From: Polytrichum commune
Lineage: Eukaryota > Streptophyta > Polytrichopsida > Polytrichales > Polytrichaceae
Reading direction: 5' to 3'
Assembly: GCA_950295325.1 (NCBI GenBank)
Contig: OX485808.1
Span: forward strand, 27,610,527 to 27,674,526
Length of the DNA: 64,000 nt
Part shown: piece after piece, positions 1-64,000 of the stretch
How the letters are laid out: every line of letters starts with the position of its first letter
How positions within the stretch are numbered: the first letter of the stretch is position 1
Program-made: the position numbers and the translations under genes
Notes under the pieces: generated by a model
What the model was told of the DNA's origin: nothing
The model's input: only the letters and a program-made list of their open reading frames with translations
The model's database searches: none

Positions 1-1890
1 GCGTCTGGTTAGGTGAGGATCGAAAACCAAACAGCATAAAGACACTTTTTTAGAAAAGATTGGACTGCGTTTTTAAATTTTGTTAACTACACGAAATCAA
101 CAAATATGCACTTCCTATGACCATAACGAAATCACGGGAGGTCCGATTTCTGCTGATGCTTCATTGTAGATTTGATAATGCAACACAAGTTTTTCTGTGT
201 AAATCTCATCTGTAGAAGTGGGAGAACATGAAAAGCGACCCAAATAACATCCACATACCCTTAAATTGTACTGCAATTGAAGCCTGATGAGAAATTGAAT
301 TGACTCCTGCGTGAGTCGATTGCAAGTGCAGACAAAAATGCATGTATCAAGTGGGTTGGCTGAAAAGTTGCCACGTGCAAGCAGAAATCAGGGCCACGGA
401 CACGTAGTGATGTGTAAAGCATGCAATTTCGAGGGAGGGTGCTTCAGTCATGAGAAGGGAAGGGGACTGACTCACAACCTGGGCAAATAATTCGTTCAAT
501 GCAACAATGATCAGTATCCTCTTCTCTTCAGAAGCTTCTTATATCTTCCACCTAACTCATTTGATGTGTTCATGTGGTTGAAAAGGAAACAAGGTCAAGT
601 ACATAGATATTTATGACATCCTATGGTGCAATTCTCCAAGCTATTAGGTTTTAGCAGCTTGAAATCGTGGAAAGTCGGAACAGGAATGAATGACTGATTT
701 GACCCTTTTCTCTCTAGCGTAACTCTTATTACAAGATTTGAAGATGGGCTAGGTTTCAAAAGTTTGAGGTGGTTTGCAATGATTCCAGAAGCCATATCCT
801 GTCAGACAACCATCATTTGCTCTTACACAGCATGCATACCGACGTGCCTTTATTGTCCATCACTACTCCAGTGAAGACAAACATCTGGTATGATTTTGAA
901 ACTCACAGCAGGGACAAAGTCTTGCAGTTTTGAATAGCAGGAAGGATGGTGTGATTGAGTAAATGAACTCTGCTTCCTGCATGGTCTCAGGTCAAATTTT
1001 CATGGTAAGTAACGATTGTCATTTCCAGTTTCGGGATTGAAGTTGAGATGCGAAAGTTACAAAAAGTTAAAGTGAGGATCTTTTAAGTGATCACATATCC
1101 TTCCTGATTGTGTTAACTACTGCATCTAGAATGGTGTATTTTTTTTAAATATACTCCAATCTCAATGTGTCATTATGGTGTCCATTCTTAACTATAAACC
1201 TTGCCATTTAACACTCAAATATAGGTGTCCACTCAAGGAAAGTGACAACATAAGGCCACACCTCTTAGTAGTTGCTACAAGGTTGACATATATAGTCACA
1301 TGTTGTAAGTTAGAATGAGCATATTAATATTTTTTTTTACAAGAGTAGTAGCTCCTTTGCAACAGTGTCAATATTGCCTGCAATCACTTGATTGGCAACT
1401 AGAGGGTCGGTGAGACCTTTCCCTCATTGATTAGTACTTAACAATTACAGGCATTCTTCCATCCAGCAAACAAATCTGAGTGCCCCAGATAAGGCAGAAG
1501 TTGTGCATGCACTCAAAATTCTTTGGTGTAGTCATTCTTTGCGTTACTGATTTTTGAAGGTATCAATTTGCAAGAGAGATGCGATGCGAATGTGAGATAG
1601 CATCAGTAACTTACTCCAGGACAACTCGTTTGAAGTAACCAAGACCAAGTAAAACCTTGAAGAAGCAGTGCAATTTCAATTGATAACTATGAAAATTTAT
1701 GTCCATTTTGAACTGTGGCATATCAACTATATGCCTTTCAACTGTCCAACTTACCAACAAAACCTTTAGAACATCTATTTCGGTAGGTTTTCTAGATGAT
1801 GGAGCTAATTACATTTCTGCAAAATCTACTTGGTGGGAAGGTCCACACAAAGTAAGACAGAGTTTTCAACAAATTAATTGCAAGAAAATT
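1..1890. other. Intergenic, repeat remnants
   Basis: No coding region could be supported here. The first 270 bases resemble, in the same orientation, the stretch at about 24755-25085: both open with GGTTAGGTGAGGATC, share a TTAACTAC motif, and continue with a colinear 'bad-match' stretch through GATTTG.TAATG. Bases 1180-1260 carry a minus-strand fragment of the same wider family (TATAGGTGTCCACTCAA). A small minus-strand reading frame at 595-795 has no recognisable motif and is not called as a gene. Confidence 0.5.
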
Positions 1891-4800
1891 CTACTTATGT
1901 TCATCAGTGTGAAGCTTGGAGAGAAGATAAAGGCAGCCTGAAGAAAGGAGAATCGATGCGGAGAAGCAAAGGAGGTCTAGGCCAGTGTTGATTGGCACCT
2001 TCTTGCTCTTCTCAAACATTCCGACCAACAAAATCATGACTATGACGTGTCCAAGCTTTGTCTTTAATTCATCGAGAGACCGGATTTCCAACCATTTTGG
2101 TCGCTCCTGTATTCATCAACAGTCCCAGAAACTGGTTAGGTCATTTCTAAGTGAAATATTTAGTTTCAAACAAAGAAAGGGTAGCGCCTATATTCGCAAA
2201 CACTAACATGAAATATAGAGTCTCTTTGCCTGCAGGCTGCTGTCTCAAGTACGAGGTGAGCTCTTTCTAACGGCCATAACTGGGGCAACTTGATCACCCA
2301 ATGTTCCTCCCCTAATGGGCTCACCAAGTCTCTTGGTACCCATAACTTCTAAGATGATGGATTGACATGGGGTTTGTGGGCCCTATATTTCTACATAAAA
2401 TCTGGAAATTTCAATAAAGAGAGGACAACACCTATATTTGCCAGCACAAGCATGAAGTATAGAGTCTCTCTTCGCCTGCAGGCTACTGCCTCAATTAAGA
2501 GGTGGACTCTTTCTAACGGCTGTAACTGGGGCAACTTGATCACCCATTGTTCCCTCACTAATAGACTCACCGAGCAGCTCAGTACCCCCAACTTGTATCC
2601 AAAACTTTTAAGATGACCAATTGACCCGGGATTTGGTGAGCCCTAGATTCCTACATCAAATCTGTAGATTTCAATAAAGAAACAATAATGCCCATGTTTG
2701 CCAACACTATGATGAATTATAGAGTTATAGAGACTCTTTACCCACAAGCTACTGCCTCAATTAAGAGATGGACTCTTTCTAATAGTTGTAACTGGGGCAG
2801 CTTAATCGCTCATTGTTGCTAATCACAACTTTGAAGATAAATGGTCGACCCGGTGACTCCCACAATGATTGGGTGGACCATAACGAATAACACTAGCATG
2901 GCTTAGTGGAGAATGGAACCCATAACACTTGCAAGACGGAGATGAGTTTCAACCACTTAAGGTGTTGGCTTGATTCTTGAATTTTCAATACAGACGAGTT
3001 CACTTCTCATTAATAACATACAAGAACTCCAAAATCATTTTAGTGAAATCAGGTTGTGCTATGTAAAATAAACTTACTGTTAGACGGAAGAGGCCGAACA
3101 AATTGGACCCACAGGCCGGGCCTTGAACTTCACAAGCTTCACCAGCTTCACCGGCCACCTCTAGTGTACTAACAAAAAGCTCGTATAGACCCATTCCAAA
3201 TATAAGCATCACCGTTCCCATCAGATACACATCTGTAAATCAATGCCATCAACAAAAACATCATTGTTACGTAGGTTCTCGGTTTGAATCAAGCCGACTT
3301 GACTCTTAAAGTATAAGAAAACAGGAAGAAGATTACCCATGGCTGGAACCCTCACAACCTGCAAAACTTTTATAATAATAACCTCATCTTGTACAAAACA
3401 GTTCACAAAATATCAAAATTATTCAGTCCCAAAAAGTACGAAAGAGTTGGCATACCGACAGCCTCCACAAGAAGAAATATGACTTGGCTTGTTCCAAGTC
3501 CCTGCCAAGATGCCTGGAAATATTCGACAAAAGACTCCACCACAAACAAGGAGCCCTGATTGACGAGGTATATGCACATTTTAGTCAGAGCCTTGATTTT
3601 ACACAGGTCAACAGAAATGCCACCTTTCAAGTGAGAGAGTATGAAGGAAAAACTTAAGATGAAGGTAGACATGTGTTATTTATATATTTTTTCTCTCTGC
3701 ACCCACTTCTTGTAAGATATGAAACACACAATTGGTGTGAGATGATAAGTAAATCTAAATTGTGCCCTTAGCCACTTGCCTCATAATTTTCAAGGCTCAT
3801 ATGAATGTCTTATCCATTGTCAAAGTGAAGATTCTTGTGCTCACTAAGTGGTTATATAGGTCCCCCAATCCATATTGACTATTGAGCCTAGAATGCTTAG
3901 CATATTTGGAGCCTGAAGTCCAATCTCTTTTAAACACGTGTCTTTTTGCTGTCCGCTCTTTAATCCACATACCACTCAAATATAGGTGTCCACATTATTG
4001 TTGTGTTGGAATTAGGCACAATTACAGGAGGCAAAAAAACCATGTAGAAACAATAAAATGGAAATAACATCACCAATTATTGATTGGTGCATGATAGTTG
4101 CATGATTTTCTTATTTTCTTCTAAAATGTGTCACGTTGTGATACTATGAAGCAAATGGTAACTTAATGATAATACATCTATTATCTGTTCATTGCGTTGT
4201 AAACGGCTAAGTATTATTTGAACATGATACACCATCTTTTGGAAATTTGTGATGAGTGCATTGTGATGTCAACATGAACAGTAACGATCGAAAAAATTCT
4301 ATTGCTAAGTTTCAAAGTTACCTTCAAGAAGCAAAGCAACGACCCGGCCAGTGATCCCACGACTGCCATGATGGTCAGGAACCGGCAATCAAAAATCATC
4401 TGCATTCTCAGAGAAACACTGAGATGTGAAAAGCATTAGAGATCAAAAGTTCAGACTTCTTTGTTCTAATGCCATTGTCAGAGTCAGATCCTAATTTCCA
4501 ATTAATGCTTTTATTTGCTAAGTTGGTAAAAGTGTCAAATTCTTAAGATCGTTCATCATTTACATCTGAAACTATTAAGTTTCCTGCAACCCTGTTGTGC
4601 AAGCCGAGAGGGAATTATTGCATACAAGCGTACATCTCATCTCTCCAACATAGACAACTGACCCCTATAGGTTTGTATCTGATTCATCCCCAATAACTTC
4701 GACTAGACTAATTTGGGGTCTTCAAAGCTGATTCCGGTGTCAAATCAAATAAAAAACTTCACCTCCAGAATGCATACTATTTCGGGGCTTTTATGTTAGA

Positions 4801-5293
4801 CGAATGAGAGGTTACACTCATATGTGATGATTCCCACTCGCCGTTGTGTAAAATTGATTGATCAAAAGAGTTGGCTTAAATAAATGAATGAAATACACAC
4901 CCGCTCAATCAGAGCCTCGATGTTTTGGTTGCGCTCCTCTTTCTCTTTCTCGCTTCGGGGTGATTGTTGGTTCGGATGTGCAGGTGTTGTTGATGATGAC
5001 GATGCGTCCAACAACGACTCGAGAGACGCCACGTTGTTGTCCATCGGAAGAGGCATAACATTCTCCCACTGCGCTGCCATAGTAACAACGCTCCTCCGCC
5101 CTAAATTTACATGTTGGTGTTTTTGAAGTGACAGAGAGTTCCTTTTAAATGCTGGTGGCGTAGCACTATGCTGCAAGCCGCAACTTGAGAAAACCCAACT
5201 TGAAGCATGAATTGGATGATGTTGTTTTTCCACCAACATTCCAATTCTTGCATTGCCTCCAACAGCTTTGCTGATCATGGTTGTTGTTGCCAT
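1891..5293 (-). CDS. UPF0114 (YqhA-like) plastid membrane protein, five exons
   Basis: Model: complement(join(1891..2106, 3078..3232, 3456..3555, 4322..4399, 4901..5293)), 942 nt, 313 aa. All four introns start GT and end AG, and the phases join cleanly. Residues 1-75 are rich in Ser, Arg and His with few acids, as in a plastid transit peptide. Exon 2 gives the family motif FDCRF followed by a hydrophobic segment ending in GSLAGSLLCFLK. Exon 4 gives VYLMGTVMLIFGMGLYELF. Exon 5 gives ERPKW, SLDELKTKLGHVIVMILLV and a last hydrophobic segment. These are hallmarks of the plant members of UPF0114, which have about four membrane spans and no established molecular function; I infer the plastid location. 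The gene looks intact, its length fits the plant family, and the first ATG (5293) heads the transit-like region. Neighbours give no functional hint. Confidence 0.88.
2150..2870. repeat. Three tandem copies inside the last UPF0114 intron
   Basis: A unit of about 244-260 bp occurs three times in intron 4. The shared TATAGAG landmark falls at 2214, 2458 and 2718. Each unit also carries a GACTCTTTCTAA.G.C.TAACTGGGGCA-type stretch and a TTTCAATAAAGA-type stretch. The copies are diverged, so this is an old local duplication. The intron stays phase 0 and the splice sites are intact. Confidence 0.8.
3690..4015 (-). repeat. Copy of dispersed repeat family R1 in UPF0114 intron 2
   Basis: This stretch in the intron between exons 2 and 3 is the reverse complement of the unit seen twice in tandem at 7800-8475. 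Shared landmarks on the plus strand here are CTCATATGAATGTCTTATC, GAGCCTAGAATG and TATAGGTGTCC. It is one of at least ten copies or fragments of this family in the window. Confidence 0.75.
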
Positions 5294-7659
5294 CTGAAAA
5301 ATTTCTTGAGATCAACTTGACCTAAAAAAATGCTTGAAGCTGTTAAACCCTAAACCCTTCAAATGATGGGAAATTGCATATCTTTAGCTAATATACCTGT
5401 AGGCACATGGGTACATAATATTGAATGAAATCCAGGTCAAGGCGCAAAGGTTAATTGAGCTGCAAGAACCTTTGCTCAAATATTTGAGAAATTTGAAAAT
5501 ACACCACAACGTATCATCAACCTTAAACCTTAAACTGTAAAACCCGCTTCTGCATTAAGGATAGTGAATTGTGATGCTCTCAACATCGAGTCCTCATGCT
5601 GTCATCACAGAAGAGCAATTAATAGTTTCAGTTTGCCTGTGCCCCTGCACAAATTCTCTTCAAAATAGAACAGCAATCTTGTGCAAATTTAAATCTGCGT
5701 TGCACTGTGTTGTGCCTCATTTCTCAGTCGGTGGGCAGGTTGTCATCTCTGTTCCAGGAAAAACAACAGCCCAATTGTAAGACCTTTGAAATGATTTGCA
5801 CCATGTCACTAGGTACTCATACAAATGAAAACCTCGAGACCTCAAAACGTAAGCAAATTTGTGCTCTACTATGGTATTTCTTCCTTGAATGGAAAGAGAT
5901 CACAAGTGGGGTTAGAGAATTTAGTAGGGAAGGATATGGCATAATAACTTCAAAATGCGAAGAAAAGCTCTGAAGAGAAAATAAAAGATTTTTAAAAAAG
6001 AAAAAGAAAAAGAACTGTTTAGTTTCTCCTTGAGGAATATACTAGTGATTGGACCTCAAAGTTCGAAATCTGAAAGTCACAATTTGAAAGACATGATCTG
6101 GACACAGTAATTAGAGACTCCCTGATGGCCATAAAGAACAAGTACTTGAGTTGAGGTTCATGAAGCTTGAAATGGATACGTCAGAGACGTGAATGACATC
6201 GACAAGCATCAACAAGAATTTGGCATCTGCCGTCAAAAGACTTTCAGGACTAAGAGCTTCTGGTTGTCATTAGAAGGGACAATATACTTGACGAATTTGT
6301 AGTTAATATGCAAAAGTGGAAGGGAGTCGAAGATAAAACAGTTACTCTGCTCGGATTTGTTAGCGTTTGTTAACGATTGAAAATTCAAAATTCTTACAAA
6401 GTTAACTATGTTCATCAATCCCCGTCATCAGAAACCTCCACTCTCTCAAAAGAGGAGAATCATATCATATTTCAAAAATCTCTCTTCTGAGCAAGATTTG
6501 GTAGAAACAAAGAAATCAAATTTCTCAAGCTACCTATTGTCATGTAAGTAACTGTCAGTTCAAAAAACCCAAAAACCTACCGCTCATCAGTAACATTCTT
6601 CTGCCCTTAGGTTTAGCTCGAACAAGCAAACTGAAAAACTGTCAACCCTTGACTGAATTCCAATTCCACATGTTACAACACATACAAACCCAACCCATAA
6701 CATCAAATTTAGCAAACTTAACCTAAGAGATACTGAAAATCTCCAGAGAGAAAACAGAAACCCAAAAAATCCACTATGTCACACATAGCCCCCAACCTGA
6801 TCCACATCAGCCAGGGCTCCAAACCAAAACAGATAGGAATTCAATCAAAATGAAAAACTTCTCCTGAAACATTTGTAGAAAAAACACCAAAAATAGAAAT
6901 AAAATGCCAAGCTACTGTAACATTCCTTTGCCTTACTTAGCTCAAACAAGCAAAACTCAAAAAACTTGACAACAGCAAGATTTTGTTCAAAAAACTTGAC
7001 AACAGGAAACAAAAGTGCTCAAGCTACTGTACCATTCCTCTCTGCCTTAGGTTTTACCTCCAACAACCAAACGTAGAAAACTCTCAACACCTTGACAGTA
7101 GCAGCAAAACTAAATTCCAAATTCACCCCCATTTTTTTGACATGCTACAACATATACACACAAAAACAAAAAAACAAAAAAAACCACAACATCAAAACTA
7201 CCAACATTACCCCAAAAGATCCACTGTAAAATCCTCGGAGGGAAGTGAGCCGTAATCCGTTTCAAGTATGTCAAAAATAACCCACCCACCTGAAGCACAT
7301 GAATGAGAGAGAGCTTCGAACCGGAGCTGTGGTGCACCGAATTTAGCAATTCCAATTGCACCTTCTTTCAGCACAAAAAGCGAATGAAGGCATTCCTTGA
7401 AACTTTCCAAATGCATGCATGGGAGCGAGGCTGGGGTAGAGAAAGAGAGCTTTTGCTCCTTCAACAAAGATCTCAGTTCGGTGGTCTGGACGCTTTTGCC
7501 TTTCTAATAAACTCTGCACTTGCAGCCGTTCATTCGTGTGTGCTTTTGGGTGGATGAGAAATTGGAATGGGGGATGACATTCGTCGTCATCGGATCCTCT
7601 TGGATATAAGAAGTTAGTTATGCAATCACGTAACATTATTACATAAGTAACACTAATTG
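5294..7659. other. Intergenic upstream of the UPF0114 gene
   Basis: This stretch holds the presumed promoter of the UPF0114 gene, but no core element can be assigned by eye. Between about 6590 and 7120 a unit containing CTGCC(T)TTAGGTTTA and AACAAGCAAAC is repeated three times (near 6600, 6925 and 7030), diverged. The segment 7250-7560 is less AT-rich than its surroundings and has overlapping open frames on both strands (for example 7207-7467 minus), but none shows a family motif, so no gene is called. Confidence 0.45.
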
Positions 7660-7815
7660 TCCCAATTAGTGCGTGTTACTATTTGGGTTTACGTAGTGCT
7701 ATAACTATTTGATGTTCTATAATGTCCGAACAACCTTGTGTCATTAAAAATTGAACTCCTGAGTAAGATGTTATTGCATTGCGTAACCCCGAATAATAAC
7801 ATGCACTAATTGAGA
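7660..7815. mobile_element. Short TIR element (MITE family D), copy 1
   Basis: The 24-bp ends at 7660-7683 and 7792-7815 are inverted repeats of each other with three mismatches (left end TCCCAATTAGTGCGTGTTAC). A second, more diverged and oppositely arranged copy lies at about 47990-48235. There is no coding capacity. The target-site duplication is not clear, so the superfamily is not assigned. Confidence 0.6.
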
Positions 7816-9090
7816 GAATTGGTGTTGTTAAGTAAGGGAGACGTGCTTACTTTGGTTACTTTACTTCTCTTGATCAAACACCTGTATTTAAGTGGTATGT
7901 GGTTAGGTGTGGCTCCAAGAACGGATACCAAAAAGGCATCATGTGTTTATAAGGGATTGAACTACATGCTCAAAAAATTTGATAGCCATTCTAGGCTCAA
8001 ATTGATATTGGGGGGACCTATATGACCATTTAATGTCACCGAGAGTTCTCACTTTGACAATGAATAAGATATTCATATGAGCTCCATAAATTATGAGGAA
8101 AGTGGTTGGATTTGGATTTGCTGACCATCTTTGGATAGTGACACACACTAATTGGGATAATCAATATTGTAAATAAGGGAGACATGACTAATTTGATTAC
8201 TTATCTTGATCGGACACCTATATTTAAGTGGTATGTGGTTAGGTGTGACTCCAAGAACATATATCAAAAAGGAATCATGTGTTCAAAAGAAATGGAATTG
8301 TGTGCTCAAAATATGATAACCATTCTAGGTTCAACTGATATTGGGGGGACTTATATGACTATTTAATAATGTCATCAAGAATTCTCACTTTGAAAATATA
8401 TAAGATATTCATATGAGCTCCAAAAATTATGAGGAAAGTGGCTACAACCTGGATTTGGATTTGCTAACCATCTTAGGGGCGGTTTACACTATGGACCAAG
8501 AGCCATGACCAAGAAAATTAAATCATTTTCATGGTCACAGCTCTTGGCCAAGAGCCGTGACCATGAAAAATCAAAAATGGATTTTTGAGTGGCTTGGTCA
8601 CTCTTGTAGTGTAAAGTGGATTTGGACCGGGACAACTTTGGGCTGATTTTTTTAATTTCTATCCCAACGATCTACAGTAACGTCAAAAAAATTCGGGAAA
8701 AAAATATTAAAAAAAAAATTCGGCCAATGGTTGATTTTCAACCTTACGGCTCCCTTGATTTCCGTTGAGTCGAGCATTTTGCCTCGCCTCAACGGAAAAC
8801 CCATTGGACCATGGCACATTATCCAAATGGCAGATTTTAGTAGTTTTTGGGGACCTCAAAGTTAGTGGTCATTCTCCTTTTTTCAAGGTAGTGTAAAGCC
8901 AAATGGGACCAAGAGCACTTTACTCTCCAATCACAGATTTTAGAATTTCATGGTCATGGCTCTTGGTCCATAGTGTAAACCGCCCCTTATACTAATTGCA
9001 TGTTTTGCATCCTATGAGAAGCGGGCTAGTTGAAAGAAGAAACATTTAAGACCATCTACCTACCAACTATCTTAAGGTTGTCAAGGTAAC
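7800..9090 (+). repeat. Two tandem copies of dispersed family R1, second interrupted by a MITE
   Basis: Copy 1 runs about 7800-8147 and copy 2 about 8148-8475, continuing after the inserted MITE at 8987-9090. Both share AAGTAAGGGAGAC/AAATAAGGGAGAC, ACACCTATATTTAAGTGG-type, GTATGTGGTTAGGTGT, ATTCTAGG, GATATTGGGGGGAC and ATTCATATGAGCTCC. Related copies or fragments: 3690-4015 (-), 13715-13950 (+), 18815-19145 (-), 22425-22520 (-), 35385-35480 (+), 38190-38370 (-), 54820-54905 (-) and 58440-58640 (-). The type of element is unknown; no open frame is shared. Confidence 0.7.
8476..8986. mobile_element. PIF/Harbinger-type MITE with 36-bp perfect TIRs
   Basis: The first 36 bases (starting GGGGCGGTTTACACTATGG) are the exact reverse complement of the last 36. 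The direct repeat TTA flanks it at 8473-8475 and 8987-8989, the duplication typical of the PIF/Harbinger (Tourist) superfamily. It is 511 bp with no coding capacity. Just inside the left end is a second near-palindrome (CATGGTCA...TGACCATG, about 8540-8577). It interrupts an R1 repeat, and the uninterrupted arrangement is preserved at about 13850 (AACCATCTCACACTAATTGCA), which supports the insertion reading. Confidence 0.85.
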
Positions 9091-9174
9091 AAGGTCATCA
9101 TAGGGAATACACCCTACATATTAGGCATTTGGGATCATCAACATAACAATTCTTTTAAGTTGAGATTCAAGTAA

Positions 9175-9531
9175 GGGCCACTTCACACACAAGACTGAAG
9201 ACCCGTGACCATTGCATTCTAAGACCTCTCATTGGTCGAGAAGGCCAAGGTCGTCCAAGTTCACTTCACACTAGAAGGTGAACGCCTAAGGGCCCAACAA
9301 ATTATCATGGCTGAAAAGTCTACATGAATTCTTACATGATAAACTATGAGTAATGTTTCACGGTTTGCCAGAATTTGCATTAGGCCCACCTCCAAGAAGT
9401 AGGCCTATCGCAAATTCCTGTAGAAAATATCAAAGTCAAGGGCCTTTGACAACTCGTATTGCCTTTAGATGAGAGTCAAGGGCTCTCACACATACATTGT
9501 CATGGCCCTTGGCTCATGTGCGAAGTGTCCC
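9175..9531. mobile_element. PIF/Harbinger-like MITE, related termini
   Basis: The ends are imperfect inverted repeats (left GGGCCACTTCACACACAAG; right CATGTGCGAAGTGTCCC) flanked by the direct repeat TAA at 9172-9174 and 9532-9534. It is 357 bp and non-coding. The terminal GGGNC..CTT.ACAC motif resembles those of the elements at 8476 and 37070, so all three may use a related transposase. Confidence 0.65.
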
Positions 9532-9592
9532 TAAGAATGGATTGTGATTAAAGGAAAACTAGACACAATTATTTTGTCACGTGTACATTTTG

Positions 9593-10377
9593 CTCGGGGG
9601 GTGCACTGTACTAAACATGTACGAGTATACGTGAGTGCACAGGAGGGGTATTGATTTGGACCTTGCCGTATTACGTATACATATGGTATACATGTTATAA
9701 TTTATAGTTACGTACATATATGGAAGGCCTTTAAAAAGTATACAATAATTGTACTTGTATGGTACTGTTACTATACTACATATCATAAGTTTTCATATTG
9801 GATGAAATTAGGATTAACTAGGATTAACGATTTGCGTTAGCAACCTTATAGGGTAGTATGAACCATGTACAAGGTGTCAAGGTAATATCGGGGAAAGAGG
9901 CAGTATTAGGGTTTTGAAATGATTCGTTCAGCTCAAAGTAACAAGGAGATTGGTTTATGTTGGTATCAAAAAGGGGCTAACAACAAGTGGACATATGATC
10001 TTACTGATCATTTGATGGTAGACTTAAAAATAATAATTGCATTGGCTACAATGACATACATTGGTGAATCAAATGTTTATGAGTTACATCCGGGAGATGA
10101 AAAAAATTTCAACGACTTTGCTGATGAAAGCTAGGATATTTTTTTATACATATTATAGGGGTTGATTATTGTTCAAAAGTATATTTGTATACTTATGTTA
10201 ATGACTATATATGAATGGATATTTTTTTGTGTATACATATTGTCACTTGTATATTTATTGTTGCAATTGTATGTGTATTACTTCATTTCACAAAAAATAA
10301 CTTGTATATAGGGGGTTTTTAGAGTATGCAATGAACGCACGTGATTCTAGGTTTTAATGAAAGGTGCACCCCCCGAG
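9593..10377. mobile_element. hAT-like non-autonomous element with 8-bp duplication
   Basis: The termini CTCGGGGGGTGCAC and GTGCACCCCCCGAG are perfect 14-bp inverted repeats, flanked by the 8-bp direct repeat ACATTTTG (9585-9592 and 10378-10385). An 8-bp duplication points to the hAT superfamily. The 785-bp interior is AT-rich. It holds a 71-codon frame (9919-10134) with no recognisable transposase motif, so I do not call a gene. A similar right end (GTGCACCCCC) occurs at about 35850. Confidence 0.65.
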
Positions 10378-10385
10378 ACATTTTG

Positions 10386-11985
10386 CAAACTAGATTTTTA
10401 TTTTTATTTTTTCCCTTTTATCTATTGTTGAGGATTAGGTGTATGATCTCTTGGGCCACATATTTAAATTGATGTTATGATTTTGCACAAAGGCAACTTA
10501 AAACGTTATAGGTAGACGGGAGGTAGCCCATGAAAAGTAGGTTGCTTGCTTTTGGTCAATTCTCACGTCCATTGAAGAAGAAGAATGCATTGAGAATGTT
10601 TGTATGGACAATTGTTTGGGTTCCCAAAAACTCCAATTTTAGTTGAATCTTTGTTGATTGAACCTTGGTATCAAATGTGTGTAAGGTAGGTGAGCCTATT
10701 ACAATTACTTGCGGGAGGCTTGGCCTCTTTTTCGGGGTAATAAACTGGGGAATAAACCCCACTTATCATAACACCTCGTACAAATCCAATGCCATAAGAA
10801 TGAGAACATGTGACTAGGTCAAGAATTGGCGAAGATTTACATCTCATTGAGAACACTACGTCATGCTAAGTTGGGACCCACCAACACTTGACCTATTTGG
10901 GGAATCTAAATCAATTCCAAAATTGAATCATTTAAAGAAGGTAAAAATAATTTGATACAACATACAATAACAATAATACAAGTCGTGTTATTATATGATT
11001 GATTGCATTGTCAACAAATTAGGTAAAGCTTGGTGGGGGCTAGCTCAAAGAGCAGAACATTTAACCACGGCCAAAGTTGCTATCTACAAGCTTTGCACTT
11101 GACATTGACATGTGTCCGTATATCACTATATTCGTTAATTTGAGACTTTCTCTTGTCTCAAATTAATATATGGACCACAACAACATGGTCTAATGTTTGG
11201 GTCGTCCTACCTAAACCATCTTGATATGAGTTCTTAATTGGGTTCTTGATATGAACACCCGCTTCAAAGTATTTGCATCTTACAACATTCTCCAATATCT
11301 ATGTGATTTTATCCATGTTCTTATATTTGTAATTGTCTCAAAATGCTGAAAAAGTCCCAAATTAACAAATATAGTGATGTATTGATAAGTTGACACCAAG
11401 GATAACAAATTGATATTTAAGTATATTTGGACAAACGAGTTGTCCTAAAATAATAAGGGATGTGCACTAGTGGGGACAAAAATATCAAACAGAGTAAAAA
11501 CAACAACACGACAAACATCACTTCAAATGTTTGTATCTCATATTCACCAACCATCATAATCATGTAGTTTCCCAATCTAGTGCACGTCAAATAGGCAGTC
11601 GTGATCGTCCAACATTCATGCATAATCAAAATGTACTTAAATCCTAGTTAACATCATTCAGTTGAGTTAGCTCTAGGTTTGCTCTAACTGTAGCTCTAGA
11701 TTGTCTCTAGCTCCAATAGATGTCATCTACCTACACCAATATGTGCAATTAGGTTGCCTTGCACTAATTTATTGACATTCAACTTGATTACTTGAATATT
11801 TATTACTAGAACAACAAAACACACAAATTATGTATGTATTGTGATTGCAATAGAAATGAATTAAGAAACTCATAAGTTTTTGTAATCCGAGTTTGACCTA
11901 AGGAAATTTGCTTGCATAAAGAGGCAATCTAAGAGGCAACCAACCTATTCACAAAGGCAACCTAATTGCACACAAGCTTATCAAT
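10386..11985. other. Intergenic, nothing recognised
   Basis: The DNA is AT-rich with short unrelated open frames on both strands. I see no gene, RNA or bounded mobile element here. Confidence 0.5.
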
Positions 11986-11989
11986 GTGG

Positions 11990-12440
11990 ATCAGGGCTCG
12001 GGGAGAACCGGCGGTTAGTTACAAATGAACCGGTTGAGTTTGAGACAATGATCGGGGAGAACTGGCAGTTAGTTACAAATGAACCGGTTGAGTTTGAGAA
12101 CTAACCAGTTAAAGTTCAAGACTGCAGGAAAATTACTGATCATTTTAGAGGAATCTATAGAATATACCCTAGTTTAAGAAAGGAAAACCGGAGGATGTCA
12201 ACATGTAACCGGTTGGATTAGCAAACACTAGGATCTCAACCGATTATGCCCAAAAATCTCCCCAATCATTGGTTTGAGAAATAACCGGTTAAAGTTGGAG
12301 ACTATAGGAGAATTACCAATCGTTTTAGAGGAATCTATAGAAGAATATACCTCAAATGAATAAAGCAAAACCGGAAGATGTCAACATGTAACCAGTTGGA
12401 TTTATTAGAATCACTAAGATCTTGACCAACTATATATGCC
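11990..12440 (+). repeat. Dispersed AACCGGTT family, two adjacent copies
   Basis: Two degenerate copies lie head to tail (about 12000-12260 and 12260-12440). Each contains ACCGGTT-type palindromes, AGAATTACC/AAAATTACTGATC, GAGGAATCTATAGAA and a GATGTCAACATGTAACC segment followed by TATGCCCAAAAA. Other copies: 19380-19630 (minus), 47040-47240 (plus) and 58640-58790 (plus). There is no coding capacity, and neither a boundary duplication nor terminal repeats could be fixed by eye. Confidence 0.75.
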
Positions 12441-13011
12441 CAAAAACTTCCCAGGCATTGGTGTGGATGGAAGAAAAGTGGAGAGGTCATAAAGGGGAGA
12501 TCCAATGGGCCAACAACCAATTATGACCTCCAAGGCACTTTCAACAAATGACTCCAACCAATGCAAGAGGAATTTTTGAAGCCATGTCACGTGTATGGAA
12601 GTAAATACCAAGATATGTGACATGTGGCATGCTCTCAGGAATTTGCGGGAATGGCCAGTGCCAACTTATGCATTTTTGTAGGGTTGTTGGAGGTTCCCAC
12701 ATTCCCGGGTATGATAGAGTAGAGGCGCCCATAACCAATCACTCAAGAGATTATGTGCTAAATTTGGAGAAGTATAAGGCAATGTAATTTTTTCCCGTGT
12801 AGGAAGATAGAAATTAGGAGGATTGCAAATTTTTGGGTAATTTTATTCCTTGAATTGAAATTATTACGAATTTCTGAAGCCAAAAGTTGGTCCAAATGTA
12901 TTACCAATGTCTAGAGTATGCCATAAGCGCTCATTTTAATTGTTCATTCTTCCTCACTTCAGCACTTAAAACCGGGACATGTGTCATGGCATTATTGGTT
13001 CCATTTTGATC

Positions 13012-13361
13012 TTGGGGGGGGGGGGTAGTCATTGGTTGGAACTCGTAGCAATATACGTGCGAACAAATGATAGGGTATTTTAAAAACATGAGGGCTAAAA
13101 ATTATAAAGGGACTTAAGAGTAATATAGGGTATCAAAAATGGCACTGGACATCTTTAAAGTACTATAGGGTATGGAATAATAGGTAATTTGGAATTATAA
13201 GTAATGCAAGCCATTTTTCTATTAACCCAAAGTAGAAATTTACATAATGATAGCATGTGAAAAAAAAAAGAGAATTGAAAGTAATACCCCCCTATAAAAT
13301 AGTGGTTGTTCGCACCTATATCCTTAACTTTTTAACACACTGCCCCCCCCCCCCCCCCGAG
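13012..13361. mobile_element. MITE with poly(G)/poly(C) ends and 9-bp duplication
   Basis: A run of 12 G (13014-13025) at the left and 16 C (13343-13358) at the right form the terminal inverted repeat, and each is flanked inward by TAGT or its counterpart ACTG. The 9-bp direct repeat ATTTTGATC lies at 13003-13011 and 13362-13370. A 9-bp duplication is characteristic of Mutator-like elements. The 350-bp interior is AT-rich and non-coding. The homopolymer ends are unusual, and the run lengths could be affected by sequencing error. Confidence 0.65.
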
Positions 13362-13370
13362 ATTTTGATC

Positions 13371-14835
13371 GTAATTCAATCCCGGCTTGATCGAAATTCC
13401 GGTACCCTATAGATTCTTGGTGGGGTCTTGATTGGGAATAGGCGCCTCTACTGTACATACAGTAGAAAGTTCAGCCATAGCAAATTGTCATTCTTGTTCT
13501 AGAACCAAAAGCATATGCCGACTTCACTTAAAACCCATCAATGTGGTATGACAAGGGTTGGCTTCCATGTGGGTTGCTCGCCCATCAATTTTACTGATAA
13601 TGTAGATTCCACTAAAATTTGGTGGGTGAGCGGCCTACGTGAAAACTAACCCTAAGCACTCGTGGCATTGATATGCTCCAAATCCTCTATATGTATCATA
13701 AGAGAGATATGCCTATTTCCAACACAACAATAATCCAGACACCTATATGACCGCTTAATGGGTACAAGAATAACTTTAATATTGAATAAGCTATTCATAT
13801 GAACTCCAAAAACCATGAGGAAAGCAACCATAACCTTGAATTAGATTTGCTAACCATCTCACACTAATTGCACGTTTCATATCCTAATAGAAGAGGGCTT
13901 AGTGGAGAAAAATAGCCATTTAAGACCCATCCACCTTATATGTATCTCAGCACAAAGATACTTGCACCAATATTTAAATGTGCCTTAAATAACAATTTGT
14001 AGGGTACATGTATAATACAACTCAACCATTCCAATACACCCACACATGTTTATAAAACCATACAAATAATCAATTGTAATATGGAAGATCTCATCAATTG
14101 TGACAAAATGATTGTCTCATAATGGCCCAATTGGCTCATTTTAGTTGATAATGATTCTGGTGTTGGCTTTGTTAGCCTTCTGTCTCAAAATAAAATCAAT
14201 AAATAAATAAATCTATGCTTGGCTTGCCTACTAGGAATTATAACCAAGGCAACAGCTAGACACATGGTGACTAAGGTTTATGGGCCTTATGTGGTGTGCT
14301 TCTTAATTGGACACCTATATTTGAGCGCTATATGAATAGTACCAATATACGAGTCATAGGCAATTGTCTTGTGTTGGTGAGAAGAGATATGAAAATCTAC
14401 CACTCTAGTAGACTTTGCAAATTTTTGAATAATGTAGAACAATTTCTTGGTGATGTGGATCAATTATTTAGGACTTGTCTGCTTGTAATATGTGCAATTA
14501 TGAGGATATACTAATTGGACATGTATTATGATGAGATTAACTTATGTGCTCAAATATAGACAACATTTTAAGTTCAATAGTTTGATCTTCCGATTCAAAT
14601 CATCATGGAGTATCTTTGTGGTCGCTTAAAAAGATATTAGAGCATCACTTTGACCTCTTATAATGTTTACATCTTGACTCCAATTCTGAAACTTGAAATT
14701 AAAATCTTTGTAATGAGCAATTGCTCACGATCCGATCCAACGGCCAAAATCGTATGTGGAGTTGGAAGTGCCCACATTAGGACTTTAAACCTTATTAGGT
14801 TATAGATGGGGACACCAACAAAGAGCCACAATAGA
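13371..14835. other. Intergenic with R1 copy
   Basis: An R1 copy occupies about 13715-13950 (ACACCTATATGACCGCTTAATG, ATTCATATGAACTCC, GCTAACCATCTCACACTAATTGCA). It preserves the site that a MITE interrupts at 8475. The rest is AT-rich with no supported gene; the 72-codon frame at 14296 lies in another R1-like fragment. Confidence 0.55.
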
Positions 14836-15167
14836 GCTATCCGTTAATTCAAGCGGGGTTTTGGTCGGGAGGTGGTTGTTTTGCATATAATACTTTCCAT
14901 GTTTAGTAAGTTTTTGGTGCATGCTTGGAGTTTGTGTGGATGTTTGAATGGAGAACTATCTATATTGATTCATTAAGGGCCAAACTCATTTTGGCATCCC
15001 AAGAGGAGCTAAAATGAGTTTGGCCCTCAATGAACCGATATAGAATGATCTTCGTTCAAACCTCCACAACGACTCCCAGCATGCACCACAAACTTACCGA
15101 ACATGGAAAGTATTGTATGCAAAACAACCAACTCTTGACCAAAACTCTGCTTGAAATAATGGATAAC
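14836..15167. mobile_element. Long foldback element, about 160-bp arms
   Basis: The left arm (14836-14995) and right arm (15008-15167) are inverted copies with roughly one mismatch per ten bases, around a 12-base loop. Matching landmarks: GTTGTTTTGCATA / TATGCAAAACAAC; TACTTTCCATGTT / AACATGGAAAGTA; GGGCCAAACTCATTTT / AAAATGAGTTTGGCCC. A transcript could form one long hairpin. It is either a foldback MITE or a hairpin-RNA locus. I see no clear target-site duplication. Confidence 0.75.
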
Positions 15168-17139
15168 TAATGTCTCAGGAATTTATGGATTGGATTCATG
15201 ACCTTTTGCTGATCATAATGCTATCTACTGCAAATTTAAATCATTAGTGTTAAACAAATTACTGCATCCACAAGTTCATGTTTGAAGGTACAAAAGGGTT
15301 TTTCATGTCCGCTACAGGAGATAGCTTTGGGGATCATCTGCAATTCAGAATAGTTTGATAGACAATCAAAATCAATCGAATACTTCTCATGAATTCATAA
15401 ACCGTTCTTTGAACACAAAGAGGAGCAACATTGATAGGAACCCACTGATATGATTATGTTTAATTTAGAAAAGGTTTGCACTTGCAAGTGTCATTTTCGG
15501 AACAATTCAGGTGCAGTTTTTCTAACAGCAGGGGTGTTTCATTTCACTTCTAAGAAGTTTACTAAAAACAATTATAATTTTCACTCTTGATTTCATGCTT
15601 ATAATGTGAAAAAGCTAGCAGCTCCAAATTGAGGCTTCTTAAATCTGATTTAGCAGCTCCAAGCCAAGTTCTTAAAACGGTACCCCCTGCGAGTGCTACA
15701 GACAGTGGCTATCCAGGGTATAAAATTGTAAGCAAACATTGCGAACATAACTTTAGCTGAAACTAAAATCACCTAAAGAAAGTGTCTTGATTCATGTGAA
15801 ACTCATGTGGGTTTTCAGATCAGTTCAAGAAGTAATTCCCTAGTTTTTCTGCATTAGGCCAGACGACATGCCCCTTGGCCACCTCTTTGGCCATTCTCCC
15901 AATCTCCCAATTTTAGTCACCGTTTCCTATCTGGTCCTTCCAAATCTCAATTACAATCACAACCCTGCACTCTGGGCGAAGAGACTTTGAAGTTTGGAGA
16001 GAATCAGAGTAGGTCACCTTGATCTCTATTTCTCTGTCTTATTAAATTCATGCGGGGTTTGGTGGTATTACATTTGTTTTTGAATTTCTGTGTGACTTCA
16101 GAGGGTTGGTCACACATCTAGGTTTAAGTACTTCGAAGTTGGTAATATTAATTGTATGCTTAAGATGAGATGAAACAATTCAATATTACCAACTTCGATC
16201 CCCCTGTGGGGTGCCAGGGGGTGTTTGAGTGAGTCCCATTTATGGATTTTTTTCCCCATGTTGCATTGCAGTCACTCGTTCTTGACATTTTGAAGTGTGA
16301 CTGCATCATAGAATCATAGCATAGACAAGTCCAGGAGCCATAAATTTTTGAGATGGTTTTAGAATGAAGGTCATGTTTGACACATTTTATAGGACATCCA
16401 TCATCAACAACATTAAGAAGTCTAGCTTAATATAAGAAAATGTTGGATCATGAAGATTGTGTAGAGATAGGGCTCGTCATGCGGCCACTATTGATCATCA
16501 CCACTTGACCAGGTTGAAGGTTGCTCTTCGGCTCCTTTGCCAATTTTGTAAGAATTTTCACTGGTTTAATTTCAAGCCTTGTGAAATGGGAGGATTAAGG
16601 CTAACCTGGTACTGCTACTTCTACTACTACCTCAATGGTATGAATCCTTGCCTGAATCTGATGTTGCTTTCAAATTCTCACCCTTACACTAACTCAATAT
16701 ATGCAACTTTTCTTTCTCCAAGGCCAGATGATGGCAGGATCACCTATCCTTGTTTCAGTTGCCACTAACCTCCTTTTTGTGAAGAAAGCCGATTTCAATT
16801 CGAAGTTCTTGAGTGTGGTGTATCACATTCATCCTACTTTGCATTACCATCAGTACCCTTTAAATTTCACTCACTAACCTAATTGCCCCCTGAGTGCCTA
16901 AAATTGATCACTCATATCCCCTGCTCATGCTTATGTCTAAGAAGCGGTGGTGATGATCCATTGAGACAGACAGCTCCCAACAGGTGCAATCGTGGTCCTC
17001 CTAGTACCCAAAAAAAAAAAAAAAAAAAATGCTTTCCCATCAATCCTAAAAAAAGACTCCTCTTAATCGTTACGGTGCTGGAAAAATTCAGAGTGAGTGA
17101 GTAGCTGCTGCTGCTGCAAGCAGAAAAAAATTCGCAGGC
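15168..17139. other. Intergenic upstream of the STPG gene
   Basis: This stretch holds the presumed promoter and 5' untranslated region of the STPG gene. About 15400-15720 is similar to 22740-23010 on the far side of that gene. A perfect 17-bp inverted repeat sits at 16133-16149 / 16182-16198. A run of about 20 A lies just upstream of the gene (17010-17028). An open frame at 16457-16768 shows no motif and is not called. Confidence 0.45.
16133..16198. other. Perfect 17-bp hairpin
   Basis: TCGAAGTTGGTAATATT at 16133-16149 is exactly mirrored at 16182-16198, separated by 32 bases. A further AATTG/CAATT pair can extend the stem inward. It could be a hairpin RNA or a remnant of a small TIR element. 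Confidence 0.6.
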
Positions 17140-20100
17140 ATGGATGACTGGAACGACAACCCCGGGCCGGGGGCGTACACGATCAAAGACAGATTTGTGA
17201 AAGACCAAGCACCCGTGTACTCCATCGGCGCCCGGCTGAAATCGTTCAACAAGGCGGACCAACCCGGCCCCGGGACGTACAACCCGAAACCAGACAGCAA
17301 GGGCCCCGCGTACTCGATCCCGGGGCGCGGGGGCCGCCTCCGTGGCGACGAGAATCCTGGCCCGGGGACATACACCTCGGACGTGAAATCCACGAAGGTG
17401 CAGGCCCCCTGCTACACTATCGCCGGCCGGCTGAGCAGCTACGATGGCAACAAGAATCCCGGCCCGGGGACTTACGACGTCAAAAGGAACATCGACGGGC
17501 CGGCGTACAGCTTGGCAGGCAGGATCCGTGACGCGACGTCGAGCAAAACGCCCGGGCCGGGGACGTACAACAACACGGCGCCATCCGGGGCGCCGGCTTA
17601 TAGCATTGCATTGAGAGCCAACGAATCGAAAAGCCAGGATTCCCCCGGCCCCGGAGCGTATGATCCGAATGTTCATTCCTGTCAGCCCGCTTACAGCTTG
17701 GCCAAGCGGCTTGACAACAGCTACAACCAAGACAATCCCGGCCCGGGGACTTACAACACAGGTATATAACATGTTCAATTACACATTATATGTTGGGTCT
17801 TCGATAAGTTCTCTAAGAAAACATGAGGTTTTCTGGCGTTTGCTCTCAAGTTGCAGTGCACAAGGAAGGAGAGAGGGGAGGGGAATTGTTACCGCATTGA
17901 GCGTACCTCTCAATGAAGAGAAGGGAATTATCGTATACGAATGTTCCTCTAATTCATTCAACATGAAAGCCCTGAAATAGTATGTAGCCGGAGGTCATCT
18001 CTTTTGTTGGTTGATTTGACACCAAAATTAGTTTAGAGACGTTGAATTAGTCCAACTCGAGGTCATGTGAGATGATACGGCAACAAACCAATGGGGGACC
18101 TAAAGTTATTATCTTGGGTGGATGAGAGGTACGCTTGTATATGATAACTCCCTCTGTCTACTCTCAATATCCAACATAAAAACCCTAGAATAGTTTACAA
18201 TTCGGAAGTTAATTGTTTTAGGTTATAGGGACACCAAATTTTAGCTTTAAAGGCCTCGATTTAGCTTAGGTCAAGTCATTTGAGATGAATCGGCCACAAA
18301 CCTATAGGGTCAAGATTTTATGTTGGATGGATGAGAGGTACGATCGTATGCGATAATTTCCTCTCTCCTACAAGAAACTACACCGATTTGTCTTATTAGT
18401 GTAGGTTCCCACTTGGAATTACATGTTGCTATAGCTTTTTAATCAAAAATATCAGAGTGACTCTTGAAAATTAGCTAGTTCGACACCATCCTGATGTACT
18501 TTTAATCCCATGAGCCTTTCAGCTTCCCAGACTCCAAAATCAATTTCATTGCAATTCAATCCAACAAAAGGAGGGACCATTGACCTTAAAACCAAGGTCC
18601 AACCATTGTAATAGGAACATGACCTATTAGGCAACCAAATGTCTTCACCTTGGGTCTGAGCTCATGTCGTGTGAGGCAACGCCACGAAGTACAAAACCAG
18701 GTCGCAAAATCTAGCAGCTTGGTGCATTCACCACCAATTATAATACAGTTTATGAGTGCATCTACGGCAGTCTCAGAAAAGCGTGACCTTAGATGGATAC
18801 GTTTCTCTCTCTCTGCACCCACTTCCTGTATTATGATATGAAACACGCAATTACGGTGCAAAATGGCAAATCCAAATCGCACCATGGCCATTTTGCCTCA
18901 TAATTACAGGAGCTCATATGAATATCTTATTCACTGTCAAAGCAAAGATTCCCATGCTCATTAAGTGCTCATATACATCCCCATGTAATCATGTCATCTA
19001 CTGAGCCTAGAATGGTTATCATATTTTGAGCATATCATCCACATCCTCCAATCCTTGAGTTAATCAACACATGTCTTTTTGGTGCCAGTTCTTAGACCAC
19101 ACGTAACCACATACCGCTCAGACATAGGTACAGTCCAGATTACTCTTGTGTTCGATTTCGACTTAGTTATGAGTTTGAAACTCCATGTGTTCGTGTTGAG
19201 ACAGAGGGAATTGTCTTCTTACTTCAAAATTCAGCACAAGTGCTAATTAGGGCACCGAAGTCTTTCGTTGAACTTGAGATCTCATCATGCGGGTTATATC
19301 AGTCAAGGAAGCTAAAAAATTGCAAGGTGTTACGACAAAATAGCACCGAACATGGATGAGGTGTTAGTCCCATGAAGTTAGTCTTTTGGGATACTTGGAC
19401 TCTAAAACAGTGTCCCGGAAGGTTTCTGGGCATAATCGGTTGAGATCTTAGTGTTTCCAAAGTGCAACCGGCTTCATGTTGACATCCTTCCGTTTTTCAT
19501 TATTAATGTGGGGAATATTCTATAGATTGCTCTTAAATGATTGGTAATTTTCCTGAAGTCTTGAACCTCAACCGGTTATTTCTCAAACTCAACCGGTTCG
19601 GCTGTTACTAGCGGTCTGTTCTCCCCGTCCATTCCTCTGAAATCAGTGTTGGTCATTTCGAACACAGACAAGGCGGACCGAGGGCCGGCGTACAGCTTGG
19701 CGAAGCGGTACCGAGACGGCAACCGGGATGTTGGGCCAGGACCAGGTGAGTATGAGCCCAACTGTAAATCTGGCGCACCTGCATATAGCATTGCTGGTAG
19801 GACTCCTGGGTTGCCGGGTTCTGACAATCCGGGGCCGGGGGCATACAACCCAAGTGAGCGTCCGGGGAGTCCATGTTACAGCATCGCAGGCCGGTTCAAG
19901 TTCAGGCCGGGCGACAAGAACCCGGGGCCAGGGGCGTACGATCCGAAAGTGAAGTCCGGGGCACCGTGCTACAGCTTGACGGGACGGCCAACCGGGATCG
20001 GGGGTGACAAGAATCCGGGGCCGGGGACGTACGATCCGAATGTGCACTCGTGTGTGCCGGCATACAGTATCGCGCACAGGTTTGACGCGGCGAAGTCGCA

Positions 20101-21346
20101 AGATAGCCCCGGGCCGGGAGCGTATGAGCTCAACCGGAAGATTCCTGGGCCGGCGTACACGATCGCGGGGCAATTGCCTTCGCACAAAGGGGAGCAAGGG
20201 CCCGGTCCGGGAGCGTATGATCCCGATGTGCACTCGTGCGTGCCGGCGTATTCATTGGCGAAGCGGTTTGCGGATCGGGTGAGTGACGACCAACCCGGTC
20301 CGGGCACGTATAGCTTAAAATCCACGTTTAGTGGACCAGCGTACTCGATTCCCGGACGAGGGAAAGGCTTGCCGGATCAGGAGTTACCCGGGCCCGGGAC
20401 ATACAATCCGAAAGATCCTTCAGGCATGCCCGCGTACTCGATCGCCGGGAGGTTGGAGAGTCAGAAAGGCGACAAGACCCCCGGCCCCGGTTCGTATCAA
20501 CCTAATGTAAAATCCGGCGCGCCGTGCTATAGTATCGCGATGCGCGCGAACGACCATAAAGGCGACAACAATCCGGGACCCGGAACTTACAACCCCGACG
20601 TCCACAACTGCATTCCGGCTTACTCGATCGCCCACCGTTTGGAGGGCCCCGCTTACGACTCCGGCCCTGGCCCCGGGGCGTACCAGCTGAAAGCCTCCAC
20701 GGGGGAGGGTCCGGCGTACACGCTAGCCAAACGGCTGCAACATAACCACAACGAAGGGCAGCCGGGTCCGGGGGCTTATTCTCCAAATGTTGGCTCCGGA
20801 GCTCCATGTTACAGCATCGCGGGCCACCTTAAGCCCTCACAATCTTTTGTTGGGCCTGGTCCAGGTGAGTACCAGCCGAATGTGAAATCCGGTGCGCCCG
20901 CTTACAGCATGGGCGACCGCGCCCACGGCGTCCTTCCGCCGGACAACCCCGGCCCCGGCGCGTACAGTCCCAACACGGCCGGCGGCGCGCCCGCCTACAG
21001 CATCGCAATAAGGACGGAAACTAAGAACCGCAACAAAAACCCCGGACCCGGAGCCTACGATCCGAAGGTCAGGTCCGGCGCCCCCGCCTACAGTTTGACG
21101 GGGCGGGGGCAAGGGATTAGTGGCGACAAGAATCCCGGCCCCGGGACGTATGATCCCAACGTCCACAACTGTATCCCAGCTTACAGCATCGCTCACCGGT
21201 TCGCGGACTCCAAGTCGGCCGACAGCCCGGGCCCCGGCGCTTACAATGTGAGCCGCAAGATCCCCGGACCTGCGTTCACCATTCTCGGCAGACATCCCCG
21301 CAAACACATGAAACAGAAATTGCGACCGGGAGACGATTACAGCTGA
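17140..21346 (+). CDS. STPG/SHIPPO-repeat (ODF3-like) sperm-tail protein, two exons
   Basis: Model: join(17140..17761, 19668..21346), 2,301 nt, 766 aa. The donor is G|GTATAT and the acceptor CACAG|AC; the split GAC codon rejoins the reading frame as YNTDKADRGPAYS. The protein is almost wholly built of sperm-tail PG-rich units: I count 24 PGPG-x-Y motifs (7 in exon 1, 17 in exon 2), alternating with PAYS/PCYS-I-x-x-R segments. In animals and protists this family (ODF3/SHIPPO1, STPG) is tied to axonemal microtubules of cilia and flagella; here it probably serves the locomotory apparatus of motile sperm. The exons are much richer in G and C than the flanking DNA. The first ATG lies directly before the first unit. 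The 1.9-kb intron is filled with repeats. Long open frames on the opposite strand are shadows of the repeat composition. The number of exons upstream of the ATG is unknown. Confidence 0.93.
17762..19667 (+). other. Repeat-filled intron of the STPG gene
   Basis: The intron is GT...AG. It holds two tandem units of about 210 bp carrying the (T)GGATGAGAGGTACG motif (near 18125 and 18335, with a related GCGTACCTCTCA near 17900). An R1 copy on the minus strand follows at about 18815-19145, and a minus-strand copy of the AACCGGTT family at about 19380-19630. That last repeat ends only about 40 bases before the acceptor, so the branch point and part of the 3' splice region probably lie in or beside repeat DNA. 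Confidence 0.75.
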
Positions 21347-22739
21347 TCATCGAAGAGGCTCTCATGATCTTCAATCACGCTTGCTTCCTGGGGAAACCTA
21401 AACCCTAAACCGCCGACTTTCTTCATTAATCAGCCGATCATTTGGATCAGGGAGCTTCCCCAACATTATCAATTGCAGCTTCTGATCAGCCAGTACCTAC
21501 CTAGCTGGCATGCTACCCATCGGCCAACTTCCGAGTTGCAGATTTATTAAATTGCTGCAGTCAATCAGTTGCCGATCGCAACTAATTTGCACCGTCGACA
21601 TTTCCTCATGACCGCAATATTCACAAAGTTTGTACAATAGAACTGGACAGTTAAGGATAGCATGGAAATTCATACCCATCAAGAATGCATGCATTCAGAT
21701 TGGTTTCAGATAAATCTGATCTGAAATCATCATGTTGTTGAGAAAATCATCACACATGACTTGATCGTTTGGTCAGTCCTGATGATCTGCACGCCGAACC
21801 GCATGCATAATTCCAAACGTCATTTAATCGCGAAATGCATGTAACGCGAATTTCGCAGATTCTTTTACTTTTGAAGGTTCGAGGGGACATGTTTGATTGC
21901 ATCATTCATCAGGTTTGGTCCACTTCACCCCATGTATCTCTAGCTGGTATTTAATGGACCAGAAATCGTTTTCTTATTCCTACACTGGACTGCCTGGATT
22001 GTCCAGCTACCCATCGGCCAATCTCAAGGTATGTGCACTACTGGAATCCAGTGGATTTAATGTCATATTTGTTTGTCAACTTTGTGACATTTTTAGTTTC
22101 CACTGAGAGAAAGTGTCATATTTGTGACATTATTGTGCTCAATAAGTTGATATAACGCAGTCAAAATGCATTAGTGGTGGCTCTTTTGTGGACACTTTCC
22201 AACTCCAACTCTACATATACTTTTGACAGTTGGACCTGCTCAAGAATCGTCTCATCTGGTTAGCATCAAAAAGATTAGCATGTCAAGTTTGAGAAACGGA
22301 GTTGAGGTGCAAAAGATATAAGAGGACAAAGTGGAGATTCACATAGGTGCTCCCAATCGTGTCAAATTGTTGAACCTCAAATGATGTCTATATTTTGAGA
22401 ACATGGTCCAATCTCATCGTAACACATGTCTCTTTGGTGCCCATTCTTAACTCCTAGTCATGCCATATACTACTAGGTGCCTCATTAAGAAGAGTGACCA
22501 CATAAGGTCCACATATTTTATTGATTGCTGTCTGTTGCTCAAACTTTGCACCATCTCATAAGCCATTCACCTCATTCACAAATGTACAAGAGAATTGAAA
22601 GCTGACAAATGGCATGGAATTTCATGCCCATGTATTTCAGGTTAGTTTCAGCCCAGGATGGCAATTCTCCCCTTAAGAATAATTGTTTCCATATAACTTC
22701 TAGTGCTCCTGATAAATTCATGATTTATTATTTTTGTGA

Positions 22740-23010
22740 AGAAGGGCAACATGCTTGGAAAGAGAGCATTGAGATGGATCCATTGATACCATTTGTGTAT
22801 CTGAATGAGAAAAGGTTCACACTTTCAAATGTCATTCTAAAACAAATCAGAGGCGGATTTTCTAAAGCAAGGTCACCATCCAGATCTGTAGGTAATCAGC
22901 TTCTCTTCTAAGTTCAAAGATTTGTGGTCTTACAAATGCTTATCGTTCGAAAGCAGCTTCAAATCAGGTTCTCAAGATGCTGACCTCTGTGAGCGCTACA
23001 AATTGTTGAA
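22740..23010 (+). repeat. Segment paralogous to 15400-15720
   Basis: Colinear similarity to the stretch upstream of the STPG gene: AGAAAAGGTT, G.CA.TT.CAA.TGTCATT, TTTTCTAA.GCA.GG, CA.GTTCT.AA, then G.GAG.GCTACA in the same order. I judge it roughly two-thirds identical by eye. It may be an old duplication or two copies of an unknown element. Confidence 0.5.
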
Positions 23011-23237
23011 CTTGATGATTTATATATCTCGCCCATTTGGTTAACATAATGCCAGGCCGTGCCACATACACATTCAAACAGGATGAATTCACAAGAATTT
23101 TTGTTGTCTGAATGCACTCAACACAAATTTCGCATCATCACTTTCGAAGATTAAGTAACATGGATTTGCATGTAATTTAGGAAAACTGAGTAATTTATTC
23201 TCAGAATTTGTATTCTAGCATAACATTACTTAGTGGC

Positions 23238-23341
23238 ATGGGCCCTCAAAATATAACAATGGGATGATGGGAGTTCAATCTAGATTTGAGTCTTCATGTG
23301 CAGCTTTTTGAACATCCGACTATTATATTTTGAGGGCCCAT
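23238..23341. repeat. 18-bp inverted repeat, possible small MITE
   Basis: ATGGGCCCTCAAAATATA at 23238-23255 is exactly mirrored at 23324-23341. A second outer pair (AACATTACT near 23223, AGTAATGTT near 23361) brackets it. The total size is 104-147 bp. No clear target duplication. Confidence 0.55.
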
Positions 23342-25106
23342 AGAACAAGAGTTCAACGTTGAGTAATGTTCGGGGTGTCATGTGGCTTTATATGGAATTA
23401 AAAAGTCGACTTGGTTGCAAAATGATGACATTCCCAACACCCACCACATTTGCTAACAAGAATGTGGTGGAAATTGTGGTGAGACACATCAACAATGGGT
23501 AGTAAATAAAACAACATTAAGACATAAATTGTGGACATAACCAAATTATACACATGGTAGTTCTATGACTACCTCCAACAAGAGGCAGTAATCTGCACTT
23601 GTCCCACATACATGCTTAGTAATTTGTCTCAATTTCAAATATGTGCTCATGGCTATGATCAAGGTGAAGCGTCCATCATCGACATCCTCTCTCTCTCTCT
23701 CTTTTAGTTCTATCAGCAAGTCTTATAATACGAGTGGCAAAATCCAACCTTAAATATGGACCACGTGTCACATTGTAAACATATTTTTGTTGCATGTACA
23801 TTGTGTTATTTGTGAAATATACACACCTACACTGGTATTGCAAACACATTGCACTTCCCAAAGTATGTGTAGAATTAGGGTTGTCATCGTATGCCTCTAA
23901 TCTGTTTCTTCCAGACACCCTGTTCTCCTTCATAAATTGACAGCGCAAACAATGAGTTAAGCTCCTTTGCATTAAATATTTTTTGACAAATCTACCTTTT
24001 GTCCAAATTTACATTTGTAAACTTCCTAGTCAAATGATTTGCCAAGCATGGTGCATAATTTTCCTTCATTCTAGCAAGGACAGGCCAATCTTTTCATAGT
24101 ATGCACTGTGCAGCATATGGTCCATATGGATATGAATTCTTACCCTCATTGGGAGGAGATTTTTTGCATGAGAAAACACAAACCAAACTGGAGGATTTAT
24201 AAAAATTTGCTGAAGATTTTCGCCAGATCCACGCCATGGGTATTATCTATTGTAAATAGTGTAGTATGGGGTTTCACATACAAATACATTGGAATAAGCT
24301 AGGTATGCCATATTTGTTGGGGTATCAATGACACATAACCATTTTGCCCATGAGGCGGTGTTCTAGGGTTGAGGGAGAGGACGCCTTCCACAAAGCATAT
24401 CCTTCTCCTTCCTATGCCTTCAATATAGGTTATCAATCTCCATGAATGGAAGGTTCAAAGAAGAGGCCATCAAAATGGTTCCCTAGTCCATAGGACAACA
24501 CTTATGGTTTCAAAACTTAGAAGAACTTAATGACCTATCTGTACATGTGACACATCCTCTGTGTAGCATGTGCACCATGTTAGTATCAATCTTGGAATTG
24601 TCAATTTTGCAGTTTAATATATAGGACTTAATAAGCAACTATGCATGTCACTTGTGATCCCATGCACATGTTGCTGATGACCATGTGGTTTAGACAAGAC
24701 TAAATGATATATAGGTGTAATTTGGTTATTGTTCTCAATTGGACACATATATTTGATTAGTATGTGGTTAGGTGAGGATCAAAGAACAAACACCTATAAA
24801 GATACATGTTTTTAAGAGATTGAACTATATCTTCAACTTTTATTAACTACTCGACACTCAATAATGAACGCAAGTGGCAAAACCTATGCAATCACTCAAG
24901 GAATCAACAATCATGCACATCTGATAACCACAACTACACCAACAAAAGTTGGAATCCCAATCTGGTTTTTGTTGATGTTCCATCATAGATTTGCTAATGT
25001 GACACAAATTTGAAAACCCAAATTTCATCAAGAGAAGATGGAGAACACAAAAATTAAACCAAATAACACCCACATATCTTAATAAGATACTCAAAAAAAC
25101 ACCTTT

Positions 25107-25262
25107 ATCAAGAAACATGGCATCGAGAACATCAAGAAACATGGGTCCAAATGACACCTCCAAACATGACTATCAAGAAACATGGCATCAAGAACATCAA
25201 GAAACATGGGTCCAAATGACACCTCCAAACATGACTATCAAGAAACATCAAGAAATATGGCA
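25107..25262. repeat. 65-bp minisatellite, about 2.4 copies
   Basis: Units start at 25107, 25172 and 25237 (each ATCAAGAAACAT...). Units 1 and 2 differ by a single base over the 65 bp, and unit 3 is cut short. The internal motif ATCAAGAAACATGG also recurs inside each unit. An open frame through it is a by-product. Confidence 0.9.
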
Positions 25263-26739
25263 ACAAGGATTACATACATGTGACTTTTCAACTTGGACAT
25301 GCAGACCAGTGCTCCACCTACTCTACATTTGAGGTTCAAATGTTAGCTTTCCCAACAGTGCAAGCGTGTGAGAGATATGAATAGGAAATGGCGATTATCA
25401 ATTGGAAGAATGGGGAATTAATGGCCAAAGTGGTGGCCAAAGGGCAGATTTTCTGGCCTAATGGAGCGAAAAACATGAGAAATGTCATGAGTTATTTCAT
25501 CACATACGTTTCACAAGTGTTATACTAGGAGGCTCCATCATCCACTTCCTGCAATGTAATGATCCACCAAGCATATCTCACTACGAGAATACATAGGTCT
25601 CGATGACACGGTCCAAAATGACCATAATAACTTCGTTTCAATTAGCCATGCTTGGAAGGGGGAAACAAAACAAAACAAAAAAAACAAAAAAAACAAAAAC
25701 AAAACAAAATTGATACAAACATGTTTCTTCCAAGCCAATCTAAATTCATACACAATGTCATTTTGATCATTCTCAGGATGTGTCATCTAGACCCATGTTT
25801 TCTTACAAGGTGACTCAATAGTGCATCATCATGAGGCAAGAAGAATCGAATGTTTCACGAAACGAAATTTGGGTAAGCCACAGTTGAAATTCAATCAATC
25901 TTGGTGTTTTTGTCGTGGATGTTCACATGATGTGTGCATTGCTATAAATCACTAAAAGAAATCTTATAATTCATGTGTACACACAAACTTTCAAGACACA
26001 AGACACACTTGCCCTCAAAACGGAGCAGCATTTGCAATGGAAAGGGCGCCCATGTCGGTCAACATTAAACATTGGTTAAGAAGCATAAGTATTGTGTTTT
26101 TGAGCACTTTTGGTACTATAAACATCTTGAAAACTGTAGATTTTATTTTAATATATTTTTTTCCTTCAAAGTGAAATCGAATACCTAGGGTTTATGGATG
26201 TTGACCCATGCTGTAGAAAATTTACTTCCACTTAGTTCAAAAATGATCAACATTTGAATTCAAACTGTAGTGGTTTAATCCAGAGCGCTGGTGGAGAAGT
26301 TCGATGATGTGTTGAAAGGACCTCGAAACCGGAGAATTGGGTGCTCAAATTCTGATATGACCAAGGTGAGAATTACCGTGCAACCAGCGCACAATGTGTT
26401 AACTTCATGTTTTTCAATTGCATGGTGAATGTGGAAGATGTTGTGGCTGGATTTGAGTTCAATGATTTGTGGCTGCCTTCAGCCATATCTTTGATCAATT
26501 TTAGGTTTGTAGGTGGCATGGAAATTAAAAACTTCGTCGTAGCAAAGTGGTCATTGAACTTGGCTGCATTGATTGATTGCACGAGTGGTCAACCTGGATC
26601 AGGAATCTCATTACTCTGATTTTGAGACAGTCACATAAATTGTTTAGAAAGCTTCAACCAAAATTTAAGAGAATCTCATAAGCGGGAAGATCTGTATTTC
26701 AACAATCTCCACCATGAAATCTTGTGTGCCGGAATGTAG

Positions 26740-26752
26740 TTTTTGTGTGTGG
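26740..26752. repeat. Left target-site duplication of the LINE
   Basis: TTTTTGTGTGTGG, identical to 34377-34389. It fixes the left border of the retrotransposon. Confidence 0.85.
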
Positions 26753-26816
26753 AATCAAACAAACAGGAATCACCATACCCGCTATACCTAACCTTTTTAC
26801 CACAACCAAATTTACA

Positions 26817-29800
26817 ATGATAATATATCTAAAAATACATATGAAAAATCCCAGAACACTTCATTCCTATGGTTACTACTTCATTGACAAACTTGAATTG
26901 CTAAAAGGCGGAGACATCAAGCCCAACCCAGGACCAATGCCTAACATCCTCCACACACATCCTACAACACACAAAAGAAGAGCAAACACTTACTTCATTC
27001 CAAACACCATAAAACTACAACCTGAATACCAACACATCGCAAATACATTTGCCCCCATTCTACAAAACACACACCCACTACACCCCCAAGCAATAACAAC
27101 TTACCCGCATTTACACCAATATACACAAACACAAAGCCAATCACCACCCACACATATGCTCTATGCTCTCATCATCACCATCCACCCCTCAATAGACACA
27201 TGCAATAACATACTAGCCCAACCTCAACATTACCATTTTAACAACATTTGGACTAACACTTTGATTATCAGACTAGCTAACCTCAACAATCCACCTGAAA
27301 GGCACATATTGACACCTCACCCCTACACCACATTCGTGGAAAATAATCAAGATATAATACACCCAAAAAATTCAATAAACACAGAATTATATGAATTCAT
27401 ACATAACCGAGATGTTACACCTACATTAGCCACCCTTCAAAATAAATTTCCCTTCCTCCCAAGTCAATTGCTCAAGGAAGCACTCCGATGCCTAGAAAAC
27501 ATCAATGAATACTCACACCCACCACCACCATTAGATATTCCCGCACCAATTCCAAGAACCAACACCGACATCGAACACGAAACCAACATCATCACATGGA
27601 ATGCGTCGTCACTCAACACATCATTGCCAAACCTACAAAATCTAATCAACAATTCACTAAATAACACAGCAATCATACATATTCAAGAAACCAAACTAAC
27701 TGCAAACAAATCCACAAAATACATACAAAACTTATTTCCAGAATTTAAACTCACTTTTAACAACACACATGCTCTTACAAGATGCATACAACAAAGAATG
27801 CCTTCTACCCCCGGTAGAGGAGGCTTACTTACACTCATCCACAATAAATATGCATTCCCTGGAAATATCACCAAAATTCCCACGCCAGCAAATATCTCTC
27901 CATATCTACAAATAATCAAAATAAATAACCACCCACTAACACCCTGGATAATCATACACATGTATATGCCTACACACTTAGAAGACACGTGTCTTATCCC
28001 ACACCTTAAGAACGAAATCACTAACGAAATCACTATCCATCCCAATCACATATATACATTATGTGGTGACTTTAACCGAGACATCGCACTTACGGGCAGA
28101 CAAAATAACAACATTAACACCCTTCCACAAGAAGAAGACTATCAATGGAAAAATTTCACCGCATCACTCAACCTGGAATATATCCCAACTAACACTACTT
28201 TCTCTAGACAAGGAGGCTATAATTATACATCAACAAGTCTAATAGATGGATTCTACATCCACTCGCCAGACAACAGCAAATTCATCTCTACTACTAACAC
28301 CAACATGAATCTAAACTCAGACCACTACCCAATTGTCCTACATATCCCCCATAACACCCTTATAGCCAGACCCCCGCCTCCCACAAACACGCCACCTACT
28401 AGAATCCTAAATCCAATCCCACCAGAAAACATCGAAAAATTCAACATAATATTCTTCGAAGAAAATTTCACACAAATCAAGACACTTACCACATTACTAG
28501 AATCCCACCAACACTTAAGTCCAGATCTATGGGCGGAAGCTTGCACAATATTTGACCACATTGTACATAAAATCTCAGAAACAATTGAAAAAACTTGTAA
28601 AGCAGACCCACTACCCAATCTTACGAATAGAACAACCCAACAAGGTGGATTTTTGCCACGAAAACTAGCCAGAAAATGGAAACAACACCTAAACACATAT
28701 CACCTCATCCGGAAAACCATATACATTGCACAACACGACCCACTTTGGCAAGCGCACCCCATCCTCAACGACATACGTAACCACCAAAATACAAACATCC
28801 CACTTCCACCCGTTACAATGATACCTCCTACCGAATGGATTGAAACCATTGCAACCATCGCCAAAAATGCAAATAAAGCAGCCAGAAAAATTACCACAAA
28901 ATATACCAAAAATTGTATTCTAAAAGCCGTATCAAAATATCGTCAAATGTATGAAAAAACCCCCAAAAAGATAAATCGTAAAATCTTCAAGAATACTGAA
29001 ACCTCACCACTTGACTTCATCATGGATAGGCAAAATAACATCCTAACTAACCCAGAAAATATCGCATCAGAAATTTACACGCAACAATCCATTAGTAACC
29101 GCCCTACAGTCCCCACATGTCACTATAACAATAACCACCCACTACACTGCACATGTGGAGTCCGGCAATACCCATGGCACGATTTAGACGGATACACAAT
29201 CGACAGACGAGGCGAACCCCAAACCCCCTTACACACGTACTTTGACCAACAAACATACGACCTCTACCTTAAAAATCTAAGTAATAACAAAGCCCCCGGC
29301 CCAAACAAAATACCCAATTCCATTCTAAAAAACATGCCGCCACGCTTTCACAAATTACTCTTTCTATTCTTTAAACAATGTTATAAACAAAAACAAATCC
29401 CCGCATCGTGGAAAACTAGTCTCACAGTTTTACTATACAAAAAAGGTGACCCGTCACAACTAACAAATCACAGGCCTATTGCACTAGCTAACACCATATA
29501 TAAATTCTACACGAGTACACTAACATCTATCCTATCAGCATATGGAGAAAAACATCAAATCCTACACGATAGTCAAGAAGGGTTTAGAGCTGAGAGAAGC
29601 ACTTCTAGACAAATTCAATTATTAATCGCAGCGCTTGAAGACGCACGATTCACGAACCAAGATATATACATTCTCTATATTGACTTCAAAAATGCCTTTG
29701 GCTCTATTGATCACGCCAGACTCTTAGCAATCATGAAGGATCTAGGCTATCCTACTGACTCCATAAACCTCATAGGAAACATATATTCACAATCATCAAC

Positions 29801-32800
29801 CATATTCATTGGAGAACACTTCGGCAAAACCCTACCAATCCCCATACAAAGAGGCACAATACAGGGCGACACACTAAGCCCGTACCTCTTTATCATATTC
29901 CTTGAACCCCTCCTTCGATGGCTCCAACAAGGAAACAATGGATATACTTTTGGTACATCTAAAGTTAAAATCTCATCAGCAGCCTATGCCGATGATCTAG
30001 CAGCAATCGCCAATAAATTAGAGTCACTACAAACACAACTCACCAAACTAGACAAATTCTGTACCTGGGCTGGAATGGACCTTGGAATACCCAAATGTGC
30101 CGTGACTGGGTGCCCAAATAAATCCAAACTCCACCCCATAACTTTCAAAGCCCTAATCCAAGCCTCCAACATCAACTACAGAAACCAACCCCTACCAGTC
30201 TTAAACCAACATGAACCATACACATATTTAGGAATCAATCTTGCACCGTCACTCAAATGGAAAACACAAATAAATACCACTACAGCTAAAGTAACTAAAC
30301 AATGTCAAGCCCTCATAACATGCCCAGCTACTATGAAACAAAAAATAAATATGGCAGATACAGTCATCCGGGCGGGAATAGCATATAGCTTCTATGCAGT
30401 GCCATACTCCATACCATCCATCAAAAAACTTGATAACAAAATAATCGCACTTCATAAAATAATTTGTGGAATACCCAAATGTACATCTAACATCACTACA
30501 CAACTCCCACACAACCTATTCGGAATTGAAGCATTCTCACTACAAAATGCCTATTTAAGATGCATTGGCGAACAACTACAAAATGCCCTCAATGATAAAG
30601 GTCGACTTGGGAAAATCTATGTTGGCCTACTTCAATTCATACTCGCCAAATATGGTGGATCTAAAGAAATCACCTGCATCAGATACCATCATTGTGTCAG
30701 ATCACCCATCACTAGAACATTGTTCCTACTCAAGCACAAAGCCGGAGTCCACCTAAAAAGTACAATAAATAACTTCCTCTTAAACCCCTCCCCACTAGAA
30801 ACCGCATGGATGCAAGAAACACAAATACTTCACGAACTAAGCCCCCACCTCTCACTTAAATTACTAAATAAACTACTAGTGCATAATATAACCACACTCG
30901 ACCAAATTACAATGCCTAATGGTACCACCCTCATGAACCCAGACGAATTCAAAATTTACCACTCCACCCCTTCTAAACTCCTCCAAAGCGCACTCCACAT
31001 CGCTAACCAATTATTTTGCCACCCCCCTTGTAATCACTGCCCCATGCCATGTCAACAACATCATCCGCCAAGATCTCTAAAAAACAAGTACATTATTCGA
31101 CACCATAACATCCTACCTCAACCACCGAGCAACCCCGTACACCACACCCACCGCCCCATCCCCCACCTACCCCCTCCCCCCAGCAACATGCTTAAAGACC
31201 CCCGACAATTCCCCATACAAAAAATCCTCGATCACAAACAAAAACAATCCAACGACCATAATGGAATAAAACGGACAGTTACGTCATATTTGTGCCAATG
31301 GACCACAACAAATAATTACACATATAACAAATGGCGAACACAACGAGACCTTTATCCTTACTGCGAAACCAACATATGTAACCACAACACCGATTTACTT
31401 ATCCAGTATTACAAAGAAAGGCAACACCAACAATTCTCAAACATCATCAATGCCTACTTCTCCACAGAACAACATAGGGACACAAGGTTTGTCACACCAA
31501 CCACAACAATCCCACTAGCTCAAATCTCTATTAATGAATGTAACCCAGAAAACGACATCGAAACAAACTCGGATACCATACAAATACAATTCGATGTTGC
31601 CCACATATACGAGGACAACGGCCGGCATCTCATTACCATCCCGAAAACCCGGCTATTGTGGCTATGGAAACAATACCAACTGGCCAAAAATACCACACAC
31701 GGTCTAGAACCCTCTACTCAGGCATTCGAAACTGAAATTGTTTGGTTATACCAAAGGTATAAATACCGTATCCCAAAAAATGACACGCTCAAACGAGCCC
31801 AGTACACAATACCAACCCCAATACTAGACCTCCTAATTACAACATTCAATATTAATCATTCATATTTCTCGTCCCCAGTTACATGTCCCATACAATTCAG
31901 CCAATTCTATTCACCATTCTCGCGAGACGTAATATTTGGATCCCTAGGTAAAGCGTTTGACCACAAATGGCAAGGACTCGGATACGCACACCCCCATAAC
32001 ACAACAGACTTACAACAAGCTATTCATTGGGCCCGAATGGCGGCCCAAAACGATCCACATACAATCACTATACTTATTTCCCCCGACACTGATTGGTACC
32101 AAAACTCCAACCCGCACATAGGCCCATTTCCAGACACACATGTCATTGCCCATTTTGCCGCTGATACGCTCACCTATGAGGAACCCACAATACCCCCCGA
32201 GCTCAATATCCCCAGGAAAGAGCCATCTACCATACAAATATTCTGCATCCATCACCAAAGCAATACCATTGGCACCCTTGAACAAATGAAACTAATACAA
32301 GAAATATCAAACAACCTCCACATACCTCAGAGCCACACACAAATTGCACCACCCACCCCCCCAAACACCACCGTTAACCCTAGTAAAAAATGGGCTAAAT
32401 CAAACTACCCAAATCCATACATACACAATAATATCCCTATCCCACAACTTCCAGACTACCAAACAAATTTACCCCTAAAATTCCACCCACAATTTAGTTA
32501 TTACACGGATGGTTCATTCATAAAACCCTTAGAAATTGCCCCTGGGGTATGGAGAAGAGAAAGAGCTGGTTACGGCATCTACAGCCCCAAAGGCCTAAAC
32601 ATTGCCAAAAGACTCCACGGGCATCAAAATATACTACGTGCTGAAATGATGGCCATACACAAAACATTAAGAATCGTCAACACACAATTCCCTAATGAAC
32701 CCGCCTTTATATTCACAGATAGTCTAAATGTCTTATACTTACTCAACACACAAATTAAACACCCCACTCTCCATAATAGCCACCCAGACCAAACCACACT

Positions 32801-33041
32801 TAACTCCATGGTAAAAATCCTTCAAAACCGCACACAACCAATCACACTATACAAAGTTAGAGCACACGTCAACATTGACGGTAATGAAAAAGCCGATAAA
32901 CTAGCAAAAATGGGATTAGAATTAGAACACAGAAACGCCCGTCACCCATACGAACATGCCCACGCAACCCCGTATTACTACCAAAAGATATCTGGGCCTC
33001 GATGGATGAAGTCCCAGACAAAGGCCCAGTCAGATTCTTAG
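26817..33041 (+). CDS. LINE polyprotein: 2A-like, APE, RT, PCIF1-like domain, RNase H
   Basis: 2,074 aa from the first ATG inside the target duplications; the open frame extends upstream to a GTG at 26724, but that lies in host DNA. A 2A-like GDIKPNPGP is at residues 32-40. The APE endonuclease spans about 255-510: Asn262, Glu291 in QETK, GDFN at 417-420, SDH at 501-503. The reverse transcriptase spans about 820-1095: Asp956, GTIQGDTLSP and YADD at 1057-1060. A Cys/His cluster lies near 1400. A domain like PCIF1 methyltransferase lies at about 1630-1860: an SSP..C..QFSQFYSPF stretch from 1685, FGS.G..FD, and AHPHN at 1724 where PCIF1 has NPPF. RNase H spans about 1893-2045 with Asp1898, Glu1943, Asp1968 and Asp2027. 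The frame ends 16 codons after a point where the -1 frame takes over plausible coding. Confidence 0.88.
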   Translation: MIIYLKIHMKNPRTLHSYGYYFIDKLELLKGGDIKPNPGPMPNILHTHPTTHKRRANTYFIPNTIKLQPEYQHIANTFAPILQNTHPLHPQAITTYPHLHQYTQTQSQSPPTHMLYALIITIHPSIDTCNNILAQPQHYHFNNIWTNTLIIRLANLNNPPERHILTPHPYTTFVENNQDIIHPKNSINTELYEFIHNRDVTPTLATLQNKFPFLPSQLLKEALRCLENINEYSHPPPPLDIPAPIPRTNTDIEHETNIITWNASSLNTSLPNLQNLINNSLNNTAIIHIQETKLTANKSTKYIQNLFPEFKLTFNNTHALTRCIQQRMPSTPGRGGLLTLIHNKYAFPGNITKIPTPANISPYLQIIKINNHPLTPWIIIHMYMPTHLEDTCLIPHLKNEITNEITIHPNHIYTLCGDFNRDIALTGRQNNNINTLPQEEDYQWKNFTASLNLEYIPTNTTFSRQGGYNYTSTSLIDGFYIHSPDNSKFISTTNTNMNLNSDHYPIVLHIPHNTLIARPPPPTNTPPTRILNPIPPENIEKFNIIFFEENFTQIKTLTTLLESHQHLSPDLWAEACTIFDHIVHKISETIEKTCKADPLPNLTNRTTQQGGFLPRKLARKWKQHLNTYHLIRKTIYIAQHDPLWQAHPILNDIRNHQNTNIPLPPVTMIPPTEWIETIATIAKNANKAARKITTKYTKNCILKAVSKYRQMYEKTPKKINRKIFKNTETSPLDFIMDRQNNILTNPENIASEIYTQQSISNRPTVPTCHYNNNHPLHCTCGVRQYPWHDLDGYTIDRRGEPQTPLHTYFDQQTYDLYLKNLSNNKAPGPNKIPNSILKNMPPRFHKLLFLFFKQCYKQKQIPASWKTSLTVLLYKKGDPSQLTNHRPIALANTIYKFYTSTLTSILSAYGEKHQILHDSQEGFRAERSTSRQIQLLIAALEDARFTNQDIYILYIDFKNAFGSIDHARLLAIMKDLGYPTDSINLIGNIYSQSSTIFIGEHFGKTLPIPIQRGTIQGDTLSPYLFIIFLEPLLRWLQQGNNGYTFGTSKVKISSAAYADDLAAIANKLESLQTQLTKLDKFCTWAGMDLGIPKCAVTGCPNKSKLHPITFKALIQASNINYRNQPLPVLNQHEPYTYLGINLAPSLKWKTQINTTTAKVTKQCQALITCPATMKQKINMADTVIRAGIAYSFYAVPYSIPSIKKLDNKIIALHKIICGIPKCTSNITTQLPHNLFGIEAFSLQNAYLRCIGEQLQNALNDKGRLGKIYVGLLQFILAKYGGSKEITCIRYHHCVRSPITRTLFLLKHKAGVHLKSTINNFLLNPSPLETAWMQETQILHELSPHLSLKLLNKLLVHNITTLDQITMPNGTTLMNPDEFKIYHSTPSKLLQSALHIANQLFCHPPCNHCPMPCQQHHPPRSLKNKYIIRHHNILPQPPSNPVHHTHRPIPHLPPPPSNMLKDPRQFPIQKILDHKQKQSNDHNGIKRTVTSYLCQWTTTNNYTYNKWRTQRDLYPYCETNICNHNTDLLIQYYKERQHQQFSNIINAYFSTEQHRDTRFVTPTTTIPLAQISINECNPENDIETNSDTIQIQFDVAHIYEDNGRHLITIPKTRLLWLWKQYQLAKNTTHGLEPSTQAFETEIVWLYQRYKYRIPKNDTLKRAQYTIPTPILDLLITTFNINHSYFSSPVTCPIQFSQFYSPFSRDVIFGSLGKAFDHKWQGLGYAHPHNTTDLQQAIHWARMAAQNDPHTITILISPDTDWYQNSNPHIGPFPDTHVIAHFAADTLTYEEPTIPPELNIPRKEPSTIQIFCIHHQSNTIGTLEQMKLIQEISNNLHIPQSHTQIAPPTPPNTTVNPSKKWAKSNYPNPYIHNNIPIPQLPDYQTNLPLKFHPQFSYYTDGSFIKPLEIAPGVWRRERAGYGIYSPKGLNIAKRLHGHQNILRAEMMAIHKTLRIVNTQFPNEPAFIFTDSLNVLYLLNTQIKHPTLHNSHPDQTTLNSMVKILQNRTQPITLYKVRAHVNIDGNEKADKLAKMGLELEHRNARHPYEHAHATPYYYQKISGPRWMKSQTKAQSDS
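26910..26936 (+). other. 2A-like ribosome-skipping motif
   Basis: Codes for GDIKPNPGP, matching the D-x-E-x-NPGP consensus except Lys in place of Glu. Similar motifs occur at the N-termini of some animal and trypanosome non-LTR elements. If it works, it would release a short N-terminal peptide from the polyprotein. The Lys change may weaken it. Confidence 0.6.
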
Positions 33042-33958
33042 AAAAACAAATTAAAAAATACGATCGGGAGACCAATATCGCAATCATGGCCACACAAACC
33101 CCCAACACGTGCAAATGGACAGAAAATGTAGACATAAACAAAGAAATGTCAAACGACTTCTGGACAAATCCCTTAATCGCAGACAAACAAAAATCATGCC
33201 TTATCAAATTCCGCACAGGCACCTACATGGGTAATGCAAGGAAGCAAATGTTCTTCGGCAATCAAAGATACCCCTCTATTACATGTCCCATATGCAACTC
33301 AAACGACCCAGACACGTGGCTACATGTACTACTTAAATGTAAGCAACAACATATACATGCACTCAGAGTTAGAAGACATAATAAAGCAGTAGCAGAAATT
33401 CGTAAACTTCTAATTTCGTCCGAAAAATCTAGATGTTTTATTCTCATGAATGCCGGTACCTTCAATAATAATCCCCAAGAAAATACTGTCCCTAATTGGC
33501 TCCTCCCATGCACATGTAACACACAAAGATGCCACTGCAACGCAAGATTTCGACCTGATATACTCTGCGTTAAAGGTCTACCATATCAAAATGTCCCACC
33601 CACTGATACCGACCCTAACCTCACTATACAATTTATTGAATTCACATATTGCAACGATAGATTCTCCCGAGAGGCAATAGAGGCAAAAACTAACAAATAC
33701 AAACCGCTACTTGATAGTCTTGTTTCTAGAGGTTGGAAAACTGAACCACTTATTGTCATTACCGCTGGGGCCAGAGCTACCACCCACACCCCCTCTATGA
33801 AAATACTCGAAGACAAACTCAAAATACCCACGAATCTCATTAAAAATACGTTTAAAGATATCAACTCCATTGCAATACACTATGCCATGTCTATCCTCCT
33901 ACATAAAAGGAGAATAGAAAATCACCAACCGCTTCCCCAAAATCTAGACCCTCCATAA
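33002..33958 (+). CDS. LINE C-terminal part: CCHC knuckle and restriction-like endonuclease, -1 frame
   Basis: 318 aa counted from the first ATG, overlapping the upstream frame by 40 bases in the -1 frame. The frame is also open upstream of that ATG, and its reading (PKDIWASMDEVPDKG) looks coding, so it is probably the severed C-terminus of the polyprotein rather than a separate ORF. A zinc knuckle C-x2-C-x9-H-x4-C is formed by C95, C98, H108 and C113. A second Cys-rich patch lies near 170-180. It is followed by RPD (P185-D186), then Glu213 in FIEFTY, then K229-x2-K232-Y233. This CCHC, PD, E/D, K-x-x-K-Y order is that of the restriction-like endonuclease of R2/CRE-type LINEs. It would be the second DNA-cutting activity of the element. 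Confidence 0.75.
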   Translation: MDEVPDKGPVRFLEKQIKKYDRETNIAIMATQTPNTCKWTENVDINKEMSNDFWTNPLIADKQKSCLIKFRTGTYMGNARKQMFFGNQRYPSITCPICNSNDPDTWLHVLLKCKQQHIHALRVRRHNKAVAEIRKLLISSEKSRCFILMNAGTFNNNPQENTVPNWLLPCTCNTQRCHCNARFRPDILCVKGLPYQNVPPTDTDPNLTIQFIEFTYCNDRFSREAIEAKTNKYKPLLDSLVSRGWKTEPLIVITAGARATTHTPSMKILEDKLKIPTNLIKNTFKDINSIAIHYAMSILLHKRRIENHQPLPQNLDPP

Positions 33959-34376
33959 CTCAAACTACCAAAACATTTAATCTCTACCTAGCAGCTCAAG
34001 ATAAGGGATTGGTGTCGGTTGGCTGGTACTAATTTCCTGCCTTTTTATCACTTGCAACATCAAATCATGATCTACATATATGACAGTCAAACGGGGATCG
34101 AACGGGGGCCGTCTTATCTCAACATCCTCCCACAACCAACCGAGGACTCATGACTTGATGAACACCCGTGCAACTAATTCCCTAATTATACAAACCCCGT
34201 GGGCCAAAATGGACACGGTTATTATTTACTGGCTACTATAGTGTCCATCCTCGAAAGGGGAGAGTAGTTTTGTCCCAGCTTCCCCATGTCCTGTGGGCAT
34301 CGGATTGTTGGCATTACGAACGGACACTCTATTCACGCCGGTCCCTAAACGGGACCGGAGTTACTATCTATCTATC
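33959..34376 (+). other. LINE 3' untranslated region
   Basis: 418 bases from the stop codon to the right target duplication. Unlike the coding part, it has a normal share of G. On the minus strand, 34090-34150 contains GTTCGATCC, a tRNA B-box match, with an A-box-like TTGGTTGTGGGAG about 30 bases before it. The end carries the hairpin and tail listed separately. Confidence 0.6.
34338..34376 (+). promoter_or_regulatory. 3'-terminal hairpin and ATCT tail of the LINE
   Basis: CCGGTCCC (34338-34345) and GGGACCGG (34351-34358) form a perfect 8-bp stem with the loop TAAAC. It is followed by a short ATCT-type tail ending exactly at the target duplication. A 3' stem-loop before a short tandem tail is the recognition signal for the reverse transcriptase in several stringent LINE types; the same role is inferred here. 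Confidence 0.6.
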
Positions 34377-34389
34377 TTTTTGTGTGTGG
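34377..34389. repeat. Right target-site duplication of the LINE
   Basis: TTTTTGTGTGTGG, identical to 26740-26752. It fixes the right border of the retrotransposon. Confidence 0.85.
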
Positions 34390-37066
34390 GTAGTTACGGA
34401 TGTGCACTGGTTCACTAAATTGTCCATATTAGCCCACATTGTTCCTAACTGTGTTCGTAATAGTAGTGAGTGTTAGGGCTAAAATTAAGAAACACCATGA
34501 TGAGTAGGAAAATGACCACATTTTTGGTTCCATTACACTAAACATCTTATACAAGGTGGTCCGCACTTTTCATCATTGACCCACATTAATTATCTTTCAT
34601 AAATTGTTCACACTAAACATCTCAAACACAGAGGGTGTTACATGACAATTGGTGCTATATGACAAGTAACAAAGACAAAATTTTAAATTAATATAACATG
34701 CCAATTATTAAGCAACCCGAAATCAAATATTTAGTGTGGATGCTCAGCCCTGATCTTCATAAGCATGTGATGTTGTCACCACTTTTGCTTAAAGCTCAGT
34801 TGGATCACAACATATTGACCACATTGATAGATGCAACATAAATCGTATACTTCAAGATGTAACTCGTACAAACAGATTTTCTAGTACTTCATGTTCAAAG
34901 TTGTGCATTTGTGTCCAAGGTCATCAAATGAAGTTCCTATGCTCACCCATCCCTACATGTCTCAAAATGGAACTCTCAATTTAAATTGATCAAGTCTTGC
35001 TAGAAAGCTTATTTGTTTTTCTTAATGACTTGTGCTCCCAAATGTAATTGTTGAGATTTCTGATCACCTCCAAAAGCGTATATAGATAGGTAAAGCTCAC
35101 AAATTTTATAGCTTCCTCGAGGCTCCCAAGAAGTTTTCAAGCTCAATATACATGTTCCCAAGAGAAAATAATCAACCTTGGGAGCAAACTCTCGTGAGGT
35201 CGAGAATCTAAGAAGGGAGAAAAAGCCCTTACATGGGAGATACACAAGGATACAATGATAGGATTCTCTATATAACAAGGTGTATGTGTGAAAATGTTGC
35301 TTGTGTTTATATGTTGAAGGTGCATCCAAAATTGGACTCAAATACATTATACCTTTATGTTGAGGAATATATTGGGATTGGAGCATTGTTGTTTAAGATA
35401 ATCAAGCCTAATTTGGTTACTTATGTTAATTGGTCACATATATTTGAGTTGTGTATGCTTAAATGTGGATCTAAAAATTGACGCCATAAAGCCCAAGGGA
35501 TTGTGCTCTACGTTGCAGTGCTTACCCACATGGTTTCATGAAAGGGGTATGACTTGAACAGGTTCCATACATCATACACATAGGCGGATTATTGTTGAAG
35601 CTAGGGTTTGTATGTATACTCTAGATCATAATGTGATGACTCTAATTTGTGAACATAGATATGCCCGTCATTTTTGAGTAGAATGTTCTAGCTATGAGTG
35701 GTGCATATATTTTGGATTAGTGCGTGTATTTGACGTTATTTGTAATATCTCCATTTGTATGCATATTCTTATATCTCTTACAATTAGTTTTTGTATAAAG
35801 GAGTCTTCATTTCAAGCTAATGCACGCATGTTATTTTGTATCCTAATGAAGAGTGCACCCCCTAAGTCGAAAACACATATGCACAAAATTTAGTATCTAT
35901 CTTAAGTTCAAGGATTCTATAAACATCCAACGGCCAAGAGCGAGTGATAAGACCAAGGCATCCCTGTAGCGACTTACATGTGAAAGGCTACTCGAATCAA
36001 TGCAATACCGAAGGAACATGAGGCCTATTATGGGCATTTCGAACTTCACATACCAATTTGATCATTGGAATACTAAGTTGAAGAATTCATAGTTCTAAAT
36101 TTTTGTTTTTTTTGTCAATGTAAAAGAATGATGATAAGATACCTGTCATCATAGTTTGTAATTTGTTCATAGATCTCTACTCAAAGTGCAAATACATTGA
36201 CCCTATAATAAAATTGCAGACATTTTCACCTTGGTTAATAGCGGTAGGGCACCCACCCCAAAGCGGCAGGTGCCTAGCCCTGGCCCACTTCATTGCCCTT
36301 ATTGGCATTTTGGCTTCACAAACTTTAGAATCAATTTCACTTCCTCGCGTTATCCTATGAAGGTGGGTGGGAAAATAGCATGGAGATATTCAAAGTGGAC
36401 GACTAGCCCTTGCCAATGAAGTGTGGCTAGCTTAGCCACATAAGAAAATCAATCACATGAGGTACACATGCCTTATGTTTGAAATTCAAATCGATATAGG
36501 GAAGCTAGATTCCATATCATTCAAATCGAGTCAACGTGATATATATACATATACACATACACACACACATATATATACATATAGTATATTATATGCTGAA
36601 TAGTAAATAACTTCAAGTGCAATCTAATCTCAGCGAAGACAGCAGAAACACTAAACACCAAGGCAACTATTTCGATCATACCTGACTTGCCTCAGAAGCT
36701 CTTTGTTGAAACTCCGACATCCAGCCCGATCTATTCCTGTACTAAATTGTCCACGAATGCACTGAGCTTGGATTCAAATTCAAAAAACCACCAATTTAAG
36801 CAGACACGCAACCGATCGAGTCAGTGCGACAATCAAAATGCTAGAGGACCTGAAAATAGTCGAAGCCAAAGGTTGAGTAGCTAGGTTGATGGAGATCTCC
36901 AACATAGTCTGAGTAAACTTAACATGTCAGATCGATTGGCAGCTGGACTCAACTCCATCCTAATTAACAAGCTTATTAAGACTGTCTCTGAAATGCACGT
37001 TGTTTTTTAATCAACTGCGACAAGCTTCAAGGTAGGTGGCACGCAGAAGGTGAAATCTCATTCAAA
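34390..37066. other. Intergenic with repeat fragments
   Basis: No gene is supported. There is an R1 fragment at about 35385-35480. A fragment at about 35700-35865 ends GTGCACCCCC, like the right end of the hAT-like element at 9593. An AT/AC microsatellite lies at 36541-36597. A 65-codon frame at 36687 has no motif. Confidence 0.5.
36541..36597. repeat. (AT/AC)n microsatellite
   Basis: Alternating ATATATACAT, ACACACACAC and ATATATATAC runs, about 57 bp. Confidence 0.85.
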
Positions 37067-37069
37067 TAA

Positions 37070-37607
37070 GGGCCGCTTTACACCTCGAGGCCGGGCCAGT
37101 TCCCCTTGAGGCCGATTGTATGAAATTTCAGCCCCTTTTGGGTTGGAGGCCAGCCTCGACTACACATTACAATAAGATTATAATGGGGGCCAATTTCTCC
37201 ATATGTAAAGGCCTTAGGGTCAAGAAGCTAGGTCAATTCAGTAGATCTAGCATGATCCAATGGATCTAGCATGATCTAGCATAGAGCCGTTCATATTTCC
37301 ACTTAATCCAATGGATATGGTTCGTTAGAAAAATCATGTTTTATTAAAGAAAGAAAAAAATTTGATTGAAATTTCACATTGGCCCCGAGGTCAAGAATTG
37401 GCCCTCCATTTTGGGTGCACCCAATTCAACGAGCTCGGGCCATGTCGTACCATGCATTTTTTGATTAAAAATTTCATACCACCAAATCGGCCCGGCCTCT
37501 AGGTGTAAAGGGGTTGGGGCTGATTACAACCTTTTGGCCAATCACAAGTGAGGATTTCAAGCCTCTTACACAACGAATTGGCATGGCCTCTAGGTGTAAA
37601 GCGGCCC
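37070..37607. mobile_element. PIF/Harbinger-like MITE, third member
   Basis: The left end GGGCCGCTTTACACCTCGAG and the right end (inverse of GGGCCGCTTTACACCTAGAG) match with few differences over about 28 bp. They are flanked by TAA at 37067-37069 and 37608-37610. It is 538 bp and non-coding. An internal CTCTAGGTGTAAAGGGG near 37498 is a second copy of the right terminus, which suggests a nested or duplicated end. Confidence 0.8.
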
Positions 37608-37610
37608 TAA

Positions 37611-38542
37611 TTCAAACAAGTATGTTTTTGTGAGAAGGGCACGTGACTGCCAGTAACCAGAGTCGAGCCAGTTTTTGAATTTGTTTGCTGTGTTTGCTAT
37701 TAAGAGCACGTGGGCCCTTATGCGATTCCTTGCTCTTCTTGTTGATTGGAGACTCTGAAAGTATCCAAGTTTGTGCATCTTGAGTGTGACGATTTTGAAA
37801 CTTAACTGAAAACGACATTCTGTGTGATTTTATGGTCGTTGTTCGAATGAGATGGTTCCCAATCCGATCCAATGGCTAAATTCATCTCCGGAGTTGGAAG
37901 TGCCCACAATAGGACCACACTAACTTATCCATGTCGCTGAGGTTGTGAATGGAGGGTGTGGTTTCGTGGGCAGACCACATCCAAGCCATCCGTTCAAAGC
38001 GCCCCATCCTACAGATGGAAAATCAATGTTTGCAAGATGAAGCGGCCGATTGTTCATCCGGTTGTATGAGAGCATTTGTGCGGGATTTTGAAGGTTCCCA
38101 TAAGGTTTTCAAAGTTCCCAAACTTGATTGAACATCAAACCTCCCCTTATTTAGTCATGATTATCAGAAGTGCATGTTTGTCGATTTCTTCATTCGATAC
38201 ATCAATTCTCCCAGTAATTGTGTTCACTATAAAGTGTAGAGTAGTTATGAATATTTGAAGACGCAATCCAATATCTTTTGAGCATGTGTCTTTATGTTGT
38301 TTGCTCGTTGATCCTCACCCAACCAAATACCAAACAAATCTAGGGGTCCAATAAAGAAAAATAATCACCATCCACCTTTAACATAACCTCTGAGATATTG
38401 CCAAATTTCATTGTTTAGGGTATTCCGGGAAAGTTAAAAGTTCAAAGCATTTACTTCTACGCAGCTACTGCCATAGTTTATGAAGTGTTGTGTTAAAGTT
38501 TCCTTTTTCTTTGGAAAAAGGTCTCCTTTATCCTCCATGCAT
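37611..38542. other. Intergenic with R1 fragment
   Basis: A minus-strand R1 fragment lies at about 38190-38370. A stretch near 37855-37925 (CCGATCCAATGGC, GGAGTTGGAAGTGCCCAC) is also seen near 14720-14785 in similar form. No gene is supported. Confidence 0.5.
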
Positions 38543-38614
38543 GGGGTATTGGGAGAATTGAACTCCCGACCTCTTGCACCCTAAGCAAGAATCATACCAC
38601 TAGACCAAATACCC
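38543..38614 (-). tRNA. tRNA-Pro(AGG), copy 1
   Basis: 72 nt including the discriminator C. The 7-bp acceptor stem GGGTATT/AATACCC is perfect, the A box is TGGTCTAGTGG, the anticodon stem CTTGC/GCAAG carries loop TTAGGGT (anticodon AGG), and the B box is GTTCAATTC. A TTTTT Pol III terminator lies about 24 bases downstream. No intron. It decodes CCU, and CCC or others through wobble. Confidence 0.93.
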
Positions 38615-38774
38615 ATTTATTCCGAATACATGCTTCATGTACATGTTCTCATGCGTTATAAACTGTCCATGTTTAGATTTTCTTTTTCTTGCTTTTGCAA
38701 AAGGGATTTATGAAGTGTTCTATTAAAGTTCCCTTTTTCTTTGGAAAAAAAGGACTCTTTTATACTCCATGGTT

Positions 38775-38846
38775 GGGGTATTGGGAGAATTGAACTCCCG
38801 ACCTCTTGCACCCTAAGCAAGAATCATACCACTAGACCAAATACCC
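38775..38846 (-). tRNA. tRNA-Pro(AGG), copy 2
   Basis: 72 nt, identical in sequence to copy 1 (38543-38614). A run of seven or more T on the minus strand lies within 30 bases downstream. The flanks repeat those of copy 1, so the two genes arose by tandem duplication of a unit of about 232 bp. Confidence 0.93.
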
Positions 38847-38959
38847 ATTTACTTCGAATATATGCGTCATACCCATATTCTCATGGTTTATAAAGTGTCC
38901 ATGTTTAGATTTTCTTTTTCTTGCTTTTGTAAAAGAGAGGCTCCTCCAATCACAACTTC

Positions 38960-39031
38960 GGGGTATTGGGAGAATTGAACTCCCGACCTCTTGCACCCTA
39001 AGCAAGAATCATACCACTAGACCAAATACCC
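38960..39031 (-). tRNA. tRNA-Pro(AGG), copy 3
   Basis: 72 nt, identical to the other two copies. The downstream T run is shorter (CTCTTTTAC), so termination may be less efficient. It is the first of the three in the direction of transcription. Confidence 0.92.
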
Positions 39032-40003
39032 TTTTTGGATGTTAATGAGCTTGGCTACAATTCAACTTATACAACGCTGAAACAATGAAGATGAGTATGT
39101 CTCGTCACAATGAGCATGAATTACAAAACAGGCGAGAGATAGATAACAAAATGCAAAACTGGATGTATGTGACATTGTCACGAGTCTGAAGGAATTCGTA
39201 AAACTAACTCATGCTGATGATGAAAAAACGAAATGCAGTCCCTGCGGCCTAGGATTCCAGTACAAGTTGGAATCTTGAAAGGAAGTGGAGGTAATTTATC
39301 TCCAATAAATTTGTGTAACAAGAGAGATGTCAAACAAAATTCAATCTCAGCCAAAAAACACATTTCTCAAAACTGGGCAAATGTGTAATGATGATTCTAG
39401 AGTAGTTTGATTTCAATAGGCAAAATGCAGAACCATGCATGATGGAGACCATCTCCAATCCTTTCTGAAACAGCAGAAATGAATTTGGAACATCCAACTG
39501 GGGCATACATGTATACATGCGATCATGAACATGTTTCAATCAAACTAGATTTCTGAAGACAAATGAGACCACAAACAATGCAAGAATTGATGCAAGCACT
39601 CCTGTTTCCACACTTGTTTACTGAGATATTTTGGGTTAGACAAATGAGGTGACACTTCATAATAGATTTGCGTGCCCCGGAAATCCATCCACATGCCAAC
39701 TACTTCGTATGTTGACTAACAAAAAAAACTAGTTAACTAGGCACATCAAAAAATGTATGCAGGTCTCAGCATAAGACCCCAAAGAATTTTGGAGGCACAC
39801 AAATGCATGTTGAACTCTATCTACAAAACCAGGGATACTAACTCCTCTGCATACGATACAACTCGCGACGGCACTTAAATTGCCAATAAAATGAAGAAAA
39901 ATAAAATGAAAGCTGACCTGGAGACAAAGGTGAAAGATTTGATCACCTAAGCTTCTTTTTTGTACAGCGAAAGCTTTCGGACAAGGAAAAAATGAGCTTC
40001 AAC
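39032..40003. other. Presumed 3' region of the GH17-X8 gene
   Basis: About 970 bases between the tRNA array and the GH17 stop codon. It should hold the 3' untranslated region of the minus-strand gene. No other feature is seen; the short open frames at 39178-39539 show no motifs. Confidence 0.45.
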
Positions 40004-43000
40004 TTATAATGAAAGAAGACAGGATGAGCTGACCACAATTGCAAGTGCAGCAGTAAAGAAAACTGCATATAATCTCAAAGTGCTAAAAGATGACGTGGAC
40101 CCACTAGTGCCAGGCGTACTAGAAGAGGGCGGCGAGGTTGAGTTGGAGGGGGAAGAGGAGTTGGTGGAGGACGAGGAGGAATTACTTGCCTTTATCCCTA
40201 TGATAAATTTGCAAGTTCCTACCGAAGGATCTGTGGTGGTAATCTGTGCCACCCCTTGAAAATTGCAGGCTAGAGGGTTTTGGTCGTTGAACTGGTAGTA
40301 ATTGTTGAAGGCATATGAAGCGTTCTGCGCCGAGGTTAACCCCGAACAACTGCCTCCATTTTGTAATGGTGTACAATCTCCACGGGAACATGCATAGTCT
40401 ACATTTGTTGCCAATAGTGATTGGTCTGCGGAAGGGTTTAAGACACACCATTGACTTGGATAGTAAACAACATTTTGAGCCGCCACGAGCTTCGTTTGTG
40501 CAGAAACACCACCTGCAAAGAACCCCAACACATAGAAATAAATTAGGGTTGAAGGGTTGAGGTGTGCAAGAAAATGACTGCAGAACACATAGAGAGCCAC
40601 AAATTCAAGATTTAGCGTTTAGAGACTTTGTTCATTGAACAACATTAATGGAGTTAGAATCACTAGGTGGCAAGTAAAGCAGGTGTCAAACACTTGTTGC
40701 TACATACCAAGTCATGAAGACAACTCTAATTAACATGACACCAATTAGGGTTCACGGGATTAAGGTTTGCAAGGCGATGACTGCAGAGCACATACAGACA
40801 CAAAATCATAAACAGATACATTGGTATTTCATGCTAGACATTACCATAGTTCATTGAATTGTTATCTAGGGCTTCAGGGTTTAAGGATTGCAAGAAAATG
40901 ACTGCAGAACACATTCACAAACACAAACAGATATTTTGGTATATAACAGGCTAAACATGTCCATATTTCATTGGGATGTTGTTTAGGGTTGAAGGGTTTA
41001 AGGTTTGCAAGAAAAAGAACAAAGACAGGGTTTAGGGTTCAGATTTTGTTCATTGACCCACATTAAATGTGTCATGATTAATTGTTCATTTACCATTAGG
41101 TGGCAATTAGAGAGGGTGTCGCAACAGTTGTTGGTACATAACAAGTCATGAAGACCACTGTTGTTAACATGACATACCAATTTTGATGCCACTACATCAG
41201 ATGTGCAGAATAGAAAACAAATATCAGGGTAGGATATAATAAAATCACATGTACACATCAAACAGTGATGATGCTGTGTTGAAATACCAACTCACTGAAA
41301 TTGGATGAGTTGTTACAAAGTAGAAAATGAACCCAAAATTTGAATTGAATCACAAACTTCCGTTGCGGTAGAAATTTCACTCATAACCGACTATCACGGA
41401 CACCTGAATCGGTGATTTAATGACAGTGCACTCAAAGACATCAAAATTCCTAGAAACATGCTGAAAGAATTTGAATTTAACCCACCCGTAAGTAAGATCC
41501 AAGAGATATTTAATGCTCTATTTTTGCATCAACTCACCGAATTTGATGAATATGTCCAAAATTGACCATGAACTCTTTAATTTCAAATTGAATTAACAGC
41601 TAACCCAATCAATCACCATGCTAGCCCATGAAATTGGATGATTCTTGATGTCACACTGCCCAACTCATTAACACGTGCACATTCAAGTCGAATGACCACA
41701 TGTTGAATGTCAAGTTGGAGGTCTAAACGATTGTTGGAATATGCACATGTTAAAATCTAAACTCAAAGATATCGTCATGAAAAACACATGCTACTGAAGC
41801 GAATTTGGAAGTTGATTTGTAAGTGACACACCTGTAAGATCCAAGGGATACTTCAAGGAGCCATCGTAGTTGAAAACACCCCAATGTCGTTCAAATGGCC
41901 CGGGCAAGGTACTTTTGGCATCCTCGTCCAACAAACTGAACAGATATCCCTCGATCTGAGTATTGGGACGCAGCGGAGTTCCACCACCACCCAACATATG
42001 ATTCACAAGCTGCTGATTAAACCTTTGGGCTAAGGTGACATTTGCATAAACAGTTCCATCCGTAGGCCATCCAATTTCCCCAACAATAATCGACATGTTA
42101 GGGTAACCCCCAGCGGTCAAAGCCGTCACCAAACCATCGTAACTTGCATCAAAAACATTGGTGTAAGTAAGGGTCCCATCGTGTACAGGGTTCGCTGTGC
42201 CCGCAAAAAAGGCATAGTCAATTGGGAAGTTGGCGTTCTGGTATAAACTAAGGAAGGGGTAGAAGTTGATGACGAATGGGGAGCTTGTTGTGGCCAGTGC
42301 TGCAACAATCTGCATCATTAGGGTTGCCAGGTCTGATCGAAATGTCACTTGGGATGGATATGTTGCGAGGGATAGTACGTCTGCGTTGCAAGGGACCACT
42401 GCTTTCACTGTTGTTGACAGTCCTGCTGCTGCTAGGGCGGATTGAATGTTCTGGAGTGCAGGTAGTACGAGGTTTTGATAGCGGCCTGCGTAGCCGTCCA
42501 AAAATGGCTCGTTTCCAACGGCTGCGTACCTGGTAGAGTCAGCAATCTCAGTTACTTAGTACAGGAGGAAGTTGGTGGGAAACCCTAATTGATCATTTAT
42601 GCGCTTGGTTGATCAAGCCAGTCTCCAATTTCGGAGAAGAGAATTCCGTTGAGGACTGACATCAATCTCACATTCCTTACCCCATCGCTCTTAGGTTAAG
42701 AATTCAGAATTCCCACAAGCATTCACACTCATCTCCCACATCAACCTTCCTTATTTCCTTTCTCCCATAAAACTGGGAGTAAATCCAGATGATGACTGAG
42801 AATCATCGGTAGTAGTAATTCTACAGACAACCCACATCAACCATAATATCTAGGCCCACCACTATTGGGTTGACACTCACCTCCCACGTCAACCTCTCTC
42901 TCTTTCCCATGTATAACCTTTAAAACAAAGAATTCTACAAGCAACCCACATCCACCTAAATCCAGAGTTACACAAACCCCCAAACTCAACTGCCACATGA

Positions 43001-44876
43001 AAGCCTTCTTTCTTTCATTCTCTAACCTAATCTAACCTAACCTAGGTGACTGAGAATTCATTCCCGCACCGAGAACCCCTCAATGCCATCACTCTTATGG
43101 TTAAGTCCAGGATTCCACAAGTCTTCACTTTCATTTCCCAATCACCATCTCCGAGCTCTGAGTCGACCTTCCAAGAGAAGGTCTGTTATTTTCAAATTCA
43201 ACAATGTCTGACATCGATCGCCCTTTGTGTTAACTGTACTCCGGTGTTTCTTTGGGTTAATTTGGCCCAGGTAACCGATAAATCACCCCCTCTTAACTCC
43301 CTCTCGCCGCAGCCCGAACAATTCTCGAAGCTTTCTAGGTATGGAAATCCAGAAGTTGGACTCGACCTACCCAAGAAATTAGGACTTCGAGTTCGGAGAC
43401 TACACAAACAGAAGACTATTCGTGACGAAGAATGCCATATTGCCTGTCCCCATAGTCGACTCAATGCAAGTCGCCCTTTACCTCCACGACACTAGATAAT
43501 TCAGAGAAACATTAACCTGCAAACTACTGTCCCTCCCCATCAATATGCCTGGTGGAATCCACAAACTTTCATTGAGAGCGTTACGAATCCTCAATCGTAT
43601 GAGCAAATGTAAAGTGGATTTCTATTCTCAAAAGCCAGACATCACAAGGCATAAGGATACTAATCAAAGGATAATTCGCTCAACCTGTCTCCACATTGGT
43701 TCCTGAACTGGACCGAGAGTGAGCAAGCCAATAATGAAAAAGCTCCGATAGCTTGTGGGAGTCTTCAAAGAACAAAGCTCTCGATCTGCAAACCTCACAA
43801 TATTTAAAGCTCTCGACCGAATTCTTTAGTGTTAAGGGGGCCTTAGGTTAAACCCAACCAAGGGACTGAGAATCATCCCCAAACCAAAACTTCTCGAAGC
43901 TGCATACGTAAACACAGGCACCTCCTCCGAACCTACTCGACCTACCCACAGAATTAGGGCTTCCTACAAAACTCAAACACAGATTCCAATACTCGAAAAG
44001 AGAAGAATGCAACATTGCAGCCTTCTCGGGCCAAACCACTCCATCAATGCAATGAAACCAAACCCCACCTACATCTGCCTCCTAGGAAGATTCTGGTGAG
44101 ATTTGAAAGCTCAAGTGTAAAGTAGAGTAGAATAAGAGGCTCTGAACCGCCAAATGAGAATACGCTTAACTTTCTTCAGGCTCTTGTTAGGACAAACCCA
44201 ACAAGGCGAGTGAGAATGGCCCCATTCTCGAAATTTACTCGACCAACCCACAGAATTAGGGCTGAACACAGAACTTCGAAGCCTAAACCACACACAGATT
44301 CCATGAATCCAAAATGAAGGGGAATCCAACATTGCCTTCCGGAGCCATGGCCAAAACAAATCAGTGGGAACTCACTCAATCAATGCAATGCAATGAAACC
44401 AACCCCCATTCGCTTAGATCAAGAACTTGCAAAGATCCTGGCGAGAATTCTATGAGATAAAAATGAATTTCTGATGTTTAACCAATTACTTACTTGATGT
44501 TAACCCCTCCGGTGCCGAGATACTGACTCACATTCTGCTTCACCCACGCGGTAGCAGCATCCACACTGCCAGCTAACCCCGCCAACATGTCGTTGGTGCA
44601 CGACACCATCACCTCATTGCTGGTCCCCTTCATCGACTGAATTACGTTCGGATCCGCGTCGAACAGCTTCACTTTGGTGAGGCTGTTGTCTTTCAGCAAC
44701 TGCACCACCACCGAGTTTGGTAGCGGATTGTATGACACCGTCCCCCAGTTCACCCCCAATGCCTCCGCAGCTTCCCAACTACTACTGCTACTCATCAATA
44801 TCATCATCACCATCGCCAATACTGCGACATAAAATCCCCTCATCCCCCCGGCTTCCATGTCTATCAGTACTATCAC
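40004..44876 (-). CDS. GH17 beta-1,3-glucanase with X8 (CBM43) domain and GPI signal
   Basis: Model: complement(join(40004..40512, 41832..42529, 44494..44876)), 1,590 nt, 529 aa. Donors are GTAAGT and GTGTGT, both acceptors end in CAG, and the codons across junctions rejoin as NIKYAAVGNEPF and DLTGGVSAQTK. A hydrophobic signal peptide (about 12-38) precedes the GH17 domain (LGVNWGT onward, about 40-360). The proposed acid/base is Glu135 in VGNEP and the nucleophile Glu279 in VGEIGWP. The X8 domain (about 381-465) has WCVLNP and six Cys. A Ser/Thr/Pro-rich linker and a hydrophobic C-terminus predict GPI anchoring. The family hydrolyses callose at the cell wall and plasmodesmata. ATGs at codons 1, 7 and 12 are all possible starts; I chose the first. 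The protein looks complete. Confidence 0.92.
40513..41831 (-). repeat. Repeated unit in GH17 intron 2
   Basis: A motif of the form AGGGTT..GGG.TTAAGGTTTGCAAG followed by ATGACTGCAGA.CACAT recurs near 40545, 40748, 40868 and, in part, 40985. The first copy abuts the acceptor of exon 3. A GGTGGCAA...GTGTC....GTTG.TACATA..AAGTCATGAAGAC stretch also occurs twice (40668, 41099). Old local duplications; splice sites are intact. Confidence 0.7.
42530..44493 (-). repeat. Degenerate triplicate in GH17 intron 1
   Basis: CTCGACC(T/A)ACCCA.(A)GAA(A)TTAGG followed by ACACA-rich sequence and GAATGC/GAATCCAACATTGCC occurs near 43362, 43935 and 44235. The intron also holds open frames such as 43046-43495 that have no motif. 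Confidence 0.6.
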
Positions 44877-46230
44877 TATAGGAATTTTCCCAAAATATGG
44901 AAAAATGGCTGCCGAATCTCAAAATCTCAAAAATGATGTGACCTGTGTAACACCGTTTTTGAGGTTGAGATTGAGTTTTAGATGCCCCTTCTGCTCCTTG
45001 CAGATTTGGAGGCAGCTGCCGAATGAGGTGCTGAAGAAAATAACATTGGGATTTTGTGTAGGCTCAGAATGGAAAATTAAATCAAGTGGCAGCAGGGAAT
45101 GATTGAATGATTCAATCAATCAATCAACCCAAAGCCAAGGGGGTGCATTCCACCAACAATGTCGGCCAAGATGATGGATGATGATCCACCAACCTAACCT
45201 TCAGCCTCAAGGCAAAGAAATTGCACTTCACTCTTCCCAATGAATCTCCCCACACTCAAACATCCTCACACACAATGACCCCATACACCTCAAAATGGCC
45301 CCTTGTACTTGAAATCAAAAATGCTCACTCTCAGCGGAGCTCAGACATCAAATCGATCAAACTTGACGAGTAGCTAGATGTTGGGGAGGCTCTTTCTCTC
45401 TAAACAAAGTTGCTTCCTTAAATGCTTCTTCGTCCTCTTCCTCCTTTCACGTAATAACTAAGCTGAATCTGCTCCCCGGGCAACGAAGGAGCAAATTTTC
45501 TGCCAAAAATCTCCCCTAATAAGTTCGCAATCCAAATGCTCGCAATCTCTCCCCACAACTCACAAATCCTCACACACGACACACTCCACCCACAAATCGC
45601 CACTCTAAAACCTCCCCCCAGCCAAATCCAAATGCTCACTCACTCTAAAAAGCTAGCAGCTCACAATAATGAGCTTAGACCGCCTACGGCTGCAAACAGA
45701 CAAACACACACACACACACACAATAAAAATAAAAATAAGCAAATACAGTGAGAGACTTTGTTTAGGATCAAACTCGTTGTAGAGCTGCTTCCCGTAACGC
45801 TTCTTCTAAGTTTTTTACTTCACCAATCTACCAGGTGTTTTGCTTCACAAATCTCCAAGTTTCTACAGTAGTCTGATAAGTTTGTGGGCCACCAATCTGG
45901 TAAGTTTTGTGCTGGACTAATCTACTTAAGTGACCTGGTGCCGCGTCCTAGGCTCACTTACTAGGATTGGTGTGCCCAACGACACAATGGAAACATAGAA
46001 TTGCTAAATGCGAGCTACAGACAGAGAGGAGTGCAGTAGCATAGAGATCGATAGATCTAATAAGTAGCTGATAAGTATTGGAGGATGAAATTTGAGCGAG
46101 GCGGCAGGTCGCACAAAAAGGTGGGCGATTCCTGCCAGGGCCAGCCTGGGGTGGGGTGGGGTGGGTTAGCTACGCTGCCGCCTCTTGAATCTGCCTGAGT
46201 ACACGGAGTTCCCTAATTAGTGTGGGCTCC
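44877..46230. other. Intergenic upstream of the GH17 gene
   Basis: Presumed promoter and 5' leader of the GH17-X8 gene. From about 45180 to 45750 the plus strand is rich in A and C, with a (CA) microsatellite at 45703-45721. No further gene is recognised. Confidence 0.45.
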
Positions 46231-46234
46231 CACT

Positions 46235-46790
46235 TGGTGTTAGAGTACGCACTGCGATAACATTCTACTCAGTGTATAATTTTCTACCAACTTTAGATAA
46301 GTTTTCTAGCCACACTAATTAATGATACCTGGTGTCACCAACTCTAATTCTCTCGCTCCGTACTAATCGTAAACCGTGGTGCAGTGCAGTGTCGCCAACA
46401 CTAAATGTTAACCCCACACTATTTGTTGTTCCTTGTACAAGTTTTGGGGGATTGTAGATTTACAGTGTTGCGATTACTGTCACTTACCGAGTGATTTTTC
46501 ATCCAACTTTCAATCATCCGTGACAATGTTTCATCACAAGTTGCTTACAAGGGTTAGTGTACGCATTGCAATAACATTCTACTGAGTGTGTCATTTTCTA
46601 CCAACATAACATGAGTAGCCACACTAATTAATGATATTTGGTGTCACCAACTCCAGTTGTCTCGCTCCATACTGATCGTACACCACGGGCAGTGCAGTGT
46701 CGCCAACAATAAATGTTAACCCCACACTATTTGTCACTCCTCGTATAAAAGTGTTGGGGGATTGTAGATTTACGTGTGCTCTAAGGTGCT
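46235..46790 (+). repeat. Dispersed family C, two tandem copies
   Basis: Copies at about 46235-46470 and 46552-46785 share GTACGCA.TGC.ATAACATTCTACT.AGTGT, CCACACTAATTAATGATA, TGGTGTCACCAACTC, GCAGTGCAGTGTCGCCAACA and GTTGGGGGATTGTAGATTTAC-type motifs in order. A minus-strand copy lies at about 59090-59440. No coding capacity; element type unknown. Confidence 0.8.
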
Positions 46791-46799
46791 TGTAGAGAG

Positions 46800-47985
46800 T
46801 TTTTTAAAGTTATATGCAAACACACACTTGTCAACCATGATGAATAGTGTCGGTGCTTTCAACAAATAGTGTTGTTATGAATAATATTTGCAGTGACTAG
46901 TGTCGGGATGAACAATGCTTCCTAGCTCTTCTAGGTGGCACGAATTTCATAGCGTGTAGAAGTTTAGTGCAACCTTCACTAATTTCCCACATGCACTATC
47001 AGCCCTCCCTCACTAGTTGGGACGATCAGTGTAGGAACAATGTAGTTACAAATGAACTGGTTGAGTTTGAGAAATAATCAGTTGAAGTTCAAGATTTATG
47101 GAAAATTACCGATCATTCTAGATGAATCTATGGAATATACCTAAATTTGATCAAAAAATCCAAAAGATCACACCATGTAACTTGTTGGAAAAGAACATCA
47201 GGATTTTGACCGATTATGCCCAAAATCTCCTTATTTACTGCTACACTAATGAGGCCAAGCCTAGACGTCCACCTTTGTGAGTTGGGCCCCTACCACTATT
47301 ACACGAGGTGAAAACATAGTAGATTGTTTCTCACAATTGATCATTATTTCTTCATCATATCCTTCGATTGTGAGGTCCCAAATTTGGTGGACAATTTTCC
47401 ATTGCTAAGGCCCTCGTGTGGGGGCAACACGTGAATCCGGACAACCCTCATGCATGCTCAATTCTTGGGGCCTAATCTATTACCATAACTGGTATGTTCA
47501 TGGACATAAACTGAGATACAAATGAATTTTTTTGGCGTGGATTATAAAAAAAAACAAAAGGCAAAGAGAGAGATGTTGGGAGTGCCTTCCACTTGGTAGA
47601 GCGATCAATTTTGGGTGGATTTACAAACTAGGAGAGCCCAAAACAAACAATTTTTTTATAAAAAAAAATCCACAATCTGAACGATCTTATTGTTTAGAGT
47701 GAAAACCTAGATCCAAAGAGTTTATACACGAAAATGTAGGGCGAAAGATTGAGAGAATAAAGTGGCCCTACTATGGCATCACTTTCCCGCCAAACCTCAA
47801 CAATCCACACTCAAACACACACTACTAATATATATATGAGAAAAGTAACCTTCAAACTTGCTAGGTCCAATAATCAAGTCCGACATGAAAGTGTGTTGCG
47901 TGACTACCCGTTGAAGTTTTCTTCGACCGGGACCCTGATGTAAACCCACTCTACAAAGTCACACTTGTCATTCTACTATACTATG
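46800..47985. other. Intergenic with AACCGGTT-family copy
   Basis: A diverged AACCGGTT-family copy lies at about 47040-47240 (GTTACAAATGAACTGGTTGAG, GAAAATTACCGATCATT, GACCGATTATGCCCAAAATC). The rest is AT-rich with nothing recognised. Confidence 0.55.
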
Positions 47986-47989
47986 TACA

Positions 47990-48235
47990 CTGATCGTCCC
48001 AATTATTGCGTGTGACTACTGAAAGTTACGCAATGCAATAACATCTTACTTATTAGGAGTTCGATGTTTATCAATGGAAGTTGACGAGGTTGTTCGGACA
48101 CTATAGAACATAAACGACTTCGCTTGATAACACACGAACTACTCACATTCTCATTGCATACTTAAATAGCACCTCATAACTCCGAATAGTAACATGCACT
48201 TGTATACTGTAGTTGGGATAATGAGTGTGGCTTTT
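47990..48235. mobile_element. MITE family D, copy 2
   Basis: Starts TCCCAATTATTGCGTGTGACTAC and ends GAATAGTAACATGCACTTG..., with a GTTGGGATA close behind, echoing the ends of 7660-7815. The shared interior includes GTTACGCAATGCAATAACATCTTAC, GAGTTC and GTTCGGACA..ATAGAACAT. It is longer and more diverged than copy 1. Confidence 0.5.
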
Positions 48236-48615
48236 GGAACCCCGAATCGGCTGTGAATCCCTGCATGATGTATAATACAATGCGTAAGCAATTTCTTGCG
48301 GTTTTCTCAGAGCCTTAAAATAATTTTAATTTTAATTTTAATAATGTTTTCTTGTACTGATCATTCTACTGCGGAGTAGGTACTACTGGTTATGTGGACC
48401 GCCTAGGTAGGGATCAGGGTAGGCGCTTGCTGATCTGGCGACACGTGTGCGCATCTGGTTGGTGAGGAGGGTCCACGTCAGCGCCGGATGGCTGGGCCGG
48501 GCTGGCCCAGGGAATGAAAGGCAACAAGTGCTTGTGTCAGCCCCCCCCCCTTTCCGAGAACTCTCCGGTTTTGAGATGAAATAAAGAGGGAGAGACGGGA
48601 TTTGTGTTTCCGAGT

Positions 48616-49066
48616 GTACCTCTCATTCATCCAACATAAAGTCCTGAAATAGTGTGAAACCCCGAGGTTGTGTTTCCTTAGTTGATTTGACGTCGAAATT
48701 AGCTTCATAGACCCTGAATTAGTATGTCGGAGGTCATTTGACGGGAACCAACAACATATGTATAAAGGGATTCAGTTTTTTTTATGTTGGATGGATTAGA
48801 TGTACCTTTCATTCATCCAACATAAAGTCCCGAAATAGTGTGAAACCCTGAGGTTGCATTCCTTTAGTTGATTTGACGTCGGAATTAGTTTTATAGATCC
48901 CGGATTAGTACGTCGGAGGTCATTTGACGGGAACCAACAACAAATGTATAGGGGGTCGGTTTTTTATGTTGGATGGATCGGACGTACCTCTCATTTATCC
49001 AACATAAAGTCATATAATAGTGTGAAACCTTGAGGTTGCATTTCCTTAGTTGATTTGACGTTGACG
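48616..49066. repeat. Tandem array of a 182-186-bp unit
   Basis: Units start (GTACC) at 48616, 48802 and 48984; the third is cut off at 49066 by a (TC)n run and a SINE. Each has ATCCAACATAAAGTC, ATAGTGTGAAACC, TTAGTTGATTTGACGT and, in complete units, TCGGAGGTCATTTGACGGG and TATGTTGGATGGAT. Related diverged units sit in the STPG intron (17900-18360). Confidence 0.88.
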
Positions 49067-49090
49067 TCTCTCTCTCTCTCTCTCTCTCTC

Positions 49091-49342
49091 AAATAACCAA
49101 GTAAATAACCAACGTTGGGCAATCCGACATGAATTTGAGCCCATTGGCCCTACCATGCTCAAGAATCTTTTTGGTGCATGGTGGGGTTTACTGTTTACCT
49201 TGTGGTGGGTGGGCTCTTGGCTTCCTACCTACCTACCTAGTTCTTCCCATCAAGTAGAGAGAAGATTTCACTACGGGGATCGAACCGCCAACCACTCCAT
49301 TCGGAAATGAGTTCATCTCCACTATCACCCAATAGTTTAGGG
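49091..49342 (-). mobile_element. tRNA-derived SINE, copy 1, flanked by (TC)12 on both sides
   Basis: In the minus sense it starts CCCTAAACTATTGGGTGATAG, has an A-box-like GGGTGATAGTGGAG and a B-box GGTTCGATCC about 50 bases on. It then has a body shared with 55969-56233 (CACCA...GCACCAA, CTTGAGCA.GGTAGGGCCAATG, CTCAAATTCA.GTC.GATTGCCC). Exactly 24 bases of (TC)12 lie on each side (49067-49090, 49343-49366), best read as the target-site duplication of an insertion into a microsatellite. Confidence 0.75.
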
Positions 49343-49393
49343 TCTCTCTCTCTCTCTCTCTCTCTCCAAATTCAAGAGCATGTGGTGCCTGGT

Positions 49394-49965
49394 CTATAAG
49401 TATGTTTATATGTTGTGGATAAAGGAATTCCGGTTAAAGCACGCCCCGTAACAAGGTATATATGTGTGCCAATTGTGGGCACCTCCAACTTCACATGTCA
49501 ATCTAGCCGTTGGATGATTGAGGTGTCAAAGAACTCATTGTGCCATTGATTATGAAGGGCCAACAACATCGGGTTGCAAACGTGTCTAGTAGATCATTTG
49601 TCGTGAATATCGGTAAATGGACGTAATGTGGTTGTTCTTGAAATAGTTCGAACTACAATATTATTTCACATGAGGTTCTTCAACTGGCAGTTAGTAATTG
49701 GGTTGTCGTTTATTATGTCGAGGTCATCAACTAGCAATCGATTGAGCTCTTCTAAATTTAGAATCAAACAAAGCACAAACCATAAGCGACTCGGCTACGA
49801 TGAAAACGCACATGCTTGTATGATATGTTGTGGATGAAGCGATTCCGATAGAAACATGCCCCGTAATAAAGCATGCATAAGGTATGTGTGCCTATTGTGG
49901 CCACTCCCAACTTCACATACCGAATTAGCGATTGGAACATCAAGTGTGCTAGCAATGTTGAATGA
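49394..49965. repeat. Diverged tandem duplication, about 420-bp spacing
   Basis: TATGTTGTGGAT.AA..GATTCCG, GCCCCGTAA..AA, GTGTGCC.ATTGTGG.CAC and CCAACTTCACAT occur near 49411 and again near 49828. A weaker relative occurs near 36000. No function seen. Confidence 0.65.
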
Positions 49966-52205
49966 GGGGGGGGGGGATTGCCACATGTGAGCATACCATT
50001 CGTCCATCAAACATAACCAGTTGAGACTCCATAGGTGTGTGTAACATCCGGAATGCACACTATGTCATGGTTCTCACTATGTAACTGGATGACTGGGAGA
50101 TAACCTTGTATGCAACAATTCCCTCTTGCCCAAAGAAAAAAGAGGGGGGGGGGGAGGAGAAGAATCATGTCCATTCAAAAGCTTATATCATGAAACAAAG
50201 TTTGATAAGCCAAGGCAAGCTAAATTAGAATCAAATAATAGTTGGATTCATTTAATAACAACTCTATTGATGTAACCTCCAAATTCATTTCCTTCTTTTT
50301 ATCCTACCTTACTATTTGTTGTGACACTAATTTGATACATGTTGACAGATCGGTGTAACCTACACATAGGTTTTGGATATGAGATGAGAGACACTATGAT
50401 GAGCCGGTGACATTGAATACCATAAATAGTGTGCTCCAAGAACCAATACTTGCCTCACAATTGTAGTAGGGTTTCAAATGCATCCTATGTAAGATAACTC
50501 TGAAATAGTCTCAAACTAAGGCTAGTTGTACTGATAAGCTACGATTCTTCAAATTCTAAGGACGACCCATTAGTGACCTGCTTCATAATTGAGACACAAT
50601 ATCGGTCCTTGGAAGTACGTGTGTGTGTGTGTGTGTTGAGCCCCCCTTGGCTAAACCTTGTCGCTGACCATGTGAAACCCATTACCAAAGAGGGCTGTCT
50701 ATTCCGACAGAACATTATAAACTTTCCTCACCTTCTGCCACGTGTCAGTCCCACATTGGCCCGGGCTCACTTGAATCCCACGTGGACACTATATTCGGGC
50801 ACTATGAAAGATGAAATAGAGAGCCCTCTACAGTGCACTTCGATTCGGAAAAAGAAGAAGTGGAAATGCAATGAATGGCATTGTAGAGTGGAAATTGCAT
50901 GGTAATTTTGAATTGATTGTGGAAACAAGGATGGCATGTTTACTCTGGATTAGTGATCGAGGGTTGTGGGGAAGAGAGGAATTTGCATCACTTTTTGAAA
51001 GCCTTGGTCACGGGACACAAGATGGAGATGATGTTGGCCTCTGGGGATTGGTCACTGGACGTAATGAATGGTCACTCTCGTATTTTTGTCGAGAACAACC
51101 TATTTGGGTGGTTCCCGCCACAAAATCCAAGCAACCATCGATCTCTTTTTCCTATTTCATGTCATGTGGGATTGTAAAGTCACTTTCTCACCCTTTCTCG
51201 TCCACTCTTTGACCTTGTCAATCTTTTTCTTATTGATCTAGTGTGAAGCGAACTCGGACCGCCACTCGTTTTCCAACAAATGAGAGATTTCAAAAGCACT
51301 CCTCCAAACCCTTGGTCACTAGTATAAACATGCCTTAACTTCAAATTCCTAAAATTAGGTTGTAGATTTAGAATAACTTGACCACAAAATTGTAAAGGAT
51401 TCTTTATCTTTATTAAACTCCCTTTCCTCCGTGATGGATGAGTTGGAGTGGTAATGAGAAGTTTTTGTTGAAGAGCCGTGCTATAACCACCTTCACTTGG
51501 AAGGTGCTCATTTCAAGGAGAGAAAACCACTTATCGAATAGATAGCAATACACTGCACATTATTCCCGATACCGTGATGATGCAGTTGTTATTAACATGG
51601 AAATATAGTGTTATATAATGTGGGTTGGTAAACAATGTGCACCCGAATTATTATCCCCGATGTTTTTGTGTGGAAATAAGTTAAATATCGAGGAATAGCA
51701 TGACTTAGCTTGGCCAACCCTATATAGTGTGGACCACGCCATCACGCAAGAGAATAGTGTGCAACCATAGTTACACTTGTCATGCTCCCGTGATATACAT
51801 GCATCCTTCCCCTATGTTGGAAGTCTTTCATATGCACATTAATTTCAATGCAAGCAAAACATTGTGATCTTTGATTTGGACTCAAGATGTTCAATATAAT
51901 ATGTGGTTTAGTAAGTAGAGTGCACCCACAATGTAATCTCAAATGATTTTAGTGCAGGGATAAATTGACTAGTGTGACCCACATTATTTACCATAATCAA
52001 TGGCGGAAAAACATCGAGAACCTTTGATCACTCTAAAATCAATGTTAATTAAGACATTGCAATTAGTCTTAATGATCTTTGATTAGGACTACTCAAGTAA
52101 CATGCATTTTAAGATGGAATGACCGCAAACCTATAGGGAACAAGTTATAGTATGGATGAGTGAGACATACACTTGTATACAACAATTCTCCAATTGGTTA
52201 TCCCA
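49966..52205. other. Intergenic, nothing bounded
   Basis: Contains G homopolymers (near 49968 and 50142), a (TG)n run at 50621-50637, and short open frames without motifs (50573-50905, 50871-51212). The stretch around 51240 (TAGTGTGAAGCGAACTCGG) faintly echoes the MITE termini above, but no partner end was found. Confidence 0.45.
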
Positions 52206-52358
52206 ACATAATATTATTCAAGTCCATAATAATGTTATGTGGGACTGATAGTATTCCATAGAATACTCTCCAAATGCATGCTATATAAATGTGAGGAATA
52301 TTACGTGAAATATTGTCAATCCCACATAACATTGTTATGGATCTAAATAACATTATGA
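52206..52358. mobile_element. Foldback MITE, about 55-bp arms
   Basis: The left arm (52206-52260) and right arm (about 52304-52358) are inverted repeats. Landmarks: CCATAATAATGTTATGTGGGA against TCCCACATAACATTGTTATGG. A diverged relative is at about 57940-58040 (CCATAACATTGTTTTGTGGGA ... AATGTCAATCCC). Non-coding. Confidence 0.7.
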
Positions 52359-55300
52359 AAGGACGTGAGACGTACACCTCATTTACTTAGATAAACTCAA
52401 TACTCGCGTTCGTTTAGGCTAAAGAAAATATTACTTTATGAAATACGATACCACTTTTGGAGTTCGATCGAGGCATAGGCTTGAGAGCATTTTGCGTGCG
52501 TTGCTCCTCCTACGAGCCGAATGGCTTTAGGTGTTGAATTGGAAATTGAATGTTGATGTCATCAAGAATCAATGACATAGTTCGTGCGTTACATGGAAAT
52601 GTTTATAGGACATGTTATCCAACTTTTTAACTGGGGAGGGCGAACCTAATCCATTCATTGGTTCCTTATTGGATGATTGCAGACTTGCCTCCAAGGTACC
52701 AGTGTACGGGTTGTTTCACCCCAACCCCCTTCAACCTTGCGCTACGGGTTTTTACAAAGTACAAAGTTGAAAGTTCAATTAGACATCCCTATAAATAGAC
52801 TACCTACTTGGAAAAGGTGATACCAAAGTGTCATCCGATTGTTTTGCTTCCACTTGTCAATGGAACCGAATCCTAACTTTGGGGGCGGGGTGTGAAAGGC
52901 AACCGTTTTAAGTTGTGCCCTTTCATGAAATTTCATGATGGCCATGATGGCTAGCCTAAAGTGTGTTTTCTTTTGTTTTGTTCGTTTTCTTTTTCCTTTT
53001 TTTGCACAAATTGAAAAATCAATTGTAAGAAAGGAACCAAAATACAACCATCACGGGAGAACCAGCGCAAACCGGGGGGAAATCAAGATGAGTTAGGCTA
53101 AAGTTTGATGTAGGATGAGTATAGTATGCTTCGGTAAAGTGGAACAAACCAAATAAATCGTAATTTATAAGTAGAGACTTCAAGGTATGAGGGTGTTATT
53201 TGGTTTGTTTTCCATACCCTCTAACTTCTATCAATCAAATTTATGCAACTAACTTGTGTTGCATTAGCAAATGTACAATGAAGCACCACCAAAACTTAAA
53301 TTGAAATTTAGACTTCTTTTGATTAGGTTATGATTATTGACAGTATATTTGTGTTGAATTTTTCAAATGAATATATTGACCCCCCCCCCATTCCCAAATC
53401 GTATTGACTATTGAGTCTAGAATGGTAAGTAAAATGAAATGTCATCTTGGCTTACTTTTAGTTCATCTAAAAGTTAAATAATTGAAAATCAGTTGGTATG
53501 TTCTCCAAGGGAAGTCACCTTTATAGAAAATTGGCATACATGTGTGAGAACCAAGTATTTGTGTATGGGCTATGTACCTTAATCTTTGAAGTGTTTTGGA
53601 CCCTATAATTGTAATAACTCCTACTTATCACCATTTTCCTCCACCCTAAAGGTATTTATAAGTTCCAAAGTTGTGCAATAAATTGCAACATGTTTTATTT
53701 ATAAGAAATATGAGTTTGATTTTTCCGTTTGTTGATGTTTGTCATGTAAGATAACATAGCATGGGAAGAATCAAACCACCAAGTACATTCATACATTTAA
53801 CCACGTCACAATGGGCACACGACATCAAACTTGTGGGCAAATGCAAGGGTTATGGTTTTAAGAGTTTAGATATATAGTGATCAATTGTAAGTGTTCAAAG
53901 AGTTTCATTTACAACAACGTATGTGAGGCACATAGTGGATGAGGTAGCTCAATGAAAAACCAAAACAATGCCATTGAAAATGAATATTGTATTTGCAGTG
54001 GTGCTAAAAAATACAAATTAAATCAAACATATATACTTTGCATGGGCAGCTCATAGCTGCAAGTCTTCATGGCCCCATCAAAAAGAAGTGGACCATATAA
54101 ACATGATGAAACTTGCTAAAACATCTAAACATGTAATCAAACCATTAAGAAAACCACATGTCCCCAAAACAACTCTAGACATGCTCCAACATCTTCAAAT
54201 TATGCTCCTCCATGGTCACTCAATACTTGTATATCCGGTCCAAACACCAACCATGATTGTGCAACAAATTTGGTGTTGCTCGTAGCGGCTAGCACATCCC
54301 TCTGTCGAGCTGGCTCCCCAAATTTAAGGTGGTTCATGGGCTCAATGTAAAGCGTTCAACAACGGTGTTGAAAGCTTCCAAGACAACTGCTACGTGTGGT
54401 AGTTCTCGTTGAACATGTTGTGCATGGCCATTTGCACTTTTCGCTAACATGCACCACATATGAAAAGGTAAAATGTGAGGAATGTTGTGAGAACGTAGGG
54501 GTGACGTGGCCTCCTTAGAGGCTGGCATCTTGACAATTATTCATTCCAATTTTTGTTAGCTATGTTACAAAAGAAGAAGAGAAGTAAATTATGATATTGT
54601 ATGTTGTATATACAACATTTTTAGACATTTCATTCATGCTAAATGTATTTTTCTTCATTACACACTATTTTTAAATATATGTCCTCAATCAAAGAAGACC
54701 AGTAGTAGGATAAAGCTAGTTTTGATAAGGGTTGTTTTCTAATTTTTAAGTGAATAAAAACATAGTTAAGAAGAAGGTGTTTTTATGGTTATTCTCTCAA
54801 AATTTCTTTTAGGGCCTTGGTGATGTTTAAAGGTTAACAACAAGCCTTGCCATATACCAATCAAATGTAGGTGTCTGATTAAAATGAGTGACCACATTAG
54901 TGTCCACAAAGCCTAAATGATAGTGAGAAATATTGACCCACCGTACTACACATTTTCACAGTAAGTGCATGTTGCTTCGTCACAAGAACTCTGTGTCAAA
55001 CTTGACATCTATCCACTTGTCACTTGATATATGACACGTGTTCATACTTAATCAATCTAGTGTGATATACCAAATTTAGGGAGAGAGATAGTTTTTACGG
55101 TCACACTACACTGATTATCTCATTTAGTGAGGGTGGGCTAATAGTGCATGTGGGAAATTAGTGAAGATGGTACTTTATGTCATGAAATTAGTGCCACCAT
55201 AAGATGTAGGGTTTTGGGAGCCCCAAGTGTCAAAGCTATTTTCAATGCAAGCTATTTTCAATTTCATAGTGTTAAGAGATGCCTCAGAAGTGATTGATGC

Positions 55301-55968
55301 TGACTAAAAAGGAGAAGAAGAAGCCTCTTTAAACTCACAAAAGCAAAATTATTATGCACTTTGCAAGCACCTTAGAGCATGCACTGAAATTCTTGAAATT
55401 TATGGTAAATGAGCATGTATTCATGAATTTAATATCACTCATTAAATATTGCAACCCTCACTAATTTTGAAATTTTGAAAAGTAATTTATGGTTTTGTTC
55501 ATGAAAATTTGTTGCATATTATTACAATGATTATCCATTTAATGCATGTGGTACTCATTCCCAAAACACGCACAAGCATCTAAAAGATGAGAAGTATCTT
55601 TTGTAATAACAATCTCAAAATGGGCTTGTAGGTTCTATTTGGTTCAAGGGACAAGAATTTGCCTTGCATGTTTTGAGTGACTACACCATGGTCAACATGA
55701 CAATTTGTATAAGTCCCCCAACAAGTTTTAACTTCGTCTATGAGACTAGAAACTAGACCTAATACAACCTATTACAACAAGGAATCTATAATCACATGGT
55801 ATGTATTTATGTCTAGGTCATTTGTATGAGCCCAAAGCCCTTCCAACATTCATGTATTCATAAAGTTGGAAGAATGCAAATGATAAATGGAATTCATTTC
55901 TAGATGGAGTTGTCTTTGGCATCGTCAACTAAAGAGCCATAGATAGATAACAAAAATGGTCCAAGATG
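52359..55968. other. Intergenic, repeat fragments only
   Basis: R1 fragments occur near 53390-53450 and 54820-54905. A C11 homopolymer lies near 53380. Nothing else recognised; frames such as 54088-54285 have no motif. Confidence 0.45.
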
Positions 55969-56233
55969 ACCTTAAACTACTGGATGACAGTGGAGAGGTA
56001 TCTAAATATGAACGGAAGGGTTGGTAGTTCAATTCCTAATTTGTGAAACCTTCTCTCCACTTGGCAGGGGGGGAGGGGGGGGGGGGAACCAAGAGCTCAC
56101 TCATCGCAAGGTAGGTAGTATACCCCACCCTGCACCAACGGGATCCTTGAGCAAGGTAGGGCCAATGGACTCAAATTCACGTCAGATTGCCCGAGGTTAT
56201 AACTTATTATTATTATTATTATTATTATTATTA
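55969..56233 (+). mobile_element. tRNA-derived SINE, copy 2
   Basis: Starts ACCTTAAACTACTGGATGACAG, has a B-box-like GTTCAATTCC about 50 bases after the A-box region, and ends in an (ATT)n tail. The body matches 49091-49342 in reverse, with an internal G-rich run (56057-56075) as an insertion. The tail of tandem ATT units is typical of SINEs copied by a LINE with a short tandem 3' tail. A clear target duplication was not found. Confidence 0.7.
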
Positions 56234-58440
56234 GATAATAATAAATATCTTCATATGATGCCTTGAGACCCATATTGGGCCTCTAAACCTTTAGGAAACT
56301 AGGACTTAAAACTTTGCCGGTCCAAAGTAAAAGCGTGTGTTCATGGATTTGGGTTTCTCCACTTGGTCCATAGAAAAATCCCGGGTCCCCTTTAAAGAAT
56401 AAAGGGAAGCCTCTTTCTATCAAGGTTTGGGTTGGAAAGGAGTTGAAAGGCATTTGAGTGTAGTTGACGAGGGGCTTCATTTCATTGCATTGGACCTTAG
56501 GCCTTTCACTTGAGGTGTGAAATGCATGCATGAGTAGAAGAAGACTCGCTCAAAAGTCAAAATATAGTCTTGATAAGATTCATGTGATGAAAAAAAAAGA
56601 TTTTATTCTTATTTTTTTATTTGTAAAATTATGTAAGAATGACCACTCTCCACCTTTCAGGGTAGGCATGGAGTATGATAAGCTTGACCTCTAGGGGGCC
56701 ATATGACACAAGTAACCAAGGGCCGCAAGCTAAAATGACTTAGGATTTCTTGTGGTCATGGTCGGAAATCCGAAGCCATTCTAGAAAAGCCTTGGTCATG
56801 GGATGTATTGTAAACCGAACTTAGACCAAGACTATGAAGTGCATTGAAATTGGTATTACGCCCATATTATATGCATGCTTACTGTGTTCAATGAACACAA
56901 ACACATAAATATAGAAAACAACATGAAGATCCATACTTCACATCCATCCATCCATCCATCTATCTATATGTATGTATATTTTGTTTTGTTTTTAGTGGCC
57001 TACCATGCACATGTCGTAGTTGCACAATTATTTGAGAATACACTTGAATCATAAGCTATGATAAATGCACCTAATTGTGATCGTTATCCTAATCGACCCT
57101 TACAAATTGTTCATCAAATTGAACTTCATTTTGAGAATATGAGCTTAGTTGGGTTTGAGCATTTAATCATTCACAAATTTGAAATTCATAGTAAGTCGTA
57201 TGGTGCAAATTAACCTTGATGCTAAGATGCGTTGAAATCTTGTGTGAATCACCAACGAGATGCAACAACAACCAAGAAGTGCAATAATAGTAAATATGTT
57301 TGGATACACAAAAATTCAAGTGCAGGTGGGGCTACTCCACTCTAACTTCCCTAATATCATGCCAGTGGCAACCGAAGTGCATGAGATATTAAGGAGGTAT
57401 GTAGTGTTAACATGGAAGCATGCTATTAAAGGATTGATGTAGCACGTGACATTATGGAATAACATGTGTGCAAACATTTGGCATCGTAGTGGAGATATTA
57501 AAACAACTTTGCGGAATTGTTTACTTTGGAATCGACCAAAGAGTTTGGACTTATCTATATACTAGTTTTATACATACATTTACATACAAAAGTATTGTGG
57601 TTTCTTAATTGAATCCTTAAATCATATTTAAATAAATGTATTAGCTCATCTACACTACAAAAAAGACATTGTCATTGGCAATTGTCACATGACCTAGTGA
57701 TAAAATTTAATGTCTTTGTCCATGTTTCCATTGATGTCCAAAATATTGGAAGTAAATATAAAAATTTGTCATCTTGCATTGGTCATGAGCAACTTGTAAC
57801 TTGGATGACACGATATCATCAAACATGTGGGATTTGCAAGCTTAACATCCAATTCATGTTGGTTCCTAAGTTTCACAAGCAATGTGTTGCTTTCCCACCA
57901 CACGATGATGTTGTTTAATTGATCTAATAAAGGAGTATTATTTAAATCCATAACATTGTTTTGTGGGACTAACAATATTCCACATAATATTTTCATATTC
58001 AATCTATATATGGGGAATATTTTGTGAAATAATGTCAATCCCGAATGACACGTGGCTCAAGACATAAACCTCCATATTTCTTCCACTGCATTGCACACAA
58101 GTTCTGATCTAGTGTGACATAATTGAAAGTTATTTCTACCATTACCTTCAAATATTTCAAATGATTTCTAGATATCCTCATGTTGTTTGTAAGTAAACAC
58201 CGGTAGAGGGTAAATTTATTATAAATAAGTGGTGAAAAGTAAGGTGCAAATTATGGTTGATGATTTACATGCTCATGCAATAAAGGGTTAAGGTGGTTCA
58301 ATTACATGTGGGGGTTCTTTGGTTTGTTCTTCACGTTCTACAATTTCTACCGACTAGATTCACACAACAAGACATACGCTACTACGGTAGCAAATTTATC
58401 ATGAAAAGCTTCAGCAAAATCGGATTGGTAATCAAATCTC
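56234..58440. other. Intergenic, one foldback relative
   Basis: Contains the diverged foldback relative at 57940-58040 and short microsatellites near 56940-56970. The frames at 57260 and 57682 lack motifs. Confidence 0.45.
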
Positions 58441-59440
58441 CCCTTATTTAGTTATGGTTATCACATGCGCATGTTTGTTAATTTCTTAACTAAACAACCA
58501 GGTCCTCCTAATCGTGTTCACTATTGAGCGTGGAGTGGTTGTGAAAATTTGTAGACATCGTCATGTCTCTTTTCAACACGCGTCTTCGTGGTGTCTTCTT
58601 CAATCCTCACTTAACCACACACCGATGGGATTAAGAAAAGCTCAAGACTTCAAGAAAATTATCGAACACTTTAGAATCATTTAGAGAATATACCTCGAAT
58701 TAATGAAGAAATACCGAAAGATGCCAACATGTAAGCGGGTGCACTAGGATGTGGACCCATGTTGTCCAAGAATCTCCCCGGACATTGTGCCCACGTGACG
58801 AAATTAAAGGGTTGGTTAGTCTTAAGGTTGTCAGCCTAGATTCTAGGGTTTAACTTAGTGGACTCTTCAAACTTTCAAGAGTTGATGACTTTGGTAGCTA
58901 GGCCTAATAAGTTGTAGTGTGGTGGTTGCATCTATACTTGATGTTGTGGCGAGTGTGGGTGCTTAGGGTGAGCTTTCATGTAGGCCGTTCGCCCACCAAA
59001 TTCTAGTGTGAGTAAGGACAAATATGTCCAAATGTAGAGGGAATCTGATGGGGGTAGGGTTCGTATGTGTCAACTGTGCTAAACATGATATTTGGTGTCA
59101 CTACGATAACTTTTTGGGTATGAATAAGTGAACAAATATTGTCATGGACGATGGACGACTTCATCCATCGGCCAAAACCCTACCTTCTCTTTTCAACAAC
59201 TTGTGATGAAATATTGTCATGGATGATTGAAATTCGGATGGAAAATCACTTGGTAAGTGATAGTAACTGCAACACTGTAAATCTATAATCCCCCAATTTG
59301 GTTTTACAAAGAATGACAAAGAATGATGAGTTAACATTTAGTGTTGGTGACACTGTACCGCGGTATATAATTCGAATTGAGCAAGACGATTAGAATTGGT
59401 GACACAAAATATCGCATTTAGTGTAGTTATTGCCATCTTC
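58440..59440. repeat. Cluster of R1, AACCGGTT-family and family C fragments
   Basis: R1 on the minus strand at about 58440-58640; AACCGGTT-family copy at 58640-58790 (CTCAAGACTTCAAGAAAATTA, GATGCCAACATGTAA, ATCTCCCCGGACATTG); family C on the minus strand at 59090-59440 (GTAAATCTATAATCCCCCAA, AACATTTAGTGTTGGTGACACTG). Three repeat families lie next to each other without a gene. Confidence 0.6.
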
Positions 59441-60253
59441 TCAAATTTGGGCCCGCCTACTAACCTCGACCTCGAGGTTAAAACCTCCTCCTTCTAAGAC
59501 TAGATCTTCAATCCTTCGGTGACCAAAACTTGTAAGTCAAACGTTCTTTAATGGGTGCATGGAAGCCTAGTGACATGTGTTCTTGGACCGCCAAAATGTG
59601 CTTGGATGGTAGCTTGTCCTTAATTACACGCGAACACCTTCGATCCACTATTTTCTAAGATCTAGTGGGCGAGCAACCTACATGGAAACTCACCCCTAGA
59701 GTGGTATGATTTATGTGTTGATTGTTTGTTTGACCTAGATTCTCAAGGTGGATTCCATAAAATATTTACTCAATCATACAATTAAGTTGAATTTCTACAA
59801 TATTCAACATCTGACATGGACCTCCATCGTCTTACCTATAATGGGAAGAAACTTAGATAACATGAAGAAATCGATACCAATATAAATAATGAAATAATGT
59901 TGGTATTAATAGTATGAACATTGTGGACAATGTTAGTGTTTTCAATGAATATTGTTGATATGAATAATAATTTCAGTGAATAATGTTGGGATGAATACTG
60001 CTTCCAATGAATAGTGCCAAAAATATAATCCACCCAAATGTCAAGTGTTTGCATGAGTGTATGTATTATAACCAAATATTACTTCATTTGTTTTGGGGAG
60101 GGCACATAATATTATGGGTTTATTCCAGGGTTGAGGGAACTGACCCAAATGGTTTAGTAATGCTATGTTAGAAGTGACAACAATGCTCAACTACGTAGCC
60201 TTGTTTGGTGGGCCCTGATCATCTTTAGCTCCAGTAAGAGAGAGAAAAAAAAG
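59441..60253. other. Intergenic, nothing recognised
   Basis: AT-rich with short open frames; a few units of GAATAATGTTG / GAATATTGTTG-like sequence recur at 59925-60005. Confidence 0.4.
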
Positions 60254-60334
60254 GCCGGGCAATCCTAACGTGAATTTGAGCCTATTGGCCTTGCCCTGCT
60301 CAAGAATCCCCTTGGTGCAAGCTGGGTTAGCTAT
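60254..60334 (-). mobile_element. SINE, 3' fragment (copy 3)
   Basis: GGGCAATCCTAACGTGAATTTGAGCC-type sequence through CTTGGTGCAAGCTGGGTTAGCT-type sequence matches the 3' half of the SINE at 49091-49342 in the same orientation. The tRNA-related half is missing. An A-rich run precedes it. Confidence 0.65.
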
Positions 60335-63300
60335 GATACCTGACAAAATTTCAATATCAAAATGCATTTGAGAACCAACTCTCAGTTTCATCCCAGGTTG
60401 AGGAGTTTGTATGATAGGATTAAGAATAAGTGTTTGGCATGTGCGGTATTTAGAAACGATTAATGAATATATCCCTAAGTTGTAGAATGTTATGGCCATG
60501 CAATTCAAAATATTTGATTATTTTTTCAATTTTCAAAATTCATAATATCTTAAACTCTACCATGGACTCATGGAAGGCATCGGTTTCTGGGATTCATATT
60601 GGTCATCCCTCACCTTTCGAATGGAATATAGTGCTTCATTGGAGTTTTTAGTATGACATTGCTTGAAGCCTCATGCTCGTGAGAATGTGTTACGGCAAGT
60701 GACATGCCATACTTGCTTAGGATGCATGTACATGGTTCATTGAATTGGAAAATTGGCAAAGCCATGGCCCTACTCATATCATAGCATTCACTTATTTATG
60801 TCCCCGTGTGCTATGCAGTTGACTTGTTGTATGCCTCCACTTGGTTCTCATTTTTGGAGGAGTCATATAACATATTCTTTGTGCCAATTGAACCCTTGAA
60901 GTTAGGTGTCCATCGTCGTCACAAACCAAAATATGTCCAAACACCATCCAATTACACTTACGAATCAAATTCATTGCAAATAACCTTACAATATATTTGT
61001 GATCGACAATGCACCCTAACCTTTGTAATATCTCCCTCCTTAATGCCACTCCCTCTCTTATATTCCGAAACCCTAGGAAATGGATGTTCTCAGCTCAAAT
61101 CTCCTTCCTTGTTGTCACGTTTCCCTCACATATGTCACAGGTTTTGACATTAGAGTCATCCACCAAAGAAATCAAATCACATGCTCACACGCATCACGTT
61201 GTCATCATTGTAATATTGTCATTGTTGCAATGTTCACTTTATCATGTTCATGGTCTTCTAATATATAATCACCTACATAATGGTTACATGTCGAGTACAA
61301 ATAACAACACTTTGAGCATAATTTTAGGCTATGATCTGATTTTTTTTAATTTCTTGCTTTTGGATTTGAGATGAAGTTAGCAGGCTATAGTTGGATGAAC
61401 TATAGTTGTATGCGGTTATGACATGCAATAGGCATGTGAAAGAGTTACAACCGTTTGTCAAGGTGAGGATAAGATACTATTGCTAGAGAAATTGAGTAAG
61501 CCATTTCAATGAGGATAGTTTGGCTAAAGGTTGCATAGCAAGAGGCTATAGGCAAGATAAAGAGATAGGCAAGAGACTTGATTATTGAATGATATTTTTG
61601 ATGATGAGCAAAGCATGAATGATAGCTTTACTACTTGTGATAAGAGTAATGTAAGGTAATGCACTAATTCCTAACTCATACTATCGTCCATAAAGTGGTA
61701 GTAATTTCTTTGAAATAAGGGAAGAGAACAATGTGATTGTGTTGAAATCGGAATATGTATGAATGTGCATGTGTATGTGTATGTGAGATAAGATTGATGA
61801 GATAATGAAGGGATTGGCAAAGAGATAGTATAAGCAACAAGTATACAATGTACGAAGGATGAGAGATGATGCAGAAGGAGTGAAGATTAAAGAAGATAGA
61901 ATGCGAGGCTAAGAAGCTAAACATGAAGGATACAAATATCCATGGCTACTAAGCAATAGCCCGAATACAAGACAAAGACTCAACGAGGAAAGAAGACAAG
62001 GGAGTGATATGCTAAAAAACGCAATGAGATGAATGTAGTAAAGATCGAGCAAGTTAAGAGTGAAGGAAACATGCACTTGTGAGGTTTTGATAACATTGTA
62101 CACTATAGAGATAATAATGCAAGCAATGGAGAGGAAGCCATAGGGCTTTGTCACGAGAGAAGTGCGCAAGCAAAGAAGTGGCCATAGCCAAGGAAACATC
62201 ACCGAGAGCTTGTGAGAGCATTAGTTCGAGTTGAATGATAAGAAAGTTGTTAGGCGAGAATGAAGAGTCAAATGCATGATGGGTGACCTAATATGTTAAA
62301 GTACAAAAGGGGAGGAGGAGAAGTTTAGAGAGGCTAGGGTTGTCAATACTCTAGGTTAAGAGGCTATAGCCCTAGAGCCAAAATGTTGATCTTATGATTA
62401 TTTTTGGATCAACGTTTTGTTGAGGACTAGGCTAATTGAGTCTTATCCTAACTAAGAATATAGCCTATCCGTTGGATGCTTGCAAGGATTGCAATCCAAG
62501 ATGCTTTATGTGTACGATGATTCATGAATGAGATAAGTTTATGGGAAAATAATAAAATGAATTAAAAGGTTGATTGGTTCTTTTAGCAATGTGGTATGGT
62601 TAACGACTCATGAAATCAAATTATCATTCCCGGTAAGGAAGAAGATACTAACCTCAATAAGATGAAAATCCATTTGGAAGACTATTGCTGAAGTTAAAAG
62701 AGATTTGTGATTGATGTAGAAGCATGCCATTCAATTTTTTGAGTTGTCAAATAAGACAAACTCACACACGACTAGAAGATGCAAGATTGAACCTTAAGAG
62801 GAAAATTATTGAAGGATGAACCTTACAAAATGAAAATTTGGAAGGAAATACCCAAGAGCGTGACATTAAATCAATGTGATGTTAATTCTTATAGACACTA
62901 TACTAATCTTCCTTGAGATTAAGTACCCTAGGGTGTTTGTTGTTTTGTTTTAGCCTTTAGCAAAAACCTAAACTACACCCAACATTACCTTAATACACGT
63001 TATAAGGACATTATAGTAAGGTCAAACTCAACTATAGCATCTAATCATGTTTAATGAATTATAGAGTATAGGTACAATGAGAAAGACCTATAGAACTTAC
63101 AAATGCAACGAAAACTTCACGTTTGCCCCCCCCCCCCCAAAAAAAAAAGGGATTTGTAAGGTGTAATAGAAAGCATACTTCAAGAATTTATTTTCATTAG
63201 TTGGGTTTGCAAAGAATTGAAATATTCTTCAATGTGGAATTTAAGTTTGACTAACAAAAAGCTCCGAGGAGGCTCCTCATGGAATAAAAAATTAAGGTGT

Positions 63301-63420
63301 TTCGTATTCAAAGTTCAAAGATGAGGCACTTAAAAGAAGTCAAAGTGAAGATTCTCTCAAAATAAAAATAAATGGATGAATGGGATGATGACCACATTGT
63401 GATTTGCATGTTTGTCAACA
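60335..63420. other. Intergenic, purine-rich in part
   Basis: No gene is supported. From about 61400 to 62500 the plus strand is strongly enriched in A and G (many GAGA, AAGAAG and GATGA runs) over more than 1 kb. A C14 run followed by A10 lies near 63126-63150. Confidence 0.45.
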
Positions 63421-64000
63421 AAATAAAGATACTTTGTCATGGACGCATTCGGCCAAAAAAAAGGTTAGGAGATCCTGTCCAAAACTTCATTGACATTCGT
63501 GATATCTATTTTGTTTGCGAACTCAGGTTGCATATGAAAGTCTATCATGAGTTACATATCACTACAATGTAAGAACAAAAGCATGTAAACTATTAGGAGC
63601 ATTGTTGAGATTGACACAGTCTAAACTATTTTGTAGAAATGGTTGGCAAATGGAAGCATGCCTTGAGTGTATTTAGATATTCCTTCAATTTGTGAGAATG
63701 AAGTTGTGTAAAATGTTGAGGGATCGTATCGAAAGCTTTGCCAATGTGGGCAAATTCTAATATCTTTCACTGGAATGGCCAACACATAGAAGCATGTCCT
63801 AGTGAGCTAGACACCTACTACTTCAATGTGTATACACATAACTAGAAGATCAAATCCCTTCCAAAGCTTTGCCGACATCCGTGAAGTTTTTTATTTTTAT
63901 GTTTCCAAGTTCACGCTAGAACGGTTGGCACATGAAGGTTTGCCCTAAGGCGAGTGCACCTATTATATCTTTATTTTGGGGGATTTAGCCCATGTATATG
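63420..64000. repeat. Degenerate tandem repeat reaching the window end
   Basis: Units of about 135-150 bp share AAA.CTTTGCC.A.AT...TG and GG(T)TGGCA.A(T)GGAAGCATGCC, seen near 63639, 63774 and 63922, with a related CCAAAACTTCATTGACATTCGTGA start near 63479. The array may continue beyond the window. Confidence 0.5.

Follow-up and report, generated by a model that had tools for sequence, protein, structure and literature searches.

To our knowledge, LINEs normally use a single type of nuclease, and the pairing of two types has so far come mainly from green algae. R2 elements are specific for ribosomal DNA, and we know of no APE, RNase H or 2A motif in them. How APE-type LINEs, including human L1, replaced the R2-type restriction-like nuclease is an open question, and one paper, in its accessible text, argues for such a replacement from the position of a single group, Dualen (PMC4640811). 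Dualen/RandI elements are defined, in the available portions of two papers, by an APE together with a PD-(D/E)XK-type nuclease and one reverse transcriptase (RT) (PMC3636483, PMC4640811), and an RNase H is also described there for Dualen (PMC4640811). In the consulted part of a published list, green algae are the only hosts given for these elements (PMC4438587, Table 3), and the examined text of the Dualen literature holds no land-plant report.

Here we describe a locus in a window of 64,000 nucleotides (the whole stretch of DNA that was analysed) which, with high probability, is a truncated, frame-broken copy belonging to a large, diverse and recently active dual-endonuclease (Dualen-type) LINE family of a land-plant host.

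The element and its domains

The 5'-truncated copy, 7.6 kb in length, is delimited by homology to other copies at positions 26756..34377 of the plus strand, on which all features given here lie. It is flanked by the 12-bp target-site duplication TTTTGTGTGTGG at 26741..26752, repeated as an identical 12-mer at 34378..34389, so that the edges proposed in the initial annotation were right to a few bases. The 3' end is formed by a hairpin, CCGGTCCC-TAAAC-GGGACCGG (34338..34358), which is alike, with few base differences, in 23 subfamily-A loci among the matches listed, and by a tail ending in (ATCT)n, as in subfamily-A copies (34359..34377). L021 and L022, which lie on other chromosomes, are 99.7% identical to the copy over 7,623 bp, and target-site duplications of 10-12 bp are present in the three copies examined; by this identity and these duplications, the family has apparently been active recently. 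The longest copy read, L021, measures 14,586 bp (~14.6 kb) between 11-bp duplications and comprises a long ORF1, in part of which a Pfam scan gave no match, followed by ORF2. In intact ORF2 frames, of 2,372-2,924 aa, a low-complexity leader comes first and closes with one 2A motif or, in some copies, several; then follow the APE, RT, PCIF1-like domain, RNase H, CCHC knuckle and predicted restriction-like endonuclease. Pattern searches of collections of viral contigs and genome contigs returned no relatives.

The 2A (StopGo)-like motif of the window copy is GDIKPNPGP (26910..26936). Genome-wide, GDIxxNPGP has 420 matches, versus 0 for the reversed control, with up to four motifs within one frame, and those examined in context all lie within this LINE family. 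The published core, given in the available text as (D/G/C/N)(V/I)ExNPGP (PMC12846837), is matched by 60 of 100 listed motifs, in which the conserved E is kept; it is absent from the other 40, and the window copy deviates by having K for E.

The APE domain (27585..28331) was recognized both by Pfam and by its invariant motifs ITWN, QETK, GDFN, IDG and SDH. At E up to 1, Exo_endo_phos matched all seven APE members given (best 4.6e-9) and Exo_endo_phos_2 six of the seven, and the APE of the window copy alone matched Exo_endo_phos at an E of 0.0019, below the curated cut-off. These Pfam sets, like those for the PCIF1-like domain, cover seven of the nine long copies and leave out L022, a near-copy, and L047, which has no APE match and a split PCIF1-like region. 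In an alignment of nine rows, from which L051 and L053 were omitted for their broken APE frames, N25, E54, D181, N183, D240, S264, D265 and H266, which we take to be catalytic-type positions, are invariant in every row. The residues singled out in the initial annotation are confirmed, the Asn of ITWN being 262 and the Glu of QETK 291 when numbering starts at the first Met within the 2,107-aa frame (2,074 aa remaining), with GDFN and SDH also present.

The RT (29442..30242; Pfam RVT_1, 4.1e-29) carries YADD. Among solved structures, R2 proteins match it best (top 9nl2, 2.9e-30), and its scores are about alike for R2Bm (2e-18) and human L1 (3.4e-17). In a tree with R2 and L1-type rows and no outgroup, in which the three clades form a star that ranks neither R2 nor L1 as the nearer, it makes up its own clade with support of 100/99; firm placement in a clade whose members end in an unrelated Cys/His domain, named beforehand as an outcome that would contradict a dual element, is not seen among the rows compared. 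Downstream of the RT lies a Cys/His-rich stretch, CHPPCNHCPMPC (31017..31073), and an RNase H domain follows at 32496..32918 (Pfam RNase_H, 2.3e-12), found by Pfam also in L021, L044 and L053.

The PCIF1 (cap m6Am methyltransferase)-like domain (31689..31976) matches Pfam PF12237 with an E of 1e-10 in the whole window frame, where it exceeds the curated cut-off, and of 7.9e-12 for the region alone. All seven members given match. In L044 the PF12237 score lies below the cut-off (27.4 vs 31.1 bits), and the sole PDB match of the PCIF1-like profile is PCIF1 (E 0.2). NPPF, presumably the catalytic motif of the PCIF1 methyltransferase, occurs in 0 of 7 alignment rows, AHPHN, AFPTD, AHPKD and AYPTD being found instead, and L056-L059 have AHPPN or AHPHN at this position. 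The domain thus appears degenerate, its catalytic motif lost, and more probably serves in RNA binding or as a scaffold. A literature search for links between PCIF1 and retrotransposons or retroelements gave nothing relevant among the matches listed.

Class, host and descent

An APE upstream of the RT, an RNase H and, in the same protein, a putative restriction-like nuclease are all present, and by domain definition the family is of the Dualen type. The founding description of Chlamydomonas Dualen is said to include a cysteine protease; Pfam at E up to 1, which a distant peptidase could escape, found no peptidase family in L021, in L044 or in that part of ORF1 which was scanned. Matches in the host genome include four to LFY and six to Ovate, one of these marginal, and because LEAFY and Ovate genes are present the host is very probably a land plant. 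The original proposal, that a LINE of a streptophyte carries an APE as well as a restriction-like endonuclease, is thereby borne out, by Pfam for the APE, by hhalign for the predicted nuclease and by the LFY and Ovate matches for the host.

Because Dualen/RandI is listed for green algae only in the portion of the list available (PMC4438587), the distance between algae and this plant calls for an explanation. One would be that the family came to the plant horizontally, out of an alga, and was not inherited by descent. However, this one genome holds two RT groups that are 59-67% identical plus a third, nearer one, and therefore a long residence is indicated. An old transfer would be compatible with this diversity, and we regard transfer as possible but doubtful.

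The two nucleases and their reading frames

The C-terminal domain opens with a CCHC knuckle, C-x2-C-x9-H-x4-C (33284..33340), that is invariant in 13/13 and 10/10 rows, the 13-row alignment being drawn from 28 sequences with this domain. Downstream lies the predicted R2-type restriction-like endonuclease (33341..33955), recognized by hhalign against R2 nucleases, with RPD at 33551-33559, E at 33638-33640, K at 33686-33688 and KY at 33695-33700; in L047, Q replaces the P of RPD. The R2-like order that had been noticed at the outset, CCHC followed by RPD, Glu and K-x-x-KY, is present.

The dN/dS of both nucleases is 0.08-0.21, and between L021 and L023 it is 0.092 for the APE, 0.051 for the RT, 0.089 for the PCIF1-like domain, 0.072 for the RNase H and 0.082 for the restriction-like nuclease. 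Both nucleases are under purifying selection. Because selection keeps both, we infer that they most likely divide the labour, the APE making the first nick and the R2-type nuclease cutting the second strand. Ribosome skipping at 2A would free the leader from the enzyme polyprotein, which would bind the 3' hairpin and tail and nick one strand, where reverse transcription would be primed (TPRT); RNase H would remove the RNA, and the other strand would then be nicked. The first nick would be made by the APE with little sequence preference, and the second-strand nick by the R2-type nuclease held by the CCHC knuckle. Conservation is no proof of cleavage, and binding-only relatives of nucleases occur in other families, so that only one nuclease might work while the other serves as a DNA-binding module, for example with the C-terminal domain only gripping the target. 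However, the catalytic-type positions are invariant in both domains (D165, E192, K208, K211 and Y212 of the nuclease in 10/10 rows, those of the APE in 9/9), and a single working nuclease seems rather unlikely.

Alternatively, the C-terminal domain could be an unrelated Cys/His zinc-binding domain resembling R2 in motif order only. Such a domain would fit the further Cys-rich insert, C-x-C-x4-C-x-C, the single-sequence AlphaFold model (pLDDT 34.8, to which no weight is given) and the whole-PDB profile search at E up to 10, in which only R2Bm sequences appeared, with weak scores (0.57 and 0.2). The hhalign P is only 0.033 for the core without the CCHC-RHN part and 0.02 for the subfamily-A rows alone, the signal needing subfamily B. 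The second acid is unpaired by hhalign and was placed by eye, D and E lie 26 residues apart, whereas in R2Bm the two Asp are separated by 12, and Pfam gave nothing credible on this domain (best DUF2043, 0.0065 in 2 of 13). However, the whole domain matches R2 nucleases at P 4.3e-5 (hhalign probability 69%) over 126-136 columns, which span RHNK, PDI, K-x-x-KY and the C-terminal R...S-x-K-x-L stretch, whereas the APE, PCIF1-like and RT controls gave P of 0.63, 0.28 and 0.29, and in both of two runs 0 of 200 column shuffles reached this score. In addition, the Asp of RPD falls in the same column as the Asp of R2Bm that 8ibw shows as Ala. An unrelated zinc-binding domain is thus improbable, and the C-terminal domain is, as judged from these profiles, homologous to the R2 restriction-like endonuclease, in keeping with the nuclease assignment made initially. 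As far as sequence homology goes, this speaks against the other outcome named beforehand as contradictory, a C-terminal part that lacks a PD-(D/E)XK fold.

One frame at the locus, 26718-33041 (2,107 aa between stops), and a second one, 32900-33958, in -1 relative to it, lie where the initial annotation put them and overlap at 32900..33041. The -1 frame is present in the window copy but is not the element's design, as five other copies, spread over three contigs (three on C1 and one each on C4 and C5), have a single frame from the APE through the C-terminal domain (L021, 2,924 aa; L022, 2,663 aa; L023, 2,625 aa; L044, 2,372 aa; L059, 2,612 aa), and the alignment of L021 with the window has one gap opening over 7,623 bp. 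The two-frame layout is a lesion of the window copy alone, and a programmed -1 frameshift is ruled out because the intact copies read a single frame. Although the window copy is split over two frames, a false dual element, arising from two LINEs that are nested or were wrongly assembled next to each other, is scarcely credible and was likewise rejected because the five intact copies on three contigs read one continuous frame, with the same domain order across subfamilies.

Comparison with known systems

New parts of this family are the 14.6-kb copy with a long ORF1, the 2A motifs and the PCIF1-like domain without NPPF. Such a dual-nuclease family, in a land plant, with many copies and recent activity, would allow each active site to be tested separately. 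Tentatively, it may be a still living intermediate form between LINEs of the restriction type and those of the APE type, in which two unrelated nucleases would each cut one strand, the polyprotein would carry tandem 2A and a captured, disarmed cap-methyltransferase domain would bind the element's own RNA, a composite reading to which we give less than an even chance. A survey from 2026, covering close to 10,000 viral 2A sequences, states, in its accessible text, that natural use by plant viruses is without evidence (PMC12846837); in contrast, the plant genome here codes 420 2A motifs.

The 2A NPGP motif is carried by non-LTR retrotransposons of trypanosomes and sea urchin, according to the consulted part of one paper (PMC4981915), and these elements are APE-type according to a reference cited in the available text of another (PMC12846837); by comparison, the present family would have a second nuclease and has up to four motifs per frame. 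The likeness to PCIF1/CAPAM lies in PF12237 homology and the difference in the absence of NPPF. R2-type LINEs (R2Bm, R2Tg) provide the best solved RT matches and a probable homologue of the C-terminal CCHC and restriction-like nuclease. However, the R2 clade has a restriction-like nuclease without an APE, whereas an APE is present here, and the 3' flanks at 19 distinct sites differ, as judged by eye. Unlike L1 and the other APE clades, in which the APE is the only nuclease, this family has in addition a predicted R2-type nuclease. Overall, the element resembles Dualen/RandI in combining an APE, a putative PD-(D/E)XK-type nuclease, an RT and an RNase H, and it differs from Chlamydomonas Dualen in its land-plant host and 14.6-kb copy; its ORF1, its PCIF1-like domain and its 2A motifs, which some copies carry in tandem, go beyond the Dualen definition.

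The window copy and its relatives

The initial annotation described a LINE with two endonucleases, and its two frames, their coordinates and the motifs it named are all present in the sequence; its numbering of N262 and E291 is consistent with the first methionine as residue 1. DNA comparison shows that the sequence shared with other copies spans 26756-34377 (+ strand) and is flanked by a perfect 12-bp direct target-site repeat, TTTTGTGTGTGG, at 26741-26752 and 34378-34389, with three bases (AAT) separating the 5' repeat from the start of homology. This copy sits in contig C6 of a 408-Mb assembly of 64 contigs.

The second nuclease had been placed in a -1 frame after RNase H, which holds for the window copy but not for the design of the element. 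Because three related copies, L021, L022 and L023, read everything in one frame (2,924, 2,663 and 2,625 aa, respectively), the break between RNase H and nuclease is a lesion of the window copy. Over 7,623 bp, L021 (contig C4) and L022 (contig C1) each share 99.7% identity with the window copy, the alignments opening one and two gaps, respectively; for L023, DNA identity is 87%. As L021 is 14,586 bp long, bounded by 11-bp repeats (AGTAACTTAAA), the window copy lacks approximately 7.0 kb at its 5' end. At about 13.3 kb, L022 is shorter, and GACTCCCACT was recognized by eye in the flanks on both sides. Inside L021 lies an upstream frame roughly 1,820 aa long (1,833 from stop to stop), whose end resembles by eye the upstream frames of L023 and L051; the 1,674 aa scanned gave no Pfam hit up to E = 1.

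A genome search with the C-terminal frame gave at least 115 matches at 80-100% identity, a lower bound in that only the best candidates were scored. Among 20 reverse transcriptases (RTs) fetched from the 150 RT matches listed, 13 are 63-67% identical to that of the window copy and seven are distant (25-29%). The 13 make up a second subfamily (B) beside subfamily A, that of the window copy. The long B members L044-L048 keep the domain order as far as read; L044 is intact (2,372 aa), and L045-L048 are disrupted by stops or frameshifts. Searches for 2A and PCIF1 led to subfamily C, an assignment made by eye; it takes in L051-L053 and the intact L059 (2,612 aa), the C-terminal domains of L059 and L051 being 65-66% identical to that of the window copy. 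A second, distant LINE-like RT family (L037-L042; approximately 27-29% RT identity) occurs in the same genome and is placed towards human L1 in the RT tree.

Endonuclease and PCIF1-like domains

Pfam missed the APE domain in the whole window frame, and the domain alone gave Exo_endo_phos at 0.0019, under the cut-off. At E up to 1, Exo_endo_phos was found in all seven members submitted (best 4.6e-9) and Exo_endo_phos_2 in six of the seven (best 4e-9); in the whole L044 the latter lies above its cut-off. An APE profile search reached exonuclease III structures (best 0.00086), and all nine rows compared, drawn from three subfamilies, agree at the TWN Asn, QET Glu, GDFN, ID and SDH positions.

No credible Pfam family was found for the C-terminal, restriction-like (REL) domain. 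Its assignment is favored by profile-profile comparison (hhalign) with an R2 profile built from the R2Bm C-terminus (identical to 8gh6_A by PDB search) and two further R2 rows, which gave P 4.3e-5 and a probability of 69%, unchanged with subfamily C added; structure prediction (AlphaFold, single sequence) lent nothing, reaching a pLDDT of only 34.8. Against the same profile, the APE, PCIF1-like and RT controls gave 0.63, 0.28 and 0.29 and reversed columns 0.27. Two runs of 200 column shuffles each never reached the real score of 38 (maxima 28.5 and 18.5). All 10 rows share D165, E192, K208, K211 and Y212. The P of RPD is replaced by Q in one row, L047, and the RPD Asp is aligned with the R2Bm Asp for which 8ibw has Ala. 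However, three results count against homology: subfamily-A rows alone gave 0.02, the core without its CCHC-RHN part gave 0.033, and the second acid was left unpaired by hhalign, E192 being set against the R2 Asp by eye. Searched against the whole PDB at E up to 10, the REL profile matched only two R2Bm sequences (8gh6 and 8ibw), weakly (0.57, and 0.2 with a shorter alignment) and at the CCHC-RHN stretch preceding the R2 nuclease.

Both nucleases have been kept. Between the intact L021 and L023, dN/dS is 0.092 for APE, 0.051 for RT, 0.089 for the PCIF1-like domain, 0.072 for RNase H and 0.082 for REL. Four chosen pairs of subfamily B, whose synonymous sites approach saturation, give 0.106-0.210 for APE; for REL, three of them give 0.095-0.129, and dS is infinite in the fourth.

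Between RT and RNase H, the window copy carries a PCIF1-like domain (PF12237, 1e-10), which at E up to 1 was found in 7 of 7 members submitted, under the cut-off in L044; genome-wide, 150 matches were scored among 697 candidates, the window copy included. NPPF is the motif of the active PCIF1 enzyme. The corresponding position reads AHPHN, AFPTD, AHPKD or AYPTD, and AHPPN in subfamily C, and we infer from these residues that the domain would be a disarmed methyltransferase.

2A motifs and genomic surroundings

The 2A pattern GDIxxNPGP is coded 420 times genome-wide, versus 0 for the reversed pattern, and in 100 motifs listed the canonical E position holds E in 60, Q in 19, H in 14, K in 5, and R and Y in one each. 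Of 31 C-terminal-search copies inside the genome stretch covered by the motif listing, 25 are preceded on their own strand by a motif, at a distance of 3.0-9.5 kb and in most cases 6-7 kb. Among long copies read, 12 of 13 carry the motif upstream of APE; the piece fetched of L047 yielded neither a 2A motif nor an APE match, and L051 and L053 have a frame disrupted within APE or ahead of it. At least 12 clusters of two or three motifs occur among those listed, 13 of 14 spacings being multiples of three. L051 has four motifs in one 841-aa frame (nt 366-2888 of C1:66445600-66455400), one with RDI instead of GDI; judged by eye, the first three look like those of subfamily B and the fourth like those of A/C, giving the impression of a mosaic. 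Because K stands in place of E in the window copy, ribosome skipping there is doubtful.

Streptophytes have LFY, and land plants have Ovate. The host genome has four LFY SAM matches (C1:40569930, C7:8639033, C1:62297762 and C7:14030880; one weak), more than expected of one plant genome, and six Ovate matches, one marginal; neither was found in 14 control genomes. In the window, a sperm-tail PG-rich (SHIPPO) repeat gene (17101-17769 and 19565-21346, + strand; PF07004, 5.5e-32 and 1.3e-68) coincides with a GC-rich block and suggests motile sperm, and therefore a seed-free plant. X8 and glycosyl hydrolase 17 domains (40004-42555), approximately 1.2 kb apart on the same (-) strand, are probably exons of a single gene encoding a cell-wall glucanase. 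Three tandem tRNA-Pro(AGG) genes (38543-39031, - strand) have starts spaced by 232 and 185 bp, and a 232-bp tandem repeat contains the first two. Another tandem repeat, with a 186-bp unit (2.4 copies, 87% matches), lies at 48616-49061.

3' ends, RT relationships and known Dualen elements

The 23 subfamily-A loci compared terminate in a GC-rich hairpin followed by an (ATCT)n tail. The 3' flanks differ among 19 distinct sites (three of the 23 loci were read twice and two have a common flank), and no common target was seen by eye among these sites. A 25-row RT tree, which without an outgroup gives neither a root nor a ranking of kinship, recovers the family as a single clade (100/99); the other two clades hold the R2 rows and the L1-type rows. 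Three R2 sequences scored between 2.9e-30 and 6.3e-28 in a phmmer search with the RT; because R2Bm scored 2e-18 versus 3.4e-17 for human L1, the lead of R2 over L1 varies with the R2 chosen.

The initial annotation likened the element to Dualen, whose founding description reportedly includes a cysteine protease. No land-plant report of Dualen was found in the literature searched, which excluded most subscription journals. Dualen is entered for green algae only (Table 3, PMC4438587), appears in Chlamydomonas relatives (PMC8226300), serves as a repeat-annotation label in cryptophytes and an apicomplexan (PMC12747079, PMC9714946), and stands as a clade name in a list (PMC5753468). As defined in two further papers, Dualen combines APE with a restriction-like nuclease (PMC3636483, PMC4640811).

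Follow-up and report, generated by a model that had tools for sequence, protein, structure and literature searches.

A PCIF1-type methyltransferase domain in the polyprotein of a Dualen/RandI-like LINE clade, with its catalytic motif replaced in Polytrichum commune

A LINE copy in the genome of Polytrichum commune encodes, between its reverse transcriptase (RT) and its RNase H, a domain of the family of PCIF1/CAPAM, the cap-specific m6Am methyltransferase. We consider it probable that this domain is a standing part of the polyprotein in one clade of non-LTR retrotransposons resembling Dualen/RandI, with members here, in Haematococcus, and in many other hosts; that in the lineage described here it acts as a non-catalytic nucleic-acid-binding module; and that relatives carrying the motif NPEY are possibly enzymes.

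The window, by which we mean the whole 64,000-nucleotide stretch of DNA that was analyzed, contains a 2105-aa open reading frame (ORF) at 26724-33041 on the plus strand, which carries RVT_1, PF12237, and RNase H in a Pfam scan. The LINE to which it belongs is flanked by an exact 13-base repeat (TSD), as expected from target-primed reverse transcription. Its features are as follows.

26740..26752, +, TSD, 5' copy, TTTTTGTGTGTGG; exact 13-base repeat on either flank of the LINE
26756..34377, +, LINE copy, 7.6 kb; blastn of the window against other genome copies
26910..26936, +, 2A-like motif GDIKPNPGP; from translation
27579..28403, +, AP-endonuclease-like region, aa 286-560; motifs ITWN, QETK, GDFN, and SDHYP by eye
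29442..30242, +, reverse transcriptase, aa 907-1173; PF00078, E 4.1e-29
31566..32312, +, PCIF1-like methyltransferase domain, aa 1615-1863
31863..31886, +, YFSSPVTC, aligned with PCIF1 CFASPLNC (active-site loop), the loop Asn replaced by Thr; alignment to PCIF1
31986..32000, +, AHPHN, aligned with PCIF1 ANPPF (catalytic loop); alignments
32496..32918, +, RNase H, aa 1925-2065; PF00075, E 2.3e-12
33002..33958, +, restriction-like endonuclease region at the C-terminus, read in a different frame in the window copy; CPxC..H..C, RHN, RPDI.., and E motifs common to relatives
33959..34376, +, 3' UTR, its last bases three TATC units (34365-34376); sequence, with the end common to other copies
34377..34389, +, TSD, 3' copy; matches the 5' copy exactly

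GDIKPNPGP resembles the 2A consensus; in another family, the translated motif reads GDIEPNPGP. ITWN, QETK, GDFN, and SDHYP are putative AP-endonuclease motifs. PF03372 gave no match to this region of the ORF at E up to 1 and was matched in the relatives P0126, P0134, and P0143. The window copy has a frame break near 33000, and its C-terminal region is encoded by a second frame (32900-33958); in the database relative P0002 and in some further copies in the genome, that region is in-frame with the rest of the polyprotein. This 318-aa second frame had no Pfam match. A profile of the C-terminal region made from the window and P0002 was matched at E up to 1e-3 by 51 of 240 proteins, P0002 included, with P0062, P0093, P0112, and P0121 matching over the first 59 positions only. 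The CPxC..H..C, RHN, and RPDI motifs and the following E could be read, with small variations, in 22 of 26 printed rows; P0144 is without the last part. This pattern is the one seen in R2-type restriction-like endonucleases.

The window copy is 99.6-99.7% identical to the copies at loci L009, L010, and L011 over 7.6 kb (blastn), 83-87% identical to L013-L016, L018, and L022, and 67-68% identical to L012 and L025 over their main stretch. TATC units at the 3' end are more numerous in other copies than the three of the window copy, whose 5' end is without the upstream sequence found in longer copies. The insertions at window position 26756 and at L010 position 1562 have different TSDs and begin at the same bases, AAACAAACAGG; copies that are 99.6% identical extend at least 1.3 kb upstream of this shared start, partly as an open frame, and the 2A-like motif sits just inside it. 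The shared start may reflect an internal promoter, or the element may exist in two forms, one short and one long. The sense strand of the LINE is very G-poor (GC skew of -0.30 to -0.42 over window positions 26000-34000), and a TCGAAC block in the 3' UTR (34085-34112) resembles, by eye, an antisense tRNA B-box.

A preliminary description of this DNA had proposed that a PCIF1-like methyltransferase fold lies within the polyprotein, and the profile and structural comparisons agree with it. PF12237 matches aa 1656-1751 (E 1e-10; 41.9 bits versus a curated cutoff of 31.1). The Pfam family is named PCIF1_WW, and the match in this ORF covers the methyltransferase part; no WW domain was found in the 2105-aa ORF, for which Pfam at E up to 1 gives RVT_1, RNase_H, and PCIF1_WW only. 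A structure predicted without templates (pLDDT 79.5, pTM 0.80) has the Rossmann fold of PCIF1; its alignment to PCIF1 (VIA-align) spans human residues 417-668 only, and the model covers the polyprotein from aa 1585 on. In the genome (408 Mb in 64 contigs, seven of them of 42-78 Mb, which suggests n = 7), there were 697 PF12237 candidates, 150 of which were scored, all above the cutoff. Sixty-eight loci were fetched from the candidates (L002 and L012 are one place), which with the window make 69 genome sequences, and a domain match was present in every one.

It could be argued that the likeness to PCIF1 is a product of chance or a Pfam artifact of a C/A-rich reading frame, given the unusual base skew at 26-34 kb and the modest comparisons with PCIF1 structures: a single-sequence phmmer search against PCIF1 in the PDB reaches E values of 0.036 and 0.089 only, and a profile of window-type proteins reaches 0.015 and 0.067 and gives an unrelated chain an E value of 0.1. 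However, the matches at profile level and the recovery of the PCIF1 fold by template-free prediction refute this explanation, to which we attach next to no weight.

The catalytic motif is altered, as the preliminary description had noted: AHPHN stands in the window domain where PCIF1 has ANPPF, so that Asn and Phe are both replaced. The same site reads AHPHN in 49 of the 69 genome sequences, AHPHT in 11, AHPPN in 4, and GHPYN, AYPHT, AYPHN, AHPYN, and AHPNN in one each. A set of 121 window-type database proteins, made up of P0002 and the 120 best of 310 matches, was readable at the motif in 119, whose first motif residue is mostly H (97%) and otherwise Y (3%). The active-site loop is SSPVTC, with the loop Asn of PCIF1 given as Thr in 87% of the 121 proteins; H1756 (97%) and C1721 (98%) are kept in this type. 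Active NPPF versions, which had been thought worth looking for among related elements, did not appear in the 69 genome sequences, in the 119 readable window-type proteins, or in the readable ones among 71 wider relatives obtained with the RT (P0194 is unreadable at the motif and P0183 is readable in part). The nearest form is NPEY, found exactly in 21 of those 71 and missing from the other 50 and from all 69 genome sequences; further forms among the 71 include HPPF, HPPE, NPPS, and SPPF.

The 71 relatives come from a search with the RT part, in which 120 of 141 proteins were listed, 119 of them new; 71 of these 119 carry the domain (mixed profile, E up to 1e-3). The RT tree has 102 rows, and a single group of 78 of them (SH-aLRT 82) contains the window together with 65 of the domain proteins; six other domain proteins, whose RT match is too short, are outside the tree. 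Twelve rows of the group are without the domain: 11 stop before the start of the domain of their nearest relative, and P0131, which is long enough to reach its place, gives a weak partial match only. The domain was unseen in the 24 rows outside the group, an absence shown for few rows: beyond the RT match, only 9 of the 24 extend over more than 514 residues (the median spacing between RT match and domain) and 6 of the 24 over more than 1000. When 16 of these outside rows and P0131 were rescanned for a cryptic domain at a lax threshold, no convincing match was found. The group includes three Haematococcus rows (P0185, P0189, and P0207), in each of which the domain is present (48-59 bits), and a Parachlorella row (P0133) whose sequence is too short for it; Pleodorina P0190 is an RT-search match outside the tree, and scorpion and ant matches are more distant RTs. 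Scanning of viral contigs returned no relatives, and a single match in phage records (E 7) is attributable to chance.

This distribution bears on whether one plant element recently captured a host PCIF1 gene, an origin that homology alone would suggest and that we regard as highly improbable. The domain is spread across the RT clade, the three Haematococcus rows included, and the best match of a human PCIF1 fragment in the genome is another LINE copy. That search, which detects genes exon by exon only, gave 231 candidates, of which 150 were scored. The loci inspected as host PCIF1 candidates (L069, the best, and L070, L071, L001, and L002/L012) turned out to be LINE copies or remnants.

Domains of the NPEY rows have a median identity of 33% (21 rows). 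The active-site-loop Asn is present in 21 of 21 NPEY rows versus 12 of 50 others (Fisher p 6e-10, kinship ignored), a link that is nonsignificant with tree-independent pairs (4 informative pairs, supported branches). The fold residues F, G (of FG), D, and P are kept in 43, 47, 47, and 45 of the 50 non-NPEY rows, and all four in 21 of 21 NPEY rows. Taking NPEY as the ancestor gives 9 versus 9 at equal cost, and 13 versus 17 and 18 versus 26 if gain is costlier than loss; NPEY is thus favored as the ancestral state only if gain costs more than loss.

Related polyproteins also bear a PHD finger and OTU-, Ulp1-, and Josephin-like proteases, some of them under the Pfam cutoff. The cysteine protease domains differ among the N-terminal parts of P0125, P0126, P0143, P0190, and P0205, with the OTU matches under the cutoff. 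P0170 combines a PCIF1-like domain (NPEY) with a piece of a C5 cytosine methyltransferase (aa 2004-2077) and a PHD-like finger under the cutoff.

Selection on the domain was estimated by the Nei-Gojobori method from 13 pairs among 8 copies, the pairs sharing branches. The domain is retained by selection though its motif is altered: dN/dS is 0.06-0.19 in 10 of the 13 pairs, and the other three are saturated. Values elsewhere in the ORF are 0.04-0.14 for the RT, 0.05-0.19 for the AP-endonuclease-like region, 0.04-0.18 for RNase H, 0.06-0.42 for the stretch preceding the domain, and 0.21-0.56 for the short linker behind it. The domain is therefore constrained about as strictly as both nucleases despite the loss of the canonical catalytic residues; since the AP-endonuclease-like region, the RT, RNase H, and the pre-domain stretch also have low values, the constraint extends over the ORF as a whole, and a pure scaffold would be expected to show the same selection.

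Because the catalytic residues are replaced and the rest of the domain is under selection, another job, such as binding RNA, is probable. We postulate that an ancestral domain had an N6-adenine methyltransferase site, which the NPEY forms would still approach, and that catalysis was lost in several lineages. The window's domain would then be a pseudoenzyme whose task is to hold nucleic acid during target-primed reverse transcription, in the simplest case the RNA template or, between RT and RNase H, its hybrid with the cDNA. The NPEY forms may have kept enzymatic activity, or the change of P to E may itself make them inactive. Drosophila PCIF1 likewise has His in its motif, in place of the Phe of NPPF, a change that "could explain" the lack of m6Am in this animal (PMC9479742); it is a host gene in which Phe alone is replaced, whereas the window element has lost both Asn and Phe. 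A counterpoint to arguing from motif loss is the honey bee, which is also without m6Am although its F to Y change is thought an unlikely cause (PMC9479742).

Two other readings of the domain's role deserve weight, each less than the binding module. It may be, in the NPEY elements at least, a working N6-adenine methyltransferase acting on element RNA (cap-adjacent or internal) or on new cDNA, the HPH forms being losses. NPEY retains the Asn and an aromatic residue in 21 rows at a median identity of only 33%, and the loop Asn accompanies it throughout; DIRS retrotransposons are known to carry Dam-like adenine methyltransferases, and LINEs cytosine methyltransferases (PMC5890265). Yet NPPF occurs in no readable sequence, most of the domain-bearing relatives and every genome sequence are without NPEY, and among the dead mutants of PCIF1 that have been used (APPA, SPPG, and NAAF), NAAF, with both prolines changed, served for the human enzyme. 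Overall, we judge a working enzyme possible but rather unlikely. Slightly more doubtful still is a purely structural spacer or scaffold that separates RT and RNase H and binds nothing itself: the location between two enzymes would suit it, fold residues are retained while catalytic residues drift, and selection is no stronger than on other domains, but H1756 and C1721 are kept almost throughout the window's type without evident need in a spacer. A more far-reaching version is a speculation that we hold to be rather unlikely: a whole LINE clade may own a PCIF1-type adenine methyltransferase, working in NPEY forms to mark element RNA or fresh cDNA, and several lineages, the HPH type here among them, may have turned the writer into a non-catalytic RNA-binding module. 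If so, a transposon family records the repeated conversion of an epitranscriptomic writer from enzyme to binder.

The preliminary description had further raised cap recognition by the element's domain, a proposal that finds no support because the m7G cap is bound in PCIF1 by a helical domain (PMC10544176) and the element's alignment begins at human residue 417, covering 417-668 only. The element differs from PCIF1/CAPAM (PF12237; PDB 6irv, human, and 6irx, zebrafish) in having HPH[N/T] in its type instead of NPPF, in having no WW domain by Pfam, and in placing the domain within a retrotransposon polyprotein.

Dualen/RandI elements of Chlamydomonas and other green algae share with the window element a restriction-like endonuclease, RNase H, and a short-repeat 3' tail, and they have an AP-type endonuclease to which the AP-endonuclease-like region of the window element may correspond; the named rows in the RT clade of the window element are Parachlorella and Haematococcus. 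Elements of this group with both endonuclease types are already known (PMC4640811, PMC3636483), and they are present in all Chlamydomonas relatives compared (PMC8226300). The 3' end without poly(A), three TATC units in the window, has counterparts in the (ATT)n and (CTATTT)n ends of green-algal RandI (PMC3747384). The window element is set apart by its 2A-like motif, its abundance in a land plant, and its PCIF1-type domain, of which passages on Dualen/RandI elements make no mention. Among the open-access titles and abstract openings listed, none describes a PCIF1-type domain in LINEs; automatic Pfam annotation marks the domain in many database proteins. Retrotransposon-borne methyltransferases under purifying selection have been described by de Mendoza et al. 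2018 (PMC5890265), namely a Dam-like adenine methyltransferase in DIRS and cytosine methyltransferases in LINE, DIRS, and Gypsy elements; those are Dam-like or C5 enzymes, whereas the window's domain is of the PCIF1 type.

PCIF1 has been described as eukaryote-only, and long-branch attraction led to its omission from a tree of methyltransferases (PMC8868631). The large set of divergent retrotransposon relatives gives new depth to the PCIF1 family and supplies a series of active-site replacements made by nature. An adenine writer would be carried by LINEs if the NPEY forms are active; if they are inactive, the case shows why a methyltransferase fold is retained without catalysis.

Elsewhere in the window, two long ORFs on the plus strand (17101-17769 and 19565-21346) hold sperm-tail PG-rich (SHIPPO) repeats. 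The same window contains GH17/X8 genes at 40004-44918 on the minus strand, a combination that probably points to a land plant whose sperm are motile. Three tandem tRNA-Pro (AGG) genes lie at 38543-39031, also on the minus strand.
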